From Prevotella sp. (GTDB lineage Bacteria; Bacteroidota; Bacteroidia; Bacteroidales; Bacteroidaceae): 64,000 nt of DNA. The translations under genes and the position numbers were made by a program. The notes under the pieces are model-generated. The model searched no databases. It was not told where the DNA came from and was given only the letters and a program-made list of their open reading frames with translations. How positions within the stretch are numbered: the first letter of the stretch is position 1; each line of letters starts with the position of its first letter. The DNA lies in NCBI GenBank assembly GCA_017410365.1, contig JAFQQY010000015.1, forward strand, positions 1-64,000, written 5' to 3'. Positions 1 through 64,000 of the stretch are shown piece by piece.

Positions 1-198
1 CAATACGTTCCTGACGAAGCGAATTTTTGAGGCAAGCCGATACCGACCGAACCAAACTTTAATTAATCACATTTTCAAAGAACTCTTTGGCAAAGCGGCA
101 TAGCCGTTAGGCCATATATTGAAATTTTAACGAACTATTGTCATATAGTTATTCTGTATTTATGTGTTTTAAACAAACAAATTTTATATTATCGACTG

Positions 199-206
199 CA
201 AAGTTA
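199..206 (-). promoter_or_regulatory. Candidate -7 element of a leftward promoter
   Basis: Read on the minus strand this is TAACTTTG, matching the Bacteroidota -7 consensus TAnnTTTG. No good TTTG at -33 is found at the usual spacing, so only half of the promoter is supported. It would drive a gene beyond the left edge. Confidence 0.35.
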
Positions 207-269
207 CGTTTTTTTCTTCAACAATAAGATTATTTTCTCGACAAAAACATGTTTATAAAAAGTTTTTAT

Positions 270-277
270 TATCTTTG
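270..277 (+). promoter_or_regulatory. Candidate -7 element for rfbA-wzc
   Basis: TATCTTTG matches TAnnTTTG and lies 35 nt before the rfbA start codon, leaving a leader of roughly 28 nt. A -33 TTTG is not obvious. Confidence 0.5.
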
Positions 278-311
278 CAACTGAAATATAACGTTATATA
301 AACACGAATTA

Positions 312-1187
312 ATGAAAGGTATCGTTTTGGCAGGAGGTAGTGGCACGCGCCTTTACCCTATAACGAAAGGCATCAGCAAACAACTGATACCTATCTTTGA
401 CAAGCCAATGATTTACTATCCTATTTCTGTTCTAATGCTTGCTGGAATAAAGGATATACTCATCATAAGCACCCCTTATGACTTACCTTCTTTTAAACGG
501 CTTCTTGGAGATGGCAAAAGCATCGGAGTCAATTTTGAATATGCAGAACAGCCATCACCAGATGGACTTGCTCAAGCATTTATCATAGGTGAAAAATTCA
601 TAGGTGACGATTCTGTTTGTTTAGTATTAGGAGACAATATATTTTATGGTAGCGGCTTTACAAGTTTACTCAAAGAAAGCGTTTTTAATGCTGAAAGAAA
701 CGACTTAGCCTCTGTTTTTGGATATTATGTCAACGACCCTGAAAGATATGGAGTTGCAGAATTCGACAAAAGCGGCAACTGCCTTAGTATAGAAGAAAAG
801 CCTAAAGAACCCAAATCTAACTATGCAGTTGTCGGTCTTTATTTCTACCCCAACAGCGTTATTGAGGTTGCCAAGAGCATAAAACCGAGTCCTCGCGGAG
901 AACTTGAGATTACTTCAGTAAACCAAGTCTACCTAAAAAACAAAAGACTTAAGGTACAGACACTACAAAGAGGCTTTGCATGGTTAGACACTGGTACACA
1001 CGACAGTTTAAGCGAAGCTAGCACATTCATAGAAGTAATAGAAAAAAGACAGGGATTAAAGGTTGCTTGCCTTGAAGAGATTTCATTAAAAAACGGATGG
1101 ATTTCAAAAACAGAACTTGAAGAATTAGCTAAGCCCATGGCAAAAAACCAATATGGTCAATATTTAATTAGTTTATTAAAAAAATAG
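312..1187 (+). CDS. rfbA: Glucose-1-phosphate thymidylyltransferase
   Basis: This cytoplasmic enzyme joins dTTP and glucose-1-phosphate to give dTDP-glucose, the first step of dTDP-L-rhamnose synthesis. The N-terminus has the nucleotide-binding motif [13 protein letters not shown], followed by [16 protein letters not shown]. The metal-site region reads [10 protein letters not shown], and EEKPKEP and LDTGTHDSL are also family hallmarks. At 291 residues it is full length. It lies 13 bp upstream of a Wzc-type chain-length regulator, which suggests use in exopolysaccharide synthesis. The rfbD reductase is about 12 kb away on the other strand, so the pathway genes are split here; rfbB and rfbC are not in the window. 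Confidence 0.95.
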
Positions 1188-1200
1188 GAATAATATAATT

Positions 1201-3705
1201 ATGGAAGAAAAGAAACTAAACTCTTTAAACGAAATGCCTCAACAGGTACAGAATGAAGAAGAATCTTCATTTAATTTTAAAATAATATTTGCCATGTTTG
1301 TTTTAAACTGGCAATGGTTTGTATTGTCTATTCTTATTTGTTTATGCACAGCATTAATATATTTAAGATACAAGAGTCCTGTTTATCAAGTTTCTGTTAA
1401 AATGCTTATAAAAGACGAGGACAATTCGAGAAGAGGTGGCGCCAACCAAATGCTTGCTAATATGCAAGACTTTGGATTTATTTCAAGTAGTACGGGTATA
1501 AACAATGAAGTAGAAATTCTACAAAGCCATATTTTGGCAAATGAAGCAGTAAGGGACCTTAAACTTTATGTTGAATACCGAACAGATGGCAAAATCAAAA
1601 ATAGCCTTATTTACAAAACACAGCCTATAAATGTTGACTTAGACCCAACAAGTTTAAACAAACTAGAAAACAAACTGGAATATTTAAAATTAAAAATCAG
1701 TAGAAATGGTAATACATATGAAGTAACTGGTAATACTTATCACGAGAAAAAAATAAAAAAAGCATTCAATGGCTCATTCAAATCGTTGCCAGCTACAATA
1801 AAAACGGAGTTAGGAACTCTAACATTTACCAAGAATGCCACATTAATAGACTCATTAGAGAGCCAAGACAAAGAAAGGGATTTGCATGTTTCTATCGTAC
1901 CTTCATCTGTTGTCGCTGCAAGGTATATAAAATCCATGTCTGTTGAACCGACATCTAAAACTACGTCTATAGCTCTTATGACAATTAAAGATTTCAATAT
2001 AGAAAGAGCTGAAGATTTCCTTAAACAACTTGCTGAGTGCTACAACCGTCAGGCGAATGCTGACAAAAACGAGATTGCCGTAAAAACAGAAGAATTCATA
2101 AACGGCCGTTTGGAGAAAATTGATTCAGAACTTGGAACCACAGAAGGTCAACTTGAGGATTATAAGCGTCGCCATAACCTTACAAACTTAAAGCTTGACG
2201 CAACAGAAACATTAGCACAAGCCAACCAGTATTCTGCAAAGCTTGCCGAAGCCAAATCACAGATCCAATTGTTAGATTACTTACGCGAATATGTTGACAA
2301 TCCTTCTAATAAATACCAGATTATCCCATCTAACGTAGGATTAGCAGATCCATCATCAACGGCATTGATTAATCAATATAATCAATCTGTATTGGATAGA
2401 AATCGCATGCTTCGCACTGCTTCGGACATCGCTCCACAGGTTATGACAATTACAAGTACATTGGATGAACTTCAAAGAAGCATAAGAGTAGCCCTATTAC
2501 AGGCACGCAGAAGTGCTGATATTCAGCGCCAAAGCGTAGAAAGTCAATACTCTATTTATCAAAATCGTGTAGCGAGTACACCTGAACAAGAACGTATCCT
2601 CACACAAATCGGCCGTCAACAGGAAGTAAAATCTGGACTTTACCTAATGCTTTTGCAAAAAAGAGAAGAGAATTCAATTTCTTTAGCAGCGACTGCAGAT
2701 AAAGGTAAATTGATAGACATACCGATGTACGAGGGCAAAGTTAGCCCTAAAGGTAGCATTATATTACTGCTTGCATTAATTATTGGTTTTGGTTTGCCTT
2801 TGTGTATAATATATATTATCCAACTATTAAGATACAAGATTGAAGGCCACGAAGATGTAGAAAGCCTAACAAAGTTACCTATTATTGCAGACGTTGCAGT
2901 TGCAAATGAAAGTGCGAAAGACAAAGCTGGCATTGTTGTAAAAGAGAACCAGAACAACCAAATTGATGAAATATTCCGTAGCATGCGTACCAATATCCAA
3001 TTCATGCTAAAGGAAAATCAAAAAGTAATAATGTTCACCTCTTCTACATCAGGTGAAGGCAAAACATTCAATGCAGCAAACCTTGCTATGAGTTTTGCTT
3101 TATTAGGAAAAAAAGTAATATTACTAGGATTAGACATTCGCAAACCTGCTTTAGGACGGTTGTTCAATATTTCTGACAAGAATAAAGGAGTGACCCAATT
3201 ATTAATAAAAGACAATATTAATTACAATGACATTTCTAGTCAGATACAACCTTCTGGCATTAATAGCAATCTTGATTTAATGCTTGCAGGTCCAACCCCT
3301 CCAAATCCAGCAGAACTTTTAGCACGTGAAAACCTTAATACAATCATAACAGAACTTAAAGCCAAGTATGATTATATAATTCTTGACACGGCTCCTGTTG
3401 GATTGGTGACAGACACTTTACAAATTGGCAAACAAGCAGATGTGACGATAATAGTATGTCGTGCAGATTATACACCAAAGGGAGCTTTTGAACTATTCAA
3501 TTCATTATCTGCAGAAAATAAGTTACCTAATATGTGTATTGTTCTTAATGGCGTAGACATGTCTAAAAAGAAGTATGGCTATTACTATGGTTATGGCCGA
3601 TACGGTAAATATGGCCGATACGGAAGATATGGAAATTATGGCGGATATGGCAATTACGGCAATAGTCATTATAGTAACAAAGACGATAATTCAATAAAGA
3701 AATGA
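1201..3705 (+). CDS. Wzc-type polysaccharide co-polymerase / tyrosine autokinase
   Basis: An inner-membrane protein that controls length and export of exopolysaccharide or capsule. A first membrane segment lies near residues 40-58 and starts a Wzz domain. A long coiled-coil periplasmic part follows, and a second membrane segment lies near 520-540. The cytoplasmic BY-kinase domain has Walker A SSTSGEGKT (about 614-622), Walker A' VILLGLDIRKP and Walker B YIILDTAPVG (near 725). The last 45 residues are almost only Tyr, Gly, Arg and Asn, the expected cluster of autophosphorylated tyrosines. It follows rfbA by 13 bp and its stop overlaps the next start by 4 bp. An outer-membrane exporter (Wza) is not in the window. 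Confidence 0.92.
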   Translation: MEEKKLNSLNEMPQQVQNEEESSFNFKIIFAMFVLNWQWFVLSILICLCTALIYLRYKSPVYQVSVKMLIKDEDNSRRGGANQMLANMQDFGFISSSTGINNEVEILQSHILANEAVRDLKLYVEYRTDGKIKNSLIYKTQPINVDLDPTSLNKLENKLEYLKLKISRNGNTYEVTGNTYHEKKIKKAFNGSFKSLPATIKTELGTLTFTKNATLIDSLESQDKERDLHVSIVPSSVVAARYIKSMSVEPTSKTTSIALMTIKDFNIERAEDFLKQLAECYNRQANADKNEIAVKTEEFINGRLEKIDSELGTTEGQLEDYKRRHNLTNLKLDATETLAQANQYSAKLAEAKSQIQLLDYLREYVDNPSNKYQIIPSNVGLADPSSTALINQYNQSVLDRNRMLRTASDIAPQVMTITSTLDELQRSIRVALLQARRSADIQRQSVESQYSIYQNRVASTPEQERILTQIGRQQEVKSGLYLMLLQKREENSISLAATADKGKLIDIPMYEGKVSPKGSIILLLALIIGFGLPLCIIYIIQLLRYKIEGHEDVESLTKLPIIADVAVANESAKDKAGIVVKENQNNQIDEIFRSMRTNIQFMLKENQKVIMFTSSTSGEGKTFNAANLAMSFALLGKKVILLGLDIRKPALGRLFNISDKNKGVTQLLIKDNINYNDISSQIQPSGINSNLDLMLAGPTPPNPAELLARENLNTIITELKAKYDYIILDTAPVGLVTDTLQIGKQADVTIIVCRADYTPKGAFELFNSLSAENKLPNMCIVLNGVDMSKKKYGYYYGYGRYGKYGRYGRYGNYGGYGNYGNSHYSNKDDNSIKK

Positions 3706-4154
3706 TAATTGCAGTTGATTTCGATGGTACTATTGTTGAACACGAGTACCCAAAAATTGGAAGAGAAATTCCATTTGCGATTGATACACTTAAAATGCTA
3801 ATTAAAGATAGGCATACTCTTATTCTCTGGAGTGTTCGAGAAGGCGAGTTACTTGACGAAGCGATAGAATGGTGTAGAGCGAGAGGTGTGGAATTTTATG
3901 CTACGAACAAAGACTACCCTGAAGAAACAAAGGAAGGCAACCCTGTTTATAGTCGTAAGTTAAAAGCAGACATGTTCATTGACGACAGAAACGTTGGAGG
4001 ATTACCAGATTGGGGAACAATATACAGAATGATAAGCCATAGAAAAACTTGGTCAGACCTACTTATTGAGGCAGAAAATGGCGTCTCTATTGACAACCCA
4101 TACAATAAGGAGTCTAGAACTAGAATAAAAAAGAAAAAATGGTGGCAAATATAA
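3702..4154 (+). CDS. Small HAD-like hydrolase
   Basis: The 150-residue protein begins with the HAD motif DFDGT (Asp5 and Asp7 as nucleophile and general acid). It has a later acidic pair in DMFIDDRN, typical of motif IV, and a Thr/Ser-type motif II region near ILWSVREG. It is cytoplasmic and the substrate is unknown. Its ATG overlaps the wzc stop in an ATGA, so translation is probably coupled. A phosphatase acting on a sugar-phosphate precursor, or on a phosphorylated protein of the export system, is possible but is only inference from position. It ends at a strong bidirectional terminator. Confidence 0.8.
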   Translation: MIIAVDFDGTIVEHEYPKIGREIPFAIDTLKMLIKDRHTLILWSVREGELLDEAIEWCRARGVEFYATNKDYPEETKEGNPVYSRKLKADMFIDDRNVGGLPDWGTIYRMISHRKTWSDLLIEAENGVSIDNPYNKESRTRIKKKKWWQI

Positions 4155-4193
4155 ATGAAATAAAGGCAGGTTAATCCTGCCTTTATTTCATTT
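4153..4193. terminator. Bidirectional terminator, 18-bp perfect stem
   Basis: AAATGAAATAAAGGCAGG (4153-4170) is followed by a 5-nt loop and its exact reverse complement (4176-4193). The outer arms are A-rich and T-rich, so it can serve both converging genes. The right arm contains the stop codon region of the minus-strand fusion gene. Confidence 0.9.
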
Positions 4194-6119
4194 TGAATAT
4201 TCTATTACTGCATTTCTAAATGCAATTGGATTTCCCATATCAAACATTTTTCCATCAAGGCATACGCCAAACATTCCTTTTCTTTCCCTAACTTTATCAA
4301 GCGCAGAGGTTAACTCTATTTCCCCTTCTATTCCCTTTTCATCTGACAATTTGATATCATTAGCCAACTGTTCAAAAACTTCTGGCGTAAGTATATATTG
4401 TCCAAATACTGAATAATATCCTTTAGAACCATCTTGGGATAAGACGCTTAAAAATTCTTCTGCATAACTAGCCTTAGGTTTCTCATGCATAGCTGATACA
4501 TTAAGAACCTTACATTCCCTGTCCTCCCATATACCTTTTAATATACCATAATGACTAACATCAGATAGTGGAATTGGATGAATTCCAACCATTAACGTAT
4601 TATATTTTTCATACTTTTCAATAAGTTGCAAAGCGCATGGCTTATTATTATGACTTTGATAAATTGTATCTCCTAACATTAAAAGAACAGGTTCACCTCC
4701 AGCGAAATCTGCTGCCTGGTAGACAGCATGACCAAACCCTCTCTTTTCTAATTGATATACATATCTTAGCCTCTTTCCTATCTCTGATATACGTTTTTCA
4801 TATTCATAGCATTGTGGATTAAGTTTAGCTATATGTTCATCTGGTAAAGGTTTATCAAAGAAATCGAAATATTGTTTTCGTTCTTCCTCTGAACCTAAGA
4901 CAAGACATATTTCTTCAATTCCACTTTCCACCAATTCTTCAAGGAGAATCAGAATTACAGGACGAACAAATCCATCGGAACAAGGTATTGGAATAAAATC
5001 TTTTTTAATAGCTCTTGTTGCAGGATACAATCTTGTTCCATAACCAGCAACAGGAATAATAGCCTTTTTTACTGTATGAACAGGGTTAATCGTCAATGTA
5101 TAAGCTTTCATTCCACAAGAGTTTAAATATTCTTGCAACTTTAATTGAGATTCCTCGTCACGAGCAAGGAACTGGACAGAACCATCTCCATGAGAGCCAA
5201 CACCCTTTCCACCATATATCCATTTATCAATAACTGGATCACAAAGAACTGATTTAAGCTTCGGTGCATCAAGAGCAGCAGACATTGGAGATACATATCG
5301 ATCAAACAAATCTTCTGCCTCAACCATAAGCTTACCTAAACCGGGAATATCACCCTCTGCCATACATTTGATTGCCCTCTGTACGATTTCACGGTTCAAA
5401 GGGCCCAAGGCATTCTGTTCCAACATTTCAGCATCATTAGATGCAAAAGGATAAGCCTTATTCAAGTCTCTCAATATTTTAATTGTATCCTTTGAGGCAC
5501 ATAAATCTGCAAAAACCCAAAACAATTTCTTCCTTACCTTTAAAGCCTGCACTTCTATTTCGTCACCATCAAAAATCATGAGATTAGGCTTAACACCAAA
5601 TGCACATGCTTGATCCAATCTTCCGCAACGTGATAATGTTCTAAGCTCTCCCCAATAAGCGATATTCATTTCACCCATGGTATTCAGATTCAACTTATAT
5701 AACAAGTTAAATGCACGAGCTACGAGGACACATATAGCAGCACTGCTGGACAAACCGCTTTTGATAGGCAAAGTCATTCCTGTTATTCGTATTCTAACAC
5801 CGCCGACTTTATACCATTCTAACATATATGATGCGACACCAGCACAATAGCAGAAAAATGACCCTGACTTAGCTATGCTTTTCAGGTCACTCTCTATCAT
5901 CTTACAAGAAAAATTCTGCCAATTATCAGGTCTTTGCAAATCATCATTGAACACTTCAAATAAATTAGACTTCTCAACTTCAGCATATATACCTTGTTCT
6001 ATACCTGTAACGATAGCCGCACCAGGTTCTATATCTGCATTCATAGTACGATAGTGTCCAGCCCAATCTGAATGTTCTCCAAATAGGCACAAACGCCCAG
6101 GAACAAATAACTTCAACAT
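4188..6119 (-). CDS. Fused GHMP sugar kinase and sugar-1-phosphate nucleotidyltransferase
   Basis: The 643-residue protein joins two enzymes. Residues 1-345 are a GHMP kinase of the galactokinase/mevalonate kinase type. Its motifs are PGRLCLFGEHSDW (motif 1), PIKSGLSSSAA (ATP loop) and GGKGVGSHGDG (motif 3). Residues from about 365 are a GalU-like transferase with AIIPVAGYGTRLYPATRA, the metal-site stretch LMLGDTIY and MHEKPKA. The natural reading is salvage of a free sugar to its 1-phosphate and then to a nucleotide sugar; the sugar is not known. The order is the reverse of Bacteroides FKP, where the pyrophosphorylase is N-terminal. The start at 6119 (MLKLFVPGR) was preferred over 6179, which adds 20 residues with no family match. 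Confidence 0.82.
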   Translation of the reverse strand: MLKLFVPGRLCLFGEHSDWAGHYRTMNADIEPGAAIVTGIEQGIYAEVEKSNLFEVFNDDLQRPDNWQNFSCKMIESDLKSIAKSGSFFCYCAGVASYMLEWYKVGGVRIRITGMTLPIKSGLSSSAAICVLVARAFNLLYKLNLNTMGEMNIAYWGELRTLSRCGRLDQACAFGVKPNLMIFDGDEIEVQALKVRKKLFWVFADLCASKDTIKILRDLNKAYPFASNDAEMLEQNALGPLNREIVQRAIKCMAEGDIPGLGKLMVEAEDLFDRYVSPMSAALDAPKLKSVLCDPVIDKWIYGGKGVGSHGDGSVQFLARDEESQLKLQEYLNSCGMKAYTLTINPVHTVKKAIIPVAGYGTRLYPATRAIKKDFIPIPCSDGFVRPVILILLEELVESGIEEICLVLGSEEERKQYFDFFDKPLPDEHIAKLNPQCYEYEKRISEIGKRLRYVYQLEKRGFGHAVYQAADFAGGEPVLLMLGDTIYQSHNNKPCALQLIEKYEKYNTLMVGIHPIPLSDVSHYGILKGIWEDRECKVLNVSAMHEKPKASYAEEFLSVLSQDGSKGYYSVFGQYILTPEVFEQLANDIKLSDEKGIEGEIELTSALDKVRERKGMFGVCLDGKMFDMGNPIAFRNAVIEYSK

Positions 6120-6215
6120 CGTATATCTTTCATTAGTAAAACTTATTACAAAGATAATAAAAAAATAGATTAAATACAAATTACATATATATATTATAAA
6201 ATAATTGCTTAAATA

Positions 6216-6247
6216 TTTGGGGAATATAAGTTTTTTGAATACTTTTG
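6216..6247 (+). promoter_or_regulatory. Bacteroidota promoter for the sigma factor gene
   Basis: TTTG at 6216-6219 and TACTTTTG at 6240-6247 with 20 nt between them fit the -33/-7 consensus well. Transcription would start near 6254, leaving a leader of about 68 nt. Confidence 0.75.
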
Positions 6248-6321
6248 CAGTAGAATAATTAATAATTTAAATATATATTGCCTATAGAAAAAGTTTTTAC
6301 TTAACAAATAAAAGATTAAGT

Positions 6322-6921
6322 ATGAAGCAATTTGATAATATGTCAGACGAAGAACTGGCATTATTATATATTAAAGGCAATAATAGTGCATTCGACGAGT
6401 TACTAACAAGAAACCAATCAAAACTATTTACCTATATCCTGTACATGGTTAAAGATCAGGATGTAGCCAATGATATTTTCCAAGATACTTTTGTAAAAGT
6501 AATAACAAAGCTCCATGAAGGCAAGTATACTGATTCCGGTCGTTTTTCATATTGGATTACCAGAATAGCCCATAACGTTATTATGGACTGGTATCGTATA
6601 CAAAAGAACGAGCATATTGTAGAGCCAACAGAAGACAATGATTTAAGCAATCTGAAGGGAGCATCTGTTACAGACACAAACAGAGAAAACGAAATTATTA
6701 ATGAGCAAATTCTTACAGATGTAAAACACATGATGAATTGTCTCCCGGCTTCACAACGAGAAGTCGTATACATGCGTTTTTATCAGGACTTGTCTTTCAA
6801 AGAAATTGCAGACATAACAGGAGTTAGTATCAACACGTCACTTGGCCGTATGCGATATGCAATTTTAAATATGCGTCGTATGGCAAAAGACCATAATATT
6901 ATTTTAAAGTACGAAATGTAA
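6322..6921 (+). CDS. RNA polymerase sigma-70 factor, ECF type
   Basis: The 199-residue protein has region 2 (about residues 25-95, including DIFQDTFVKVI and GRFSYWITRIAHNVIMDWYR) and region 4 (about 130-185, with ASQREVVYMRFYQDLSFKEIADITGVS, a helix-turn-helix for -35 recognition). No anti-sigma gene is adjacent: the next gene is convergent rpe. It has its own promoter. Stand-alone sigma factors of this kind are common and well conserved in Bacteroidota. Target genes cannot be named from the sequence. Confidence 0.9.
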   Translation: MKQFDNMSDEELALLYIKGNNSAFDELLTRNQSKLFTYILYMVKDQDVANDIFQDTFVKVITKLHEGKYTDSGRFSYWITRIAHNVIMDWYRIQKNEHIVEPTEDNDLSNLKGASVTDTNRENEIINEQILTDVKHMMNCLPASQREVVYMRFYQDLSFKEIADITGVSINTSLGRMRYAILNMRRMAKDHNIILKYEM

Positions 6922-6932
6922 AAACTAAAAAG

Positions 6933-6958
6933 GGGCGCATTATTAAACCGATGCGCCC
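6933..6958 (-). terminator. Terminator for rpe
   Basis: GGGCGCAT and ATGCGCCC form an 8-bp stem around a 10-nt loop. On the minus strand it is followed by CTTTTTAGTTTTT, so it ends rpe transcription. It may also serve the converging sigma factor gene. Confidence 0.8.
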
Positions 6959-6985
6959 GCTTAAAATAATAGAATAAATACTATG

Positions 6986-7633
6986 CTACAAGCACTTTAA
7001 TCCTCTGATAGCATCTTCGGGATTTGAAGCTTTAAAAACATAACTACCACTTACAAGTACATTTGCTCCTGCCTCAACCAATTTAGGGGCTGTTTCTTGT
7101 TGAACTCCACCATCAACCTCTATCAGGACGTTGGCCCCTTTACGTCCTACCATTTCTCGTAATTGTTTAACTCGAGACAATGTGTTTTCAATGAACTTCT
7201 GTCCACCAAATCCAGGATTGACGCTCATTAACAGAACCATATCCACATCATTTATTATATCCTCAAGCATTGCGACAGGAGTTGAAGGATTCAGTGTTAC
7301 TCCAGCCTTCATTCCTGCATCATGAATTTCCTGTATTGTTCGATGTAGATGTGTGCAAGCTTCATAATGAACATTCATCATCATCGCTCCAAGCTTCGCA
7401 GTTTGCTCTATATATCGCTCAGGATGCACAATCATGTAGTGAATATCTAAAGGCTTTATACACTTTTTTGCGACAGCCTCTATTACAGGGAAACCAAAGG
7501 ATATATTAGGAACAAATACTCCATCCATGACATCAACATGAAGCCAATCAGCCTCACTCCGATTAATCATTTCAATTTCTTTGTCCAAACATAAGAAATC
7601 TGCTGCTAGAAGAGATGGTGATACAATAGTCAT
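6986..7633 (-). CDS. rpe: Ribulose-phosphate 3-epimerase
   Basis: This enzyme interconverts ribulose-5-phosphate and xylulose-5-phosphate in the pentose phosphate pathway. The TIM barrel shows SPSLLAADF at the N-terminus, the metal/acid motif HVDVMDGVFVPNISFG, HYMIVHPERY, the glycine-rich phosphate site VNPGFGGQKF and EVDGGV near the C-terminus. The 215 residues are the usual length. It is separated from fmt upstream by about 200 bp, so it may have its own promoter. A weak -7-like CAACTTTG is present at 7654-7647. Confidence 0.95.
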   Translation of the reverse strand: MTIVSPSLLAADFLCLDKEIEMINRSEADWLHVDVMDGVFVPNISFGFPVIEAVAKKCIKPLDIHYMIVHPERYIEQTAKLGAMMMNVHYEACTHLHRTIQEIHDAGMKAGVTLNPSTPVAMLEDIINDVDMVLLMSVNPGFGGQKFIENTLSRVKQLREMVGRKGANVLIEVDGGVQQETAPKLVEAGANVLVSGSYVFKASNPEDAIRGLKCL

Positions 7634-7835
7634 TTTAATTAAAACACAAAGTTGTTTCCGAACTGATATTTTTTTTAGTTACAGCATTATAAGCATATGC
7701 TATCTGCTTAATAATTAGCAACGTACTTTCTTTAGGGTTAAATGAATCTTGTGTAGAATAATCCATAGGCAACATAAATTAAAGTTATATATCTCTAAAA
7801 CGACAGTTACCAGGAATTATTATATAAATCACAAT

Positions 7836-8813
7836 TTATTTTACAATATATCGCTCTATATTTTTAAAACCATTGATAAAATCATTAGCCTTCATGCGAG
7901 TTTTACCCGCTATTTGGAGCTCTAAAACCTCTATTGCTCCATCTTTTGCTTGAATGAATAATGATTTTTGCTCTACATGTATTGTACCTGCTTCATTTGA
8001 AAATGATAAAGCAGACTTCTTTGTCTTAAATACTTTCAAAACAAATTCTTTACCAGAAGAATCGACCAGCATAGTCCATGCTCCAGGATATGGACTTAAC
8101 CCTCTAACAAAATTATAAACATTTGCATTTGGCTTATTCCAATCAATCCTACAAGTATCTTTGAATATTTTGGGCGCATGTTTAAGTGTATTTATATCTA
8201 TCCCCATTTCATTTTGTGCCATACTTTCCGGATATCCATCAGATTCAATAATCTTATCCAAAGTTTTCAAACAGATTTCTGCCCCTAAGTGCATAAGCCC
8301 ATTATACACATCCTCTACATTATAATCATCCAATATATCGTATGGCAATTGCATTATAACACGCCCTGTATCAATTTCATGATCTAAGAAGAACGTTGTC
8401 ACACCTGTACGGGTTTCTCCATTAATAACAGCCCAGTTGATTGGTGCTGCTCCTCTGTATTGAGGCAACAACGCAGCATGAACATTAAATGTTCCATACT
8501 CAGGCATATCCCATACTATTTCCGGCAACATTCTAAATGCCACAACAATCTGCAAGTTGGCATTAAAAGACTTTAATTCCTCGATAAAGCCTTCGTCCTT
8601 CATTTTTACAGGCTGCAACACTGGTATGTTCTTAGACTGAGCATACTGTTTCACTGCTGAAGGTTGCAATATACTACCATGACGTCCTACAGGTTTGTCC
8701 GGTTGTGTTACAACAGCAACAACATTATAATTATTATCAACCAGACTCTGTAATGTTTCTACAGCAAACTCTGGCGTACCCATGAAAACTATACGTAGAT
8801 CTTCTTTTTTCAT
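7836..8813 (-). CDS. fmt: Methionyl-tRNA formyltransferase
   Basis: Formylates Met-tRNAfMet using 10-formyltetrahydrofolate for translation initiation. The N-terminal Rossmann domain starts LRIVFMGTPEFAVETL. The catalytic stretch NVHAALLPQYRGAAPINWA and the motif DHEIDTG follow, then a C-terminal OB-like domain from about residue 210. The start at 8813 (MKKEDLRIV) fits family length; the frame is open to 8828, directly against the stop codon of the upstream channel gene. It is the last gene of a tightly spaced minus-strand run. Confidence 0.95.
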   Translation of the reverse strand: MKKEDLRIVFMGTPEFAVETLQSLVDNNYNVVAVVTQPDKPVGRHGSILQPSAVKQYAQSKNIPVLQPVKMKDEGFIEELKSFNANLQIVVAFRMLPEIVWDMPEYGTFNVHAALLPQYRGAAPINWAVINGETRTGVTTFFLDHEIDTGRVIMQLPYDILDDYNVEDVYNGLMHLGAEICLKTLDKIIESDGYPESMAQNEMGIDINTLKHAPKIFKDTCRIDWNKPNANVYNFVRGLSPYPGAWTMLVDSSGKEFVLKVFKTKKSALSFSNEAGTIHVEQKSLFIQAKDGAIEVLELQIAGKTRMKANDFINGFKNIERYIVK

Positions 8814-8828
8814 CTCGTTTAAAAACAT

Positions 8829-10628
8829 TTATTCTTGACTCATGTCTGCAACCATTTTTCTATACATTCCATACATTCTCTGACGTGATATATACCCCTT
8901 GAAATGGTTCTCATTATCTAAAACAGGCAACCAATCGGCATGTGTTTTATCAAACTCTTTCATCACTTCAACCATTGGCGTATCATCTGTAAGAACAGCA
9001 GCCGGCTGAGTCATTAATTGATGAGCTTTGAAATGATGATACAATTCTGTTCTGAAAACTACATGGCGTATCTTTGTCAAATCAATTTCTCCTAGCAAGT
9101 TTCCTGCTGGGTCCAAAACTGGCATTACATTATTTTTGCTTCTGCTAATCTTATTGACTATCTTACCTAATTCTACATCTGGTTCGATTTCAATATAGTT
9201 GCGTTCTATCACGCTATCCAAACTCATCAGCGTAAGAACGGCATTATCCGTATGATGAGTTATAAGTTTGCCTTGCTTTGCCAAACGCATGCCATAAATG
9301 CTATGAGGTTCAAAGATTATTATTGTAAGATATGAACATACACTAACAATCATTAATGGCATAAACAAATCATAACCTCCAGTAATCTCTGCAATTAAAA
9401 ATATACCAGTCAATGGAGCATGCATAACGCCTGACATCACTCCAGCCATACCTAACAATGCAAAATTCTTCTCTGGCAAAGGAACACCTATTTGATACAT
9501 ATTCCATAATCTGGAGAACAGGAAACCTCCAAAACAACCAATAAAAAGACTTGGAGCAAATGTTCCACCACACCCTCCTCCTCCGTTTGTAGCAGATGTA
9601 GCAAAAACCTTTGTCAATAACACAAGTGCTAAGTACAAAATCAGAAAGTTGCCATTACCGGCAAACAGAGAATTATTTAGAATGGCATCAAAATCAGCAT
9701 CAGTTTTACCATTGAGCAACAAATTAATATCATGGTACCCTTCACCATAAAGCGAAGGAAACAGAAATATCAACAGACTCAACATACCACCACCAATAAC
9801 AAGTTTTATGTATGGACGGTCATTAAACTTGGCAAACAAATTCTCGCACATTGTCATTGAGCGTATAAAATACAGACTTATCAGTCCACAAGTAACACCC
9901 AACAAGATACTAGCAGGAACTCGTTCGACAACCCATGCACTTTCCAGTTCGAAAGTAAACATAGATGTCGAGCCTCTGAATATATATGTAAAACATGTTG
10001 CTGTAACACAAGATATTAGGACAGGGAGCAGAGAGGCCATTGTCAAATCTATCATCAGAACTTCCAATGTAAATACAAGACCTGCTATGGGAGCCTTAAA
10101 TATACCAGCTATTGCTCCAGCCGCTCCACAACCAACAAGCAAAAGCAAGGTCTTATTATCCATCTTGAAAAGTTTGCCAAGATTAGAACCTATCGCAGAG
10201 CCTGTTAGTACAATTGGAGCCTCGGCACCCACAGAACCACCAAAGCCAATCGTTATTGCTGAAGCAAAGACAGAAGACCAGCAATTATGTCCACGCAGTC
10301 TACTGTTTTTGCTGCTTATTGCATATAAAATCCTAGTTATTCCATGACTGATATTATCCTTTACTATATATCTTACGAAAAGAGAAGTAAGGAATATACC
10401 AACCACAGGATATACCAAATAGAGCCAGTTTGCTGCATGTTCATCAAAAGAACCTGTAAGCAATGCCACAATCTGATTTATCATTCCATGAAGAACAAAA
10501 GCTGCAACAGCAGCAAAGAATCCAACCATAAAGGCGAGCATCAATATAAATGTCCGCTCACTGATATGTTCCTCACGCAGTTTCAGAAGTTTATCAAACC
10601 AGCCTATGTTTTCCTTATCTATTTCCAA
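8829..10628 (-). CDS. ClC-type chloride channel/antiporter with CBS domains
   Basis: The 599-residue membrane protein carries the ClC selectivity motifs GSVGAEAP (with the gating glutamate) and GGGGCGGTFAPSLFIGC, and about ten to twelve hydrophobic segments up to about residue 420. Two CBS domains follow (about 450-590), typical adenosine nucleotide sensors. Such proteins exchange chloride for protons or conduct chloride, often for acid tolerance. It is 5 bp downstream of the tsaC-like gene and touches fmt, so it belongs to a housekeeping operon. Confidence 0.93.
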   Translation of the reverse strand: MEIDKENIGWFDKLLKLREEHISERTFILMLAFMVGFFAAVAAFVLHGMINQIVALLTGSFDEHAANWLYLVYPVVGIFLTSLFVRYIVKDNISHGITRILYAISSKNSRLRGHNCWSSVFASAITIGFGGSVGAEAPIVLTGSAIGSNLGKLFKMDNKTLLLLVGCGAAGAIAGIFKAPIAGLVFTLEVLMIDLTMASLLPVLISCVTATCFTYIFRGSTSMFTFELESAWVVERVPASILLGVTCGLISLYFIRSMTMCENLFAKFNDRPYIKLVIGGGMLSLLIFLFPSLYGEGYHDINLLLNGKTDADFDAILNNSLFAGNGNFLILYLALVLLTKVFATSATNGGGGCGGTFAPSLFIGCFGGFLFSRLWNMYQIGVPLPEKNFALLGMAGVMSGVMHAPLTGIFLIAEITGGYDLFMPLMIVSVCSYLTIIIFEPHSIYGMRLAKQGKLITHHTDNAVLTLMSLDSVIERNYIEIEPDVELGKIVNKISRSKNNVMPVLDPAGNLLGEIDLTKIRHVVFRTELYHHFKAHQLMTQPAAVLTDDTPMVEVMKEFDKTHADWLPVLDNENHFKGYISRQRMYGMYRKMVADMSQE

Positions 10629-10633
10629 CAGTA

Positions 10634-11203
10634 TTACTTTCTTATGATCTGTACTTCCCCATTTTTCCTTAATCTGATGATTGCTGATGGTTTATGAGGT
10701 TTATGTTCTTGCCTTCTTGTCCAACAGACATAATCTACAGAATCGATTATCTCTTGCGGAATATCACAATAGTTCTGGGCTGTAGGTTCTCCTGAAATAT
10801 TTGCTGAAGTAGAAACTATGGCCTTTTGAAATCTATAACAGAGTTCCTTAGAGAATTCCTCTTTAGTAATCCTTATTGCAATACTTCCATCTTCTGCCAC
10901 AAGATTGGGGGCTAAGTTTGTGGCATCGTCGAGAATTATCGTTGTAGGATCTTCTGCGCAATCAAACAATTGCCATGCTACATCCGGAACGTTGCGAACA
11001 TATCTCTGAAGGCGATTATCACTATCAACCAAACATATCATTGCCTTAGAATCCTCACGACGCTTTATTTCATATATTCTGGCCACAGCCTTCTCATTAG
11101 TCGCATCACATCCTATTCCCCAAACCGTATCTGTAGGATAGAGTATCACCCCACCCTTTCTCATTACTTCAACAGCATTCTTTATATCATCCTCACGTTT
11201 CAT
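10634..11203 (-). CDS. Threonylcarbamoyl-AMP synthase (Sua5/YciO/YrdC family)
   Basis: A 189-residue YrdC-fold protein predicted to make threonylcarbamoyl-AMP from threonine, bicarbonate and ATP for tRNA t6A modification. The motif GGVILYPTDTVWGIGCDA and the basic stretch IKRREDSKAM match the family, as does IVSTSANISGEPT. It is the single-domain form without the Sua5 C-terminal domain. YciO-type paralogs have uncertain activity, so the exact role is inferred. Spacing is 5 bp on both sides (prfC and the ClC gene). Confidence 0.9.
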   Translation of the reverse strand: MKREDDIKNAVEVMRKGGVILYPTDTVWGIGCDATNEKAVARIYEIKRREDSKAMICLVDSDNRLQRYVRNVPDVAWQLFDCAEDPTTIILDDATNLAPNLVAEDGSIAIRITKEEFSKELCYRFQKAIVSTSANISGEPTAQNYCDIPQEIIDSVDYVCWTRRQEHKPHKPSAIIRLRKNGEVQIIRK

Positions 11204-11208
11204 AAGAA

Positions 11209-12777
11209 TCAGAATTCACTAGTGAAATGGAACTTAATATTCTTAAAGTCTTCTTGTGCCATGCTAAGCACGTATCCACTATCAGCAAGAAAGACATCAC
11301 GTCCCTCCTTGTCCTTTGCCATGTACTGATACTTGCGTTTTTTGAAGTTTTCTAATTCAGCTTCATTATCGCTTTCTATCCAACAAGCCTTATAAAGATG
11401 CACAGGTTCCCAACGGCACTTTGCATTATACTCATTCTCAAGACGATACTGAATAACTTCAAACTGCAGTTGGCCTACTGTTCCTATAATTTTTCTACCA
11501 TTAAACTGGTTGACAAACAGCTGTGCCACACCCTCATCCATCAATTGGTCAATACCTTTAGCTAACTGCTTTGACTTCATAGGATCTGCATTTTCAATAT
11601 ATTTAAACATTTCCGGAGAGAAACTTGGCAATCCCCTAAAATGTAGTTTCTCACCTTCAGTGAGTGTATCTCCAATTTTAAAGGTGCCATTATCCGGCAA
11701 ACCGATTATATCTCCAGCCCACGCCTCATCTACTGTTGTTTTTCGCTGAGCCATAAACTGCGTAGGAGACGAAAAGCGCATAGATTTATCATGACGTACA
11801 TGATAATATGGAGTGTTACGTGAGAATTTTCCGGAACAAACCTTACAAAAAGCGATACAAGAACGATGATTGGGGTCTATATTGGCTGTTATTTTGAATA
11901 TAAAGCCTGTAAACTTCTGTTCATCTGGTTGCACATCGCGCTCTTCAGCCTTGACTGGACGTGGACATGGTGCTATTTCTACAAATGTATTCAACAGTTC
12001 CTCTACTCCGAAATTGTTAAGAGCAGACCCGAAAAATACCGGTGCCAATCCTCCTTTGAGGTAATCATCAACATCAAATTCTGGATATACACCTTCTATC
12101 AGTTCCAATTCATTGCGAAGTTTCTCTGCCAATTGCGAACCAATATGATTGTCCAGTTCTTCCGTATTGATATCAACTTCAACTTTTTCCGCAACCACCT
12201 GCTTAGAAGGTTGAAAGAGGTTAAGGTTGTTTTCATATATATTATATACACCCTTAAATCTGACACCACTTTCTATTGGCCAAGTAAGCGGTCTTACCTG
12301 AATCGCCAGTTCCTCCTCCAGTTCGTCAAGCAAGTCAAACGGGTCTTTTGCCTCACGGTCCATCTTATTAACGAAGATGATAACAGGTGTATTGCGCATT
12401 CTGCACACTTCCATCAATTTGCGTGTCTGGGTCTCAACACCTTTTGCTCCATCTACTACTATAATTACAGAGTCAACCGCAGTGAGTGTACGATAGGTAT
12501 CCTCAGCAAAGTCTTGGTGACCAGGTGTGTCAAGGATATTAATCTTATAGTCGTGATAGTCAAACTCCATAACGGATGTTGTTACAGAGATACCGCGCTG
12601 TTTCTCTATATCCATCCAGTCAGACGTTGCTGTCTTTTTGATTTTGTTGCTTTTAACTGCACCAGCCACCTGTATCTGCCCACCAAAAAGCAAGAGTTTT
12701 TCAGTAAGTGAAGTCTTACCGGCGTCTGGATGCGCGATAATGGCAAACGTTCTTCTTCTTTCTATTTCTTGATTCAT
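11209..12777 (-). CDS. prfC: Peptide chain release factor 3
   Basis: A translational GTPase that recycles RF1/RF2 from the ribosome. G1 is [16 protein letters not shown]3 is DTPGHQDF and G4 is NKMDR. After the G domain come the elongation-factor-like domain 2 and the RF3-specific C-terminal domain from about residue 385 ([21 protein letters not shown] is a family signature region). The 522 residues are full length. It sits between rfbD (30 bp) and the tsaC-like gene (5 bp) in the minus-strand operon. Confidence 0.95.
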
Positions 12778-12807
12778 AAAACAAATATTATCCTGATTGC
12801 GAACACT

Positions 12808-13659
12808 TTATACTAAGCTATCAACGCATTCCTTAAGCGAATCCTCCCAATATGGAATATTCAACGAATAAGTTTGCTTTATCTTTGTCTTGTCTAACAC
12901 GCTATATGCCGGACGATTAGCAGGTGTTGGATATTCCGAAGTGTGCAATGGTTTCACATTGCAAGTAGTGATGCCTGCCAAACGATGAATCGCTTTGGTA
13001 AAGTCGTACCAACTTGTCACTCCTTCGTTTGAGAAATGATATACACCAGATACGATTCCTTGATTAATGGCAGTCATAATTGCAATAGCAAGATCCCTAG
13101 CATAGGTTGGAGTACCTATTTGATCGAAAATTACACCCAGTTCTGGTTTCTCCTTACCCAATCGAATCATTGTCTTCACAAAATTATTTCCAAATGTACT
13201 GTATAGCCAAGCTGTACGTATAATCATATATTTTTTACAGAACTTGCTCACCCCCAATTCACCTGCGAGTTTTGTACTACCATAAACACTATCTGGAGCA
13301 GGAGTATCTGTTTCTACGTATGGAGTGTGATGTGTTCCATCAAATACATAATCTGTAGACACCTGAATTATCCATCCATTACGCTTTTCAACAGCTGCTG
13401 CCAAATAGGCAGGAGCTAAGGTATTGAGCGAAGTGCACAGTTCCTTGTCTGTCTCGGCTTTGTCTACTGCTGTATATGCTGCACAATTGACAATACCATC
13501 TATTGCATTGCGATTTACAAAATCATTGATAGCCAACTGATTGGTAATATCCAATTCGGCAACATCAGTATTAAAGAAAGTATGCTGAGGATAGTTTTTC
13601 TCCAGCAATTGCATTTCGTTCCCCAACTGCCCGTTACAGCCTGTAATAAGTATATTCAT
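12808..13659 (-). CDS. rfbD: dTDP-4-dehydrorhamnose reductase
   Basis: Last enzyme of dTDP-L-rhamnose synthesis. The NAD(P)-binding motif GCNGQLGNEM opens the protein. VNCAAYTAVDKAE, STDYVFDGT and the catalytic Tyr/Lys pair in VYGSTKLAGE follow. The 283 residues fit the short-chain extended family. It is 11 bp from the DUF4924 gene upstream. Its partner rfbA lies at the left end of the window. Confidence 0.95.
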   Translation of the reverse strand: MNILITGCNGQLGNEMQLLEKNYPQHTFFNTDVAELDITNQLAINDFVNRNAIDGIVNCAAYTAVDKAETDKELCTSLNTLAPAYLAAAVEKRNGWIIQVSTDYVFDGTHHTPYVETDTPAPDSVYGSTKLAGELGVSKFCKKYMIIRTAWLYSTFGNNFVKTMIRLGKEKPELGVIFDQIGTPTYARDLAIAIMTAINQGIVSGVYHFSNEGVTSWYDFTKAIHRLAGITTCNVKPLHTSEYPTPANRPAYSVLDKTKIKQTYSLNIPYWEDSLKECVDSLV

Positions 13660-13670
13660 AAAAATAATAT

Positions 13671-14216
13671 TTAATCAAATTCTAGCGGTTCTTCTTTGTC
13701 TTTGAAATAATAATCGTTAAGCATGCCTATCAGAGTTGTTATTTCCTTTAATGCATGCTCAGTGTTAGTGCTGATGCTTTTCTTCTGCAATCTCAGCATC
13801 ATCATACCGTAAAGAGAGTTGAAACAGGTCTCAATTTCACTTTGTTCCTTATTGGCTCCTCTGTTGCGCAATTCAACAATAAATGGAAGCACTTTATAGT
13901 ATTCGGAACTATAAAAGGGGAATTTTGAACTCCTCAGCAGTTGGCCATGCAGTTCTTCCAATTGCTGCATGGTAATCTTGACAATCTGCAGATGCCCTGT
14001 TTCACGACATCCTTCCTGGTTCATCATCGTAATGAGATTGCCATACCAGTCAGTCATCTCTTCTTTTTCTTCCTCGTTATAGTCAAACTTATCTATGTAA
14101 TCACGTCTTATTCTCGACAATGAGCATCCGAAAGCCCTAATTGTATCTTCTACTTGCCACATATAAAGCAAGTATTCGGCTATGTTCTTCTTTCTTAATT
14201 GCTGCGAAATAAACAT
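13671..14216 (-). CDS. DUF4924 family protein
   Basis: A 181-residue, mostly helical cytoplasmic protein with no signal peptide or membrane segment. The start reads MFISQQLRKKNIAEYLLYMWQ, which I associate with the Bacteroidota-only DUF4924 family often found beside rfbD. Charged helices and no catalytic motif are visible. It is packed between the lysE-like gene (9 bp) and rfbD (11 bp). Function is unknown. Confidence 0.75.
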   Translation of the reverse strand: MFISQQLRKKNIAEYLLYMWQVEDTIRAFGCSLSRIRRDYIDKFDYNEEEKEEMTDWYGNLITMMNQEGCRETGHLQIVKITMQQLEELHGQLLRSSKFPFYSSEYYKVLPFIVELRNRGANKEQSEIETCFNSLYGMMMLRLQKKSISTNTEHALKEITTLIGMLNDYYFKDKEEPLEFD

Positions 14217-14225
14217 ATTTCAATA

Positions 14226-14894
14226 TTAGAAAAATCTGTACAAATTGGTTATAGTACCGAATAGCATAATGACAGAACATATCATTACTACCGCTCCTAT
14301 CACCTGATTGATTATCTTGATACCGTTTTGGTCAAACTTTCCTCCTATTTTATCAATAAGCCATGACAAGCCGAACCACCATAACAAAGCACCAGCAAAA
14401 ATGCTCAGCAAGCCGACAGCCATTTCAAAGGGATGGTCGGGAAGTACAAAGGCAAATTGTGCATAACAAGCCAAAAACAGAAAAATTATTAACGGATTTG
14501 ACAACGTCACGAAAAAGGCAGTTATTCCATTATGCACCAAAGAACCTTTCTTATTACCTGCCTTTCTGATATTCTTAGTTGGGTCTGTGCGATAGGTGTA
14601 CAAACCAAATGCCAACAACATTAGACTTCCTACTATCTGCAAATAAAACTTGTTCTGCTGATTACTTATAAAATCCATTACAAGCCCCATACCCAAGGCA
14701 CTGAAAACGGCATAGATTATATCGCTGAAAGCTGCACCAATTCCTGTAGCAAACCCATACCAACGACCTTTATTCAAAGTACGCTGTACGCACAAAACAC
14801 CTATAGGCCCCATTGGAGCTGATGCTATTATGCCTATTAACATGCCTTTGAATATGAAATTCAATATATCTATTTGTAATGGAAACTGTATCAC
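14226..14894 (-). CDS. LysE-family transporter
   Basis: An inner-membrane exporter of the LysE/RhtB type with about six hydrophobic segments. Near the N-terminus it has GIIASAPMGPIGVLCVQR, the family signature, and a conserved NP in TLSNPLIIFLF. The substrate is unknown; relatives export amino acids. The frame is open to 15110, but that would overlap the divergent ROK gene and its promoter. The most likely start is a GTG at 14894 or a TTG about 30 bases further downstream, so the N-terminus is uncertain by 10-20 residues. It is the first gene of the minus-strand operon. Confidence 0.8.
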   Translation of the reverse strand: MIQFPLQIDILNFIFKGMLIGIIASAPMGPIGVLCVQRTLNKGRWYGFATGIGAAFSDIIYAVFSALGMGLVMDFISNQQNKFYLQIVGSLMLLAFGLYTYRTDPTKNIRKAGNKKGSLVHNGITAFFVTLSNPLIIFLFLACYAQFAFVLPDHPFEMAVGLLSIFAGALLWWFGLSWLIDKIGGKFDQNGIKIINQVIGAVVMICSVIMLFGTITNLYRFF

Positions 14895-14947
14895 GACTGC
14901 AAAATTGCTAAAATTAAACGAAATACACAAGTTTTTAAACCTAAATC

Positions 14948-14978
14948 TTTGCCCAATCATTGTTTTTTCATAACTTTG
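14948..14978 (+). promoter_or_regulatory. Bacteroidota promoter for the ROK kinase
   Basis: TTTG at 14948-14951 and TAACTTTG at 14971-14978 are separated by exactly 19 nt, a full match to the -33/-7 consensus. The start codon lies 41 nt further on. Confidence 0.85.
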
Positions 14979-15018
14979 CCACACTAAAAATGCAATGACT
15001 AATTTTAAAACTTGAACT

Positions 15019-15993
15019 ATGAACACACCAAATACGGACAAACCATACGTTATCGGACTCGATTTAGGGGGAACAAATTCTGTTTTCGGTATTGTTGACA
15101 GACGTGGCAATATAGTTGCATCTACCTCAATGAAGACTCAAGGTTTCTACGATGCAGACAAATATGTAAATGCCAGTTTGCAGGCTTTAAAGGGTATTAT
15201 CGATAAGGTTGGTGGCATCGACAAGATAAAGGCTATGGGCATAGGAGCTCCAAATGCAAATTATTATACCGGTTCGATAGAAAACGCACCTAATCTCGCT
15301 TGGGCAAAGGGAGTTGTTCCTTTGGCAAAGATGTTCAGCGACGCTCTTGGCATTCCTGCTGCTATGACCAACGATGCCAATGCTGCAGCAATAGGCGAAA
15401 TGAAATATGGAGTTGCTCAAGGAATGAAGAATTTCATTGTCATTACGCTTGGCACTGGAGTAGGTTCAGGCATCGTTGTCAACGGCCAGTTGCTGTATGG
15501 TAGCGATGGATTTGCCGGTGAGCTTGGCCATGTAACTATGGTAAGAGAGGATGGTCGCTCATGCGGTTGCGGACGAAAAGGATGCCTTGAGGCATATTGT
15601 TCGGCAACAGGTGTGGCTCGTACTGCACGCGAAGTGCTTGAGAATTCAAATCGCCCATCATTGTTGCGTGAACTTGATGCTGATAAAATAACTTCACTCG
15701 ACGTTAGTATTGCAGCAGGAAAGGGTGACGAACTTGCTAACGAGATATTCAGATTCACAGGAAAGATGCTTGGTGAGGCTTGCGCTGACTTCGCTGCTTT
15801 TTCAAGTCCCGAGGCTTTTATTTTCTTTGGCGGATTGATTAAGGCTGGCGATCTGATTATGAATCCGATAAAAGAGGCATACGATTCTCATGTCATGCCT
15901 ATCTTCAAAGGTAAGGCACAGTTCCTCGTAAGCGGCCTCGACGGTGCTGGAGCTGCAGTTCTAGGCGCTTCTGCATTGGGTTGGGACATATAA
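15019..15993 (+). CDS. ROK-family sugar kinase (glucokinase type)
   Basis: A 324-residue cytoplasmic kinase. The ATP motif GLDLGGTNSVFGIVD lies at residues 14-28. The substrate/catalytic region contains NDANAAAIGE and LGTGVGSGIV. The ROK zinc motif reads CGCGRKGCLEAYCS, with an upstream His in GELGHV. No DNA-binding N-terminal domain is present, so it is a kinase and not a NagC-type repressor. Glucose is the most likely substrate by family. It has its own promoter and is transcribed away from the lysE-like operon. Confidence 0.9.
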   Translation: MNTPNTDKPYVIGLDLGGTNSVFGIVDRRGNIVASTSMKTQGFYDADKYVNASLQALKGIIDKVGGIDKIKAMGIGAPNANYYTGSIENAPNLAWAKGVVPLAKMFSDALGIPAAMTNDANAAAIGEMKYGVAQGMKNFIVITLGTGVGSGIVVNGQLLYGSDGFAGELGHVTMVREDGRSCGCGRKGCLEAYCSATGVARTAREVLENSNRPSLLRELDADKITSLDVSIAAGKGDELANEIFRFTGKMLGEACADFAAFSSPEAFIFFGGLIKAGDLIMNPIKEAYDSHVMPIFKGKAQFLVSGLDGAGAAVLGASALGWDI

Positions 15994-16037
15994 AAGGGTG
16001 CATATCCCACTTGTTCTTTTGCAATACAAAACATTTG

Positions 16038-16070
16038 TACAATCATTACATGCGACGTGTAATGGTTGTA
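16038..16070. repeat. 13-bp inverted repeat (hairpin)
   Basis: TACAATCATTACA pairs with TGTAATGGTTGTA (one G.U in RNA) around a 7-nt loop, 45 bp after the ROK stop codon. No T-run follows, so it is not a standard intrinsic terminator on either strand. Confidence 0.7.
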
Positions 16071-16125
16071 TTAGTTGCCTGTACCTGTTGTAAGTACAAA
16101 ACAATCCGCTTTTACGAAAAAAATA

Positions 16126-16152
16126 GAGGTTGGTGCAGGACGCTCCAACCTC
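16126..16152 (-). terminator. Candidate terminator for the thioesterase gene
   Basis: GAGGTTGG and CCAACCTC form a perfect 8-bp stem with an 11-nt loop. On the minus strand it is followed by a T-run (CTATTTTTTTCG), about 145 nt past the thioesterase stop. Confidence 0.65.
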
Positions 16153-16297
16153 AAAAATATAATGTAATAAGATCATCAACAAGTGGATGCAACTTATTGG
16201 TTGCAAATATATGACATATTATTATTAAAAACAAATTATTTATGTTAAATTTTAGTCTTTTTGTGAAAATACTATGATAATGTCACAAAAGAATCAT

Positions 16298-16711
16298 TTA
16301 CATTAGACCATCTATGGGTAATTCCGCCTCTTTCCGATATGCCAGTCCCGTTACATGACACAATAACTCTCCTTGAGCATTCGTTATCTTAACTTCCACT
16401 GCCGGTATCCTTCGGTGGTCATACACTTCAAATGCCTCTGCTATAAGAACTTCACCCAGTCTTGCACTCTTCAAATACATAATATTGTTCTGTATTCCGA
16501 AAGTGAGGCATCCCCTACTGTTCATCACAGCCGCCAAAGCCAAATCTGCCAAAGTAAACAATGCACCGCCTTGACATACACCACCTGCATTTAAATGGCA
16601 GTCGGCAACAGTCATTGTGGCTTTTGAATAACCACCACGAATCTCTACCAGCTTGCAACCTATGTTTTTGGCAAACAGATCTTTCTCATTCAAAAAGTCT
16701 ATCAATTTCAT
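16298..16711 (-). CDS. PaaI-like hotdog-fold thioesterase
   Basis: A 137-residue single hotdog domain. The helix and active-site stretch HLNAGGVCQGGALFTLADLALAA contains the conserved Gly-Gly and Asp of the PaaI/4HBT family. Such enzymes hydrolyse acyl-CoA thioesters in the cytoplasm; the substrate here is unknown. It is a single gene with its own promoter just upstream and a candidate terminator downstream. Confidence 0.87.
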   Translation of the reverse strand: MKLIDFLNEKDLFAKNIGCKLVEIRGGYSKATMTVADCHLNAGGVCQGGALFTLADLALAAVMNSRGCLTFGIQNNIMYLKSARLGEVLIAEAFEVYDHRRIPAVEVKITNAQGELLCHVTGLAYRKEAELPIDGLM

Positions 16712-16733
16712 TGTTCCAGAATAAATTAGAATG

Positions 16734-16763
16734 CAAAAGTAATCTATTTTTTACAATCACAAA
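16734..16763 (-). promoter_or_regulatory. Promoter for the thioesterase gene
   Basis: Minus strand: TTTG at 16763-16760, an 18-nt spacer, then TACTTTTG at 16741-16734. The start codon is 22 nt downstream. Confidence 0.7.
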
Positions 16764-16912
16764 GTCTACAAGATGCTTATTTTTTGAAATAATAGGTAAA
16801 AAAACTGGTATTATATTTAATTATCATTCACGAAAGTTGACAAATTGACAAATTTACACTAACAGCCAAATAAAATATCATAAAACAGAAGCATTTTTAA
16901 TTTAATAATTAT

Positions 16913-16920
16913 TATCTTTG
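16913..16920 (+). promoter_or_regulatory. -7 element for the GH28-GH105 fusion gene
   Basis: TATCTTTG matches TAnnTTTG; no clear -33 TTTG is seen. A leader of about 65 nt would follow. This marks the left end of the pectin locus. Confidence 0.6.
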
Positions 16921-16992
16921 CACAAAATATGGCTAAAACAGACACATATTATTACCGACGAACAACTAAAAATATATAATTAATTATAACTT

Positions 16993-19900
16993 ATGAAGTA
17001 TCTACATTTGTTGCTTCTATGCTTGTTTTTCCCTCTCGCCTCTTCGGCGAATATCTGGGAAACCCAGTACAAGCAGATTGAGCAAAGCATCAGGCAACCA
17101 GAATTTGCCAACAAAGAGTTTGTTATCACCAAGTACGGAGCCAAGCCTGAGGCAAAGGCTGCCGTTAACCAGAAGGCCATCAACAAGGCCATTGCAGCAT
17201 GTTCCAAGGCTGGCGGCGGCAAGGTTATCATCCCTGCAGGCAAGTGGAACACTGGCGCCATCGAACTGAAGAGCAAGGTCAACCTTGTCATCGAGGAGGG
17301 TGCCACACTGCAGTTCGTTTTCGAGCCTGAGCTCTACCCTATCGTTCCTACCCGTTGGGAAGGTGTCGACTGCTGGAACCTCTCTCCATGTATCTATGCC
17401 TACAAGGCTACCGACATTGCCATCACCGGCAAGGGAACCATCGACGGCGGCGGCAACAACAACACATGGTGGCCATGGTGCGGCGCTCCTCGCTACGGAT
17501 GGAAGGAAGGCATGGTAAGCCAGCGCAACGGCAGCCGTGCCCGTCTGCTCAAGATGGCAGAAGATATGGTTCCTATGGACGAGCGCCGCTTCACCAAGGA
17601 GGATGGTCTGCGTCCACAGCTGGTTAGTCCTAACCTCTGCGACGGTGTGCTCATCGAAGGTGTAAAGATGCTTGCATCGCCATTCTGGGTAATCCACCCA
17701 TTGCTTTGCAAGAATGTTACAGTACGCAACGTAACTGTAATCAACAACGGTCCTAACGGCGACGGCTGCGACCCTGAGTCATGCGACGGCGTGCTTATCG
17801 AGGGCTGCCACTTCGACACTGGCGACGACTGTATTGCCATCAAGAGCGGACGCAACAACGACGGTCGTCTCTGGGCAAAGCCAAGCGAGAATATCATCAT
17901 CCGCAACTGCGAGATGAAAGACGGTCATGGCGGCGTTGTTATCGGGAGCGAGATTTCCGGCGGTTGCCGCAACGTGTTTGCAGAGAACAACAAGATGGAC
18001 TCTCCTAACCTTGACCGCGTTGTTCGCATCAAGACCAACCCTTGCCGTGGCGGTGTCATCGAGAATATTTATTGCCGCAACATCGAGGTAGGCCAGTGCC
18101 GTGAAGCAGTGCTCCGCATCAATCTTGACTATGAGCGCAACGAGATTTGCTGCCGTGGTTTCAACCCTGTCGTTCGCAACGTCAACCTTGAGAACGTAAC
18201 CTGCAAGAAGAGCAAGTACGGCGTTCAGATTATCGGTCTCGACAATCTTACAAACGTATATGACATCAACCTGAAGAACTGTAAGTTCGACGGCGTTGCC
18301 GATGGCAACAACATCACCGGCCGCACAAAGGACATCAAGTTCGACAACGTGATGATAAACGGCAACCTCTGCCTCACGGAGAAACCGTTCAAGAACTACA
18401 GCCAGTGGCTCACATGGTCAGAGATGCAGCGTTATCCTAAGTCTTATCTGCTCGACTTCTCTACTCGTCCAAAGTGGAGCTATGTAATGGGTATCGAACT
18501 GGAGTCTATGCTCGACACATACCTGAGATATGGCGACGAGAACATCCGCAAGTATTGCCAGGAATATACCGACACCATGATTAATGCTGCCGGCGACATC
18601 CGCGGCTATAAGATGCTCGACTATAACCTCGACAATATCCGCACTGGCCACTTCGTTACTCGCATGTACGAACTGTACCCAGAGGCAAAGAATCTGCTTG
18701 CCATGAAGACCATGATGAAGCAGCTCGAGAAGCAGCCGCGCACCAACGACGGCGTTTACTGGCACAAGGCCATCTATGCATATCAGGTATGGCTCGACGG
18801 TATCTTCATGGGTCTCCCTTATCGCGTGCTCACTGCCAACCTCCTCACCAAGCAGGGCGAGATGAAGGAGAAGGCTGCACAGAAGATCTACAACGATGCC
18901 GTTGAACAGATTCTGAAGACCTACACCCGCACGCTCGACCCGAAGACTGGCCTCAACCGCCACGCATGGGACGAGACCAACCACACCTTCTGGGCCGACA
19001 AGCAGACTGGCCTGAGCCAGCACTGCTGGGGACGCGCACAGGGATGGTACACAATGGCACTCGTCGAACTGCTCGATGCTCTGCCTGCCGACTACGCTCG
19101 TCGTGCAGAGGTTGAGGAGGTACTGAAGAAAGACTTCGACGCCATCATCAAGTGGCAGGACAAGAAGACCGGCACATGGTATCAGGTAATGGACAGTCCT
19201 GAGCGCGAGGGCAACTACCTTGAGTCAACATGTACCTCAATGTTCGCCTACTCTATGCTCAAGGCCTACCGCAAGGGCTATGTCACAGACATCAAGTATC
19301 GCGATGCCGGCATCAGGGCCTACAAGGGTATTATCAAGAACTTCATAAAGGTTCATCCAGACAAGACCATCTCTCTCACTCAGTGCTGCGCCGTTGCAGG
19401 CCTTGGCCCGGCTGCCACACCAGAGGTAGAGGCTGCCATGAAGAAGGTCAACCCTAAGGGCAAGGTTAAGCACAACGCCCGTCGTGATGGTTCATTTGAA
19501 TACTACCTTAGCGAACCTATCCGCGATAACGACGCAAAGGGTATCGGTCCGTTCATCTGGGCATCACTGGAGATGGAGATGATGGGCTACGATGCAGAGA
19601 ACATCACCGCAAGCATCGACCGCAAGGCGGTAGTAACAAGAAATAATCCTATAGTTAACGAAGCCGACCCTCTGGCTTCGTTAACTGTTGGTAACGGCCA
19701 CTTCGCCGCAACCGTTGACGTAACAGGCCTGCAGAGCTTCCCTTTTGACTATGAGGCAGGTGTGCCTCTCAACACGATGTCAGACTGGGGATGGCATTCA
19801 TTTAAAAACACCAACAACCTGCAGCGTTCTGAAACAGAGAAGGCCTACGACTTCGGCCATGGCCACAAAGAGGTTTATGCTGTGGAGTTTAAGAAAGGCG

Positions 19901-21771
19901 GCGGCAGAGACCAGCAGGCCACGGAGTACTTCCGAGTAAATCCTCACCGCCTTAATCTCGGCACCATCGGTTTCGAACTGAAAGACAAGGGCGGCAATCC
20001 CATTGCACTGAAAGACCTTACCAATATCAGTCAGGAACTGATGCTTTGGGACGGCAAGATCGAGTCTAAGTTCACCGCCGACGAAACTAACGTAGAGGTT
20101 ACTACTGCCTGCATGCAGGACAAGGATTGCATGTTCGCCCGCATAAAGAGCGACATGCTTAAAGACCAGCGCGCCACCATCAGCTTCAAGTTTGCCTACC
20201 CTACTGGCAAGCATGCCGACAGCGGTGCCGACTGGAACAGCGCCGACAAGCACCAGTCGCAGATTGTGGCTTCCGACAAGAACTATGCAACAATAGCGCG
20301 CACCGTTGACGCCACCACATATTTCGTCACTATCAAGTGGGAGGGCAATGCCACTCTTAAGGAAGTTGCGCCCCACCACTTCACTCTTTCTACAACCGAC
20401 GACCTGCTTACATTCTGCGCCGAATACACACTGCGCCAAAACCGCATGCGCCCTGCACCATTCGAGTATGACCAGACCCACAAGGCAGTGCTTAAGGCAT
20501 GGCCACGCTTCTGGCTTAAAGGAGCTATTGCTGATTTCAGCCAGTGCACCGACGAGCGTGCCAAGGAACTGGAGCGCCGCGTGGTTCTCTCGCAGTATCT
20601 CACATACATCAACTGCGCCAACACCACCGTACCGCAGGAAACCGGTCTTACCTACAACACATGGTTCGGCCGTCCTCACCTCGAAATGACATGGTGGCAC
20701 ATGATCGACTTCTCTCTCTGGAATCGTCCAGAGGTGCTCGCCACCGTTCTCGACTGGTACAACGACGTTGCTTATCCAGAAGCCATCAACATCGCCAAGC
20801 GACAGGGCTTCAAGGGTGCACGCTGGATGAAGATGACCGACCCATGGGCTGGCGAGGCACCTTCAAATACTGGTTCGTTCCTCACATGGCAGCAGCCACA
20901 TTATATATATATGGCAGAGGAGATGTACCGCCACAACCCTTCAAAGGCTACATTGAAGAAATATGCCGAGCAGGTAGAGGCAACGGCTGTATTCATGGCC
21001 GACTTCGCACAGCAGTGTGCTCCACGAGAAGGCAAGATAAAGCTTTTCGGACAGACTGCCATGCAGGAGTCAATGTCAAAGGATTTCTCTTACAACCATC
21101 CTTTCGAGCAGGCCTACTGGCACTACGGACTCAGCGTAGCACAGAAGTGGCGTGAGCGTCAGGGACTGGAGCGCAATGCAGAATGGGATGCCATAATCAG
21201 AAACATGGCTCCTCTTGCAGAGAAAGATGGCATTTATACTGCCGGCGAACCGCTCAAACCATTCAACGCCAGTGCCAAGCAAGAGGGTTTCGACCCGTTC
21301 ATAGCAGCGGCACAGGTTGGCTGCAAGGATATCTCTGAAGAAGATTTCTATCTCAAGTGCCGTTCCGACCACCCTGCCGTTCTCGGAGCATGCGGTCTCT
21401 TGCCTGCCACTCCGCTCTACGACAAGCAGAAGATGGTGAAGACTCTCAACTGGGTTATGGACAACTGGAACTGGCCTACCACATGGGGATGGGACTACGG
21501 AATGGTTGCCATGTGTGCCGCTCGTCTTGGCGAGACAAACACCGCCCTCAACGCTCTGCTCATCGACAAGCAGAAGAACACTTATCTCAAGAACGGCCAT
21601 AACTTCCAGGAACCAAAGCGCCTGCGCCTCTACATGCCGGGCAACGGTGCACTGCTCACAGCCGTGGCTATGATGTGTGCCGGTTGGGACGGAACAACCG
21701 AACACAACCCAGGCTTCCCTAAGGACGGCAAGTGGAACGTGCGCTGGGAGGGATTCCAGAAGATGCAGTGA
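16993..21771 (+). CDS. Three-domain pectinase: GH28 polygalacturonase, GH105 and C-terminal six-hairpin glycosidase
   Basis: The 1592-residue secreted protein has a signal peptide (residues 1-19). Residues about 38-460 are a GH28 beta-helix with NGDGCD (Asp257), TGDDC (Asp278/279), DGHGGVVIGS (His312) and RIKTN (Lys347), all catalytic positions intact. Residues about 470-870 form a GH105 unsaturated (rhamno)galacturonyl hydrolase with HAWDE at 657-661. From about 880 to the end is a further glycosidase-like domain with a beta-sandwich start (SLTVGNGHFAATVDVTG) and an (alpha/alpha)6 barrel (HLEMTWWHMIDFSLWNRPE). I cannot assign its family. One polypeptide could thus cut polygalacturonan and process unsaturated ends. 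Base composition is clearly more GC-rich than the genes to its left. Confidence 0.88.
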   Translation: MKYLHLLLLCLFFPLASSANIWETQYKQIEQSIRQPEFANKEFVITKYGAKPEAKAAVNQKAINKAIAACSKAGGGKVIIPAGKWNTGAIELKSKVNLVIEEGATLQFVFEPELYPIVPTRWEGVDCWNLSPCIYAYKATDIAITGKGTIDGGGNNNTWWPWCGAPRYGWKEGMVSQRNGSRARLLKMAEDMVPMDERRFTKEDGLRPQLVSPNLCDGVLIEGVKMLASPFWVIHPLLCKNVTVRNVTVINNGPNGDGCDPESCDGVLIEGCHFDTGDDCIAIKSGRNNDGRLWAKPSENIIIRNCEMKDGHGGVVIGSEISGGCRNVFAENNKMDSPNLDRVVRIKTNPCRGGVIENIYCRNIEVGQCREAVLRINLDYERNEICCRGFNPVVRNVNLENVTCKKSKYGVQIIGLDNLTNVYDINLKNCKFDGVADGNNITGRTKDIKFDNVMINGNLCLTEKPFKNYSQWLTWSEMQRYPKSYLLDFSTRPKWSYVMGIELESMLDTYLRYGDENIRKYCQEYTDTMINAAGDIRGYKMLDYNLDNIRTGHFVTRMYELYPEAKNLLAMKTMMKQLEKQPRTNDGVYWHKAIYAYQVWLDGIFMGLPYRVLTANLLTKQGEMKEKAAQKIYNDAVEQILKTYTRTLDPKTGLNRHAWDETNHTFWADKQTGLSQHCWGRAQGWYTMALVELLDALPADYARRAEVEEVLKKDFDAIIKWQDKKTGTWYQVMDSPEREGNYLESTCTSMFAYSMLKAYRKGYVTDIKYRDAGIRAYKGIIKNFIKVHPDKTISLTQCCAVAGLGPAATPEVEAAMKKVNPKGKVKHNARRDGSFEYYLSEPIRDNDAKGIGPFIWASLEMEMMGYDAENITASIDRKAVVTRNNPIVNEADPLASLTVGNGHFAATVDVTGLQSFPFDYEAGVPLNTMSDWGWHSFKNTNNLQRSETEKAYDFGHGHKEVYAVEFKKGGGRDQQATEYFRVNPHRLNLGTIGFELKDKGGNPIALKDLTNISQELMLWDGKIESKFTADETNVEVTTACMQDKDCMFARIKSDMLKDQRATISFKFAYPTGKHADSGADWNSADKHQSQIVASDKNYATIARTVDATTYFVTIKWEGNATLKEVAPHHFTLSTTDDLLTFCAEYTLRQNRMRPAPFEYDQTHKAVLKAWPRFWLKGAIADFSQCTDERAKELERRVVLSQYLTYINCANTTVPQETGLTYNTWFGRPHLEMTWWHMIDFSLWNRPEVLATVLDWYNDVAYPEAINIAKRQGFKGARWMKMTDPWAGEAPSNTGSFLTWQQPHYIYMAEEMYRHNPSKATLKKYAEQVEATAVFMADFAQQCAPREGKIKLFGQTAMQESMSKDFSYNHPFEQAYWHYGLSVAQKWRERQGLERNAEWDAIIRNMAPLAEKDGIYTAGEPLKPFNASAKQEGFDPFIAAAQVGCKDISEEDFYLKCRSDHPAVLGACGLLPATPLYDKQKMVKTLNWVMDNWNWPTTWGWDYGMVAMCAARLGETNTALNALLIDKQKNTYLKNGHNFQEPKRLRLYMPGNGALLTAVAMMCAGWDGTTEHNPGFPKDGKWNVRWEGFQKMQ
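19654..19685 (+). repeat. Perfect 12-bp inverted repeat at a domain seam
   Basis: GTTAACGAAGCC and GGCTTCGTTAAC flank an 8-nt loop inside the fusion gene. They encode residues about 888-898, exactly between GH105 and the C-terminal glycosidase, in a locally AT-richer linker. Confidence 0.85.
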
Positions 21772-21777
21772 TTTTTT

Positions 21778-21818
21778 AGTTGACGAGTTGACAAGTTGTA
21801 TGAGTTGATGAGTTGACG
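21778..21818. repeat. 8-bp tandem repeat (AGTTGACG type)
   Basis: Five imperfect units: AGTTGACG, AGTTGACA, AGTTGTATG, AGTTGATG and AGTTGACG. They lie just after the fusion gene stop and before its terminator. Confidence 0.8.
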
Positions 21819-21832
21819 AGAACTTTTATAAG

Positions 21833-21862
21833 GACGCACATTTTATTGTGCGTCTTTTTTTT
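21833..21862 (+). terminator. Intrinsic terminator after the GH28-GH105 gene
   Basis: GACGCACA and TGTGCGTC pair around a 6-nt loop and are followed by eight T. This is a classic rho-independent terminator. Confidence 0.92.
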
Positions 21863-21882
21863 CAAGAATAAATAAAAAATAT

Positions 21883-21890
21883 TACCTTTG
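21883..21890 (+). promoter_or_regulatory. -7 element for the first PL1 gene
   Basis: TACCTTTG matches TAnnTTTG. It overlaps the upstream in-frame ATG at 21888, which argues that translation starts at 21927 instead. Confidence 0.6.
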
Positions 21891-21926
21891 CACATTGAAA
21901 CTAAACAACTCGATAATATTCACTTT

Positions 21927-23654
21927 ATGAAAAAACTATTGCTTACAGGATTAACAACCATCATCAGTGCTGCTGCCATGGCACAGGCACCTGCTTTTCC
22001 AGGTGCCGAAGGTCACGGACGTTATGTCACCGGCGGGCGCGGCGGCACGGTCTATCATGTCACCAACCTTAACGACAGCGGCACAGGTTCCTTGCGCGAG
22101 GCTCTGGGCAAGAGCGGAAAGCGAACAATCGTCTTCGATGTGGCGGGAACAATCAAACTGAGTTCGGACATCAAGGTTTCAAAAGGCGACGTCACCGTAG
22201 CCGGACAGACAGCGCCAGGCGACGGCATCACGCTCGCCAACTACACCATCAACATGTCTGCAAACAATGTCATCATCCGCTTCATCCGCAGTCGCCGAGG
22301 CAATGCCGTTGACATCAACGAGGGAGCCGATGCAATCTGGGGACGCCAGCGCAGCAATATCATCCTCGACCACTGCTCTTTCAGCTGGAGCATCGACGAG
22401 GTGGCATCGTTCTACGACAACCGCAACTTCACCATGCAGTGGTGTACCATTGCCGAGGCACTCAACAACGCTGGTCATGGCAAGGGAGCTCATGGCTACG
22501 GCGGCATCTGGGGAGGCAAGAACGCATCATTCCATCACAATCTGCTCATCCACCTCAACAACCGTGTGCCACGCTTCAACGGCGCTCGCTATGCCTGGAG
22601 CGGCTACGACACCTCAAAATATCCTAACACCATACAGGCAGAGCGTGTTGACTTCCGCAACTGCGTAATGTACAACTGGGGCAGCGGCGGCTGCTACGGC
22701 GGTCCGGGCGGCGGTTATATCAACATGGTGAACAACTACTACAAGGCTGGTCCGGGCACAAAGAACAAGACCCGCGTCACACAGGTATCTAAGTCCGACA
22801 GCGGCAACGGCGGCGACAATCCGTTCCCAGATTACACCAGCCGCTACTATATCAACGGCAACTACGTTACGGCTGCCGGTGCCAGCGCTGCCAACTACGA
22901 CTGGAAGGGCGTTGTCTATGACAGCGGCATACCTACCGTCAACGGCGAGCGTTGCATGAACGACCCTAACAACTACTACGGCGAGGGTGCAGGCTATGTC
23001 AAGATAAAGCTTGACGAACCTATTGACGCCGGAGAAGTGACCACCCACAATGCCGAGATTGCCTACCTGAAGGTAATGCAGTATGCCGGAGCATCGCTCA
23101 GCCGCGACAGCCACGACGAGCGTTATATGCGCGAGACCCAGAACGGCACTGCCGAGTATATGGGCAGCGTGACAAAGGTCAAGGGCATTATCGACTCGCA
23201 GAACGATGTAGGAGGATGGCCTACACTCAACAGCGGCACTGCCCCACTCGACTCCGACAAGGACGGTATGCCTAACGACTGGGAAACAGCCAACGGACTC
23301 AACCCCAACAGCAACGACGCCAATCAATACACCATCGACCCATACAAGTACTACACCAACCTCGAAGTATATATCAACAGCCTCGTTCAAGACATCATGA
23401 TAGGCGGCAACAAGGCAAGCCAAGATGCCGTTAAGGAATACTACCCAGCCTACACCAAGGCCGACGGCACCTTTGTGGCAGCCATCAATGCCGAGGTGGC
23501 AGGAATTGAAGAAGTAACAAATAGCGAGATTGTTGAAACACAATTCTTCAACATGCACGGTGTAAGAATTGATACCCCTTCGAAGGGTGCATTTATTCGA
23601 ATAGACAAACTTGCTAACGGCAAAAAGAATGTAAAGAAGATTATCATCAGATAA
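21927..23654 (+). CDS. Secreted pectate lyase, PL1 family
   Basis: The 575-residue protein has a signal peptide ending near AAAMA-QAPAF. The PL1 beta-helix starts FPGAEGHGRYVTGGRGG and carries IIRFIRSRRGN, SWSIDEVASF and GHGKGAHGYGG. The basic site is in NNRVPRFNG, where the Arg is the expected Bronsted base region. It would cleave polygalacturonate by beta-elimination with calcium. DSDKDGMPNDWE near residue 440 looks like a calcium-binding thrombospondin type-3 style stretch. The last 40 residues (FFNMHGVRIDTPSKGAFIRI...) match the C-terminal tail shared by other secreted proteins here. The start at 21927 gives a clean signal peptide. Confidence 0.92.
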   Translation: MKKLLLTGLTTIISAAAMAQAPAFPGAEGHGRYVTGGRGGTVYHVTNLNDSGTGSLREALGKSGKRTIVFDVAGTIKLSSDIKVSKGDVTVAGQTAPGDGITLANYTINMSANNVIIRFIRSRRGNAVDINEGADAIWGRQRSNIILDHCSFSWSIDEVASFYDNRNFTMQWCTIAEALNNAGHGKGAHGYGGIWGGKNASFHHNLLIHLNNRVPRFNGARYAWSGYDTSKYPNTIQAERVDFRNCVMYNWGSGGCYGGPGGGYINMVNNYYKAGPGTKNKTRVTQVSKSDSGNGGDNPFPDYTSRYYINGNYVTAAGASAANYDWKGVVYDSGIPTVNGERCMNDPNNYYGEGAGYVKIKLDEPIDAGEVTTHNAEIAYLKVMQYAGASLSRDSHDERYMRETQNGTAEYMGSVTKVKGIIDSQNDVGGWPTLNSGTAPLDSDKDGMPNDWETANGLNPNSNDANQYTIDPYKYYTNLEVYINSLVQDIMIGGNKASQDAVKEYYPAYTKADGTFVAAINAEVAGIEEVTNSEIVETQFFNMHGVRIDTPSKGAFIRIDKLANGKKNVKKIIIR

Positions 23655-23672
23655 ATTCACTATCCCTTTTCC

Positions 23673-23733
23673 AGTTCCGCCAAATTCTTATATGAACACA
23701 ATCTGTTTCATTAAGAATTTGGCGGAACTTTTC
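23673..23733 (+). terminator. Terminator with 18-bp perfect stem
   Basis: AGTTCCGCCAAATTCTTA (23673-23690) pairs exactly with 23712-23729 and is followed by TTTTCG. The loop holds a further ATGA/TCAT pairing. It ends the first PL1 transcript. Confidence 0.85.
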
Positions 23734-23784
23734 GTATAAATATACAGTCTTGCTAAAAGCCCTTTTTCTTTCATAAAAAGTAAT

Positions 23785-23865
23785 CTGGCACTTCTCTTTC
23801 AGTAAACTGGCACTTTACGATGAGAGATCTGGCACTTCTCTCTTAGTAAAGTGCCAGTTTACTAA
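23785..23865. repeat. Hairpin cluster A with constant CTGGCAC core
   Basis: Four copies of CTGGCAC or its complement lie within 81 bp (23785-23791, 23807-23813, 23829-23835, and GTGCCAG at 23851-23857). Three have different but self-complementary flanks: GTAAA/TTTAC, GAGAGA/TCTCTC and TTAGTAAA/TTTACTAA. Copies 2 and 4 also form an 18-bp inverted repeat (23801-23818 with 23846-23863). The cluster lies between the PL1 terminator and the CE8 promoter. A related cluster lies at 54.5 kb. Confidence 0.85.
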
Positions 23866-24073
23866 ATCGCAACAAAATTCCCTGTTTTTTCAACCTAATG
23901 ACCGAGTGTAATAATATACACGGAAAGCGTATATTAATACACTTCAATAAAAATCATCCCAATGTTTCAATTTGCAGTGCAAGTTAGCTATAAAATACAC
24001 AATTTGACCAAATAATCCACCATTATTAATTATTATTACCCCTACAAAATTTTAATAATAAAATAAAATAATG

Positions 24074-24081
24074 TATCTTTG
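24074..24081 (+). promoter_or_regulatory. -7 element for the CE8 gene
   Basis: TATCTTTG matches TAnnTTTG, 66 nt before the start codon. The upstream region 23870-24070 is AT-rich and shows no other gene. Confidence 0.6.
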
Positions 24082-24147
24082 CAACCGAATTGACTAACTA
24101 AACTGAAATTAAACCAATAACTTTATTAAATAACAAATTATTAACTT

Positions 24148-27100
24148 ATGATTAAAAACATTTCAAGGTATGTCCTTGCTTTGCTTATGATGGTGGTAGC
24201 GATGCCATCCTTTGCTGCATTTAAGGACTTCAAGATTGACTTGACAGCATACAATGATGCTTCAAGTCTGTTGACCGCCGAGGAAGTTTCAAGCAAAACG
24301 AGCTTCGAGTTCGGTATTGCTGTTGCTGACGACGGCACTGTTTCAAGAGTTGGCGCAACCGACGCTTCGGCTGTAGCTGTAATCAGTGGCCAGTATCACA
24401 ACGACCACGGCTGTACAGGTGTTAAACTTGTTGTGCCAGTTGACGGCGCTGTGAAGATTGGAGTTGGCAACTGTACTTATTCTGGTCACACAGTAAAGGT
24501 GACAGATGGTTCAGGTGCTGAGGTTGCATCATTTGCTGTTGGCACAGGATGCTGGAGCCGCAATAAGTCAGACGATGTTGTTACATTCGGCTATTATCGT
24601 GGCGGCGCAACTACACTCACTATCGAGTCTAAAAGCTACACTCCTTATATGATGGTAGCAGCTGCCTCTGATATTCCTACAGAATACACTGCAACATTCA
24701 GTTGGGGAGATGCTGCACAGGAAGGTTCACTGCCTGCAAACATCAAGGTTAATGAGGGCGAATCAATTAAGATTCCTGTAAACTTCACATTATTCCAGGA
24801 AGGCAAGACTCTGACAGGTTGGACAGACGGAAAGAACACATATGCTATCGGCGAGGAAGTGAAGATGACTTCAGACCTTACCCTTACTCCTGTATTCACA
24901 GCCAATGCTGTAGCTCTTGCTGACCGCACTGAGCCAGTGACAATCAAGTGGGACTTCCAGCAGAAGAACGGTGCGCCTGCAGTAGCCTACCAGAACAAGA
25001 CTGGTTTCTGGGTAGCACAGGCTGTTGTTAATGGCAAGACTATAGATGTTAAGACCGACTTCGACACAAACAATGGCGGTAAGTTTGCTAACGGCAACTG
25101 GCAGGATTGGGCACAGCTCAATGGCGGCACTAAGTTCACAATTCCTTCATGCAAGGGTGCCATTGTTAATGTAGAGGCATACAATGCTTTAGGAACAGGC
25201 GACAATCCATTGAAAATTGATGGGCAGAGCGACTATGTAAGTGACAAGACCATTAGTTACGAAATAGCAAATACAGCAGAGACTATCGATGTTGTAATTG
25301 GTTCTGAGGGTTCTTACTATCGTTATATCCAGGTTGTCCTCCCTGTTGTACAGTCAACAGGCGGCAAGACATATAACAATGAGGCTGCTAATATTGTTTG
25401 GGATCTCAACGATGTTGACCTCTATGCTACTCCAAACGTACTGACTCCAGAAGGTGCATTCACACTTTGCACAGTTAGCACTGGCGACTTCACAGTTGGC
25501 GTTGATGCACCAAATGCAGGTGCAAACAATGGCGTTAAGATGCTCAAGCTCCAGCCTAACGGCGACAACAGAAGCGTTGAGTTCATCGCAAAGCCATGCA
25601 AGGGTCTTACATTCACAGCAACAAAGGTTTCTGCAAAGGTTGCACGCTTCGGTACTGACGGCGGTTTGCTCACTGTTACCGTAAAGAATGCAGAAGGCGA
25701 AGAGGCTGTTCTTGCTTCAGGTTTGATTCCTGCTCGCAACAATAAGGATCAGGCTAGCGACAAGCATGGTGCTGAGGAAAAATATACTACCGAATTCACA
25801 TTGGATGTTCCTGCAAGTCTTGCAACATCAGAGAGCTTCACACTCGTCATAACAGAGGAAGGCAGTCTTGGTGCTACAAAGCAGATTGGTATCGGCGATG
25901 TTCACATCGAAGGAACTGTTAACGGTACAACAGAGGCTGTTGCCAAATACACAATCTCAGCAAAGGCAAATCCAGAGAACGGCGGTTCTGTAAATGTTTA
26001 TCCAAACGGCAATGAGTTTGACGCAGGCACAGAACTGAAGCTTACAGCAACAGAGAAGTTCGGTTTCGATTTCGTTAACTGGACAGACGCAACAGGTGCT
26101 GTTCTTTCTGAAGAGGCAGTATATGTACACACTCTGAATGATAATGTTGAACTTACAGCAAACTTCAAGCAGGTTAACACCTACGAACTTGCTATCACAC
26201 TTGACGGTGGCGCTAACGACTATATGGTACAGTTGGCACCGGCTCCAACAATTGTTGACGGAAAGACCATGTATGAGGAAGGCACAGAGGTTGCGCTTAC
26301 AGCAGCAAGCAACGCCATCCTTACATTCAACAGTTGGAGCGACGGACAGACATCAAGCGAGATTAAGGTTAACATGACCGAGAATATCGCTCTTACTGCC
26401 AACTACTCTGCCATCGACTACATCGTTGGTTGGGACTTCTACAGAAGAGGCAACAACGGTCGTGTGGCTGACTTCTACAGTACAGCGGACAATGAGGCTG
26501 CACAGCTTATACTGACAAACGAAAGCGGTTCTATCACTGGCTGGCTTGACAAGAGTACAGAGGCTGCCAACGGTTATGAGTCAATGAAGGGCGCTGCCGT
26601 TAACTGGCAGAAGATTGGCGACAAGTACTACTATCAGACAAAGATTAATGCAAGCGAGTTTACAAACATCAAGGTTCAGGCCCAGATGCTGTACAACTAC
26701 ATCGCACACAAGACACAGAAGATTGAATACTCTGTTGACGGTACTAACTGGACTGAGGCTGGTCGTGCAACAATGCCTGCTGCAAAGACAGTTACAGACA
26801 TTGAGGCTACACTCGGCGAAGATGCAAACAATGCTTCTGAACTTTATATCCGCTTCATCCCTGACTACACATCTGATCGTGACGGTAGCGGCGACGGCGA
26901 TGCAAGCAACGACGGAACTTCTATCACAAACATCTTCGTGACAGGTACAATGAAGCTTGTTGACGACGGTAAGGCTCCGGCACTCGTAAGCACTGTTCCA
27001 GCAACAGGAGCAGCTAACGCTTCTGCCAACGGACGTGTGGTAATGACATTTGACGAGAAGATTAAGCTTACTGCAGCTGCAAAGGCAACTCTTAACGGTG

Positions 27101-28671
27101 AGGAACTTGCACTCAGCGCATCTGGTAAGGCTGTAACAGCTGAATACAAGAACCTGAGCTATGCAACAGAATACACATTCCAGCTTGCAGCCGGTTCTGT
27201 TAGCGACTTGACAGACAACGTGCTGAATGAACCTGTCAATGTAACATTCACAACAATGACCAAACCTACTGTAAACAAGGCACTCTATGACTTCATCGTT
27301 CCAGACGACGGTAACTTCAAGGAGGCTCTCGCAGCAGCCGGTTCACGCGCAGACAAGAGCAAGCGTTTCCGCATCTTCGTTAAGCAGGGCAACCACATTA
27401 TCCCAGCAAACGAGAACAGCATGGTAACTGGTTCTGACGGCAAGAGCTACCCAGATCCTAAGACATCATTCGGTGCTCCTAACACCTCTATCATCGGTGA
27501 GGACATGGCCCTGACAACTGTTGCCAACACAATGCCTAACGACCTCGCTTCTAATCCTGATGCAGGTGCTGGCGGTCAGGCTAACCCACTCGAGGGTATC
27601 CGTACCAGCGGTCTACTCTATATGACAAGCGGTGCTACAAACACTTACTTCCAGGACATCACTCTGAAGACCAATACTCCAGATGCGACAGGACGTAACG
27701 TAATCCTCGTTGACGGCGGTAATAAGACTATCTGCAAGGATGTTACACTTTGGGCATATCAGGACACTTACGTTTCTGACCGTGAGCAGAGTCTCTACTA
27801 CTTCGAAGGCGGTGTTATCCGCGGACGTACCGACTTCATTTGCGGTAGCGGTGACGTATTCTTCAATGATGTTGACATCGTAATGTGCGAGCAGGGCGGT
27901 TACATCGTGGCTCCACGTGCAAATGTGAAGTATGGTTATGTATTCAAGGATTGTACTCTCAAGGGTGAGCAGGACAATGTTAACGGCAATTACTTCCTCG
28001 GTCGTCCTTGGACAGAGGCAGCAGAGACCTATTACATTGACTGTACAATGGAAGCCATACCAACAGCTGCCGGCTGGACAAACATGAGCGCAGGCGGATG
28101 TACACGCTTTGCTGAATACAACAGCGTTTCTGCAAGCGGCACAACTGTTGACCTTAGCGGACGTGTTAAGGAACTTGGCAAGGAGAATCCACACTCATTC
28201 AACCCTGTTCTGAGTGCTGAAGAAGCAGCCGAGATTGGCAATATGAGCAATATGTTCGGCGATTGGGACCCACGTCAGGCAACTGAGCAGGCTCCTACTC
28301 CAACAAATGTCAAGCTCTATCAGAACGACAAGACTATGGTTTGGGACAACTCTGACTACGCTCTCCTCTGGGCAGTATGCAAGGACGGCAAGGCAGTTGC
28401 ATTCGTAACAGAACCGACATACGTTGTTGACGACATCAACGCTAAGTGGTCTGTACGCGCAGCTAACGAAATGGGTGGTCTTGGCGATGCAGCAGAAGCT
28501 ACATTGACAGTTGGTACCGGCATTGAAAGCATCAACAATGCAGAAGGTGTTGTAAGCACATCTTACTACAACCTCAACGGTGTTAAGGTTGGCAAGAACT
28601 TCAAGGGCACTGTCATCAAGGTAGAGACACTCAACAACGGCCAGCAGATTACAAGCAAGATTATCAAGTAA
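24148..28671 (+). CDS. Large multidomain secreted pectin methylesterase (CE8)
   Basis: The 1507-residue protein has a signal peptide (to about residue 25). It then holds several beta-rich modules, including InlB-type repeats (TLTGWTDGKNTYAIGEEV near 225; GFDFVNWTDATGAV near 640; TFNSWSDGQTSSE near 730) and an Ig-like domain (VSTVPATGAANASANGRVVMTF, about 950-1037). The catalytic CE8 beta-helix occupies about 1040-1400 with YQDTYVS (about 1203), GRTDFICGSG (about 1226) and LGRPW (about 1281), which supply the two Asp and the Arg of the family. It removes methyl esters from homogalacturonan, preparing it for the lyases. The extreme C-terminus (YYNLNGVKVGKNFKGTVIKV) is the shared tail. It is unusually long for CE8; the N-terminal modules may bind polysaccharide. 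Confidence 0.9.
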   Translation: MIKNISRYVLALLMMVVAMPSFAAFKDFKIDLTAYNDASSLLTAEEVSSKTSFEFGIAVADDGTVSRVGATDASAVAVISGQYHNDHGCTGVKLVVPVDGAVKIGVGNCTYSGHTVKVTDGSGAEVASFAVGTGCWSRNKSDDVVTFGYYRGGATTLTIESKSYTPYMMVAAASDIPTEYTATFSWGDAAQEGSLPANIKVNEGESIKIPVNFTLFQEGKTLTGWTDGKNTYAIGEEVKMTSDLTLTPVFTANAVALADRTEPVTIKWDFQQKNGAPAVAYQNKTGFWVAQAVVNGKTIDVKTDFDTNNGGKFANGNWQDWAQLNGGTKFTIPSCKGAIVNVEAYNALGTGDNPLKIDGQSDYVSDKTISYEIANTAETIDVVIGSEGSYYRYIQVVLPVVQSTGGKTYNNEAANIVWDLNDVDLYATPNVLTPEGAFTLCTVSTGDFTVGVDAPNAGANNGVKMLKLQPNGDNRSVEFIAKPCKGLTFTATKVSAKVARFGTDGGLLTVTVKNAEGEEAVLASGLIPARNNKDQASDKHGAEEKYTTEFTLDVPASLATSESFTLVITEEGSLGATKQIGIGDVHIEGTVNGTTEAVAKYTISAKANPENGGSVNVYPNGNEFDAGTELKLTATEKFGFDFVNWTDATGAVLSEEAVYVHTLNDNVELTANFKQVNTYELAITLDGGANDYMVQLAPAPTIVDGKTMYEEGTEVALTAASNAILTFNSWSDGQTSSEIKVNMTENIALTANYSAIDYIVGWDFYRRGNNGRVADFYSTADNEAAQLILTNESGSITGWLDKSTEAANGYESMKGAAVNWQKIGDKYYYQTKINASEFTNIKVQAQMLYNYIAHKTQKIEYSVDGTNWTEAGRATMPAAKTVTDIEATLGEDANNASELYIRFIPDYTSDRDGSGDGDASNDGTSITNIFVTGTMKLVDDGKAPALVSTVPATGAANASANGRVVMTFDEKIKLTAAAKATLNGEELALSASGKAVTAEYKNLSYATEYTFQLAAGSVSDLTDNVLNEPVNVTFTTMTKPTVNKALYDFIVPDDGNFKEALAAAGSRADKSKRFRIFVKQGNHIIPANENSMVTGSDGKSYPDPKTSFGAPNTSIIGEDMALTTVANTMPNDLASNPDAGAGGQANPLEGIRTSGLLYMTSGATNTYFQDITLKTNTPDATGRNVILVDGGNKTICKDVTLWAYQDTYVSDREQSLYYFEGGVIRGRTDFICGSGDVFFNDVDIVMCEQGGYIVAPRANVKYGYVFKDCTLKGEQDNVNGNYFLGRPWTEAAETYYIDCTMEAIPTAAGWTNMSAGGCTRFAEYNSVSASGTTVDLSGRVKELGKENPHSFNPVLSAEEAAEIGNMSNMFGDWDPRQATEQAPTPTNVKLYQNDKTMVWDNSDYALLWAVCKDGKAVAFVTEPTYVVDDINAKWSVRAANEMGGLGDAAEATLTVGTGIESINNAEGVVSTSYYNLNGVKVGKNFKGTVIKVETLNNGQQITSKIIK

Positions 28672-28694
28672 TCATTGCATATAACAAATTAAAG

Positions 28695-28726
28695 AGTCTC
28701 CTTCCTGCGGGAAGGGGACTTTTTTT
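28695..28726 (+). terminator. Intrinsic terminator after the CE8 gene
   Basis: AGTCTCCTTCC pairs with GGAAGGGGACT (one G.U) around TGCG and is followed by a T-run. Confidence 0.92.
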
Positions 28727-28789
28727 GATTATAACAAAATATAACCACCATTTGAACAATTAATCCACCTTAAATCAGCAAAGTTTTAA

Positions 28790-29004
28790 TAATTTTGCAA
28801 CGAAATAAGAAATATTTCATAAAAAATACCTATATTTGCAAAATAATTTTCACTAACTAGAATTAAAAAGCTGAACTATAATAATGAACAATGGACTAAA
28901 ATAACCCTAAAAGCGTACTAATAGTGCGTAATATATATTATATGTATAAAGAAGAAAACCTATTAATTAAACTTTTATAATAATAATAACTAAATTTATC
29001 ATTT
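28790..29004 (+). promoter_or_regulatory. Promoter region and long leader of the susCD operon
   Basis: Two -7 candidates are visible, TAATTTTG at 28790-28797 and TATATTTG at 28831-28838. Either leaves a leader of 160-200 nt before the SusC start, longer than for the other genes here. No gene lies in it. Such leaders are where Bacteroides PULs may be controlled after initiation, but no specific element is recognised. Confidence 0.5.
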
Positions 29005-32000
29005 ATGTCTGGTAATTTGAAAACATTTCGAATTGCGCTTGTAGTATTCCTGACATTCTTTGTCAGCAATATCTATGCGCAGGCACTAAAGGGTACTGTT
29101 AAGGATTCCGCTGGCGAGCCGGTTATCGGTGCAACCGTTGTGGAGAAAGGCAGTCCTAAGAATGCCGCCGTTACCAACTTTGATGGTGTATTCAACATCA
29201 AGGTTGCTGCAGGCAAAACTCTCGTGATTTCCTATGTCGGAATGAAGACACAGGAAGTAAAGGCCGCCAACAACATGGTGGTAGTTATGGAAGACGACGC
29301 CGCCCTCGTTGAGGAAGTCGTAGTTCTCGGTTACACCAGCAAGGCTCGTAAAGACCTTACCGGTTCTGTTGGTTCTATCAGCGGTAAGAAACTTGAGGCT
29401 GTTCCTGTTGCATCTGCAGCAGAGGCTCTTCAGGGTAAGATTGCCGGTGTGCAGGTAACAACAGTCGACGGTCAGCCAGGTGCAGACATCAACATCCGCG
29501 TTCGTGGTGCTACGTCTGTAACTCAGAGCAACGACCCATTGTTCATCGTTGACGGTTTCCAGGTTGAGAACATCAACGACATTCCACCATCAGACATCGC
29601 TTCTATCGACGTATTGAAGGACGCTTCTCTTACAGCTATCTATGGTGCTAAGGGTGGTAATGGTGTAGTTGTTGTTACAACAAAGGCAGCTAAGGAAGGT
29701 AAGATTACTGTTGGATTCAACGGTCGTCTTTCTGTTGCTTCAGTATCAAAGAAGCTTGATCTTCTGAACACAGCTCAGTTCGTTGACTATCAGTACGACC
29801 GTGCTGCAGCAAACGGTACACGTTCTTCTTGGGCAAAGCCATTCCGCTACAACTTCGGTAACCCTGCCGACCTTGATATCTACCATACTCTGCCTACGCA
29901 CGATTGGCAGGATGAGATTCTCGGTGAGAATCCTATCAACTACAGTGCTAACGTAACAGTTGGTGGTGGTACAGACAAGTTGAAGTTCAACATGTCTCTC
30001 ACACAGACTGAGGACAAGGGTATCATCATGGGTTCTGGCGTTCGCCGTACAAACCTCAACATCAAGCTTGCTGCTGATCTTACAGACAACTTGAAGTTGA
30101 CATACAACCCACGTATGACTTATCGCCGTGACATCGGTGGTGGTGCAAGCCGCATCGGTTCAGGTGGTCTTATCGACGTTCTTAAGTATCGTCCTACTAA
30201 CGGTCTTCGCGAGGCTGCATTCTGGGCACCAGAAGTTGCTGACCCAGACGAAGAGGCAAACTTCGCATATACAAATCCTAAGTCTGACATCCAAACAAAC
30301 CAGAAGAAGAAGCACTCTTATTCTATCAACAACCAGCTTTCTCTTCAGTGGACTCCAATCGAAGGACTTGTTCTTCGTACAGAGGGTAACTACAGCATAG
30401 CTTTCAGTGATGAGAACCAGTTCTATGGTCCTTTCACAAGCACAGGACAGGAAGTTGTTCACCAGGGTCTCCCTGTTGCTACAATCAAGGACGTTCGCAC
30501 AGAGTCATACACATGGACTAACACTGCAAGCTATTCATTCACACACAATGATGACCACAACTGGTCATTCCTCCTCGGTCAGGAAATTTACAACTGGCAG
30601 AGACGTACAGAGAATGAGACAGCTCACCTCTTCAGCCGTGATGTTGACGCTGAGACAGCATGGAACAGAATGAACCTTGGTGTACCATACGAACTGATTA
30701 CAGAACTTTCTACACCAAACCGCATGGCTTCATTCTTCGGACAGGCCAACTATAACTACGATCACAAGTACTTGCTGTCTGTTACATTCCGTGCCGACGG
30801 TTCTACAAAGTTCGCTCCAGGCAACCAGTGGGGTTACTTCCCATCTATTTCTGGTGCATGGGACATGAAGCGCGAGTCATTCCTTGAAAATGTTGACTGG
30901 ATCAACCAGTTGAAGCTTCGTGCAGCTATCGGTGTTGCTGGTAACAACAACATCAACGACGACCTCTGGCGTTACCTCTACTCTATCAAGAACACAGGTG
31001 GTCCAGCATTCGGTGAGCAGAAGCCTACCGGCGAACTTTTCTATGAGTCAAACAGCGAGTTCCCTAACAAGGACATCAAATGGGAGACAACTCTTACTCG
31101 CAACATCGCTCTTGACCTTTCATTCTTCGACAACCGCTTGACTATTACTCCTGAGTTCTACTGGAACACAACAAGCGACCTTCTCTACAAGTCAACCATT
31201 CCTTCAGCAACTGGTTACACTAAGCAGATGCAGAACATCGGTGAGGTTAGCAACAAGGGTTTCGAGTTGACAGTTAACGGTGATATTCTCCGCGGTAAGG
31301 ACTATGTATTGAGCGGTAACTTGACATTCGGTCTGAACAAGATGACTATCGAGAAGCTTAATGCAACAGATAAGGTTCTGTACAACACAGCAGGTGCATG
31401 GAAGTCAGCTGACGAAGGTGACTACAAACTTGAAGTAGGTGGTGAACTCGGTCTCTTCTACGGTTATGTTTACGACGGTCTCTACTCTCCAGACGAGTTC
31501 TACTTCGATCCAGTTCAGAACCTGCTCGCTGTTCCTTACTCTGACGAGGTTCCACGTTATGATGCAGAAGGCAACCGTATGCCAAACACTGTTGTTAACA
31601 TGGCTCTCGGCAGCAGCAACTCAGGTGAGGCAACACTTCCTGGTAAGATTAAGCTGAAGGACCTCAACGGTGACGGTGTTGTTGATATCAACGATAAGAC
31701 TGTTATCGGTAACTCTAACCCAGAGTTCCAGGGTGGTTTCGGTCTGAGCGGTCAGTGGAAGAACTTCGACTTCACAGCCAACTTCACTTATATGGTAGGT
31801 TTCGATGTTTACAATGCAACAGCATACGCACTGTCTTCATCAACAACAAAGCAGTATCAGTTTGACAACGTACTTGACAAGTTTGCTGACAACCGTTGGC
31901 GCTATGTTCACGTGAACGACGGTAGCCGTTATTCTGGTGAGTGTATGTATAAGAACTACTACCTTGACAATGGTAAGGAAATATACATCAACATGAATGC

Positions 32001-32307
32001 TGACGCATCTCTTTGGAATCCAGCAGACCTCGTAACAAAGGCTATGATTTCTAACTTCGTTGAAGACGGTTCATTCCTCCGTTGCTCTGACATCACTATC
32101 GGTTACACACTCCCAACAAGCATCACAGGCAAGTGGGGCATGTCTAAGCTTCGTTTCTACGCTTCAGCTTCTAACTTGTTCATCTTGACAAGCTACTCAG
32201 GCTTCGACCCAGAAGTTGACGTACAGTCTGGTCTTACTCCATCTATGGACTACAACCGCTACCCACGCAACCGTCAGTTCTCTCTTGGTGTAAACGTATC
32301 ATTCTAA
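29005..32307 (+). CDS. SusC-like TonB-dependent outer-membrane transporter
   Basis: The 1100-residue protein has a signal peptide (cleavage near IYAQA). A carboxypeptidase-D-like beta domain follows (LKGTVKDSAGEPVIGATVVEKG, about 29-110), then the plug (VVVLGYTSKARKDLTGSV, IRVRGATSV, DPLFIVDGFQ) and a 22-strand barrel to the C-terminal NRQFSLGVNVSF. It imports oligosaccharides across the outer membrane with energy from TonB. The partner SusD gene follows by 26 bp. Given the enzymes on both sides, the ligand is inferred to be pectin oligosaccharide. Confidence 0.95.
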   Translation: MSGNLKTFRIALVVFLTFFVSNIYAQALKGTVKDSAGEPVIGATVVEKGSPKNAAVTNFDGVFNIKVAAGKTLVISYVGMKTQEVKAANNMVVVMEDDAALVEEVVVLGYTSKARKDLTGSVGSISGKKLEAVPVASAAEALQGKIAGVQVTTVDGQPGADINIRVRGATSVTQSNDPLFIVDGFQVENINDIPPSDIASIDVLKDASLTAIYGAKGGNGVVVVTTKAAKEGKITVGFNGRLSVASVSKKLDLLNTAQFVDYQYDRAAANGTRSSWAKPFRYNFGNPADLDIYHTLPTHDWQDEILGENPINYSANVTVGGGTDKLKFNMSLTQTEDKGIIMGSGVRRTNLNIKLAADLTDNLKLTYNPRMTYRRDIGGGASRIGSGGLIDVLKYRPTNGLREAAFWAPEVADPDEEANFAYTNPKSDIQTNQKKKHSYSINNQLSLQWTPIEGLVLRTEGNYSIAFSDENQFYGPFTSTGQEVVHQGLPVATIKDVRTESYTWTNTASYSFTHNDDHNWSFLLGQEIYNWQRRTENETAHLFSRDVDAETAWNRMNLGVPYELITELSTPNRMASFFGQANYNYDHKYLLSVTFRADGSTKFAPGNQWGYFPSISGAWDMKRESFLENVDWINQLKLRAAIGVAGNNNINDDLWRYLYSIKNTGGPAFGEQKPTGELFYESNSEFPNKDIKWETTLTRNIALDLSFFDNRLTITPEFYWNTTSDLLYKSTIPSATGYTKQMQNIGEVSNKGFELTVNGDILRGKDYVLSGNLTFGLNKMTIEKLNATDKVLYNTAGAWKSADEGDYKLEVGGELGLFYGYVYDGLYSPDEFYFDPVQNLLAVPYSDEVPRYDAEGNRMPNTVVNMALGSSNSGEATLPGKIKLKDLNGDGVVDINDKTVIGNSNPEFQGGFGLSGQWKNFDFTANFTYMVGFDVYNATAYALSSSTTKQYQFDNVLDKFADNRWRYVHVNDGSRYSGECMYKNYYLDNGKEIYINMNADASLWNPADLVTKAMISNFVEDGSFLRCSDITIGYTLPTSITGKWGMSKLRFYASASNLFILTSYSGFDPEVDVQSGLTPSMDYNRYPRNRQFSLGVNVSF

Positions 32308-32333
32308 TTAATTTATATTAAAGAATTAAGAAT

Positions 32334-34388
32334 ATGAAAATTAAAAATATATTGATAGGTGGTATCTGCATGCTTACATTTGCAGCCTGCGATGATTACC
32401 TTGATGTTGATGCGCCTTCAAAGTCAACCAATGAGAGTATCTACTCTTCTGAGTCAGAAATCTCTATGGCTCTCAATGAAGTATATGCAAAGGCATTGAC
32501 AGATAACACCTTCGGCAACTTGGCATATAACAACATGTTGCTTAACAGTGACGTTGAGTTTGCTGCAAACGCAAATGAGGTTGCTCAAATCAACGCTCCT
32601 AAGCGTTTCGACTGTACAGCAGAGTCTGGCGATGCTGAAAAGTTCTGGAATGCACTTTATTCTGGTGTAGAAACAGCCAACAACTTCATCTACAACCTTG
32701 AGAACAGCCCAATCTACTCAACAGACAATGAGAATCTTACTCAGATGATGGGTGAGGCAAAGGTGTTCAGAGCGATGTTCTACTATGAACTGCTTTGCTA
32801 CTGGGGAGATATTCCTTTCACAATGCTTCCTACATACGCTACACAGGAGTTCATTCTTCCTGTAACAAGCCGTGATGAAGTATATAAGCAACTTATCGAT
32901 GACCTCAAGTCTGCAGCACCTTTGATGAAGAAGACATCAGACATTGCAGAAGGTATCGAGCGTCCATCTAAGGAAGCTTGTTGGGCTATGATTGCACGTC
33001 TTGCTCTTCAGGCAGGTGGTTACTCACTCCGTCCAGCTGAGGGAACAAACTATGGTAAGATGGCTCGTCCAGAAAACTATAAGGAGTTCTATCAGATTGC
33101 ACGCGCTTACGCTGACTCTGTAATCCAGTCTGGTACACACTCTCTTACAAAGGAATACAAGCAAGTGTTCATCGACGAGTGTAACTTTATTGTTGACAAC
33201 ACCGACGATGCTATCTTCGAACTTCCATTCGGAAATGGTAGCACAGGTCAGTGGGGTTATCGTCAGGGTCCACAGGCCAAGTCTTACGAAGGCAAGACTC
33301 CACACGTATGGGGTGAGACAAACGGTGGTGTACAGGTTACTCCATTCTATCGCTTTACATTCGATGAGAATGACCTCCGCCGCGACTACATCACATGTTT
33401 CTGGTACTATGAAGTAGAAGGTCAGCCAGCTGTTCACCACAACTACACAAGCTACAACGGCAAGTGGTCTAAGTTGTGGAATACCACAGGTCTTGGCGAC
33501 ATCACAACAGGTGCTACAGGTATCAACTTCGCTTACCTCCGCTATGCAGACGTTCTTCTTATGTTTGCAGAAGCAGAGAACGAGCTCAACGGTCCTACAG
33601 ACGCTGCACAGCAGGCACTGAAGACTGTTCGCAAGCGTGCATTCAAGGCAGACAACCATGGCGACAAGGTTGAAGCTTACGTTGCAGCAGCAGCAGCTTC
33701 TAAGGAAACATTCCTTGATGCTGTACTTGATGAGCGTTCTTGGGAATTTGCAGGTGAGAACATGCGTTGGAAGGATCTCGTTCGCAACAATCAGTATGCA
33801 GAGAAACTGTTCTACACATTCCTCCGCTACTACTCTGTTGCTGAAAACTGTATGACATCTTCTAACTTCGATGATATGGTATCTGATTATGATGGTATCT
33901 ACTGGCCAGAAAAGTATCCATTCAGCATGTTCTGGACATATATCAAGAACACTGGCGACAAATCTATCTATACAAACACTCAGTTGCCATTGCTCTATGT
34001 TGTCAATCCTTATTCACAAACAACAATACCACAGATAAGTCCAGAGAACTACATGATGATGGAAGAGCTTCCATACACTCCTATTGCTCTTAAGGACATC
34101 ACTGGCAGCGAAAGTGCAAGTTCAGACAAGATTTGGAACGAGGCTGCTATCAACTGGATGGAAGATGCAGGTTATCCAAAAGCTCAGATTCTCTATTCTC
34201 TCTATGGATACATCCGTGGCAATGAGCAGAGCAAGATTAGCCTCAATGTTGACGGCACAATGCAGGCTATCGACCCAATTAGCTACAATGTAAACAACCT
34301 GCCAGCAGTTCGCTATATGCTTCCAATTCCAAAAGAGGCTATCGCTCGCTCAAACGGTGCTTACACACAGCATTTCGGCTACAAATAA
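32334..34388 (+). CDS. SusD-like surface glycan-binding lipoprotein
   Basis: The 684-residue protein has a lipoprotein signal ending LTFAAC-DDYLDVDAP. It has the SusD/RagB pattern: an N-terminal TPR-like part (YAKALTDN..., FWNALYSGVETANNFIYNLE, GEAKVFRAMFYYEL) and the conserved RYADVLLMFAEAENEL and VLDERSWEFAGENMRWKDLVR. It caps the SusC channel and binds the incoming glycan at the cell surface. It lies 26 bp after susC and 34 bp before the next lipoprotein gene, in one operon. Confidence 0.95.
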   Translation: MKIKNILIGGICMLTFAACDDYLDVDAPSKSTNESIYSSESEISMALNEVYAKALTDNTFGNLAYNNMLLNSDVEFAANANEVAQINAPKRFDCTAESGDAEKFWNALYSGVETANNFIYNLENSPIYSTDNENLTQMMGEAKVFRAMFYYELLCYWGDIPFTMLPTYATQEFILPVTSRDEVYKQLIDDLKSAAPLMKKTSDIAEGIERPSKEACWAMIARLALQAGGYSLRPAEGTNYGKMARPENYKEFYQIARAYADSVIQSGTHSLTKEYKQVFIDECNFIVDNTDDAIFELPFGNGSTGQWGYRQGPQAKSYEGKTPHVWGETNGGVQVTPFYRFTFDENDLRRDYITCFWYYEVEGQPAVHHNYTSYNGKWSKLWNTTGLGDITTGATGINFAYLRYADVLLMFAEAENELNGPTDAAQQALKTVRKRAFKADNHGDKVEAYVAAAAASKETFLDAVLDERSWEFAGENMRWKDLVRNNQYAEKLFYTFLRYYSVAENCMTSSNFDDMVSDYDGIYWPEKYPFSMFWTYIKNTGDKSIYTNTQLPLLYVVNPYSQTTIPQISPENYMMMEELPYTPIALKDITGSESASSDKIWNEAAINWMEDAGYPKAQILYSLYGYIRGNEQSKISLNVDGTMQAIDPISYNVNNLPAVRYMLPIPKEAIARSNGAYTQHFGYK

Positions 34389-34422
34389 ATAATGTAACAT
34401 TATAAATTTAACAATTAGAACA

Positions 34423-36675
34423 ATGAAAAAATTTCTAATATATTCGCTGAGTTTGTTTGCAGTGTCTATGGGCTTTGTATCATGTTCTGACGACGATGAT
34501 AATATTCCAGAAGGAGCAGATCGTAAGTTCATGACTATGTTCCGCTGCGACAACAATACAGGTAAGGGAGATTCTGACCCTTATAACTGTACAGTAGTAG
34601 ACCTCAACGATGTTCACCTCTATTGGTATGGTGTTGAAGGCGCATACGGATATCAGATTCGTTGGGCTCTTCAGCCAAACGTATCAGGTGGTGCTCAGGC
34701 TTGGCATGAGACAGACTCTTTGGGTCTGCTCTCTGGTGATACAATCATCGTAGGTGCTGATGTTCTTGACATGGTTATCAAGGACTTGAACTATCAGACA
34801 GACTATCGTTTCGCAATACGTACTCTTAACTCTGCAGATCTAAATGACCCATTGAACTCTAAGTGGTATGGTCATGGTGATGGTCGCGGATGGGCAGAGT
34901 ATCTCGGTTTGCAAACAGGTGCACGCTATGAAGTACCTTCTATCATTCAGGTATCAGACATTACCAAGACTTCTATGCGTATCAACCTTAACCGCAGCAC
35001 TGCTGGTTACACAGAGGAACAGTTGATTGGTTTCAAGGAGCACTTTACTGTAGAAGGCGACGTATTCAAAGTTGACTATCTGACAATCACTCCATCAAAG
35101 TCTTCACCTAACGCAACAGTGCCTGCAGGTTTCAGCAAGTATGTGCTTACAGACGAAGATTGGACACGTGGATACATCGACGTAGAAGGTCTGACAGAGA
35201 ACGCTGTATATAACATTGACGTATGGGATGGCGACATCAAGGTTTCTGTAGATGCTAACTACAATGCATTGATGAAACGTACAAAGGGAACAGCAGGTCC
35301 TCCAATTCTCCTTACTCATGTAATTAACCCAACTGATACAATTGGTAAGGGTACAAGCAATGAGGCTGTTTATGACATCTCTGGATATGAGTCAATGAAA
35401 CTCGACCAGATTATCATCGACTACTGCGAGTCTATGGAGTTGGCAGAAAACCAGGTGTTCTATCTTGAGGCAGGTAAGGCATACCACTTCACAAGCAACC
35501 CATCTGTTTACAAAGGTCTCACACTCCGTACAGATCCTGAAGGTTATGCTGAGACTGGCAAGAAGGCTATCCTCTACCTTAACGGTTTGACACAGACTGG
35601 TACAAATATCAACAGCTGTAACTTCATGCTCGGTCGTCAGCCACAGCCAGGTGAGAATTCAACTATTCCACTGGACATCGATTCTGTTCGATTCATGGAT
35701 CTTGACGTTCAGGTGCCATTGGCAAGAAACTATGGTCATGCTCAGCAGGGTATCGGCGGTGCTGTCGGTAACTACTTCATGAACATGTATTCTAACGGTA
35801 TGGGTATCAACGTAACACTCCTTGAGTGGAACAACTGTACATTCCAGGGTCTGATTCGTGGATTCTTCCGTATCCAGGGTTCTAACGACTTCAACATCCA
35901 CAACATTGTGATGAAGGACTGCGAATTCTTGAACACAGGTTTCTATGACAACGGCGGTAAGGGTTACAATATCATCTTTGCAGACCACAACGGTAAGCCA
36001 AAGAGCAATATCCTTGAGAACGTAACAATTGAGAACAACACATTCGTAAACACTCCTCACGGTTCAATCATCACTGACAACAACCGTAACCTCGTTTGGG
36101 ATGAGTCTGTTCGCTGGAACATTACAGTCAAGAACAATACATTCGTTAACCACGCTACACGTAGTGCCGTTCCATTCTTCAACTTCCGTTATATGCCAGG
36201 TGGTTCTGTACTTACTATCAAGAACAACTTCTGGACAGTAACTAAGGACGAAGCAGATGCTCTCCGTGTACTCAACTGTCAGGGTTGCGACATCCGCAAC
36301 ATTCAGGGTGGTGACGGTTCTGGTAATGTTACATTCGATATCGCTAACAACTGGTCAACAAACAACGACCTGACAGCAGGTCAGATATTTACCAAGGGTG
36401 CTTTCTCTGCTAAGAGCAACGCTCCTGGTAAGTTCCTCAGTTCTTCAAACTTCCCAAGCGGCCAGGAAGAACTTGACGTTCATGTTGATGATATCTCAGC
36501 TACAGAACTTATGGTTTCTCCAAATCCTAAGTACTATGTAATGGACCCATCTAGCGAGAAGGAGCATCACACAGACAACCTTGACGGCATCTACTTCCAG
36601 AATACCGATAAGGTACGCAACTCTAATATCTACAAGTTGGGTATCGGTGCTCCAAAGTGGCGTCAGCTCAAATAA
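34423..36675 (+). CDS. Surface lipoprotein with FN3-like and beta-helix domains (DUF5123/DUF4957 type)
   Basis: The 750-residue protein has a lipobox in SMGFVSC-SDDDDN, with acidic residues after Cys that fit surface export. A fibronectin-III-like region (about 40-165) and a second beta-domain precede a right-handed beta-helix (about 300-650) with repeated short turns such as NIHNIVMKDCEFLNTG and ILENVTIENNTFVN. This is the layout I associate with DUF4957/DUF5123 proteins in pectin PULs. It holds the SusE position after SusD. A glycan-binding role is likely; a lyase activity cannot be excluded because pectinases share the fold, but no catalytic motif is evident. Confidence 0.8.
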   Translation: MKKFLIYSLSLFAVSMGFVSCSDDDDNIPEGADRKFMTMFRCDNNTGKGDSDPYNCTVVDLNDVHLYWYGVEGAYGYQIRWALQPNVSGGAQAWHETDSLGLLSGDTIIVGADVLDMVIKDLNYQTDYRFAIRTLNSADLNDPLNSKWYGHGDGRGWAEYLGLQTGARYEVPSIIQVSDITKTSMRINLNRSTAGYTEEQLIGFKEHFTVEGDVFKVDYLTITPSKSSPNATVPAGFSKYVLTDEDWTRGYIDVEGLTENAVYNIDVWDGDIKVSVDANYNALMKRTKGTAGPPILLTHVINPTDTIGKGTSNEAVYDISGYESMKLDQIIIDYCESMELAENQVFYLEAGKAYHFTSNPSVYKGLTLRTDPEGYAETGKKAILYLNGLTQTGTNINSCNFMLGRQPQPGENSTIPLDIDSVRFMDLDVQVPLARNYGHAQQGIGGAVGNYFMNMYSNGMGINVTLLEWNNCTFQGLIRGFFRIQGSNDFNIHNIVMKDCEFLNTGFYDNGGKGYNIIFADHNGKPKSNILENVTIENNTFVNTPHGSIITDNNRNLVWDESVRWNITVKNNTFVNHATRSAVPFFNFRYMPGGSVLTIKNNFWTVTKDEADALRVLNCQGCDIRNIQGGDGSGNVTFDIANNWSTNNDLTAGQIFTKGAFSAKSNAPGKFLSSSNFPSGQEELDVHVDDISATELMVSPNPKYYVMDPSSEKEHHTDNLDGIYFQNTDKVRNSNIYKLGIGAPKWRQLK

Positions 36676-36700
36676 GAGAATACTCTTATTAACAATAGTA

Positions 36701-36731
36701 AAGGCATCCTCAATTGTGAGGGTGCCTTTTT
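36701..36731 (+). terminator. Terminator of the susCD operon
   Basis: AAGGCATCCTCA pairs with TGAGGGTGCCTT (one G.U) around ATTG, followed by TTTT. Confidence 0.92.
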
Positions 36732-36742
36732 GGTTTTCGATA

Positions 36743-36820
36743 TGGGCCGTTTAGCATACCTAAATGGGCCGTTTAGACATGCTAAGTGGCCCATTTAGAC
36801 TACATAAATGGCGCATTTAA
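36743..36820. repeat. Hairpin cluster C with TGGGCCG-type cores
   Basis: Four 7-nt GC-rich cores lie in 78 bp: TGGGCCG (36743, 36765), TGGCCCA (36787) and TGGCGCA (36809). The last three sit in A/T stems (CTAAA/TTTAG, CTAAG/TTTAG with a G.U, and TAAA/TTTA). Copies 2 and 3 form a 10-bp inverted repeat. The layout resembles cluster A but the core differs. Confidence 0.7.
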
Positions 36821-36886
36821 AATATATAATAATAAATTGTACACAATTTACGTCAAAAAACCATCCATTGTTCTAATCCTTTTTAG

Positions 36887-36894
36887 TAACTTTG
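36887..36894 (+). promoter_or_regulatory. -7 element for the second PL1 gene
   Basis: TAACTTTG matches TAnnTTTG, 34 nt before the start codon. A TTG lies 16 nt upstream, short of the usual spacing. Confidence 0.6.
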
Positions 36895-36928
36895 CAGCGG
36901 AATTAGAATAATTAAAACTATTAATAAT

Positions 36929-39151
36929 ATGAAACTAAACAAGATTTTCGGAACTCTAATGCTCTTTATGTGCTGCTCGTTAAGCGCATTTGCTGATGAG
37001 GCAAGACAGATTGCATTCCCTGGTGCAGAAGGTTTCGGCCGCTACACCTCTGGTGGTCGTGGCGGAACGGTTTACCACGTCACCACACTTGAAGACAACA
37101 ACAATGCCGGTTCACTGCGATATGCTGTAAACCAAAAAGGCAAACGTATCATCGTATTCGACGTTGGCGGAACCATTACATTGAAATCAACACTCAGCTT
37201 AAAGAATGGCGACATCACCATTGCCGGACAGACAGCTCCTGGCGATGGTATCTGTGTAACAGGCTATCCTTTCCAGATTAGTGCCAACAACGTTATCATC
37301 CGCTACATGCGTTTCCGTGTTGGCAATGAGAACGTAACTATAAATGGCGCTGACGGTTGGGACGGACTTGGTTCCCTCGACCAGAAGAATATCATTGTTG
37401 ACCACTGCTCTGTGAGCTGGAGCATCGATGAGTGCTGCTCATTCAGTGGTTGCTCAAATATCACTCTCCAATGGTCACTCGTTTCTCAGAGTCTTGTAAA
37501 TGCAGGCCATGGCAAGGGTGCCCATGGTTATGGCGGCAACTGGGGCGGCAGCGGCGCTTCTTATCACCACAACCTGCTGGCACATCATGGTTCACGTACT
37601 CCACGCCTTGGTCCTCGTCCTACTACACAGAAAGACGAGCGCATGGACATGCGCAACAACGTTATCTACAACTTTGGCGGCAACGGTTGCTATGGCGGTG
37701 AGGGTATGAAGGTTAATATCGTGAACAACTACTACCAGCCAGGTCCTGGTTCTCCATCAGGAAATAAAGCAAAACGCATTGCAGGTATCGGTATTCGCAC
37801 AAGAGAATACTGCCACGACGAGAACGGCAATCCTAATGCCTACTATCCAATGATGCACGTTTGGGGTAAGTACTATGTCAACGGCAATGCCAACTCACAA
37901 CATGCTGATGTAACCAAGGACAACTGGACATACGGTATGTACAACCAGATTGATGCCAGCGGCAACGACGGCACATATACAGCCAAGACAAAAGATACTA
38001 TCAAGCTCGACTCCCCTATTCCATTCGAGCCTGTAACTACTCACACTGTTTGGAAAACCTACAATAAGGTTCTCGACTTTGCAGGAGCATCATTAAAGCG
38101 TGACGCTCTCGATGCTATTATGGTAAGCGACACAAAAACAGGCAAAGCATCATTTACTGGTGATGGCAATGGCAAGGGATTCATCAACAGCCAAAAGGAT
38201 ATCGTTTATTCCGACGGCAGTGTAGGATTGCCAAAACTTGCCAACGGTACACCTGAGACCGATACCGATGGCGACGGTATGCCAGATGCATGGGAGACAG
38301 CAAACGGTTTGAATCCTAATGATAAAGCAGACGGCAGCATATACAGCCTCGATAAGTTTGGATATTATACAAACGTTGAAATCTACATCAACAGTATTGT
38401 TGAGAGCATCTCTAAAACTCAGAACAGTGATGCAGAGACAACTGTTGCAGATGAGTATTATCCAGAATGGAAATCTGTTGACGGAACAGTTAACAACCCT
38501 GGCAGCGTTGCTCCTAATGGTGCTATTGAACACGATACACCAAGCGAGCCATCAACACCAGCAGAGACAACCCATCTGATACTCTTCTTTCCCGACGGAG
38601 CCGAAGCTGCAAACGAGCAGTTGTTCCCTGATGGTTCAAAGATTGCCATAACAGGCAACACATCAAAGACTATCGGCGCAGGCAAGGACATCACTATCGA
38701 TGGCAAGAAATACAAGAGCATGAAAGTGTCAAACGGTGCTCAGAACACCCTTACACTTCCAGAGGGACAAGTAACCAAAAAACTTACATTCTATAGTTAT
38801 GTAAACAAGGCCGAGCAGACCGACCGCGCTGCATACTGGAAGGAAGTTGGCGGTGTTCCGTACGATGTAATCTCATCTGGCGGTGAGTTGATGTGCTTCC
38901 AGGACTTTGAGAATCCTGATGTTCGTTCATATACATTGGAAAAACCAATGAATGCTGTAACATTCACCAACACAGGTGAGCAGTTATGCTACGTTCTTTA
39001 TGTAGATGTTATGGATGCAGCAAACGGCATCGAAGGCATCAATGCTGACAAGAGCAAGAAGGGTGTAATGTACAACCTCTCTGGTCAGAAGGTCAACTCT
39101 ACCTACAAGGGCATCGTTATCATGAATGGCAAGAAGTTTATTATGAAGTAA
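36929..39151 (+). CDS. Secreted pectate lyase, PL1 family, with extra C-terminal domain
   Basis: The 740-residue protein has a signal peptide ending near LSAFADEA. The PL1 domain (about 28-400) has FPGAEGFGRYTSGGRGG, IIRYMRFRVGN, SWSIDECCSFSG, GHGKGAHGYGG and the basic site GSRTPRLGP. DTDGDGMPDAWE (about 450) is a likely calcium-binding stretch. A separate beta-rich domain follows (about 550-700, HLILFFPDGAEAANEQLF...), perhaps carbohydrate-binding. The C-terminal tail YNLSGQKVNSTYKGIVIMNG is the shared tail. It is a paralog of the other PL1 in this locus but diverged, so the two may differ in preference for methylation or chain length. Confidence 0.92.
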   Translation: MKLNKIFGTLMLFMCCSLSAFADEARQIAFPGAEGFGRYTSGGRGGTVYHVTTLEDNNNAGSLRYAVNQKGKRIIVFDVGGTITLKSTLSLKNGDITIAGQTAPGDGICVTGYPFQISANNVIIRYMRFRVGNENVTINGADGWDGLGSLDQKNIIVDHCSVSWSIDECCSFSGCSNITLQWSLVSQSLVNAGHGKGAHGYGGNWGGSGASYHHNLLAHHGSRTPRLGPRPTTQKDERMDMRNNVIYNFGGNGCYGGEGMKVNIVNNYYQPGPGSPSGNKAKRIAGIGIRTREYCHDENGNPNAYYPMMHVWGKYYVNGNANSQHADVTKDNWTYGMYNQIDASGNDGTYTAKTKDTIKLDSPIPFEPVTTHTVWKTYNKVLDFAGASLKRDALDAIMVSDTKTGKASFTGDGNGKGFINSQKDIVYSDGSVGLPKLANGTPETDTDGDGMPDAWETANGLNPNDKADGSIYSLDKFGYYTNVEIYINSIVESISKTQNSDAETTVADEYYPEWKSVDGTVNNPGSVAPNGAIEHDTPSEPSTPAETTHLILFFPDGAEAANEQLFPDGSKIAITGNTSKTIGAGKDITIDGKKYKSMKVSNGAQNTLTLPEGQVTKKLTFYSYVNKAEQTDRAAYWKEVGGVPYDVISSGGELMCFQDFENPDVRSYTLEKPMNAVTFTNTGEQLCYVLYVDVMDAANGIEGINADKSKKGVMYNLSGQKVNSTYKGIVIMNGKKFIMK

Positions 39152-39163
39152 ACAATTTCATAC

Positions 39164-39204
39164 GAGAAAGGACTGAGTCATCAAGCAAGACATAGTCCTT
39201 TCTC
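39164..39204 (+). terminator. Hairpin after the second PL1 gene
   Basis: GAGAAAGGACT and AGTCCTTTCTC form a perfect 11-bp stem with a 19-nt loop. No long T-run follows, so efficiency is uncertain. Confidence 0.65.
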
Positions 39205-39290
39205 ATATTGATACTTCTGTAAAAAGATACATGACAAGGATAATCATTATTTAATTAACTATTATATTTACAAACAAAAACTAAAAGTTT

Positions 39291-39944
39291 ATGAAAAAAA
39301 TTTTTACTATTATTGTTGCTGCTTTTATGGCAGTGAGTGTTAATGCTCAAAACCTTTACATGACAAATGAAAATGGTGAGGAATCAATTGCTGCAGGAAC
39401 AGTCTTGACAGACAATGAATTTTTCAAGGCAACAACTGTCTACACTGCTCTTGGCGGTTCTTCCAAATACGAATACAGTGGAGGTGAGTCATTTACAGGA
39501 TGGGTGCAAATGCGTGTTGATAAAGACCCAAACGCAGATGCTCCAAATGGTACAGAAAAAGCAGACTGCACACCTGTAATCATTGAAGCTAAGCAAGATA
39601 TCCTTCTTTCCGCTTATGTAAGAACAGGCAACAATAAGACTGTAAACCTTTTCGACGCAGAAACTTTTACTGCTCTTGAAAGCACAAACACATTTGTAGA
39701 GGATGGTTCGAACAATCGCTGGACATGGACTTGGCAGATAGCAGCTGGCAAGAAATACATCATGACAGAAAGAGGCGGAACCGGTCGTCTTAGCGGATTT
39801 TCTGCTGCTATTTCTTCTAGCATAGAAGGTGTTAAAGCAGAAAATAACACAAACACCGTTGTCTATAACCTCGCAGGCCAGAAGGTAAGCAAGAACTTCA
39901 AGGGTATCGTTATCATGAACGGCAAGAAGTTCATGCAGAAGTAA
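39291..39944 (+). CDS. Small secreted protein of unknown function in the pectin locus
   Basis: The 217-residue protein has a signal peptide (cleavage near VNAQN). A single beta-sandwich-like domain (about 22-175) follows, with no catalytic motif that I recognise. The last 40 residues (IEGVKAENNT, then VVYNLAGQKVSKNFKGIVIM) are nearly the same as the tail of the PL1 protein just upstream. The domain pattern (FTGWVQMRVDKD, ILLSAYVRTGNNKTVNLFD, GKKYIMTERGGTGRLSGF) resembles small carbohydrate-binding modules. A pectin-binding role is inferred from position only. It lies between terminators and is probably monocistronic. Confidence 0.75.
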   Translation: MKKIFTIIVAAFMAVSVNAQNLYMTNENGEESIAAGTVLTDNEFFKATTVYTALGGSSKYEYSGGESFTGWVQMRVDKDPNADAPNGTEKADCTPVIIEAKQDILLSAYVRTGNNKTVNLFDAETFTALESTNTFVEDGSNNRWTWTWQIAAGKKYIMTERGGTGRLSGFSAAISSSIEGVKAENNTNTVVYNLAGQKVSKNFKGIVIMNGKKFMQK

Positions 39945-39967
39945 AGAATATCTGTTTCTTATACAAT

Positions 39968-40000
39968 AATAGGGTGAATTCATAAGGATTCACCCTATTT
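39968..40000 (+). terminator. Terminator after the small secreted protein gene
   Basis: AATAGGGTGAAT and ATTCACCCTATT pair over 12 bp around an 8-nt loop, followed by a short T-run. Confidence 0.8.
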
Positions 40001-40037
40001 CATTAATTATTCCTCCATATATTAATATAAAATTGTG

Positions 40038-40045
40038 TATCTTTG
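40038..40045 (+). promoter_or_regulatory. -7 element for the first GH3 gene
   Basis: TATCTTTG matches TAnnTTTG, 48 nt before the start codon. Confidence 0.6.
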
Positions 40046-40093
40046 CATTATCGAACAATCAAGAAGATAAACTAAAATCATACAACTAAAGAC

Positions 40094-42667
40094 ATGAAGA
40101 AAAGAACTATGCTATTTTCGATTCTGATGGGATTGGCGGCTACGGTTATGGCGCAGACCCTACCCTATCAGAATCCGAGTTTGACAGCAGAGCAACGTGC
40201 TGACGACCTATTGAAACGCCTAAGACTTGAAGAGAAGGTGAAACTGATGATGAACAGCTCACCAGCCATTCCACGACTGGGCATACCGCAGTTTGAATGG
40301 TGGAACGAAGCACTCCACGGTGTCGGTCGCAACGGTTTCGTTACCGTATTCCCTATCACCATGTCTATGGCCTCATCATGGAACCACGAACTGGTGGAGG
40401 ATGTGTTCACTGCAACCAGCGACGAGGCAAGGGCAAAGAATCAGGAGGCAAAGGCAAGAGGCAGTGTAAAGAGGTATCAGGGTGTTTCGTTCTGGACACC
40501 TAATATCAATATCTTCCGTGACCCTCGCTGGGGACGCGGACAGGAGACTTACGGCGAAGACCCGTATCTTACAACCAAGATGGGACTGGCTGTTGTTCGC
40601 GGACTTGAAGGACCGAAGGGTTCTAAATACCGCAAACTGCTGGCTTGTGCAAAGCACTATGCCGTGCATAGCGGACCGGAATGGAACCGCCACTCGTTCA
40701 ATATGACTGACCTGCCGGCGCGCGACCTTTGGGAAACATACATGCCGGCATTCAAGGCATTGGTGCAGGAGGGTGACGTGGCAGAGGTGATGTGCGCCTA
40801 CCAGCGCAACGACGGTGATCCTTGTTGCGGTAACATACGCTACGAGCAGCAGATTCTGCGCGACGAGTGGGGATTCAAAGGACTCATCGTCAGCGACTGC
40901 GGTGCCATCGGCGACTTCTGGAAACCGGGCCGTCATGGTGTTTCCAAGGATGCGGCATCGGCATCTGCCCGTGCGGTATTGTCAGGAACAGACGTTGAGT
41001 GCGGCAGCAACTACCGCGACCTGCCAGAGGCTGTAAGACGCGGAGAGATAAAGGAGTCGGACATCGACGTGAGCGTTAGACGTCTGCTGATAGCTCGCTT
41101 CCTCGTAGGCGACATGACAGCCGACCATCTTGTGCCATGGACAAGAATACCGTCAAGTGTCATTGCCAGCAAGAAGCACAAGGACCTGGCATATAAGATT
41201 GCACAGCAGGGAACTGTGCTTCTGCAGAACAACGGCATTCTTCCACTGAAGAAATCGGCCGACAATATCGTGGTGATGGGAGCAAATGCCAACGACTCTG
41301 TGATGATGTGGGGCAACTACTGCGGTTTCCCAACCAAGACCGTAACGATACTTGAAGGCATCCGCAACAAGGTTGGCAACGTGAAATACGTTCCCGGTTG
41401 CGGACTCACAAGCAGTGAGACAATGATTAGCAAGTTTGCCAACTTCGTAAGTCCAGACGGCAAAAAGGGCATGCGCGCAAAGTATTGGAACAACACCAAC
41501 AAAGAGGGCGACCCAGCAACAACCGTTTACATCAGCGAACCGATGAACCTCAGCAACGGCGGTGCAACGGTATATGCACCTGGCGTAAACCTCGAGCGTT
41601 TCTCTGCACTATATGAAGGTTCATACACACCGACAAAGGACGAAACGATAACAATAAAAATCAGTTGCGACGACCGTGGCATCGTAGTACTCAACGGCGA
41701 TACCATCATCGATGTTGTCAAGAAGAGCGACAAGCTCGGCATTGGCAGTCGTGAGATAAAGATGAAGGCCGGTCAGAAGTACGACCTCCTCATCGACTAT
41801 ATGCAGAAAGATGACATGGCCACACTGCAGTTCGACTTCGGCAAGATGAGCGTACCAACCAAAGAAGACATCCTTGCACAAGTAGGCAAAGCCAACACCA
41901 TCATCTACGTGGGCGGTATCTCACCACGCCTTGAGGGCGAAGAGATGAAGGTCAACGTTGAGGGTTTCAAGGGCGGCGACCGTACCTCTATCGAACTGCC
42001 AAAGGCTCAGCGCGACATGATTGCCATGCTGAAAGAGGCAGGCAAGAAGGTTATCTTCATCAACTGCTCCGGCAGTGCCATTGCCATGGAACCAGAAACA
42101 CGCAACTGCGAAGCCATCATGCAGGCATGGTATGGAGGTGAGCGCGGCGGCGAGGCTGTGGCAGACATCCTGTTCGGCGACTACAACCCAAGCGGCAAGT
42201 TGCCTATCACATTCTATAAGAACGACAGTCAGTTGCCTGACTTCGAAGACTACAAGATGGCAGGCCGCACCTATCGCTACTTCAACGGCGAACCGCTGTT
42301 CAAGTTCGGTCATGGTCTTAGCTACACCACCTTTGAGTTCAGCAAACCGAAATACGACAACAAGAGCGGAAAGGTTTCTGTAACGGTAAAGAACGCAGGC
42401 AAGATGGACGGCGAGGAAGTGGTTCAGGTTTATCTCCGCAACACTGCCGATGCCGAAGGTCCTATCAAGACCCTCCGTGCCTACAAGCGCATAATGCTGA
42501 AAGCAGGCGAGAAGCAGACGGTAGAGATTGACTTCCCACGCAGCAGTTTCGAGTGTTGGGATGCCTCAACCAACACCATGAGAGTAATGTCGGGCACATA
42601 CGAAATTATGGTTGGCAACTCAAGCGCAAGCAGCAATTTGAAGTCAATCACAGTAAAAGTGAAATAA
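40094..42667 (+). CDS. GH3 beta-glycosidase with PA14 insert (probable beta-xylosidase)
   Basis: The 857-residue protein has a signal peptide (VMAQT). The GH3 N-terminal barrel includes FEWWNEALHGVGRNG, PRWGRGQETYGEDP and the nucleophile region LIVSDCGAIGDFW (Asp268). The second alpha/beta domain starts near 360. It is interrupted at about 455-585 by a PA14-like module (MRAKYWNNTNKEGD to MATLQFDFGK), known in other GH3 enzymes to shape the active site. A C-terminal FN3-like domain follows. WWNEALHGV and GPxWGRGQE-type motifs place it with beta-xylosidase-like GH3. In a pectin locus it could trim xylose or another beta-linked side sugar. Confidence 0.9.
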   Translation: MKKRTMLFSILMGLAATVMAQTLPYQNPSLTAEQRADDLLKRLRLEEKVKLMMNSSPAIPRLGIPQFEWWNEALHGVGRNGFVTVFPITMSMASSWNHELVEDVFTATSDEARAKNQEAKARGSVKRYQGVSFWTPNINIFRDPRWGRGQETYGEDPYLTTKMGLAVVRGLEGPKGSKYRKLLACAKHYAVHSGPEWNRHSFNMTDLPARDLWETYMPAFKALVQEGDVAEVMCAYQRNDGDPCCGNIRYEQQILRDEWGFKGLIVSDCGAIGDFWKPGRHGVSKDAASASARAVLSGTDVECGSNYRDLPEAVRRGEIKESDIDVSVRRLLIARFLVGDMTADHLVPWTRIPSSVIASKKHKDLAYKIAQQGTVLLQNNGILPLKKSADNIVVMGANANDSVMMWGNYCGFPTKTVTILEGIRNKVGNVKYVPGCGLTSSETMISKFANFVSPDGKKGMRAKYWNNTNKEGDPATTVYISEPMNLSNGGATVYAPGVNLERFSALYEGSYTPTKDETITIKISCDDRGIVVLNGDTIIDVVKKSDKLGIGSREIKMKAGQKYDLLIDYMQKDDMATLQFDFGKMSVPTKEDILAQVGKANTIIYVGGISPRLEGEEMKVNVEGFKGGDRTSIELPKAQRDMIAMLKEAGKKVIFINCSGSAIAMEPETRNCEAIMQAWYGGERGGEAVADILFGDYNPSGKLPITFYKNDSQLPDFEDYKMAGRTYRYFNGEPLFKFGHGLSYTTFEFSKPKYDNKSGKVSVTVKNAGKMDGEEVVQVYLRNTADAEGPIKTLRAYKRIMLKAGEKQTVEIDFPRSSFECWDASTNTMRVMSGTYEIMVGNSSASSNLKSITVKVK

Positions 42668-42725
42668 AACCAAGACACTGTGCACTGCTGATACAGCACA
42701 CATTTTGAAATAGTAATAAAGAAAG

Positions 42726-42766
42726 GTTCCGGAGATGTCACTTCATTTCCGGAACTTTTCTTTTTT
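42726..42766 (+). terminator. Terminator after the first GH3 gene
   Basis: GTTCCGGA and TCCGGAAC pair over 8 bp around a 14-nt loop, followed by TTTTCTTTTTT. Confidence 0.88.
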
Positions 42767-42952
42767 GTATCCATCAAGCCAAGAGGAGACTTATAATCCG
42801 CTTCACACAGCCGTTTCTCCTACGACACGGTGATGACCGTTGCCGTTGCCGAGTGGTTGATGCTTTCTGCAATAAAAAAGCATATTAACTAATACCAACC
42901 ACCCAAAACAATAAATATTCCACCTGTCATATTAATATAAGAGCTAATTTTG
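42767..42952 (+). other. Intergenic segment with GC-rich remnant and -7 element
   Basis: Bases about 42795-42895 are GC-richer than the flanks and keep a short open frame ending near 42888 without a good start. It matches nothing I recognise and may be a gene remnant. TAATTTTG at 42945-42952 is the likely -7 element of the second GH3 gene, 42 nt before its ATG. Confidence 0.45.
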
Positions 42953-42994
42953 CGGAGAGAAAATACATAATCGAAAACAATACAAATTACAATC

Positions 42995-45739
42995 ATGAAT
43001 AAAATAAAACTTTTCATCACATTGTTTGCCTGTGCTGCCATAACAGCCGCAAACGCTCAGACATATCCATACAAGGACACGTCGCTGAGTTTCCATGAGA
43101 GAGCCAAAGACCTTGTGTCACGAATGACTCTTGAGGAGAAAATAAACCAGGTTGGACATCAGACGCTGGCAATATCACGACTGGGTGTCAGTGGGTACAA
43201 CTACTGGAACGAGGCGCTTCATGGCGTTGCCCGCTCCGGCATAGCCACTTCGTTCCCGTCGTCACGCGCAATGTCAAGCACGTGGAACCTTGACCTTATA
43301 TATAAATGTGCCGAGGCTACTGCCAACGAGGCGCGCTGGTATAACAAGAACAAGGGCAAGGGACTTGTATATTGGTGCCCTACAATCAACATGAGCCGCG
43401 ACCCTCGCTGGGGAAGAGATGAGGAGAACTACGGCGAGGACCCGTTCCTCACAGGCAAGATTGCCGTTGAGTTCGTAAAGGGTATGCAGGGCAATGACCC
43501 TAAATACTATAAGACCATAGCTACTGCGAAGCACTTTGCAGCCAACAACTTTGAGGGAGGACGCCACAGCACATCATCAAACATGGACTACCGCAACCTT
43601 CGCGAATATTATCTTCCTGCCTTTGAGATGGCTGTCAAGGAAGGAAACGTACGCTCTATCATGAGTGCATACAACAGTCTGAACGGCATTCCATGCTGCG
43701 CAAGCCATGAGTTGCTTATTGACATCCTGCGCACCGAGTGGGGCTTCAACGGCTTCGTTGTGTCAGACTGTGGCGCCATTGACGACATCTGGCAGTCTAA
43801 CCGCCATGCATACGTGGCTACAGCAGAGGAGGCATCGGCAATATCTATCATAAACGGAGAGGACTTGAACTGCGGTAACACATTCCAGCAGTATTGCAAG
43901 TCGGCAATAGATAAGGGTCTTATGACCGAGACTCACCTTGACACAGCACTTGTAAGGGTGTTCGAGGCACGCTTCTCTGTAGGTGAGTTCGACTCAAACA
44001 ATCCTTTTGCGAACTCTGGCGACGGCATGCTTGAGTGTGACGACCACAGAGCTCTTGCCCTTCAGGCATCGAAGGAGGCCATCGTCCTGTTGAAGAACAG
44101 CAACTCGCTGCTTCCGCTTGACGCGTCAAAGGTGAGCAAGATTGCAGTCATCGGTCCTTACGGCAACGCCATACAGCTTGGCGGCTACTCTGGAACACCA
44201 ACATATCAGAAGACGATACTTAGCGCCGTTGCCGACGCCATGGGCTATGACATCAGCAGCAGCGGCACCGTTGAGGCGGAGCAGTTTGACTCAAAGAACG
44301 CAAAGGGCGATGTGGACAACGCCGGTATCGGAAACATACAGAACGGCGACGTCTTTATATATAATAATGTGGACTTTGGCAATGGCAAGAAGAAGCTTGA
44401 CTACAGCTATGCCGGAAGATACGGCAACCGCCAGTTTACAATACGTATAGACAATGCCACAAGCGGAAAGATTGTATATCAGGAGACACTGCCGGCAACA
44501 GCCAACAACTGGACAACATTTGTCACAAAGAGCATCGACCTCTCCGCAGAGGCACAGGCAATAACGGGCAAGCACACGGTGTATCTCATCTTCAACAAGC
44601 TCTCTACTGCCGATGACACAAACAAGTATATCATAAACGTTGACTGGTTTAAGTTCTACAACGAGGGCGACAGCAATCCTACAGCTCTCGGCAATAAGGT
44701 GATGTATGCTCAGGGATCTGACGTTGCTGGCACAAAGAACCAGGCACTCTTCGACGAGGCTGTGGCAATGGCCGCCGATGCCGACTACGTGATACTGACT
44801 CTTGGCACCGACCTTAACGTCAGTGATGAGAGCCATGACCGCAAGAATCTAAACCTGCCGGGAGCACAGCAGCAGTTGCTTGAAGCTGTTTATAAGGCTA
44901 ATCCTAATACAATAGCCGTACTTGTGACATGCTCTTCGCTCACCATCAACTGGGCACAGGAGAACATTCCTGCCATCATGTCTGCCTGGTATGACGGTCA
45001 GGAGCAGGGACAGGCCATCAGCGATGTCATCTTCGGCAAGCACAATCCTGGCGGAAAGCTCACCACCACATGGTACAACTCTGTGAGCGACCTGCCTTCC
45101 GACCTCACCAACTATGACATACGCAGAGCGAAATACACTTACATGTATCACGACAAGACACCGCTCTACCCCTTCGGCTATGGTCTTAGCTACACCACAT
45201 ATGACTACAGCAACCTGAGCATAAGCAAGAACACGCTGAACGCCGGAGAGGAGATAACAGTAAGCGCAGACATAACAAACAGCGGCAAGGTGGCTGGAGC
45301 CGAGATTGTTCAGCTATACGCACATGTAAACTCAAACCTCGACCGCCCGATAAAGCAGCTTGTAGGCTTTGTGAGAGTGGAGCTGGCACCTGGCGAGACA
45401 AAGACTGTCACCATGCCATTGAAGCACGAGCAGCTGGCATACTACAACGACAACAACCACACATTCGATGTGGAGGAAGGAACGGTTGACATCCTCGTTG
45501 GCGCAAGTTCTGCCGACATACGTCTCAAAGGACAGATAAACACAGGTGGCGCAACGGTTAAAACAACATACAAGTCAAATCCCGCAGGCATAGAGAGTGC
45601 GTTACGCAACGAAAAGATTGAGGGTGAGCGTGTATATAATATTGCCGGCCACTGCGTCGGAACAGCAGAAAATTTTGACAGTCTGCCAAAAGGATTCTAT
45701 ATCACTGGCGGCAAGAAATACATTAAGAGAATAAGATAA
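42995..45739 (+). CDS. GH3 beta-glycosidase with CBM6-like insert
   Basis: The 914-residue protein has a signal peptide (ANAQT). The GH3 barrel shows YNYWNEALHGVARSG, PRWGRDEENYGEDPF and VVSDCGAIDDIW (nucleophile Asp258). The second domain is split at about 423-560 by a CBM6-like beta-sandwich (TVEAEQFDS, then FVTKSIDLSAEAQAITGKH and NVDWFKFYN). FN3-like residues about 740-850 follow, then a C-terminal tail (VYNIAGHCVGT to ITGGKKYIKR) of the shared type. Layout and motifs fit beta-xylosidase/arabinosidase-like GH3. It converges on the regulator gene. Confidence 0.9.
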   Translation: MNKIKLFITLFACAAITAANAQTYPYKDTSLSFHERAKDLVSRMTLEEKINQVGHQTLAISRLGVSGYNYWNEALHGVARSGIATSFPSSRAMSSTWNLDLIYKCAEATANEARWYNKNKGKGLVYWCPTINMSRDPRWGRDEENYGEDPFLTGKIAVEFVKGMQGNDPKYYKTIATAKHFAANNFEGGRHSTSSNMDYRNLREYYLPAFEMAVKEGNVRSIMSAYNSLNGIPCCASHELLIDILRTEWGFNGFVVSDCGAIDDIWQSNRHAYVATAEEASAISIINGEDLNCGNTFQQYCKSAIDKGLMTETHLDTALVRVFEARFSVGEFDSNNPFANSGDGMLECDDHRALALQASKEAIVLLKNSNSLLPLDASKVSKIAVIGPYGNAIQLGGYSGTPTYQKTILSAVADAMGYDISSSGTVEAEQFDSKNAKGDVDNAGIGNIQNGDVFIYNNVDFGNGKKKLDYSYAGRYGNRQFTIRIDNATSGKIVYQETLPATANNWTTFVTKSIDLSAEAQAITGKHTVYLIFNKLSTADDTNKYIINVDWFKFYNEGDSNPTALGNKVMYAQGSDVAGTKNQALFDEAVAMAADADYVILTLGTDLNVSDESHDRKNLNLPGAQQQLLEAVYKANPNTIAVLVTCSSLTINWAQENIPAIMSAWYDGQEQGQAISDVIFGKHNPGGKLTTTWYNSVSDLPSDLTNYDIRRAKYTYMYHDKTPLYPFGYGLSYTTYDYSNLSISKNTLNAGEEITVSADITNSGKVAGAEIVQLYAHVNSNLDRPIKQLVGFVRVELAPGETKTVTMPLKHEQLAYYNDNNHTFDVEEGTVDILVGASSADIRLKGQINTGGATVKTTYKSNPAGIESALRNEKIEGERVYNIAGHCVGTAENFDSLPKGFYITGGKKYIKRIR

Positions 45740-45770
45740 TTTTTAGGTTATAGTTTTTTCAAAAGAGAAA

Positions 45771-45803
45771 GTGTCTTGTACTGATATTATCAGTATAAGA
45801 CAC
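45771..45803. terminator. Long hairpin between convergent GH3 and regulator genes
   Basis: GTGTCTTGTACTGATA and TATCAGTATAAGACAC are complementary over 16 bp with one G.U. It lies midway between the converging genes, so it probably stops transcription from both sides, although T-runs are weak. Confidence 0.7.
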
Positions 45804-45839
45804 CTGCTCTACTAATCATTACACTCCACACAATTCTTC

Positions 45840-48800
45840 TTATTCTGCTTTCGCCCTGTATTCAGACGGAGTCATTCCCGTTTCTTTCTTAAAGCACTTG
45901 CTGAAATACTTCGGGTCGGAGAAACCCACCATATAGGCTATCTGAGAGAAAGAGTAGTCGCTCTTGCTTATCAGTTCCTCTGCACGCTGCATCCTTATAT
46001 GGCGCACGAAATCGACGGGCGTCATGCCCACGATGCTCTTTATCTTTCCGTAGAACACCGAACGGCCCAGGTGTACGGCATCTGCCAGTTCCTCAATCTT
46101 CAGTTCCGGGTCGTCAATGCGCTTCTCAAGGAAGTCCATCAGCGTCTTCATCATCTCGTTGTCGGCATTAACAATCTCCGGAGCATCCAGCTTGTAGGTC
46201 TTACGGTCCTCTGGTTTCAACTGCTCCACATACGTCTGCTGCATCATTCGGCGATGACTGATGATATTGCTTACGCGCAACTTCAGATAAGTAGCACTAA
46301 ACGGTTTGGTGATATAGTCATCAATACCCGATTTCAGTCCTTCAATGCGGTCTTCCATCGACGCCTTCGCCGACAGCACAATAATCGGGATATGGCAAAT
46401 GTTATTGTCCTTCTTTATCTTCTTCACCATCGTCAGTCCGTCCATCACCGGCATCATCACGTCGGTAATGATAAAGTCGGGCATCTCCTTCTGCGCTATC
46501 TCAAGACCCATCTTTCCGTTCTCTGCCTGCAGCACATTGTATTCGTTGCTCAAGATGCCCACAAGGAATGTGCGCAAGTCGGCATTGTCCTCGACCACCA
46601 GGAGAGTAGAACGTGAAGAACTGCCGCCAGTACTTTCGCCTGTAAGCGGTTCTTCGTCTGCCTTAATGTCTTCATCCACTGTATCGCTTAGCACACTTGC
46701 CTGCGGCACCTCCTCGTCACTGATATACACACCTCTTTCCATGCTGTACTTCAGCATCTGGTTCACCAGTTCCAACATCTGACTGGCATTGCGCTGCACC
46801 ATTTCCAGATGACCGCGCACACCGTCAGGCAGTCCTTTGCTGTTCAGTACCTCTGCCACCGGTCCGCCGATAAGAGTCAGCGGAGTACGCAACTTATGAC
46901 TGATGTCAGTGAAGAAGCGCGTCTTCATATCGTTCAACTTGCGCTCCATGCGCGAGCGGTTGTTCAGATTATAGACATAGAACACCAGATAAACAGCCAT
47001 GCAGAGCAGCAATATGTAAATGAGCTTTGCCCATCCAGTCTCCCAGAATGTCGGTTCCACCTCAATCTCCAGTTCGGCAATATTGTCCACCTCTACCCCA
47101 TCGCTGTTGGTACTCTTCACCAGCAATCGGTATTTTCCTGCCGACAGATGACTCAGCGATGCGTTGTTCACAGCACCTACATAGTTCCAGTCGTCATCCA
47201 GTCCCTCCAGACGGTAGGCATATTCCACAAGGTCGTTGTCCTTGTATTCCAATGCAGAGAAATAAACGGTGAGGTTGCGCTTTTCTGCCGGCACAATGAG
47301 TTTGCCGCTGTTCAATATAGGCAGTCGCTTGTGCTCGCCCTGATACTGAACACTCATGAAAACAATGTTCGGACGGTAGTCGCTCTTGGCAAGCGTCTCT
47401 TTGCCAAAGCGGGCAAACCTGCCACGGGCAGCAGCAATGACCATATTCGTCTGCGCACAATATGTTGGCAATGCCTCGGAGAACTCTATGTTGTCGCCTA
47501 TCGTACTCGAACTGTATTGCACCAGCGTAGAGTCTTTCGGATTGTATCTGTCGGCCGTACTCTCTTTGATCAGCCACAGACAGCCGTCTTCATCTTCGAG
47601 TATCGATTGTATGATACTTTCCGAAGAAGACATATTCTCTATAGCCTGGAACTGGATATTGTTCTGCAAGAGGTTGTCCGACTTGACGAGCTGCACACCA
47701 CCGCCAAGCGTCAGCACATAGATATCGCCGTTCTTCATCACCTGCGTCTGCATCACGTCGTTGGTCAGCAACGATGTCTTCGACTGGGCATTAAGGCGGT
47801 TTTCAAAGAACTTTATCTCTTCAGGCGACTTGAAGCAGTTGGAGAAGGTAAGCAATCCGTTATTGGTTGACAGTATCACCGTGCCCTTGCCGTCGTGGGT
47901 TATTCGGCGTATCTTGCCATACTTGCTTATCAGATATTGCGGCATCTCGTTGCGATAGTTGTAGAACCGCATGCCGGCAGCCGTCTCACGCACCAGATTC
48001 AGTCCTCCTACGAAGGTTGCCAGCCAGATGTTTCCCCTTTCGTCGATGTCCATGTCATAAACCTCGTCGTAACTCAGCGAATATTTGTCGGCAGGGTCAT
48101 GCCTGTAGTTACGCAAACTGCCCTCTCCGTCATAGATAAACAGTCCGCTGCCTTTCGTTCCTATCCAGATGCGCCCTTTCCTGTCCTGCTTCAGCGAATA
48201 GATGCGTTGGGCGAAAACCGTACTTTCCTTTTGTATCTTTCCGTTGCGGTCGAGATAGCCGAGCAACTTGCCATTGCTGTCATATACTGCCAGTATGCCG
48301 TTGTACGTACCTGCCCAAATCCTGCCCTTGTTGTCGCAGAGCAGCGAGCGCACCTCTGTGTTAGAATATACGTCGGTAAACTTGAACTGGTCGTACTTGA
48401 ACTGCAGGTGGTGAATATCGCGCGTACTGGTAAACCAGATGTTCTTCTCCTTGTCGATTTCAAACTTGTTTACCGTGGCAAGGTTTCCGTATGAATCCCT
48501 GTCAGACCTCAACTGCTGCGGACAGTGCTTCTGCGTTTCCTCGTCATAATAGCCGAAATAGCCGCCATTAGGCGAAAGCCATATTGTGCCGTTGGCATCC
48601 TCGTGGAATATCGTCTGCTCTGTCACGGTATATTGCACACCCGGTTGTTTCTCTACATCTACCGCAGAGAAATGGGATTTCTTCACGTCATATACCGCCA
48701 TCTGACCGGCATCTGTAAAGAACCAGAATCTGCCTTTGCTGTCTTTATATATATCAGTTGCGTTTCCTTTAAGGCCGAAAGGCATTTTGCTTACCTTGTT

Positions 48801-49640
48801 TGCCTTAACGTCATAGGTTATGATGCCGATGTTTGAAGAGAGAATCACCTTTGAGGCATCGAGCGACTTCAATGTGTATATCTTGTTAACGGTTTCAGGC
48901 AGGTTTACCACTTGCAACTGACTATTATCGGCATAGGTGAACATCCTGCCGTCAACGGTAGCATAGACAAACTTGCCTGCAGTCTCTGCCATGTATTCAA
49001 GAGGTTGCTCAATGAGGTACTTGTCGCGATAACGGATTATGCCCTTTTCAGTAAATATCCATTCATCGCCCTTTGAGTCGCACTCTATCTTCTTTATCGC
49101 ATTGCCCAGCAGATAGTCGGTGGCCAGGTCAACCATCTCAATGCCTTCGCCAACCGTCATCTTGTGTATGTCAACCTTAAAGCTCGGTCCGTCCTCATTG
49201 TTCACAAGCCATATCGCCCCGTTGCTTCCGCCATAGAAGGCTCGGGTGCGGAGGTTCTTGCCGAACTTCTCTTTGATGATTCCATTGACATCTACAAACT
49301 GGCATGTATGGGTGTCGAACATATATACGCTTCGCTCGTAGGTGATGCTCCACACGTTGTCGCGCTCGTCAATCTTAATAAATATCTGTCGGTTTACGGC
49401 TTTTTCATCATGCCTGTCGGGGTTGTTCCTGAAGTTCATGAAACGGTGTCCGTCATAGCAGCAGAGGCCGTTGAGCGTGGCAAACCACATCAATCCGTTG
49501 TTTGCCCGCCCCATTCCGGCTATCGAATTGGATGGTATTCCGTCGCGCGTGGTATAGGTGTTTATCAGACAGTATGGCTGCGCACTCATACTCAGGGCGC
49601 AGATCAACATCATTATGGAGAGGATAAAATGTCGTTTCAT
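45840..49640 (-). CDS. Hybrid two-component regulator lacking the HATPase domain
   Basis: Numbered from the upstream in-frame ATG at 49700 (the likely start is residue 21, 49640). A signal peptide is followed by about 720 residues of two Reg_prop beta-propellers, a Y_Y_Y domain (about 800-885) and one membrane helix (about 890-910). HisKA has TRFFTDISHKLRTP with His935. The receiver starts at 1032 (LLVVEDNADLRTFL; phospho-acceptor Asp1080 in IITDVMMP; Lys1132 in TKPF). An AraC-type HTH spans 1185-1285. Between HisKA and receiver there are only about 43 acidic, Ser-rich residues; no N, G1, F or G2 box of a histidine-kinase ATPase is present. It should sense a pectin-derived ligand in the periplasm and activate this locus, but cannot self-phosphorylate as drawn. 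Confidence 0.93.
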   Translation of the reverse strand: MKRHFILSIMMLICALSMSAQPYCLINTYTTRDGIPSNSIAGMGRANNGLMWFATLNGLCCYDGHRFMNFRNNPDRHDEKAVNRQIFIKIDERDNVWSITYERSVYMFDTHTCQFVDVNGIIKEKFGKNLRTRAFYGGSNGAIWLVNNEDGPSFKVDIHKMTVGEGIEMVDLATDYLLGNAIKKIECDSKGDEWIFTEKGIIRYRDKYLIEQPLEYMAETAGKFVYATVDGRMFTYADNSQLQVVNLPETVNKIYTLKSLDASKVILSSNIGIITYDVKANKVSKMPFGLKGNATDIYKDSKGRFWFFTDAGQMAVYDVKKSHFSAVDVEKQPGVQYTVTEQTIFHEDANGTIWLSPNGGYFGYYDEETQKHCPQQLRSDRDSYGNLATVNKFEIDKEKNIWFTSTRDIHHLQFKYDQFKFTDVYSNTEVRSLLCDNKGRIWAGTYNGILAVYDSNGKLLGYLDRNGKIQKESTVFAQRIYSLKQDRKGRIWIGTKGSGLFIYDGEGSLRNYRHDPADKYSLSYDEVYDMDIDERGNIWLATFVGGLNLVRETAAGMRFYNYRNEMPQYLISKYGKIRRITHDGKGTVILSTNNGLLTFSNCFKSPEEIKFFENRLNAQSKTSLLTNDVMQTQVMKNGDIYVLTLGGGVQLVKSDNLLQNNIQFQAIENMSSSESIIQSILEDEDGCLWLIKESTADRYNPKDSTLVQYSSSTIGDNIEFSEALPTYCAQTNMVIAAARGRFARFGKETLAKSDYRPNIVFMSVQYQGEHKRLPILNSGKLIVPAEKRNLTVYFSALEYKDNDLVEYAYRLEGLDDDWNYVGAVNNASLSHLSAGKYRLLVKSTNSDGVEVDNIAELEIEVEPTFWETGWAKLIYILLLCMAVYLVFYVYNLNNRSRMERKLNDMKTRFFTDISHKLRTPLTLIGGPVAEVLNSKGLPDGVRGHLEMVQRNASQMLELVNQMLKYSMERGVYISDEEVPQASVLSDTVDEDIKADEEPLTGESTGGSSSRSTLLVVEDNADLRTFLVGILSNEYNVLQAENGKMGLEIAQKEMPDFIITDVMMPVMDGLTMVKKIKKDNNICHIPIIVLSAKASMEDRIEGLKSGIDDYITKPFSATYLKLRVSNIISHRRMMQQTYVEQLKPEDRKTYKLDAPEIVNADNEMMKTLMDFLEKRIDDPELKIEELADAVHLGRSVFYGKIKSIVGMTPVDFVRHIRMQRAEELISKSDYSFSQIAYMVGFSDPKYFSKCFKKETGMTPSEYRAKAE

Positions 49641-49723
49641 CATTATTTTTACTCGTTGTTCAGATGATTGGTACTTATAGTCTATTATGCAAAAATACAA
49701 AATTATTGCTATAATCTGCTATA
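49605..49723. repeat. Direct repeat, copy 1 (regulator 5' end and promoter)
   Basis: 119 bp starting CAACATCATTATGGAGAGGA and ending CTGCTATA. It is repeated at 52969-53087 with two mismatches (GA versus AC) and no gaps. It covers the first 12 codons of the regulator from 49640, its leader and its -7 element. Confidence 0.95.
49690..49697 (-). promoter_or_regulatory. -7 element of the regulator gene
   Basis: TATTTTTG on the minus strand fits TAnnTTTG and leaves a leader of about 43 nt. The same element occurs in the duplicated copy at 53061-53054. Confidence 0.55.
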
Positions 49724-49863
49724 ATTAATCATTTTATTCTCCAATTTGGGGTTTATTGTATTTTTACTATTTTGACAAAAGAATATGAGGACATTAATTT
49801 GTCGTTTATTGGACAGGAGTACATGAAAATTTTTGTTCTAAGGTATACCAACCCTTTGTCAGC

Positions 49864-50592
49864 TTACTTTATATGATTATCCAAATACCGCATGCGTTCT
49901 GAATCGCTCATTGAATACCAGTCGGGAATCAATGCTAATAGTTTTTTCATATTATGTTCGTCTACCTGTAACTTGACAAAACCATCTGTACAGGTTTTGA
50001 CATTCCATAGAGAAATGTGCCTAAATACAACAATGCTACCGTTCTTGTCTTTGTCTATATGATAATCCATAGAAACTGACTCTGTATTTATCTTAACATT
50101 GAAAAACACTTTTACACTCTTCTTTCTTGGGTTAAAGAAACAGGGATTTGACGAAATGTATGCGACTGACAATGAGTGTTTGTCAAATCTCCTAATAGTA
50201 TTCTTAGAAGAGGGGCTATAATATGAATCGATAATCTCTTTTACACGGTTTCTTGATTTCTTAGGATAGGTGTAAGACTGTTTAATAATCTCCAAACTAT
50301 CAATAACGGCAAATCCATTATAACCAAGATATATACCTTCATTTGGTTTGAATTCAATCAAAAGTCCTTCGCCCAATGGTTTGACCGTCTTGTTATACCA
50401 TTTAACATCCTTTATAATGTTCTTTATAAATTCAGCATCCTCATCTTCTACCACCTTAACATTTGTATCTGCAAGCCTATTGTTGAACAGGTGATAAAAA
50501 GACTCAGCCGAATATGCTTTCACCTTATTAAGGTCTTGGGCATGAGAATATATATTTATAAAAGATATCACTAAAATAATTATATATTTCAT
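49864..50592 (-). CDS. Secreted protein of unknown function
   Basis: The 242-residue protein has a signal peptide (MKYIIILVISFINIYSHAQD). I recognise no domain. The body is rich in Lys, Asn and Ile, with a stretch of alternating beta-strands (VDEHNMKKLLALIPDWYSMSDSE near the end is helical). Base composition is AT-rich compared with the regulator gene. Its ATG overlaps the TGA of a truncated upstream frame (50589-50804), so it was once the second gene of a coupled pair. It lies inside the segment flanked by the 119-bp repeats. Confidence 0.65.
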   Translation of the reverse strand: MKYIIILVISFINIYSHAQDLNKVKAYSAESFYHLFNNRLADTNVKVVEDEDAEFIKNIIKDVKWYNKTVKPLGEGLLIEFKPNEGIYLGYNGFAVIDSLEIIKQSYTYPKKSRNRVKEIIDSYYSPSSKNTIRRFDKHSLSVAYISSNPCFFNPRKKSVKVFFNVKINTESVSMDYHIDKDKNGSIVVFRHISLWNVKTCTDGFVKLQVDEHNMKKLLALIPDWYSMSDSERMRYLDNHIK

Positions 50593-50804
50593 TTGTAATA
50601 CATTTTAATCATTTCTGAAGAATATTTATCAGCCTCATATTCTAAACTACCTTTAACATAATATGAATTGATAAATCCATATTTCAGATATTCCATAATT
50701 ATTTTTGATCGTATGATTTGAAACCAATTCTCCTGTTCCTGCTCATTGCCACCATAAGTATGGCATTGCCAAGTTTCCGCGCCTTGAGACTTACAATAAG
50801 GGTG
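50589..50804 (-). pseudogene. 3' remnant of a gene once coupled to the 242-residue protein gene
   Basis: An open frame without a start codon runs from a stop at 50807 to a TGA that overlaps the next ATG. It encodes about 70 residues of protein-like sequence, with GAETWQCHTYGGNEQEQENW followed by a helical FQIIRSKIIMEYLKYGF. The 5' part is replaced by the end of the ATPase gene, with which it overlaps in another frame by 14 bases. The family is not recognised. Confidence 0.6.
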
Positions 50805-52182
50805 TCATATAAAGTGGAAGATAGGTGACGCCGTTCTCTACTTTATAGTCAGCTGCATGCAAAACAGTAGGAGTGGTCATATACTCTCCAAACTTATTCA
50901 TACACTTCTTTAGGGAAGATAATGTGTAGTTCTTGCCGCTTTTGACTTCTATCGGACGGATATTGTGACGACTGGTCACTTTGTCCTTTTGAAGCAAGAA
51001 GTCTATTTCCATTCGTTCCTCGGCTTCTTCTGACGACTTACTGTAGAAAAAGAGCTTGTTACCGCTGGCTGTCAGCATCTGGGCCACGATATTCTCAATG
51101 AGCATTCCCTCGTTCACCTCCAGCTTTCCAAAGAGCAGTTTTTGGTAAATCTCAGACGAGACGATGCCCTTTTCATCAAAAGCATGGCTGATTAACAAGC
51201 CCGTATCGTTCATATAACACTTCAATGTCGTACGGTCTTCGTTCATCTTCAGTCCGATGTTCGGCTCTGTCGAATTGTAGCAGATGTTGACAACCCTCGC
51301 GTCCTTCAGCCAGAAGAATGCATCGTCCCAATCGCGATATTTCGCGCCTGGTTTCAGGGCTGACAACCGAAACTTCTTTTCGTGCTTGGAGAGCTGGGGA
51401 GGAATCTGGTCGAAGATAGACACCACCTTGTCTGCTATCTCACCTGCATAGTTGAAGATGTCATTACGATAGATAGTCAGCACATCGCGCTTTGCTGCAT
51501 CTACGGCATCAAAGTCTTTGGTCTCAACATACTTTTTGACGGCTTGCGGCATTCCTCCAACTATCATATAGAGACGGAAAGCATCCATTGCCAGACGATG
51601 GAAAGCCTGTCCCATCGGCTTCCTCTCTACATACATTTTCCGTATCAAGTCCATCAGCATATCATTACCTGTAGCCCAAAGAAACTCTTCAAAGTCCATC
51701 GGGTACATCTGAATAGAACGTTCTTCCGATGGGAGCACGATGCCTTGTGTGTTTTTCTTGATACTTACCAAAGATCCCGTCTCAATGTAGTCATACCTTC
51801 TGTCGGCCACCAGAAACTTGATGGCTGCTCTCGCTCTGGGGCATAACTGTATCTCATCAAGGATAATAAGCGACTTGCGCTCATGGAGCCTTACCTTATA
51901 GTGTTGGCTCAGATAGAGGAACAACGTGTCGAGGTCTTCCAGATAGAGGTCAAACCAATCTCTTACCATCTGGGGAGCCTTATTGAAGTCAATGAGGATG
52001 TATGACTCATACTCATTCTTGGCGAATTCCTCTACGATATAACTCTTTCCGATACGTCGTGCTCCCTCTACGAGTAGTGCCACCTCACCGTTTCTTTTCT
52101 CCTTCCAATCAAGGAGTTGCTGATATATTTTACGCTTCATAATGATGTCATCCGCACCTTTTTGCGATTTCTGAGCTTCCAT
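50791..52182 (-). CDS. AAA-family ATPase with DUF4143-type C-terminal domain
   Basis: The 463-residue protein has a Walker A motif LLVEGARRIGKSYIVEEFAK (about residues 37-56), a Walker B region SLIILDEIQLCPRARAAIKFL, and a C-terminal nuclease-like part with PIEVKSGKNYTLSSL, as in DUF4143 ATPases. These are common, scattered genes in Bacteroidota; their role is unknown and may involve mobile or defence functions. A second in-frame ATG at 52140 (MKRKIYQQLLDW) is also plausible. The first ATG at 52182 sits about 25 nt after the predicted transcription start. A three-copy phased repeat covers the promoter and start. Confidence 0.85.
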   Translation of the reverse strand: MEAQKSQKGADDIIMKRKIYQQLLDWKEKRNGEVALLVEGARRIGKSYIVEEFAKNEYESYILIDFNKAPQMVRDWFDLYLEDLDTLFLYLSQHYKVRLHERKSLIILDEIQLCPRARAAIKFLVADRRYDYIETGSLVSIKKNTQGIVLPSEERSIQMYPMDFEEFLWATGNDMLMDLIRKMYVERKPMGQAFHRLAMDAFRLYMIVGGMPQAVKKYVETKDFDAVDAAKRDVLTIYRNDIFNYAGEIADKVVSIFDQIPPQLSKHEKKFRLSALKPGAKYRDWDDAFFWLKDARVVNICYNSTEPNIGLKMNEDRTTLKCYMNDTGLLISHAFDEKGIVSSEIYQKLLFGKLEVNEGMLIENIVAQMLTASGNKLFFYSKSSEEAEERMEIDFLLQKDKVTSRHNIRPIEVKSGKNYTLSSLKKCMNKFGEYMTTPTVLHAADYKVENGVTYLPLYMTPLL

Positions 52183-52238
52183 ATTTTACACCTTTTTGAG
52201 ATTTTATACGATGCAAATATACACCTTTTTGAGATTTT
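52154..52238 (-). promoter_or_regulatory. Three phased repeats over the ATPase promoter and start
   Basis: TACACCTTTTTGAGATTTT occurs perfectly at 52187-52205 and 52220-52238. A third, weaker copy lies at 52154-52170 (GCACCTTTTTGCGATTT). Spacing is 33 and 34 bp, about three helical turns. The -7 element TATATTTG (minus, 52221-52214) touches the outer copy, the middle copy lies in the leader, and the inner copy is within the first codons. This looks like an operator array, perhaps for autoregulation. Confidence 0.7.
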
Positions 52239-52349
52239 CTGCAAGAGTTTTGACGAAAAAGCATAAGATATTTGATTATTTTAAGTCATTTTGACCTCAA
52301 TATGACCTATTTCGTCGTATTTCCCCAATTGTCATTCATTATACTTAAG

Positions 52350-52661
52350 GACACAGAGGGTCTGTCCCGCTGTGTCCATGGCGTGACAACAAAACGCTTG
52401 AATCAATAGGCAAAGCGCTATATCGCAAGGTTCCCTGAGTCTTTCCGTTTTGAATTAACCAAGGAAGAAGTTGGAGAGGTGGTTGCAAATTGTGACCACC
52501 TCCAGTCCTTGAAGTTTCGCCCTACCTTACCTTATGCTTTCACGGAGCAAGGCATAGGACAACTATCAACTGTGGTGCATGGCAAAATCGCGATAGAAAG
52601 GAGCATTATGATTATGAATGCTTTCGTGGCTATAACTCTTTTTCGGACTTATTTGAATTAG
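52350..52661 (+). pseudogene. ORF6N-domain protein fragment with in-frame stop
   Basis: The plus-strand frame reads HGVTTKRLNQ, a TAG stop (52407-52409), then AKRYIARFPESFRFELTKEE and later TLPYAFTEQGIGQLSTVV with SIMIMNAFVA. This is the core of the ORF6N DNA-binding domain of phage-antirepressor-like proteins. The N-terminus is degraded and the C-terminus is missing. It is a decayed mobile or phage-related gene. Confidence 0.75.
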
Positions 52662-52681
52662 TAAGTTAATATATATATTGT

Positions 52682-52968
52682 TTATTTGATAATTACTTTT
52701 ATGCTCTTATCTTTGATCTTCAAAATAGCAATATTTCCAGACATAAGATTGGTATTAATTTGGGCAACTCCGTTTCTACTGATAGAAGACCCTCTTTTTA
52801 CTCCATCAGTTGTATAGACAGCAACAGCCTCACCATTGTCAACTCCTTCTACTGTTAGAAGACCTCCATTACTTTTTATTAGAACGGCTTTTGCAGTCAC
52901 ATTAACAACTCCATCAGTGATTCCCTCGGTCTTTGGTTGCTGGTCAATCCAGCAAAGGGTGGCGGAAG
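52682..52968 (-). pseudogene. C-terminal fragment of a secreted protein, joined to the duplicated regulator start
   Basis: The frame encodes about 95 residues ending AVYTTDGVKRGSS, then ILKIKDKSIKVIIK. This is a sorting-type C-terminal beta domain as in many Bacteroidota secreted enzymes (VAVYTTDG and KVIIK are typical). No catalytic part precedes it. At 52968/52969 it runs straight into the 119-bp copy of the regulator 5' end in a different frame. It is the 3' end of a lost gene. Confidence 0.7.
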
Positions 52969-53087
52969 CAACATCATTATGGAGAGGATAAAATGTCGTT
53001 TCATCATTATTTTTACTCGTTGTTCAACTGATTGGTACTTATAGTCTATTATGCAAAAATACAAAATTATTGCTATAATCTGCTATA
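52969..53087. repeat. Direct repeat, copy 2 (orphan regulator 5' end)
   Basis: 119 bp, 117 of them identical to 49605-49723 and in the same orientation, 3364 bp away. The copied ATG (53004) opens a frame that leaves the repeat and stops after about 35 codons, so no regulator is made here. The copied -7 element could still drive leftward transcription. Confidence 0.95.
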
Positions 53088-53202
53088 TAAAGACAAAATA
53101 TTATCCATTAATCCTTGTTATCCTTAGACAGAAAGACAAATAATATTCTTAGACAGAAATTACCAGAAATTATTTATAATTATTGTAAGGTTTGCATTGT
53201 AG

Positions 53203-53224
53203 GGGCAGATCGGCGTATCTGCCC
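53203..53224. repeat. GC-rich hairpin in an AT-rich spacer
   Basis: GGGCAGAT and ATCTGCCC flank CGGCGT. The segment 53088-53345 around it has no gene. The sequence resembles short dispersed intergenic palindromes found in many genomes. Confidence 0.6.
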
Positions 53225-53345
53225 GCATTAAATTATGACATAAGAAACAAAAGGTTCAAAAGTTTTCAAGACAGAAGAACAGAAGGGCAAAAGAAACTAT
53301 GCTCACATGCCATCAGTGTTCGTCTATCGAAAATACAAAGGTTGT

Positions 53346-53732
53346 TTATTTCCCTGTGTAAACAACATTATTGTTCTTGTTGTTTTTGCAGTCAAGACCA
53401 TTGAAAACATAGAGAGTATCGTATATCTTCTTACTTTCTATTTCCTCAACTGTGTATTTTTCCAGTGTGCTTTTCTTGAAAATATAGACAAATTCGTCAT
53501 GATTAGCCAACCATGTTTCATCGTCAGAGGTTATTTCACCTTCCAAAACTTCAGAGACATTCAATGAGTCAAGACTATTTTTATGAGCACAAAATTGAAT
53601 ATGCCCTATGGTGCTAAAATAATAAACCATATCCTCCGATACATTACGAATGTAATAATGAACAGTATATGAATTATCGCATGCACACAATAGAAATAGC
53701 ATAAAAATAATTATTGTAGTCAACTTTTTCAT
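53346..53732 (-). CDS. Small lipoprotein of unknown function, paralog 2
   Basis: The 128-residue protein has a lipobox in MLFLLCAC-DNSY. It has no known domain. Its second half (YIFKKSTLEKYTVEEIE, then KKIYD and NGLDCKNNKNN) is nearly identical to that of the neighbouring gene upstream, while the first half has diverged (both keep a YYI-N pattern after the lipobox). It lies 50 bp downstream of its paralog and is probably co-transcribed. Confidence 0.7.
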   Translation of the reverse strand: MKKLTTIIIFMLFLLCACDNSYTVHYYIRNVSEDMVYYFSTIGHIQFCAHKNSLDSLNVSEVLEGEITSDDETWLANHDEFVYIFKKSTLEKYTVEEIESKKIYDTLYVFNGLDCKNNKNNNVVYTGK

Positions 53733-53782
53733 AATAACTGTTTGTTTAGCAAATTGTGAAATGATTATAAGTAAGAATTACA

Positions 53783-54178
53783 TTATTTATCCTTAAACAC
53801 AACATAGTTGTTCTTATTGTTTTCACAATCAAGAGCGTTGAATACATAATATGCATCATACATCTTTTTGTGTTCTATTTCTTCAATCGTGTATTTTTCC
53901 AATGTGCTTTTCTTGAATATATATACATAATGGTTTATATCTTCTGCTGATTGATCATCGTAAATATCTATTGTCCCTTTGAATGTTTCTGATTTATTTA
54001 TGCTGTCACATATTGAAATATTATGAATACAGAAATCAGCATGATCTGTGTAGTATTGTATGTATATGGTTTCATCCGAATCGTTTTGAATATAATAGTT
54101 TACTTCTTCATACGACACAGACTCACACGTTGTCATTAACAAAATAGATGATAGTAATATAGAAATAAATGTTTTCAT
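53783..54178 (-). CDS. Small lipoprotein of unknown function, paralog 1
   Basis: The 131-residue protein has a lipoprotein-like signal (LLSSILLMTTC-ESVSY). The mature part starts with a beta-rich stretch (VNYYIQNDSDETIYIQYYT) and ends with YIFKKSTLEKYTIEEIE plus NALDCENNKNN, shared with the downstream paralog. The full -33/-7 promoter at 54275-54245 supports it as the first gene of the pair. No function can be assigned. The position beside an island of gene remnants suggests accessory content. Confidence 0.7.
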   Translation of the reverse strand: MKTFISILLSSILLMTTCESVSYEEVNYYIQNDSDETIYIQYYTDHADFCIHNISICDSINKSETFKGTIDIYDDQSAEDINHYVYIFKKSTLEKYTIEEIEHKKMYDAYYVFNALDCENNKNNYVVFKDK

Positions 54179-54244
54179 ATTATATAAATCGAATAAATTA
54201 TTAATTAATTGTACTTTGAAAACAATATATGTATAATATCACTG

Positions 54245-54275
54245 CAAATATATGGAATTAATTTTGTTTGGCAAA
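54245..54275 (-). promoter_or_regulatory. Promoter of the paralogous lipoprotein pair
   Basis: Minus strand: TTTG at 54275-54272, a 19-nt spacer and TATATTTG at 54252-54245, an exact consensus match. The leader is about 60 nt. Confidence 0.82.
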
Positions 54276-54401
54276 GTTTTAATATATTTATATTGTATAT
54301 TGAATTGAAAAACTATACAAAGAACGTCAGCGGTGCTATTCATATTGGATAGCGAATCTAAACCACCGACCAAGATTTTCCAATTTGCGATTACTAGTTC
54401 C

Positions 54402-54417
54402 TACTGTACATACAGTA
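54402..54417. repeat. 16-bp palindrome
   Basis: TACTGTA-CA-TACAGTA is a near-perfect dyad in the 560-bp gene-free interval 54179-54738. It could be an operator, but no promoter lies close by on the evidence seen. Confidence 0.55.
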
Positions 54418-54494
54418 CAAGCCCCTTGTATAAATATGCATTTACAAGCAACAAACTAAAGTCATCAAAAAAGAGATATGCCTGTTCTCTTTTC

Positions 54495-54555
54495 GAGAAG
54501 TGCCAGATCTCTTGTCGAGAACTGGCACTTCTTGACCTGAGATCTGGCATTTCTC
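54495..54555. repeat. Hairpin cluster B with constant CTGGCAC core
   Basis: Three cores lie in 61 bp: GTGCCAG (54500-54506), CTGGCAC (54522-54528) and CTGGCAT (54544-54550). Flanks pair as GAGA/TCTC, GTCGAGAA/TTCTTGAC (one G.U) and GAGA/TCTC. This is the same layout as cluster A 30 kb away. Confidence 0.82.
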
Positions 54556-54683
54556 TATAAATAGGTAAAAACATCCCTTGTTAAGGGGTTTACTCATATT
54601 CGTATTATTATGCAGTACTTTGGATTTTTATTCAGCCTACACGATAAATAAAATTTTCCTCCGAATAGCAGAAAATAAACAAA

Positions 54684-54719
54684 AAGAGGATATGCCATTT
54701 TGAAGTGACATATCCTCTT
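54684..54719 (-). terminator. Terminator for the GH57 gene
   Basis: AAGAGGATATG and CATATCCTCTT pair over 11 bp around a 14-nt loop. On the minus strand it is followed by TTTGTTT, 20 nt past the stop codon. Confidence 0.85.
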
Positions 54720-54738
54720 CATAAAGTTATAGTTAATT

Positions 54739-56148
54739 TTACTCAGCTTTCTTTGTTGCTTTCTTAGCAGCAGGTTTCTTTTCTGTTGCTTTCTTCTCAG
54801 CTGTCTTCTTTGCAGGAGCCTTCTTTGAAGCCTTCTGCTTCTCGTCAGCAGCCTGTACCTTCTCAAGCTTTGTCTTCAAACGGCTGATTTCCTTATCCTT
54901 CATCTCAATCTCATCACCCTGGTTCTTGATGGTGGTGAGCAAGCTGTTGAGTTCCTCATTGTCGATTTCCTCTGGATAGAGACTGTGAACACGGTTCATG
55001 AAGTCGCCAAGAATGTTCATGTAGTTGGTGAACGCATCGAACGGACCGCTATAGATACCACGGTCGAGACCTACGTTAGAAGGCTTGGTGGTCATGAAAC
55101 GGAAGTTGTTTGATGCCTGGAGATAATCCCAATCCTGACAGATGCGGCGGTCGTTGGCAATACGCACACGGTCGGCGATGCTGTAAAGCTTTTCAAATGC
55201 CTCACGCTGCATAGCGTTACCGAGCCAGCAGCTGACGTCGCGCTCCTCGTCAACCCATGACAATGTGTCAGGCACTTCGAGATTGCCAACGCTCTTTGTC
55301 ATCTTGCAAATCTCTGTCGGTGTAGCGAAGGTGATGCCCTTTGCCTTAGCACAAGCAGGAAGAGCCTTGATGAAGTCGAGGATGTTTGAAGACAATGGCT
55401 GTGCTATGCCGAGAGCAGAGAGTTCCATGAAGATGTTGATAATCTGCTCGTCTTCTGGCAGAGAAGCTATTGTGTTGATATAGTTGTCGGCAAAGAGCGG
55501 ATAGCCTTCCCAGTCGCTGTTGTTGAAACGCAGTGAGATGTCATCGCTAAGTTCTACATCGCGGAGCAGAAGCTTGAGGTTTGGAGCCATGCAGCAGTTA
55601 TAGACATAGTGAGGTGACTTCCAACCAAGAACGTGCTTTGCACCTTCTGTGAGCATGCCGAGGAATCCCATTGCTGCAGCCTGAGCACCAATGTCATCGC
55701 TGTAAATCAATGACGAGTTGCGCAGTACAGTTGGCTTCTTGCCGAAGTACTCCTCAATCTTTGCACTCTGCTTGCGAACGTCGGCAGCAAAGCACTCTTC
55801 GTTGGCAAGTGAAGAAAGACCGTGAGAATATGGTTCTGCTAAGAACTCCACGCAACCTGTCTCGTTGAGTTCCTGCAACTTTGCAAGAACCTGCGGTGCG
55901 TGCATTTCCAACTGCTCCATACCAACACCTGAGAGAGAGAAGGCAACCTTGAAGTACTTGCCGTTCTCCTTAATCATGTCTTGGAGCACGTTGAGTGCAG
56001 GCATATATGAACGCTCTGCTATATCGCTGATGCTACGCTCATTCTCATAGTCATCATAATAATAATGGTCTGTACCGATGTCAAAGAAACGGTAGCGCTT
56101 GAGATGGATAATCTGATGTATCTCAAAATATAAACATATTGTTTTCAT
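54739..56148 (-). CDS. GH57 alpha-glucan hydrolase with lysine/alanine-rich tail
   Basis: The 469-residue cytoplasmic protein starts KTICLYFEIHQIIHLKRYRF, with the His-Gln typical of GH57. The catalytic-nucleophile region is VEFLAEPYSHGLSSL. It corresponds to the Bacteroides intracellular alpha-amylase next to the GT4 and debranching genes. After the catalytic domain a coiled coil (about 390-435) leads into about 30 residues made almost only of Lys, Ala, Thr, Glu and Pro (KKAPAKKTAEKKATEKKPAA...), like histone H1 tails. The tail may bind nucleic acid or another polyanion. It is expected to act on glycogen or maltodextrins. Confidence 0.92.
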   Translation of the reverse strand: MKTICLYFEIHQIIHLKRYRFFDIGTDHYYYDDYENERSISDIAERSYMPALNVLQDMIKENGKYFKVAFSLSGVGMEQLEMHAPQVLAKLQELNETGCVEFLAEPYSHGLSSLANEECFAADVRKQSAKIEEYFGKKPTVLRNSSLIYSDDIGAQAAAMGFLGMLTEGAKHVLGWKSPHYVYNCCMAPNLKLLLRDVELSDDISLRFNNSDWEGYPLFADNYINTIASLPEDEQIINIFMELSALGIAQPLSSNILDFIKALPACAKAKGITFATPTEICKMTKSVGNLEVPDTLSWVDEERDVSCWLGNAMQREAFEKLYSIADRVRIANDRRICQDWDYLQASNNFRFMTTKPSNVGLDRGIYSGPFDAFTNYMNILGDFMNRVHSLYPEEIDNEELNSLLTTIKNQGDEIEMKDKEISRLKTKLEKVQAADEKQKASKKAPAKKTAEKKATEKKPAAKKATKKAE

Positions 56149-56322
56149 AACTGAGCCCCCCTCTTATCCCACCGAAGGAGGGAAGACCGGCATAGGGGCA
56201 TTGGGTCTTTATATTCTTAATTATTTTTTTAGGTATGCTGGAATGTAAGGAGGCAGGAGGTTGACATTACTTTATCAAGCAAACCTTAATCCTTAATCCC
56301 TAATCTCTAATCCAGAATTCTT
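56149..56322. other. Intergenic spacer with hairpins and 7-bp tandem repeat
   Basis: Next to the GH57 start, on the minus strand, AAGACC/GGTCTT and CCCTC/GAGGG can pair in a GC-rich leader. At 56284-56318 five 7-bp units (CCTTAAT, CCTTAAT, CCCTAAT, CTCTAAT, CCAGAAT) abut the GT4 stop codon. No gene is seen. Confidence 0.6.
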
Positions 56323-57591
56323 CTATTCCCAACCCAAGGTTCTTCTATAGAGTGTGCGAATCCAAGCACCTACCTTAACCCATGTAATCTGGTCAACCTC
56401 GTTCTTGCCTTCTTCCTTGAGGTAGTTGAACAGAGAGTCGTTGGCACAGATAGCATAGATGGCATCGGCCAGGGCGTGGATGTCCCAGTAGTCAACCTTG
56501 ATACAGTTGTTCAGAATCTCGGCACAACCGCTCTGCTTAGAGATGATTGACGGCGTGCCGCACTGCATAGCCTCCAGCGGCGAGATACCAAACGGCTCGC
56601 TCACAGACGGCATAACATAAACATCAGATGCCTTCAAGCATTCATATACCTGCTTGCCACGCATGAAGCCAGGGAAGTGGAAACGATCGGCAATGCCTCT
56701 TTCCGCAGCCAACTGAATCATGGCATCCATCATATCGCCTGAACCTGCCATACAGAAACGCACGTTGCGGGTGCGGTGAAGTACCATATTGGCAGCCTCA
56801 ACGAAATACTCTGGTCCTTTCTGCATAGTGATACGACCGAGGAATGTTACCACCTTCTCCTTGCCTGTGTGGTCGGGACGAGGAATCTCGTCGTACTCCT
56901 TTGGCAATGGATAAACGGCGTTGTGAACGGTGAAGCACTTGCTTGGGTCCTGATGATACTGGTTGATAACCGTCTGGCGCGTCAGTTCACTCACGCACAT
57001 GATGCAGTCGGCGTTGTCCATACCGTTCTTCTCGATAGAATAAACCGTAGGGTTCACCTTTCCGCGAGAGCGGTCGAAGTCGGTAGCGTGAACGTGAATG
57101 CAAAGCGGTTTGCCACTCACCTGCTTGGCATGAATACCGGCAGGGAATGTAAGCCAGTCGTGAGCATGAATGATGTCAAACTCCTCTGTGCGTGCCACAA
57201 CACCGGCTATTACAGAGTAGTTGTTGATTTCCTCATGCAGGTTCTTAGGGTAGCCGCCGGCAAACTCCATGCAGCCAAGGTCGTTGACATGCATATAGTT
57301 GAAGTCGGCATAAATATGATCGCGGCATTTAAAATAATAATCTGGGTCCATGATGTTACCCACACGACTCTTTACGTAGTCGTGATTTACATCACGCCAT
57401 GCTATTGGCACGGCATTCATTGCAACAATTCGGCAAGCATCCTGACTCTCATCACCAAAAGGATGTGGCAGACAGAGCGTGATATCCATATCTCCCTGAG
57501 CCTTCAGTCCTTCAGATATACCATAGTTGGCTGTAGCAAGACCGCCAAATACGTGAGGAGGATACTCCCATCCAAACATTAATACTTTCAT
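56323..57591 (-). CDS. GT4-family glycosyltransferase (glycogen synthase type)
   Basis: The 422-residue cytoplasmic enzyme has a GT-B fold. The N-terminal lobe starts MKVLMFGWEYPPHVFGGLATAN and includes IIHAHDWLTFPAGI. The C-terminal lobe has VTFLGRITMQKGPEYFVEA and the nucleotide-sugar E-x7-E region SEPFGISPLEAMQCG. In Bacteroides the equivalent gene sits with GH57 and the debranching enzyme and is taken to extend alpha-glucan (glycogen) from a nucleotide sugar. A related transferase role is possible. Confidence 0.9.
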   Translation of the reverse strand: MKVLMFGWEYPPHVFGGLATANYGISEGLKAQGDMDITLCLPHPFGDESQDACRIVAMNAVPIAWRDVNHDYVKSRVGNIMDPDYYFKCRDHIYADFNYMHVNDLGCMEFAGGYPKNLHEEINNYSVIAGVVARTEEFDIIHAHDWLTFPAGIHAKQVSGKPLCIHVHATDFDRSRGKVNPTVYSIEKNGMDNADCIMCVSELTRQTVINQYHQDPSKCFTVHNAVYPLPKEYDEIPRPDHTGKEKVVTFLGRITMQKGPEYFVEAANMVLHRTRNVRFCMAGSGDMMDAMIQLAAERGIADRFHFPGFMRGKQVYECLKASDVYVMPSVSEPFGISPLEAMQCGTPSIISKQSGCAEILNNCIKVDYWDIHALADAIYAICANDSLFNYLKEEGKNEVDQITWVKVGAWIRTLYRRTLGWE

Positions 57592-57605
57592 ATCTTCTTA
57601 ATTTT

Positions 57606-57714
57606 AGAAGTTCAGGAGTTCGGGAGTTCAGGAGTTCAGGAGTTCAGGAGTTCAGACATTACATTTAGTCTTTCATTCCTCTTCTCTCATCCCTCATCTT
57701 TCATCCCTCATCTC
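57606..57714. repeat. Two intergenic simple repeats (8 bp and 14 bp)
   Basis: Six units of AGGAGTTC type run from 57606 to 57653. Two perfect units of TCATCCCTCATCTT type follow at 57687-57714. They fill most of the 133-bp gap between the GT4 and debranching genes. Confidence 0.85.
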
Positions 57715-57724
57715 TCATCACTTG

Positions 57725-59674
57725 TTATTTCTGATAGGTATATTTCTCAAGCAGTTTTAATGAGCGCAGAATCTCTGCCACATTCATGGCAAACGACATG
57801 GCACCACGTCCGTGGAACGGAGGATTGCCATCGAAGAGTTCAGGAATAGTTCCAAGAGCATGATAGTTCATCTCGTCTTCGAATCCTACCATGTGGCGTT
57901 CAATAAAGCTCAGTCGGGTACGCTTATAGAGCTTCAAGCATGCTTCCATATAGAAGCCTCCCAGCCATGGCCATGCCGTTCCCTGATGGTAAGCATAGTC
58001 GCGCTGTGTCTGCGGACCAACATACATAGGATTGTATCCGCCACTCTTTGGCGACAGAGAACGGAGTCCCTTAGGCGTGAGCAGTTCTCTTGTACAAACA
58101 TCGAGCACACTCTTCTTCTGGTCTTGATTGAGCGGTGAATAGTCGAAAGCACAAGCGAAAATCATGTTTGGGCGAACACTCCAGTCCATCATATTGCCGT
58201 CAACATAGTCGAGCAGATAGCCATACTCGTTGAGGAATGTATTGACAAACGACTCCTTGCAAACCTCGGCACGCTTCTCCAGAGCTTCAGCCGCTTCTGC
58301 CTTGCCCTCGTCTGCTGCAAGTGATGCGCAGAATCTAAGAGCATTATACCAGAGAGCGTTAAACTCTACGATATAGCCGGTGCGAGGAACTACCGGGCGT
58401 CCGTTGGCTGTTGAATTCATCCATGTAACAGCCTTGTCGCGTCCGTTGCTGTAAAGCAAGCCGTTGTCGTCGAGGCGCAAGTTTGGATGCTTGCCCGCAA
58501 GGATATACTCCATGATATCCTCAACAAGCTTGCCGTACATCTCGCGGCATTTCTCCTTGCCTGCATTCTTGGCATACTGCTGTATTGCCCATATAGCCCA
58601 AAGCAGAACGTCGGGCTGTTCCATCTCATAAATCTTGACGGTTAACGGTTTGCCTTCCATAAACTCACGCAAGCCACGCTCTGCCGTCTTCATCACCAGT
58701 TCAAAATAGTCTTGCTCGTCGATGGCGAGTGTAAGTCCCGGCAATGATATAAATGTATCGCGCGCGCGACACTTGAACCATGGATAACCGGCAAGGATGT
58801 AGCGGTCGTCTTCATTCTCGCGGTTGTGGAACTGATGTGCAGCGTTAACAAGACAGTGGAAGAAGTTGTCGCGTGGTGCGCGCAAATCCACTTCATTGTC
58901 AAACAGTTTTTTCAGTTCGGTTGCCTTGCTTGGCGATATTGACGCAGCAAAGACAATGCTCTCGCCCTTCTTGATTGGCATCTCGAAATAGCCAGGTACG
59001 TAGAGGTCCTCATTAGAATCGTAACCACGTTCCTGCTCCTTAGGATATTCGATGCCACGATACCAGTCTGGCTGGAATACGAACTCGTTCTTCTTGCTGA
59101 ACTGCATATACAGGTCTGGATAGCCGGCATACATACAGGTCTTGATACCGTTGGTAACTGCCTGATAGTCGCGGCTTGCTGTTGTGTTCTCATGCGTGAA
59201 CGCACGGACACTGCGGAAAGCAAGGAAAGGACGGAAGCGAAGCGTTGTTGCAGAATGTGCATCAACGAGGGTGTAACGAATAAGGATTCGATCTTCATAA
59301 TGCTGGAAAACCACTTCCTTCTTCAACAGAACTCCTCCCACACGATAGAGTGTGGTAGGCACCTTGTCACAGTCAAACTCTCGAATGTACTTGTGACCTT
59401 TAGGACTGTAATTGTTTCCCTGATACTTGTGGAGTCCGAGATTAAACTCCGCACCATGCTGGATAACCGTAACATCGAGCGATGACAACAGCACGTGGTT
59501 GTCGTCGTTGATTTCCGGCACTGGCACCACGAGCAAGCCGTGATACTTTCTTGTGTTACAATCAACGATTGTAGAACAAGAATATGCACCAGAACGATTG
59601 GTTCTAAGCAATTCTCTACGGAGGGATTCCTCCAGGTTAGTCATTACAGCCTTTTCAAAACGTAAATAACTCAT
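57725..59674 (-). CDS. Glycogen debranching enzyme (amylo-alpha-1,6-glucosidase, GH133 type)
   Basis: The 649-residue protein has an N-terminal beta-rich domain (about 1-250, with NTRKYHGLLVVPVPEIN and LSSLDVTVIQHGAEFNLG) and a C-terminal (alpha/alpha)6 domain (about 280-645). The latter has GYPWFKCRARDTFISLPG, ALWYNALRF and HQGTAWPWLGGFYMEA. It hydrolyses alpha-1,6 branches in the cytoplasm and completes the glycogen trio with GT4 and GH57. A consensus promoter and a leader hairpin precede it. Confidence 0.93.
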   Translation of the reverse strand: MSYLRFEKAVMTNLEESLRRELLRTNRSGAYSCSTIVDCNTRKYHGLLVVPVPEINDDNHVLLSSLDVTVIQHGAEFNLGLHKYQGNNYSPKGHKYIREFDCDKVPTTLYRVGGVLLKKEVVFQHYEDRILIRYTLVDAHSATTLRFRPFLAFRSVRAFTHENTTASRDYQAVTNGIKTCMYAGYPDLYMQFSKKNEFVFQPDWYRGIEYPKEQERGYDSNEDLYVPGYFEMPIKKGESIVFAASISPSKATELKKLFDNEVDLRAPRDNFFHCLVNAAHQFHNRENEDDRYILAGYPWFKCRARDTFISLPGLTLAIDEQDYFELVMKTAERGLREFMEGKPLTVKIYEMEQPDVLLWAIWAIQQYAKNAGKEKCREMYGKLVEDIMEYILAGKHPNLRLDDNGLLYSNGRDKAVTWMNSTANGRPVVPRTGYIVEFNALWYNALRFCASLAADEGKAEAAEALEKRAEVCKESFVNTFLNEYGYLLDYVDGNMMDWSVRPNMIFACAFDYSPLNQDQKKSVLDVCTRELLTPKGLRSLSPKSGGYNPMYVGPQTQRDYAYHQGTAWPWLGGFYMEACLKLYKRTRLSFIERHMVGFEDEMNYHALGTIPELFDGNPPFHGRGAMSFAMNVAEILRSLKLLEKYTYQK

Positions 59675-59713
59675 AGTTCCTATATTAAGGTTTTAATTAT
59701 TCATTCGGTTATT

Positions 59714-59739
59714 TTATGCACATTTGGCAATGCGCATAA
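59714..59739 (-). promoter_or_regulatory. Dyad just after the transcription start of the glycogen trio
   Basis: TTATGCACATT and AATGCGCATAA form an 11-bp inverted repeat with one mismatch around TGGC. It lies within about 30 nt downstream of the predicted start site, so it may be an operator or a leader hairpin. Confidence 0.55.
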
Positions 59740-59748
59740 ATAATTTCC

Positions 59749-59779
59749 CAAAATTAATAATTTTAGTTATTATAACAAA
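59749..59779 (-). promoter_or_regulatory. Promoter of the debranching enzyme gene
   Basis: Minus strand: TTTG at 59779-59776, a 19-nt spacer and TAATTTTG at 59756-59749. This is an exact fit to the consensus. Confidence 0.82.
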
Positions 59780-59861
59780 ATAAAAAAGGATATTTTTGTA
59801 AAATACCCTTATTTTATACAGTAAAGACCCAAGTTTCGCTTGTTTGTGGAGATAAAAGAAG

Positions 59862-60797
59862 TTATGCAGGAATAAGAAAGTTTATCACTTCTTGCTCTAC
59901 GGTAATTCTAAACGAGCCGGCTGGCTTTTCCATCAGATTCCCGTCAACACCAACCAAGGCATGGCGTGCCTCTTCTATCAACACCTCGCGTGTGCGATAG
60001 GGATGAACATTGCGATGATTGAGGAAACGTCCTGTCAGCAACAGCCATATACCGGCAAACAACTGCTTTATCTCTGGATGATGAACCACTGAGACGTCGA
60101 GCAGACCGTTATATGGTACGGCATTGGGGGTCTGTCCATAGCCCGGACCGCTTCCCACACATACGTTCATTACCTTACGGTCTATTATGTCGGCATTGAT
60201 TTTAAGTTTCATCTTATAGTCCATACGATGGAAAAGCATCACCCAGAAAGAGATGATGAAGGCAAGGGTTCGCGAACCGAGAGTCTTGCGCACCTGTCGG
60301 CGCTGGTTCATCAGGTCGGCAACCAAGCCGATATTGACACAGTTCAGGAAATAATGTTTCTTGCTCTCTCCTTCGGAGTTTTCATATCTCACGCAGCCAA
60401 GGTCAATCTTTCTTACTCTATGCTTGATAAGCCAATCGACAGTTTGCTGCACTTCATTTTCCTTGAAGTCCCAGAAACGGGCGAAGTCATTGATAACACC
60501 ATTAGGAATAACACCGAGCGATATGCCGTCACGCACTTTCTTATCAACATTCATCAGACAGTTGACCGCATCGCTAAGTGCAGAATCGCCGCCTACAATG
60601 ATGATATCCTTGTAGCCATTAGCGATAAACATGTTCATCAAGCGCTCAACACTTTCAATACTTTCACTTTGCACAAAGTCATATTTGACATTGCGCTCGT
60701 CAAGTGCACGTAAAACCTTTTGCCAAAGTTTACGGCTGTTTCTGAATCCTTTCTTAGGGCAGTAAATAATGCCCCAACGCTTATCTATTTCCATCAT
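59862..60797 (-). CDS. Diacylglycerol/lipid kinase-family protein
   Basis: The 311-residue protein has the DAGK catalytic fold: WGIIYCPKKGFRNS at the N-terminus, then IIIVGGDSALSDAVNCLM and GVIPNGVINDFAR. The usual GGDGT signature reads GGDSA here, so catalysis may be altered. The C-terminal half carries the typical YNGLLDVSVVHHP and VGVDGNL stretches. It may phosphorylate a lipid at the inner membrane face. It lies 17 bp after miaA and shares its transcript. Confidence 0.87.
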   Translation of the reverse strand: MMEIDKRWGIIYCPKKGFRNSRKLWQKVLRALDERNVKYDFVQSESIESVERLMNMFIANGYKDIIIVGGDSALSDAVNCLMNVDKKVRDGISLGVIPNGVINDFARFWDFKENEVQQTVDWLIKHRVRKIDLGCVRYENSEGESKKHYFLNCVNIGLVADLMNQRRQVRKTLGSRTLAFIISFWVMLFHRMDYKMKLKINADIIDRKVMNVCVGSGPGYGQTPNAVPYNGLLDVSVVHHPEIKQLFAGIWLLLTGRFLNHRNVHPYRTREVLIEEARHALVGVDGNLMEKPAGSFRITVEQEVINFLIPA

Positions 60798-60802
60798 GCT
60801 AT

Positions 60803-60841
60803 AACCTCAAAACCTTACATCCTCATCAACCTCAAAACCTC
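60803..60841. repeat. Direct repeat across the end of miaA
   Basis: AACCTCAAAACCT occurs at 60803-60815 and 60828-60840, with CATCAACCT units between and after. The repeats include the miaA stop codon and its last codons. Confidence 0.75.
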
Positions 60842-61732
60842 ATCAACCTTTTCCTCCATCGTCATCATGGCATCTACCCAGTGGATGGTGAAACCACGGC
60901 GCTCCATTCCTCGGAACCATGTCATCTGTCGCTTGGCAAACTGATGAATGGCTATCTCAAGCGAACGGTACATCTCTTCGTATGTGGTTTTGCCTATTAT
61001 ATATTCTGTTACGAACTTATACTCCAAACCATAATATATCAGGTCGTCGGCTGGAATACCACTGTCAAGCAGGGCCTTGACCTCCTCCACCATTCCTGTT
61101 TCCAGTCGCTGTTTCAGTCGTCGGCTTATCTTCCTGCGGCGTTCCTCCCTGTCTATATCGACACCTATTATCACCGAGTCGATTGGCGGTATCTGTGCTC
61201 CCTCTTGCTGATTCTCTCCATTGAAGAGTTCTATCTCAATGGCTCTGATGGCACGCTGTGCACTGTCAACATCGGTCTTGTTGTGCATGTTAGTACCATT
61301 CTTTCGCTTCAGTTCCACAAGCATTTGAGTCAGTTCTTCCAGACTCTTTCCCTCCAGACTTGCTCTTAGTTGCTTGTTTTCGGGCACTGGCGCCAACTGA
61401 TAACCTTTCAGTACGGCTTCAAGATAGAGTCCGGTACCTCCGCAAAGAATTGGCGTCACTCCCCTACTGCGAATGTCTTCGTATGCTTTCAGGAAGTCAT
61501 GCTGATATTGGAAGAGATTGTATTTCGTTCCCGGTTCTGCTATGTCTATCAAATGATAAGGCACTTCGCCATAGTCGTCAAGGTCCTTGCCCGTACCTAT
61601 ATCCATACGCCTATACACCTGACGCGAGTCGGCACTGATTATCTCACCGCCAATACGCCTTGCCAGTGCAGCGGCAAAGGGTGTCTTTCCGCTTGCCGTA
61701 GGGCCTAATATGGTTATCATCTTTTCTTTCAT
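60815..61732 (-). CDS. miaA: tRNA dimethylallyltransferase
   Basis: Adds a dimethylallyl group to A37 of tRNAs that read UNN codons. The P-loop ILGPTASGKTPFAAALARR is at the N-terminus, followed by ISADSRQVYRRMDIGTGK and PILCGGTGLYLEAVLKG. The C-terminal RQMTWFRGMERRGFTIHW is characteristic. At 305 residues it is full length. The last codons lie in a short direct repeat, so the C-terminal few residues may vary between strains. The lipid kinase gene follows in the same operon. Confidence 0.95.
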   Translation of the reverse strand: MKEKMITILGPTASGKTPFAAALARRIGGEIISADSRQVYRRMDIGTGKDLDDYGEVPYHLIDIAEPGTKYNLFQYQHDFLKAYEDIRSRGVTPILCGGTGLYLEAVLKGYQLAPVPENKQLRASLEGKSLEELTQMLVELKRKNGTNMHNKTDVDSAQRAIRAIEIELFNGENQQEGAQIPPIDSVIIGVDIDREERRRKISRRLKQRLETGMVEEVKALLDSGIPADDLIYYGLEYKFVTEYIIGKTTYEEMYRSLEIAIHQFAKRQMTWFRGMERRGFTIHWVDAMMTMEEKVDEVLRLMRM

Positions 61733-61745
61733 ACAATCAATTCTG

Positions 61746-61777
61746 CAAATATAACTCTTTTATTTGAAATAAGCAAA
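61746..61777 (-). promoter_or_regulatory. Promoter of miaA and the lipid kinase gene
   Basis: Minus strand: TTTG at 61777-61774, a 20-nt spacer and TATATTTG at 61753-61746. The start codon is 14 nt downstream of the -7 element, so the leader is very short. Confidence 0.8.
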
Positions 61778-61846
61778 TTTATCATGCCATGTGGGATATT
61801 TTAAAACATAATCGCGCAAAAGATTGCATATTTCAAATCATTCGCT

Positions 61847-61854
61847 TATCTTTG
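61847..61854 (+). promoter_or_regulatory. -7 element for the aldo/keto reductase operon
   Basis: TATCTTTG matches TAnnTTTG, with TTG 21 nt upstream (61823-61825). The ATG is 31 nt downstream. Confidence 0.65.
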
Positions 61855-61884
61855 CGATTATTATCACTAATTTATTAAAGCAAT

Positions 61885-62868
61885 ATGAACTACCGTACAC
61901 TTGGAAAAACAGGCTATGAAGTAAGCGAGATATCACTCGGCACATGGCAATTAGGTTCTCGTTGGGGCGACCCATTCAGCGAAGAGGTGGCACAGCAGAC
62001 GCTTGAGGCTGCACTCGAAAACGGCATCAACATGCTTGACACTGCCGACATCTATCAGGATGGTTGCAGCGAAAGGGCTATCGGCCGTTTTCTGAAAGCT
62101 CATCCAGAGAAACGAATATATGTTGTAACAAAGATGGGACGCGCCCTCAACCCACACGTTGCCGAGGGTTATACCGAGGAGAACATGCGCCGCTTTGTAA
62201 ACCAGAGCCGTGAGAGAATGGGCGTCGATGCTCTCGACCTCACACTGCTCCACTGTCCTCCTACACCGATTTTCAGCAACAAGGAGTTTTTTGCCTGCCT
62301 CGACAAGATGAAGGCTGAGGGCATTATCCGTCACTATGGTGTGAGCATCGAGCGTATAGACGAAGGACTTGCTGCTCTTGAGCACGACATATCTGCTATC
62401 GAGGTTATATTTAATATGTATAGACAGCGCCCTGCCGAGGAACTGTTCAAGAAGGCTGCGGAGAAGAACGTGGGCATCATCGTGCGTGTGCCTCTGGCCA
62501 GTGGAATGCTTACAGGCACATATACCGCCGACAAGACTTTCGGACCAAACGACCATCGCACATACAACCGCAACGGAGAGTCATTCGACAAGGGCGAGAC
62601 ATTCTCTGGCGTTGACTATCTCACAGGAATACGTTCTGCAGAGCGTCTAAAGGCAGAACTGCCAACTGACGACCTTGCAGGCATGGCCTTGCGCTGGTGC
62701 CTCATGTTCCCGGAGGTGAGTGTCGTTATTCCTGGTGCCAGTCGTCCGGAACAAATCGTTCGCAACGTGGCAGCATCAGAACTCCCGCCTCTATCACCGG
62801 CACAAATGGAAACCGTAAAAAGAATATACAACGAGGACATAAAAGATTCTGTCCACAACCTGTGGTAA
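61885..62868 (+). CDS. Aldo/keto reductase
   Basis: A 327-residue TIM-barrel oxidoreductase using NADPH. The catalytic tetrad is visible: Asp52 and Tyr57 in LDTADIYQDG, Lys83 in VVTKMG and His123 in LLHCPP. The start MNYRTLGKTGYEVSEISLGTW is typical. The cofactor end has VVIPGASRPEQIVRNVAAS. The substrate is unknown; many relatives act on sugar aldehydes. It is 19 bp upstream of a GH43-like gene and probably co-transcribed. Confidence 0.92.
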   Translation: MNYRTLGKTGYEVSEISLGTWQLGSRWGDPFSEEVAQQTLEAALENGINMLDTADIYQDGCSERAIGRFLKAHPEKRIYVVTKMGRALNPHVAEGYTEENMRRFVNQSRERMGVDALDLTLLHCPPTPIFSNKEFFACLDKMKAEGIIRHYGVSIERIDEGLAALEHDISAIEVIFNMYRQRPAEELFKKAAEKNVGIIVRVPLASGMLTGTYTADKTFGPNDHRTYNRNGESFDKGETFSGVDYLTGIRSAERLKAELPTDDLAGMALRWCLMFPEVSVVIPGASRPEQIVRNVAASELPPLSPAQMETVKRIYNEDIKDSVHNLW

Positions 62869-62887
62869 CAGCCAACAACAAAACTAT

Positions 62888-63895
62888 ATGAAAAAACTAC
62901 TCTTTACGTTATTGGCCATCGCATTGCCATTGATGGCAACAGCACAACGGCAGATGCGGGTGCGCAAAGACGTGCCGCTGAATTCGATTATCCTTAGCGA
63001 CCCGGCTATTCTCGCCGACAAGAAAACGAACATGTATTATATGACCGGCACGGGCGGCATGATGTGGAAGAGTCCAGATCTTAAGCTGTGGGAAGGTCCA
63101 TACAGGGTAACTGAATTTAAAGCTGACTCATGGATGGGACCTCGGCCAATGATTTGGGCAGCCGAACTGCACAAAGAAGGCGACAAGTACTATTATTTTG
63201 CAACATTCACAAACCAGGCTGTTATCATTGACACCGTCAGAGGCAATGCCATTGAACGAAGGGCAAGTCAGGTGCTGGTTGCCGACAACCCGATGGGACC
63301 GTATCGTCAGTTTGGCGACGAGACGTATCTGCCTGCTGACCGTCCGACGCTCGACGGAACTTACTGGCGCGACACTGACGGCAAACCATATATGGTGTTC
63401 TGCGGTGAGTGGTTGCAGAACTGGAACGGCACGATGGAGAAGATTGAGCTGAAACCCGATTTCAGTGGCACCATTGGCGAACCGAAAGTGATGTTCCGTG
63501 CCAGCGACTGTCCATGGAGTCGTGAAAAGGACGAGAACGGCAAAGAGACATGGAACAAGGTGACCGACGGTCCGTGGCTGTTCCGTACCACAACGGGACG
63601 CCTCGGCATGGTATGGACATCATGGGTACACAACGTATATACCCAAGGTGTGGCATATTCCGAAAGCGGAACTCTCGACGGTCCTTGGATTCATGAACCG
63701 GAACCAATTACTCCTCCCAACTTCGGACATAGCATGATATTCCAAGACTTTGAAGGCAACTGGCTCATGTCTGTGCATAGTCATTCGGTTAACGAGAGAG
63801 GACAATATATCCGTCATCCGCATCTGTTCAAGCTCAGTCTTGAGGGCGACAAGCTCAAAGTGCTTGGAGAATGGCCTGTGCAGAAACAGAACTGA
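62888..63895 (+). CDS. Secreted GH43-like glycosidase
   Basis: The 335-residue protein has a signal peptide (MATAQ, cleavage near residue 20). A single five-bladed beta-propeller follows. The general base is likely Asp38 in IILSDPAIL, DGTYWRDTDGKPYMVF supplies a second acidic site, and an acid Glu is plausible in CGEWLQNW. Substrate is not certain; GH43 relatives release arabinose, xylose or galactose from plant polysaccharides. It lacks the C-terminal tail seen on several pectin-locus proteins. Confidence 0.82.
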   Translation: MKKLLFTLLAIALPLMATAQRQMRVRKDVPLNSIILSDPAILADKKTNMYYMTGTGGMMWKSPDLKLWEGPYRVTEFKADSWMGPRPMIWAAELHKEGDKYYYFATFTNQAVIIDTVRGNAIERRASQVLVADNPMGPYRQFGDETYLPADRPTLDGTYWRDTDGKPYMVFCGEWLQNWNGTMEKIELKPDFSGTIGEPKVMFRASDCPWSREKDENGKETWNKVTDGPWLFRTTTGRLGMVWTSWVHNVYTQGVAYSESGTLDGPWIHEPEPITPPNFGHSMIFQDFEGNWLMSVHSHSVNERGQYIRHPHLFKLSLEGDKLKVLGEWPVQKQN

Positions 63896-63921
63896 AATCG
63901 TTCCCAAGAAAATATTTTCCT

Positions 63922-63996
63922 AATTTCTCATACATCCTACATTTTTAAGGTTAACTAACTGGCACAATGAGCGTTAGATGCAGTGTATGAGAAATT
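63922..63996 (+). terminator. Long-loop hairpin at the right edge
   Basis: AATTTCTCATACA (63922-63934) and TGTATGAGAAATT (63984-63996) form a perfect 13-bp stem followed by T. The loop is 49 nt and contains smaller pairings (CTAAC/GTTAG). It may end the GH43 transcript or be the edge of a repeat that continues past the window. Confidence 0.55.
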
Positions 63997-64000
63997 TTTA

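Follow-up and report, generated by a model that had tools for sequence, protein, structure and literature searches.

A conserved hybrid two-component regulator of Prevotella and its relatives that lacks the HATPase_c domain and is predicted to be kinase-dead

Background

In gut Bacteroidales, much of polysaccharide use is controlled by hybrid two-component regulators (HTCSs), which are taken to be receptors that autophosphorylate. The canonical Bacteroides proteins (e.g., BT4124 and BT4663, represented here by L034 of Phocaeicola vulgatus ATCC 8482) combine propellers, a Y_Y_Y domain, a membrane helix, HisKA, HATPase_c, a receiver, an AraC HTH and an S/CHIP-DK clamp. According to the portions of Gao and colleagues (PMC11253607) drawn on here, the HTCS receiver clamps the HTH via the S/CHIP-DK motif and represses DNA binding until it is phosphorylated. 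The two activities of HisKA depend on different residues: in the portions of Willett and Kirby (PMC3510030) used here, the acid that follows the phospho-accepting His is required only for kinase activity, and a Thr/Asn only for phosphatase activity. For example, CrdS with E372A, D, G or Q has no kinase activity and is phosphatase-competent, N375A loses the phosphatase, and H371A loses the kinase and keeps most of the phosphatase. Likewise, HK853 E261A is kinase-deficient and phosphatase-competent, and the DHp of EnvZ or NtrB alone (work cited in the same paper) is a phosphatase, though its activity is lower than when the ATPase domain is present.

The present analysis concerns a 64,000-nucleotide stretch of Prevotella sp. 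DNA (the window; positions 1 to 64,000 of contig JAFQQY010000015.1, assembly GCA_017410365.1), in which a preliminary description had noticed an HTCS whose HATPase_c domain, expected between HisKA and receiver, appeared to be missing. The window protein shares with canonical HTCSs the propeller sensor, the Y_Y_Y domain, the membrane helix, a HisKA with its His, an intact receiver, the AraC HTH and the clamp; it differs from them in having no HATPase_c, in having H-K in place of H-E, and in a diverged end of HisKA helix 2. CrdS E372A, HK853 E261A and the isolated EnvZ and NtrB DHp domains (PMC3510030, in part) have likewise lost the acid, or have an inactive or absent ATPase domain, with Thr kept, but these are laboratory constructs, whereas the window type is a natural tethered hybrid found in many species. 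The Caulobacter pseudo-kinase DivL (PMC4211667, in part) resembles what we propose here in having a HisKA-type dimer that does not autophosphorylate and still binds a receiver. DivL, however, has Tyr for His, keeps a degenerate ATPase domain, showed no phosphatase activity and works with a separate receiver, whereas the window protein keeps the His and has no ATPase domain. Finally, the HTCS BT4236 (PMC11253607, in part) is inferred not to autophosphorylate, as is predicted for the window protein; in BT4236 the His is replaced by Gln and the clamp motif is altered, whereas the window protein keeps both His and clamp and is without the ATPase domain. Within the open-licence literature (subscription journals lay mostly outside this scope), no description of a HATPase-less HTCS was found. 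The data presented below establish that this conserved, unusual HTCS variant is real.

Results and Discussion

Domain layout and the missing HATPase_c domain

The regulator gene is a single open frame on the minus strand (45840..49700; 1286 codons counted from a TTG), intact across its whole length as first described, although translation more likely begins at an ATG, either codon 20 (49643) or codon 21 (49640). Pfam places periplasmic Reg_prop propellers N-terminal to a Y_Y_Y domain (residues 819-881; 47058..47246, minus strand, as are all features of the gene). These are followed by a hydrophobic stretch, judged by eye to be the membrane helix (approximately residues 888-911; 46968..47039), and by the HisKA or DHp domain (residues 925-987; 46740..46928; Pfam and alignment) with the motif H935-K936-L-R-T939-P. 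In the alignment, the codon of Lys936 (46893..46895) occupies the place of the kinase-specific acid, and that of Thr939 (46884..46886) the place of the phosphatase-specific Thr/Asn. An acidic, Ser-containing linker (46605..46739) joins HisKA directly to the receiver (residues 1034-1142; 46275..46601; Pfam), which carries the phospho-Asp1080 codon at 46461-46463, and an AraC-type HTH_18 domain (residues 1205-1283; 45852..46088; Pfam) ends the protein. Residue alignment leaves His935 and Asp1080 where they had been assigned. The clamp is represented by CHIP at residues 1102-1105 and, presumably, by D1180 and K1219, both placed by spacing.

No HATPase model matches the 1286-residue regulator at E<=1 in Pfam, in agreement with the original observation that the domain is absent between HisKA and receiver. 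The stretch between these two domains is 46 residues long, against 31-74 residues (median 41) in 52 distinct HATPase-less hybrids and 198-223 residues (median 209) in 21 HATPase-bearing outgroup HTCSs. The remaining linker is of normal length, as had been supposed. Relative to the 21 full HTCSs about 168 residues are gone, which corresponds to about 500 bp and replaces the earlier figure of about 350 bp. HATPase_c is matched in all 21 outgroup HTCSs, a class that was set from insert length and then checked with Pfam, so that the split is not blind. In the 50 of the 52 hybrids that were scanned, HATPase_c is not among the best 25 of 35 Pfam families, which take in every family with at least two members, and HisKA, receiver and HTH are each matched in 50/50. 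Having no HATPase_c, the window protein is predicted to be incapable of autophosphorylation by the usual route, which is in line with the preliminary description.

Distribution and synteny

Searching 398 genomes of the genus at the protein level (E<=1e-140) located 54 places, spread over 51 genomes. All 54 were read: 45 HATPase-less hybrids with short HisKA-receiver spacing, eight one-component proteins and one broken gene (L083). A search of 301 genomes of the family gave 55 places, namely the regulator itself, seven HATPase-less hybrids (three of them from another genus) and 47 places with longer frames. From these 47, 22 were taken as loci and 21 used (L112 was dropped), and 25 were left out. 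The genus and family genomes together thus hold 52 distinct HATPase-less hybrids, and the comparison with orthologs that had been proposed finds the same architecture in all of them.

Syntenic cases occur in Xylanibacter rodentium (L031) and in an uncultured Prevotella (L033), whose regulators have the same HATPase-less architecture and are 50-52% identical to the window regulator. Their orthology is supported by shared neighbours, because the three genes that adjoin the regulator in both are the window's genes at 54739-59674 (86-90% identical). The other neighbour of the L031 regulator is 68% identical to the window GH3 protein at 40094-42667. The loss of the domain and the intact frame therefore stand as first described, but the loss is not private to this strain, since L031, L033 and 49 further distinct proteins are alike. 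A recent private deletion is ruled out by the orthologs, the synteny and the dN/dS values given below. The same three lines of evidence dispose of an assembly artefact in which about 500 bp were dropped. The source assembly is a draft of 55 contigs, but 52 distinct proteins, the syntenic L031 and L033 included, share this architecture although their assemblies are independent, which reduces the probability of such an artefact to practically nothing.

In the window, a 139-nt direct repeat (92% identical, copies 3364 apart, at 49605-49743 and 52969-53107) comprises the regulator promoter and first codons. Between the copies lie an AAA/DUF4143 gene (50791-52182) and a gene without assigned function. 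This stretch stands between the regulator and the three genes next to which its L031 and L033 orthologs are found, and seems to have been inserted or duplicated later. A pectin-type gene cluster (16993-45739) also adjoins the regulator; Pfam identifies in it a 1592-residue protein that combines GH28 and GH88, two GH3 proteins and a pectinesterase, and SusC/SusD-like genes were recognised by eye at 29005-34388.

Conserved and replaced residues

Of the 52 HATPase-less hybrids, 51 retain the phospho-accepting His; the exception, L026, has Asn in its place and keeps the Thr and the receiver residues. The residue after the His is Lys in 35, Gln in 9, Arg in 5 and Asn in 3 of the 52, and never Glu or Asp, whereas it is Glu in 21/21 HATPase-bearing outgroup HTCSs. 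Thr at His+4 is found in 52/52 hybrids, as are the Arg and Pro of the H-box. The receiver pocket is likewise complete, with the second acid (Asp), the phospho-Asp, the Ser and the Lys each present in all 52. The solved structures closest to the DHp by sequence are 4jas and 3dge, which we take to be T. maritima HK853, with E261 presumably corresponding to the acid after the His. The window HTCS is thus predicted to be kinase-dead on two independent signs, the absence of the ATPase domain and the replacement of the kinase-specific acid. With a non-acidic residue after the His and Thr at His+4, the pattern of retention and loss matches that expected of a HisKA of the kinase-minus, phosphatase-plus type. 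Gln, found after the His in nine hybrids, is among the substitutions tested in CrdS (PMC3510030, in part).

These residues also bear on where the phosphate might come from. In the window's own genome (89.4% complete) there are 28 HATPase_c places and 19 HisKA places, and HATPase_c lies directly downstream of HisKA in 17 of the 19. The two exceptions are the window regulator and a TPR-sensor gene on contig C33. A separate neighbouring HATPase_c gene was sought and none was found in the window (C11:1-64000) or within 110 kb on the contig, the nearest one on the same contig lying at 160.5 kb. Phosphorylation of His935, or direct feeding of Asp1080, could be the work of a different histidine kinase or of a full HTCS, possibly in a heterodimer, with HisKA as a relay. 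The number of HATPase_c places, 11 of which have no HisKA match beside them, would allow for such a donor, as would the retention of the His in all but one hybrid and the relaxed partner specificity stated for HTCS kinases (PMC11253607, in part). We nevertheless regard this as unlikely, since the acid needed for phosphorylation of the His is absent in 52/52, the helix-2 end that points towards the ATPase domain has diverged, and the surroundings of the gene hold no HATPase_c. In particular, Lys936 and the invariant Thr939 argue against the heterodimer of the preliminary description, in which the ATPase domain of a partner phosphorylates His935. That description had listed another kinase, heterodimers and direct conformational signalling as the ways in which the protein could work; a phosphatase was missing from the list, and it is towards a phosphatase that Lys936 and Thr939 point.

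The clamp between receiver and HTH seems, from its residues, to be intact: S or C is found in 49/52 and His in 51/52 hybrids, with the presumed D1180 and K1219, placed by spacing, in 46/50 and 50/50. Something must therefore release the HTH. We tentatively favour a kinase-dead HTCS in which HisKA docks on and dephosphorylates its own receiver, the phosphate is supplied from outside, and the ligand lowers the phosphatase activity. The HisKA dimer would no longer make phosphate and would still dock on the tethered receiver and remove its phosphate, while the receiver would be charged externally, by acetyl phosphate or by the promiscuous kinase of another HTCS. A glycan bound to the propellers would change the DHp helices so that phosphatase activity falls; phosphate would then accumulate on Asp1080, the HTH would be freed from the receiver, and the neighbouring glycan-utilisation genes would be switched on. 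This reading is preferred because it explains why Thr, H-box and receiver chemistry are kept while the acid and the ATPase domain are gone. Against it, the shape of the helix might by itself explain why the Thr and the H-box persist, and Lys, the commonest residue after the His (35/52), is not among the CrdS substitutions in the portions of PMC3510030 consulted, in which E372K has no occurrence.

Selection and divergence

Estimates of dN/dS were obtained from 19 pairs of HATPase-less proteins differing at <25% of positions, which are not independent of one another; the full HTCS group is represented by four pairs only. Over the 19 pairs, dN/dS is 0.054 in HisKA, 0.010 in the H-box, 0.039 in the receiver and 0.032 in the HTH, with 0.136 in the propellers and 0.340 in the linker. 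Judged from these low substitution rates, HisKA and the receiver are under purifying selection, and HisKA is a domain in use. The values also bear on whether the gene is decaying and heading for loss. Stepwise domain loss does occur in the clade, and breaks or truncations affect L083 and parts of L018, L022 and L077, but the low dN/dS in propellers, HisKA, receiver and HTH, together with long intact frames in most members, makes decay very improbable.

HisKA has diverged faster relative to the receiver in HATPase-less proteins than in full HTCSs (HisKA/receiver ratio of 1.25 vs. 0.76). The end of its helix 2, which in full HTCSs reads LDFRKI and leads into the ATPase domain, is no longer conserved (mean pairwise difference of 0.55 vs. 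0.11). Both observations count against the proposed phosphatase. The main rival to it is signalling that does not depend on phosphorylation, in which motion of the propellers would travel along the membrane helix and the dimeric HisKA to pull receiver and HTH apart mechanically, the receiver serving as a structural clamp. Thr939 and the H-box positions point towards the receiver in known DHp complexes, which speaks against this rival, and so do the complete phosphate pocket of the receiver (Ser and Lys included) in 52/52 hybrids and its low dN/dS, since a mere clamp need not keep an active site. On the other side, L026 has Asn for the His, and a phosphate-independent mode has been suggested for BT4236, which is without the His (PMC11253607, in part). 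Moreover, nine relatives without HisKA and receiver, of at least four origins within the clade (see below), imply that phosphate-free signalling from sensor to HTH must be reachable. We consider this rival possible, if rather doubtful.

Evolutionary history

Two phylogenies were reconstructed, one from propeller and HTH columns (80 rows, without L022, L077 and L083) and one from propeller columns only (73 rows, without these three and seven near-copies). In the first, a branch with an SH-aLRT of 100 separates the 21 full HTCSs from the other 59 proteins, and the second recovers the same split between full and HATPase-less proteins (support 100/100). In both trees, proteins without HisKA and receiver are nested among the HATPase-less hybrids, and four changes (loss of HisKA and receiver) are needed, forced by well-supported branches; the bootstrap range of the number of changes on the 73-row tree is 4 to 4. 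The simplest reading of the trees is that HATPase_c was lost once, long ago, in the clade of the regulator, and that HisKA and receiver would later have been lost at least four separate times within it, assuming no regain. Because at least four sublineages dropped both domains, the HisKA-receiver module is dispensable, which counts against the proposed phosphatase.

The relatives that keep sensor and HTH and are without HisKA and receiver are L028, L029, L030, L032 and L084-L088. Like other one-component membrane regulators (TTRs, SusR-like), they have the lineage of sensor and HTH in common with the window protein and differ from it in lacking HisKA and receiver, both of which it possesses. 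The HATPase-less HTCS probably represents an intermediate on the way from two-component to one-component regulators.

Parallel losses in other sensor lineages

An alignment of the HisKA-receiver stretch was used to search 295 genomes of the order at E<=1e-50, a cut-off that diverged cases would escape, and gave one contiguous HisKA-receiver match besides the regulator itself. This match, L120, has a Peripla_BP_4 sensor, HisKA, receiver and HTH and no HATPase. Its relatives L170 (74% identical) and L171 (35%) are also without HATPase, and the three have the motifs H-S, H-S and H-Q, respectively, with Thr kept. Nine other loci of the group, amounting to eight genes, combine H-D with longer spacing and ATPase boxes. 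L172 and L178 are fragments of a single gene, and L120 and L169 are the same gene. The HATPase boxes were called from crude patterns, and L162, L166 and L180 are not represented in the motif scan.

The TPR-sensor gene on contig C33 of the window's own genome (L118, 8929-10584 and 10550-11371) is a second HATPase-less hybrid, with H-Q, whereas 17 of 19 related loci have H-E followed by an ATPase box. Its linker carries short repeated peptides, and its receiver and HTH lie in an overlapping second frame, possibly marking a slippage site; the gene may be broken. It is the weakest parallel case because its receiver is in the second, overlapping frame. Loss of HATPase, loss of the acid and retention of the Thr thus coincide in three sensor lineages, the C33 case being the weaker one, and this speaks for the proposed phosphatase.

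Conclusions

On the broadest view, HTCSs of Bacteroidales would have repeatedly lost the ATPase domain and the acid while keeping the Thr and the receiver, turning from kinases into phosphatases relieved by ligand and, in one clade, into a stepping stone to one-component regulators; as a generalisation we hold this to be possible and still doubtful. The finding itself is a widespread subfamily of HTCSs predicted to be unable to autophosphorylate that keeps the chemistry of the receiver and the residue linked to phosphatase activity. This subfamily makes it possible to test whether outside phosphate donors drive PUL regulation. It likewise opens to testing the route from two-component to one-component proteins, whose intermediate is present in this clade together with at least four end points.
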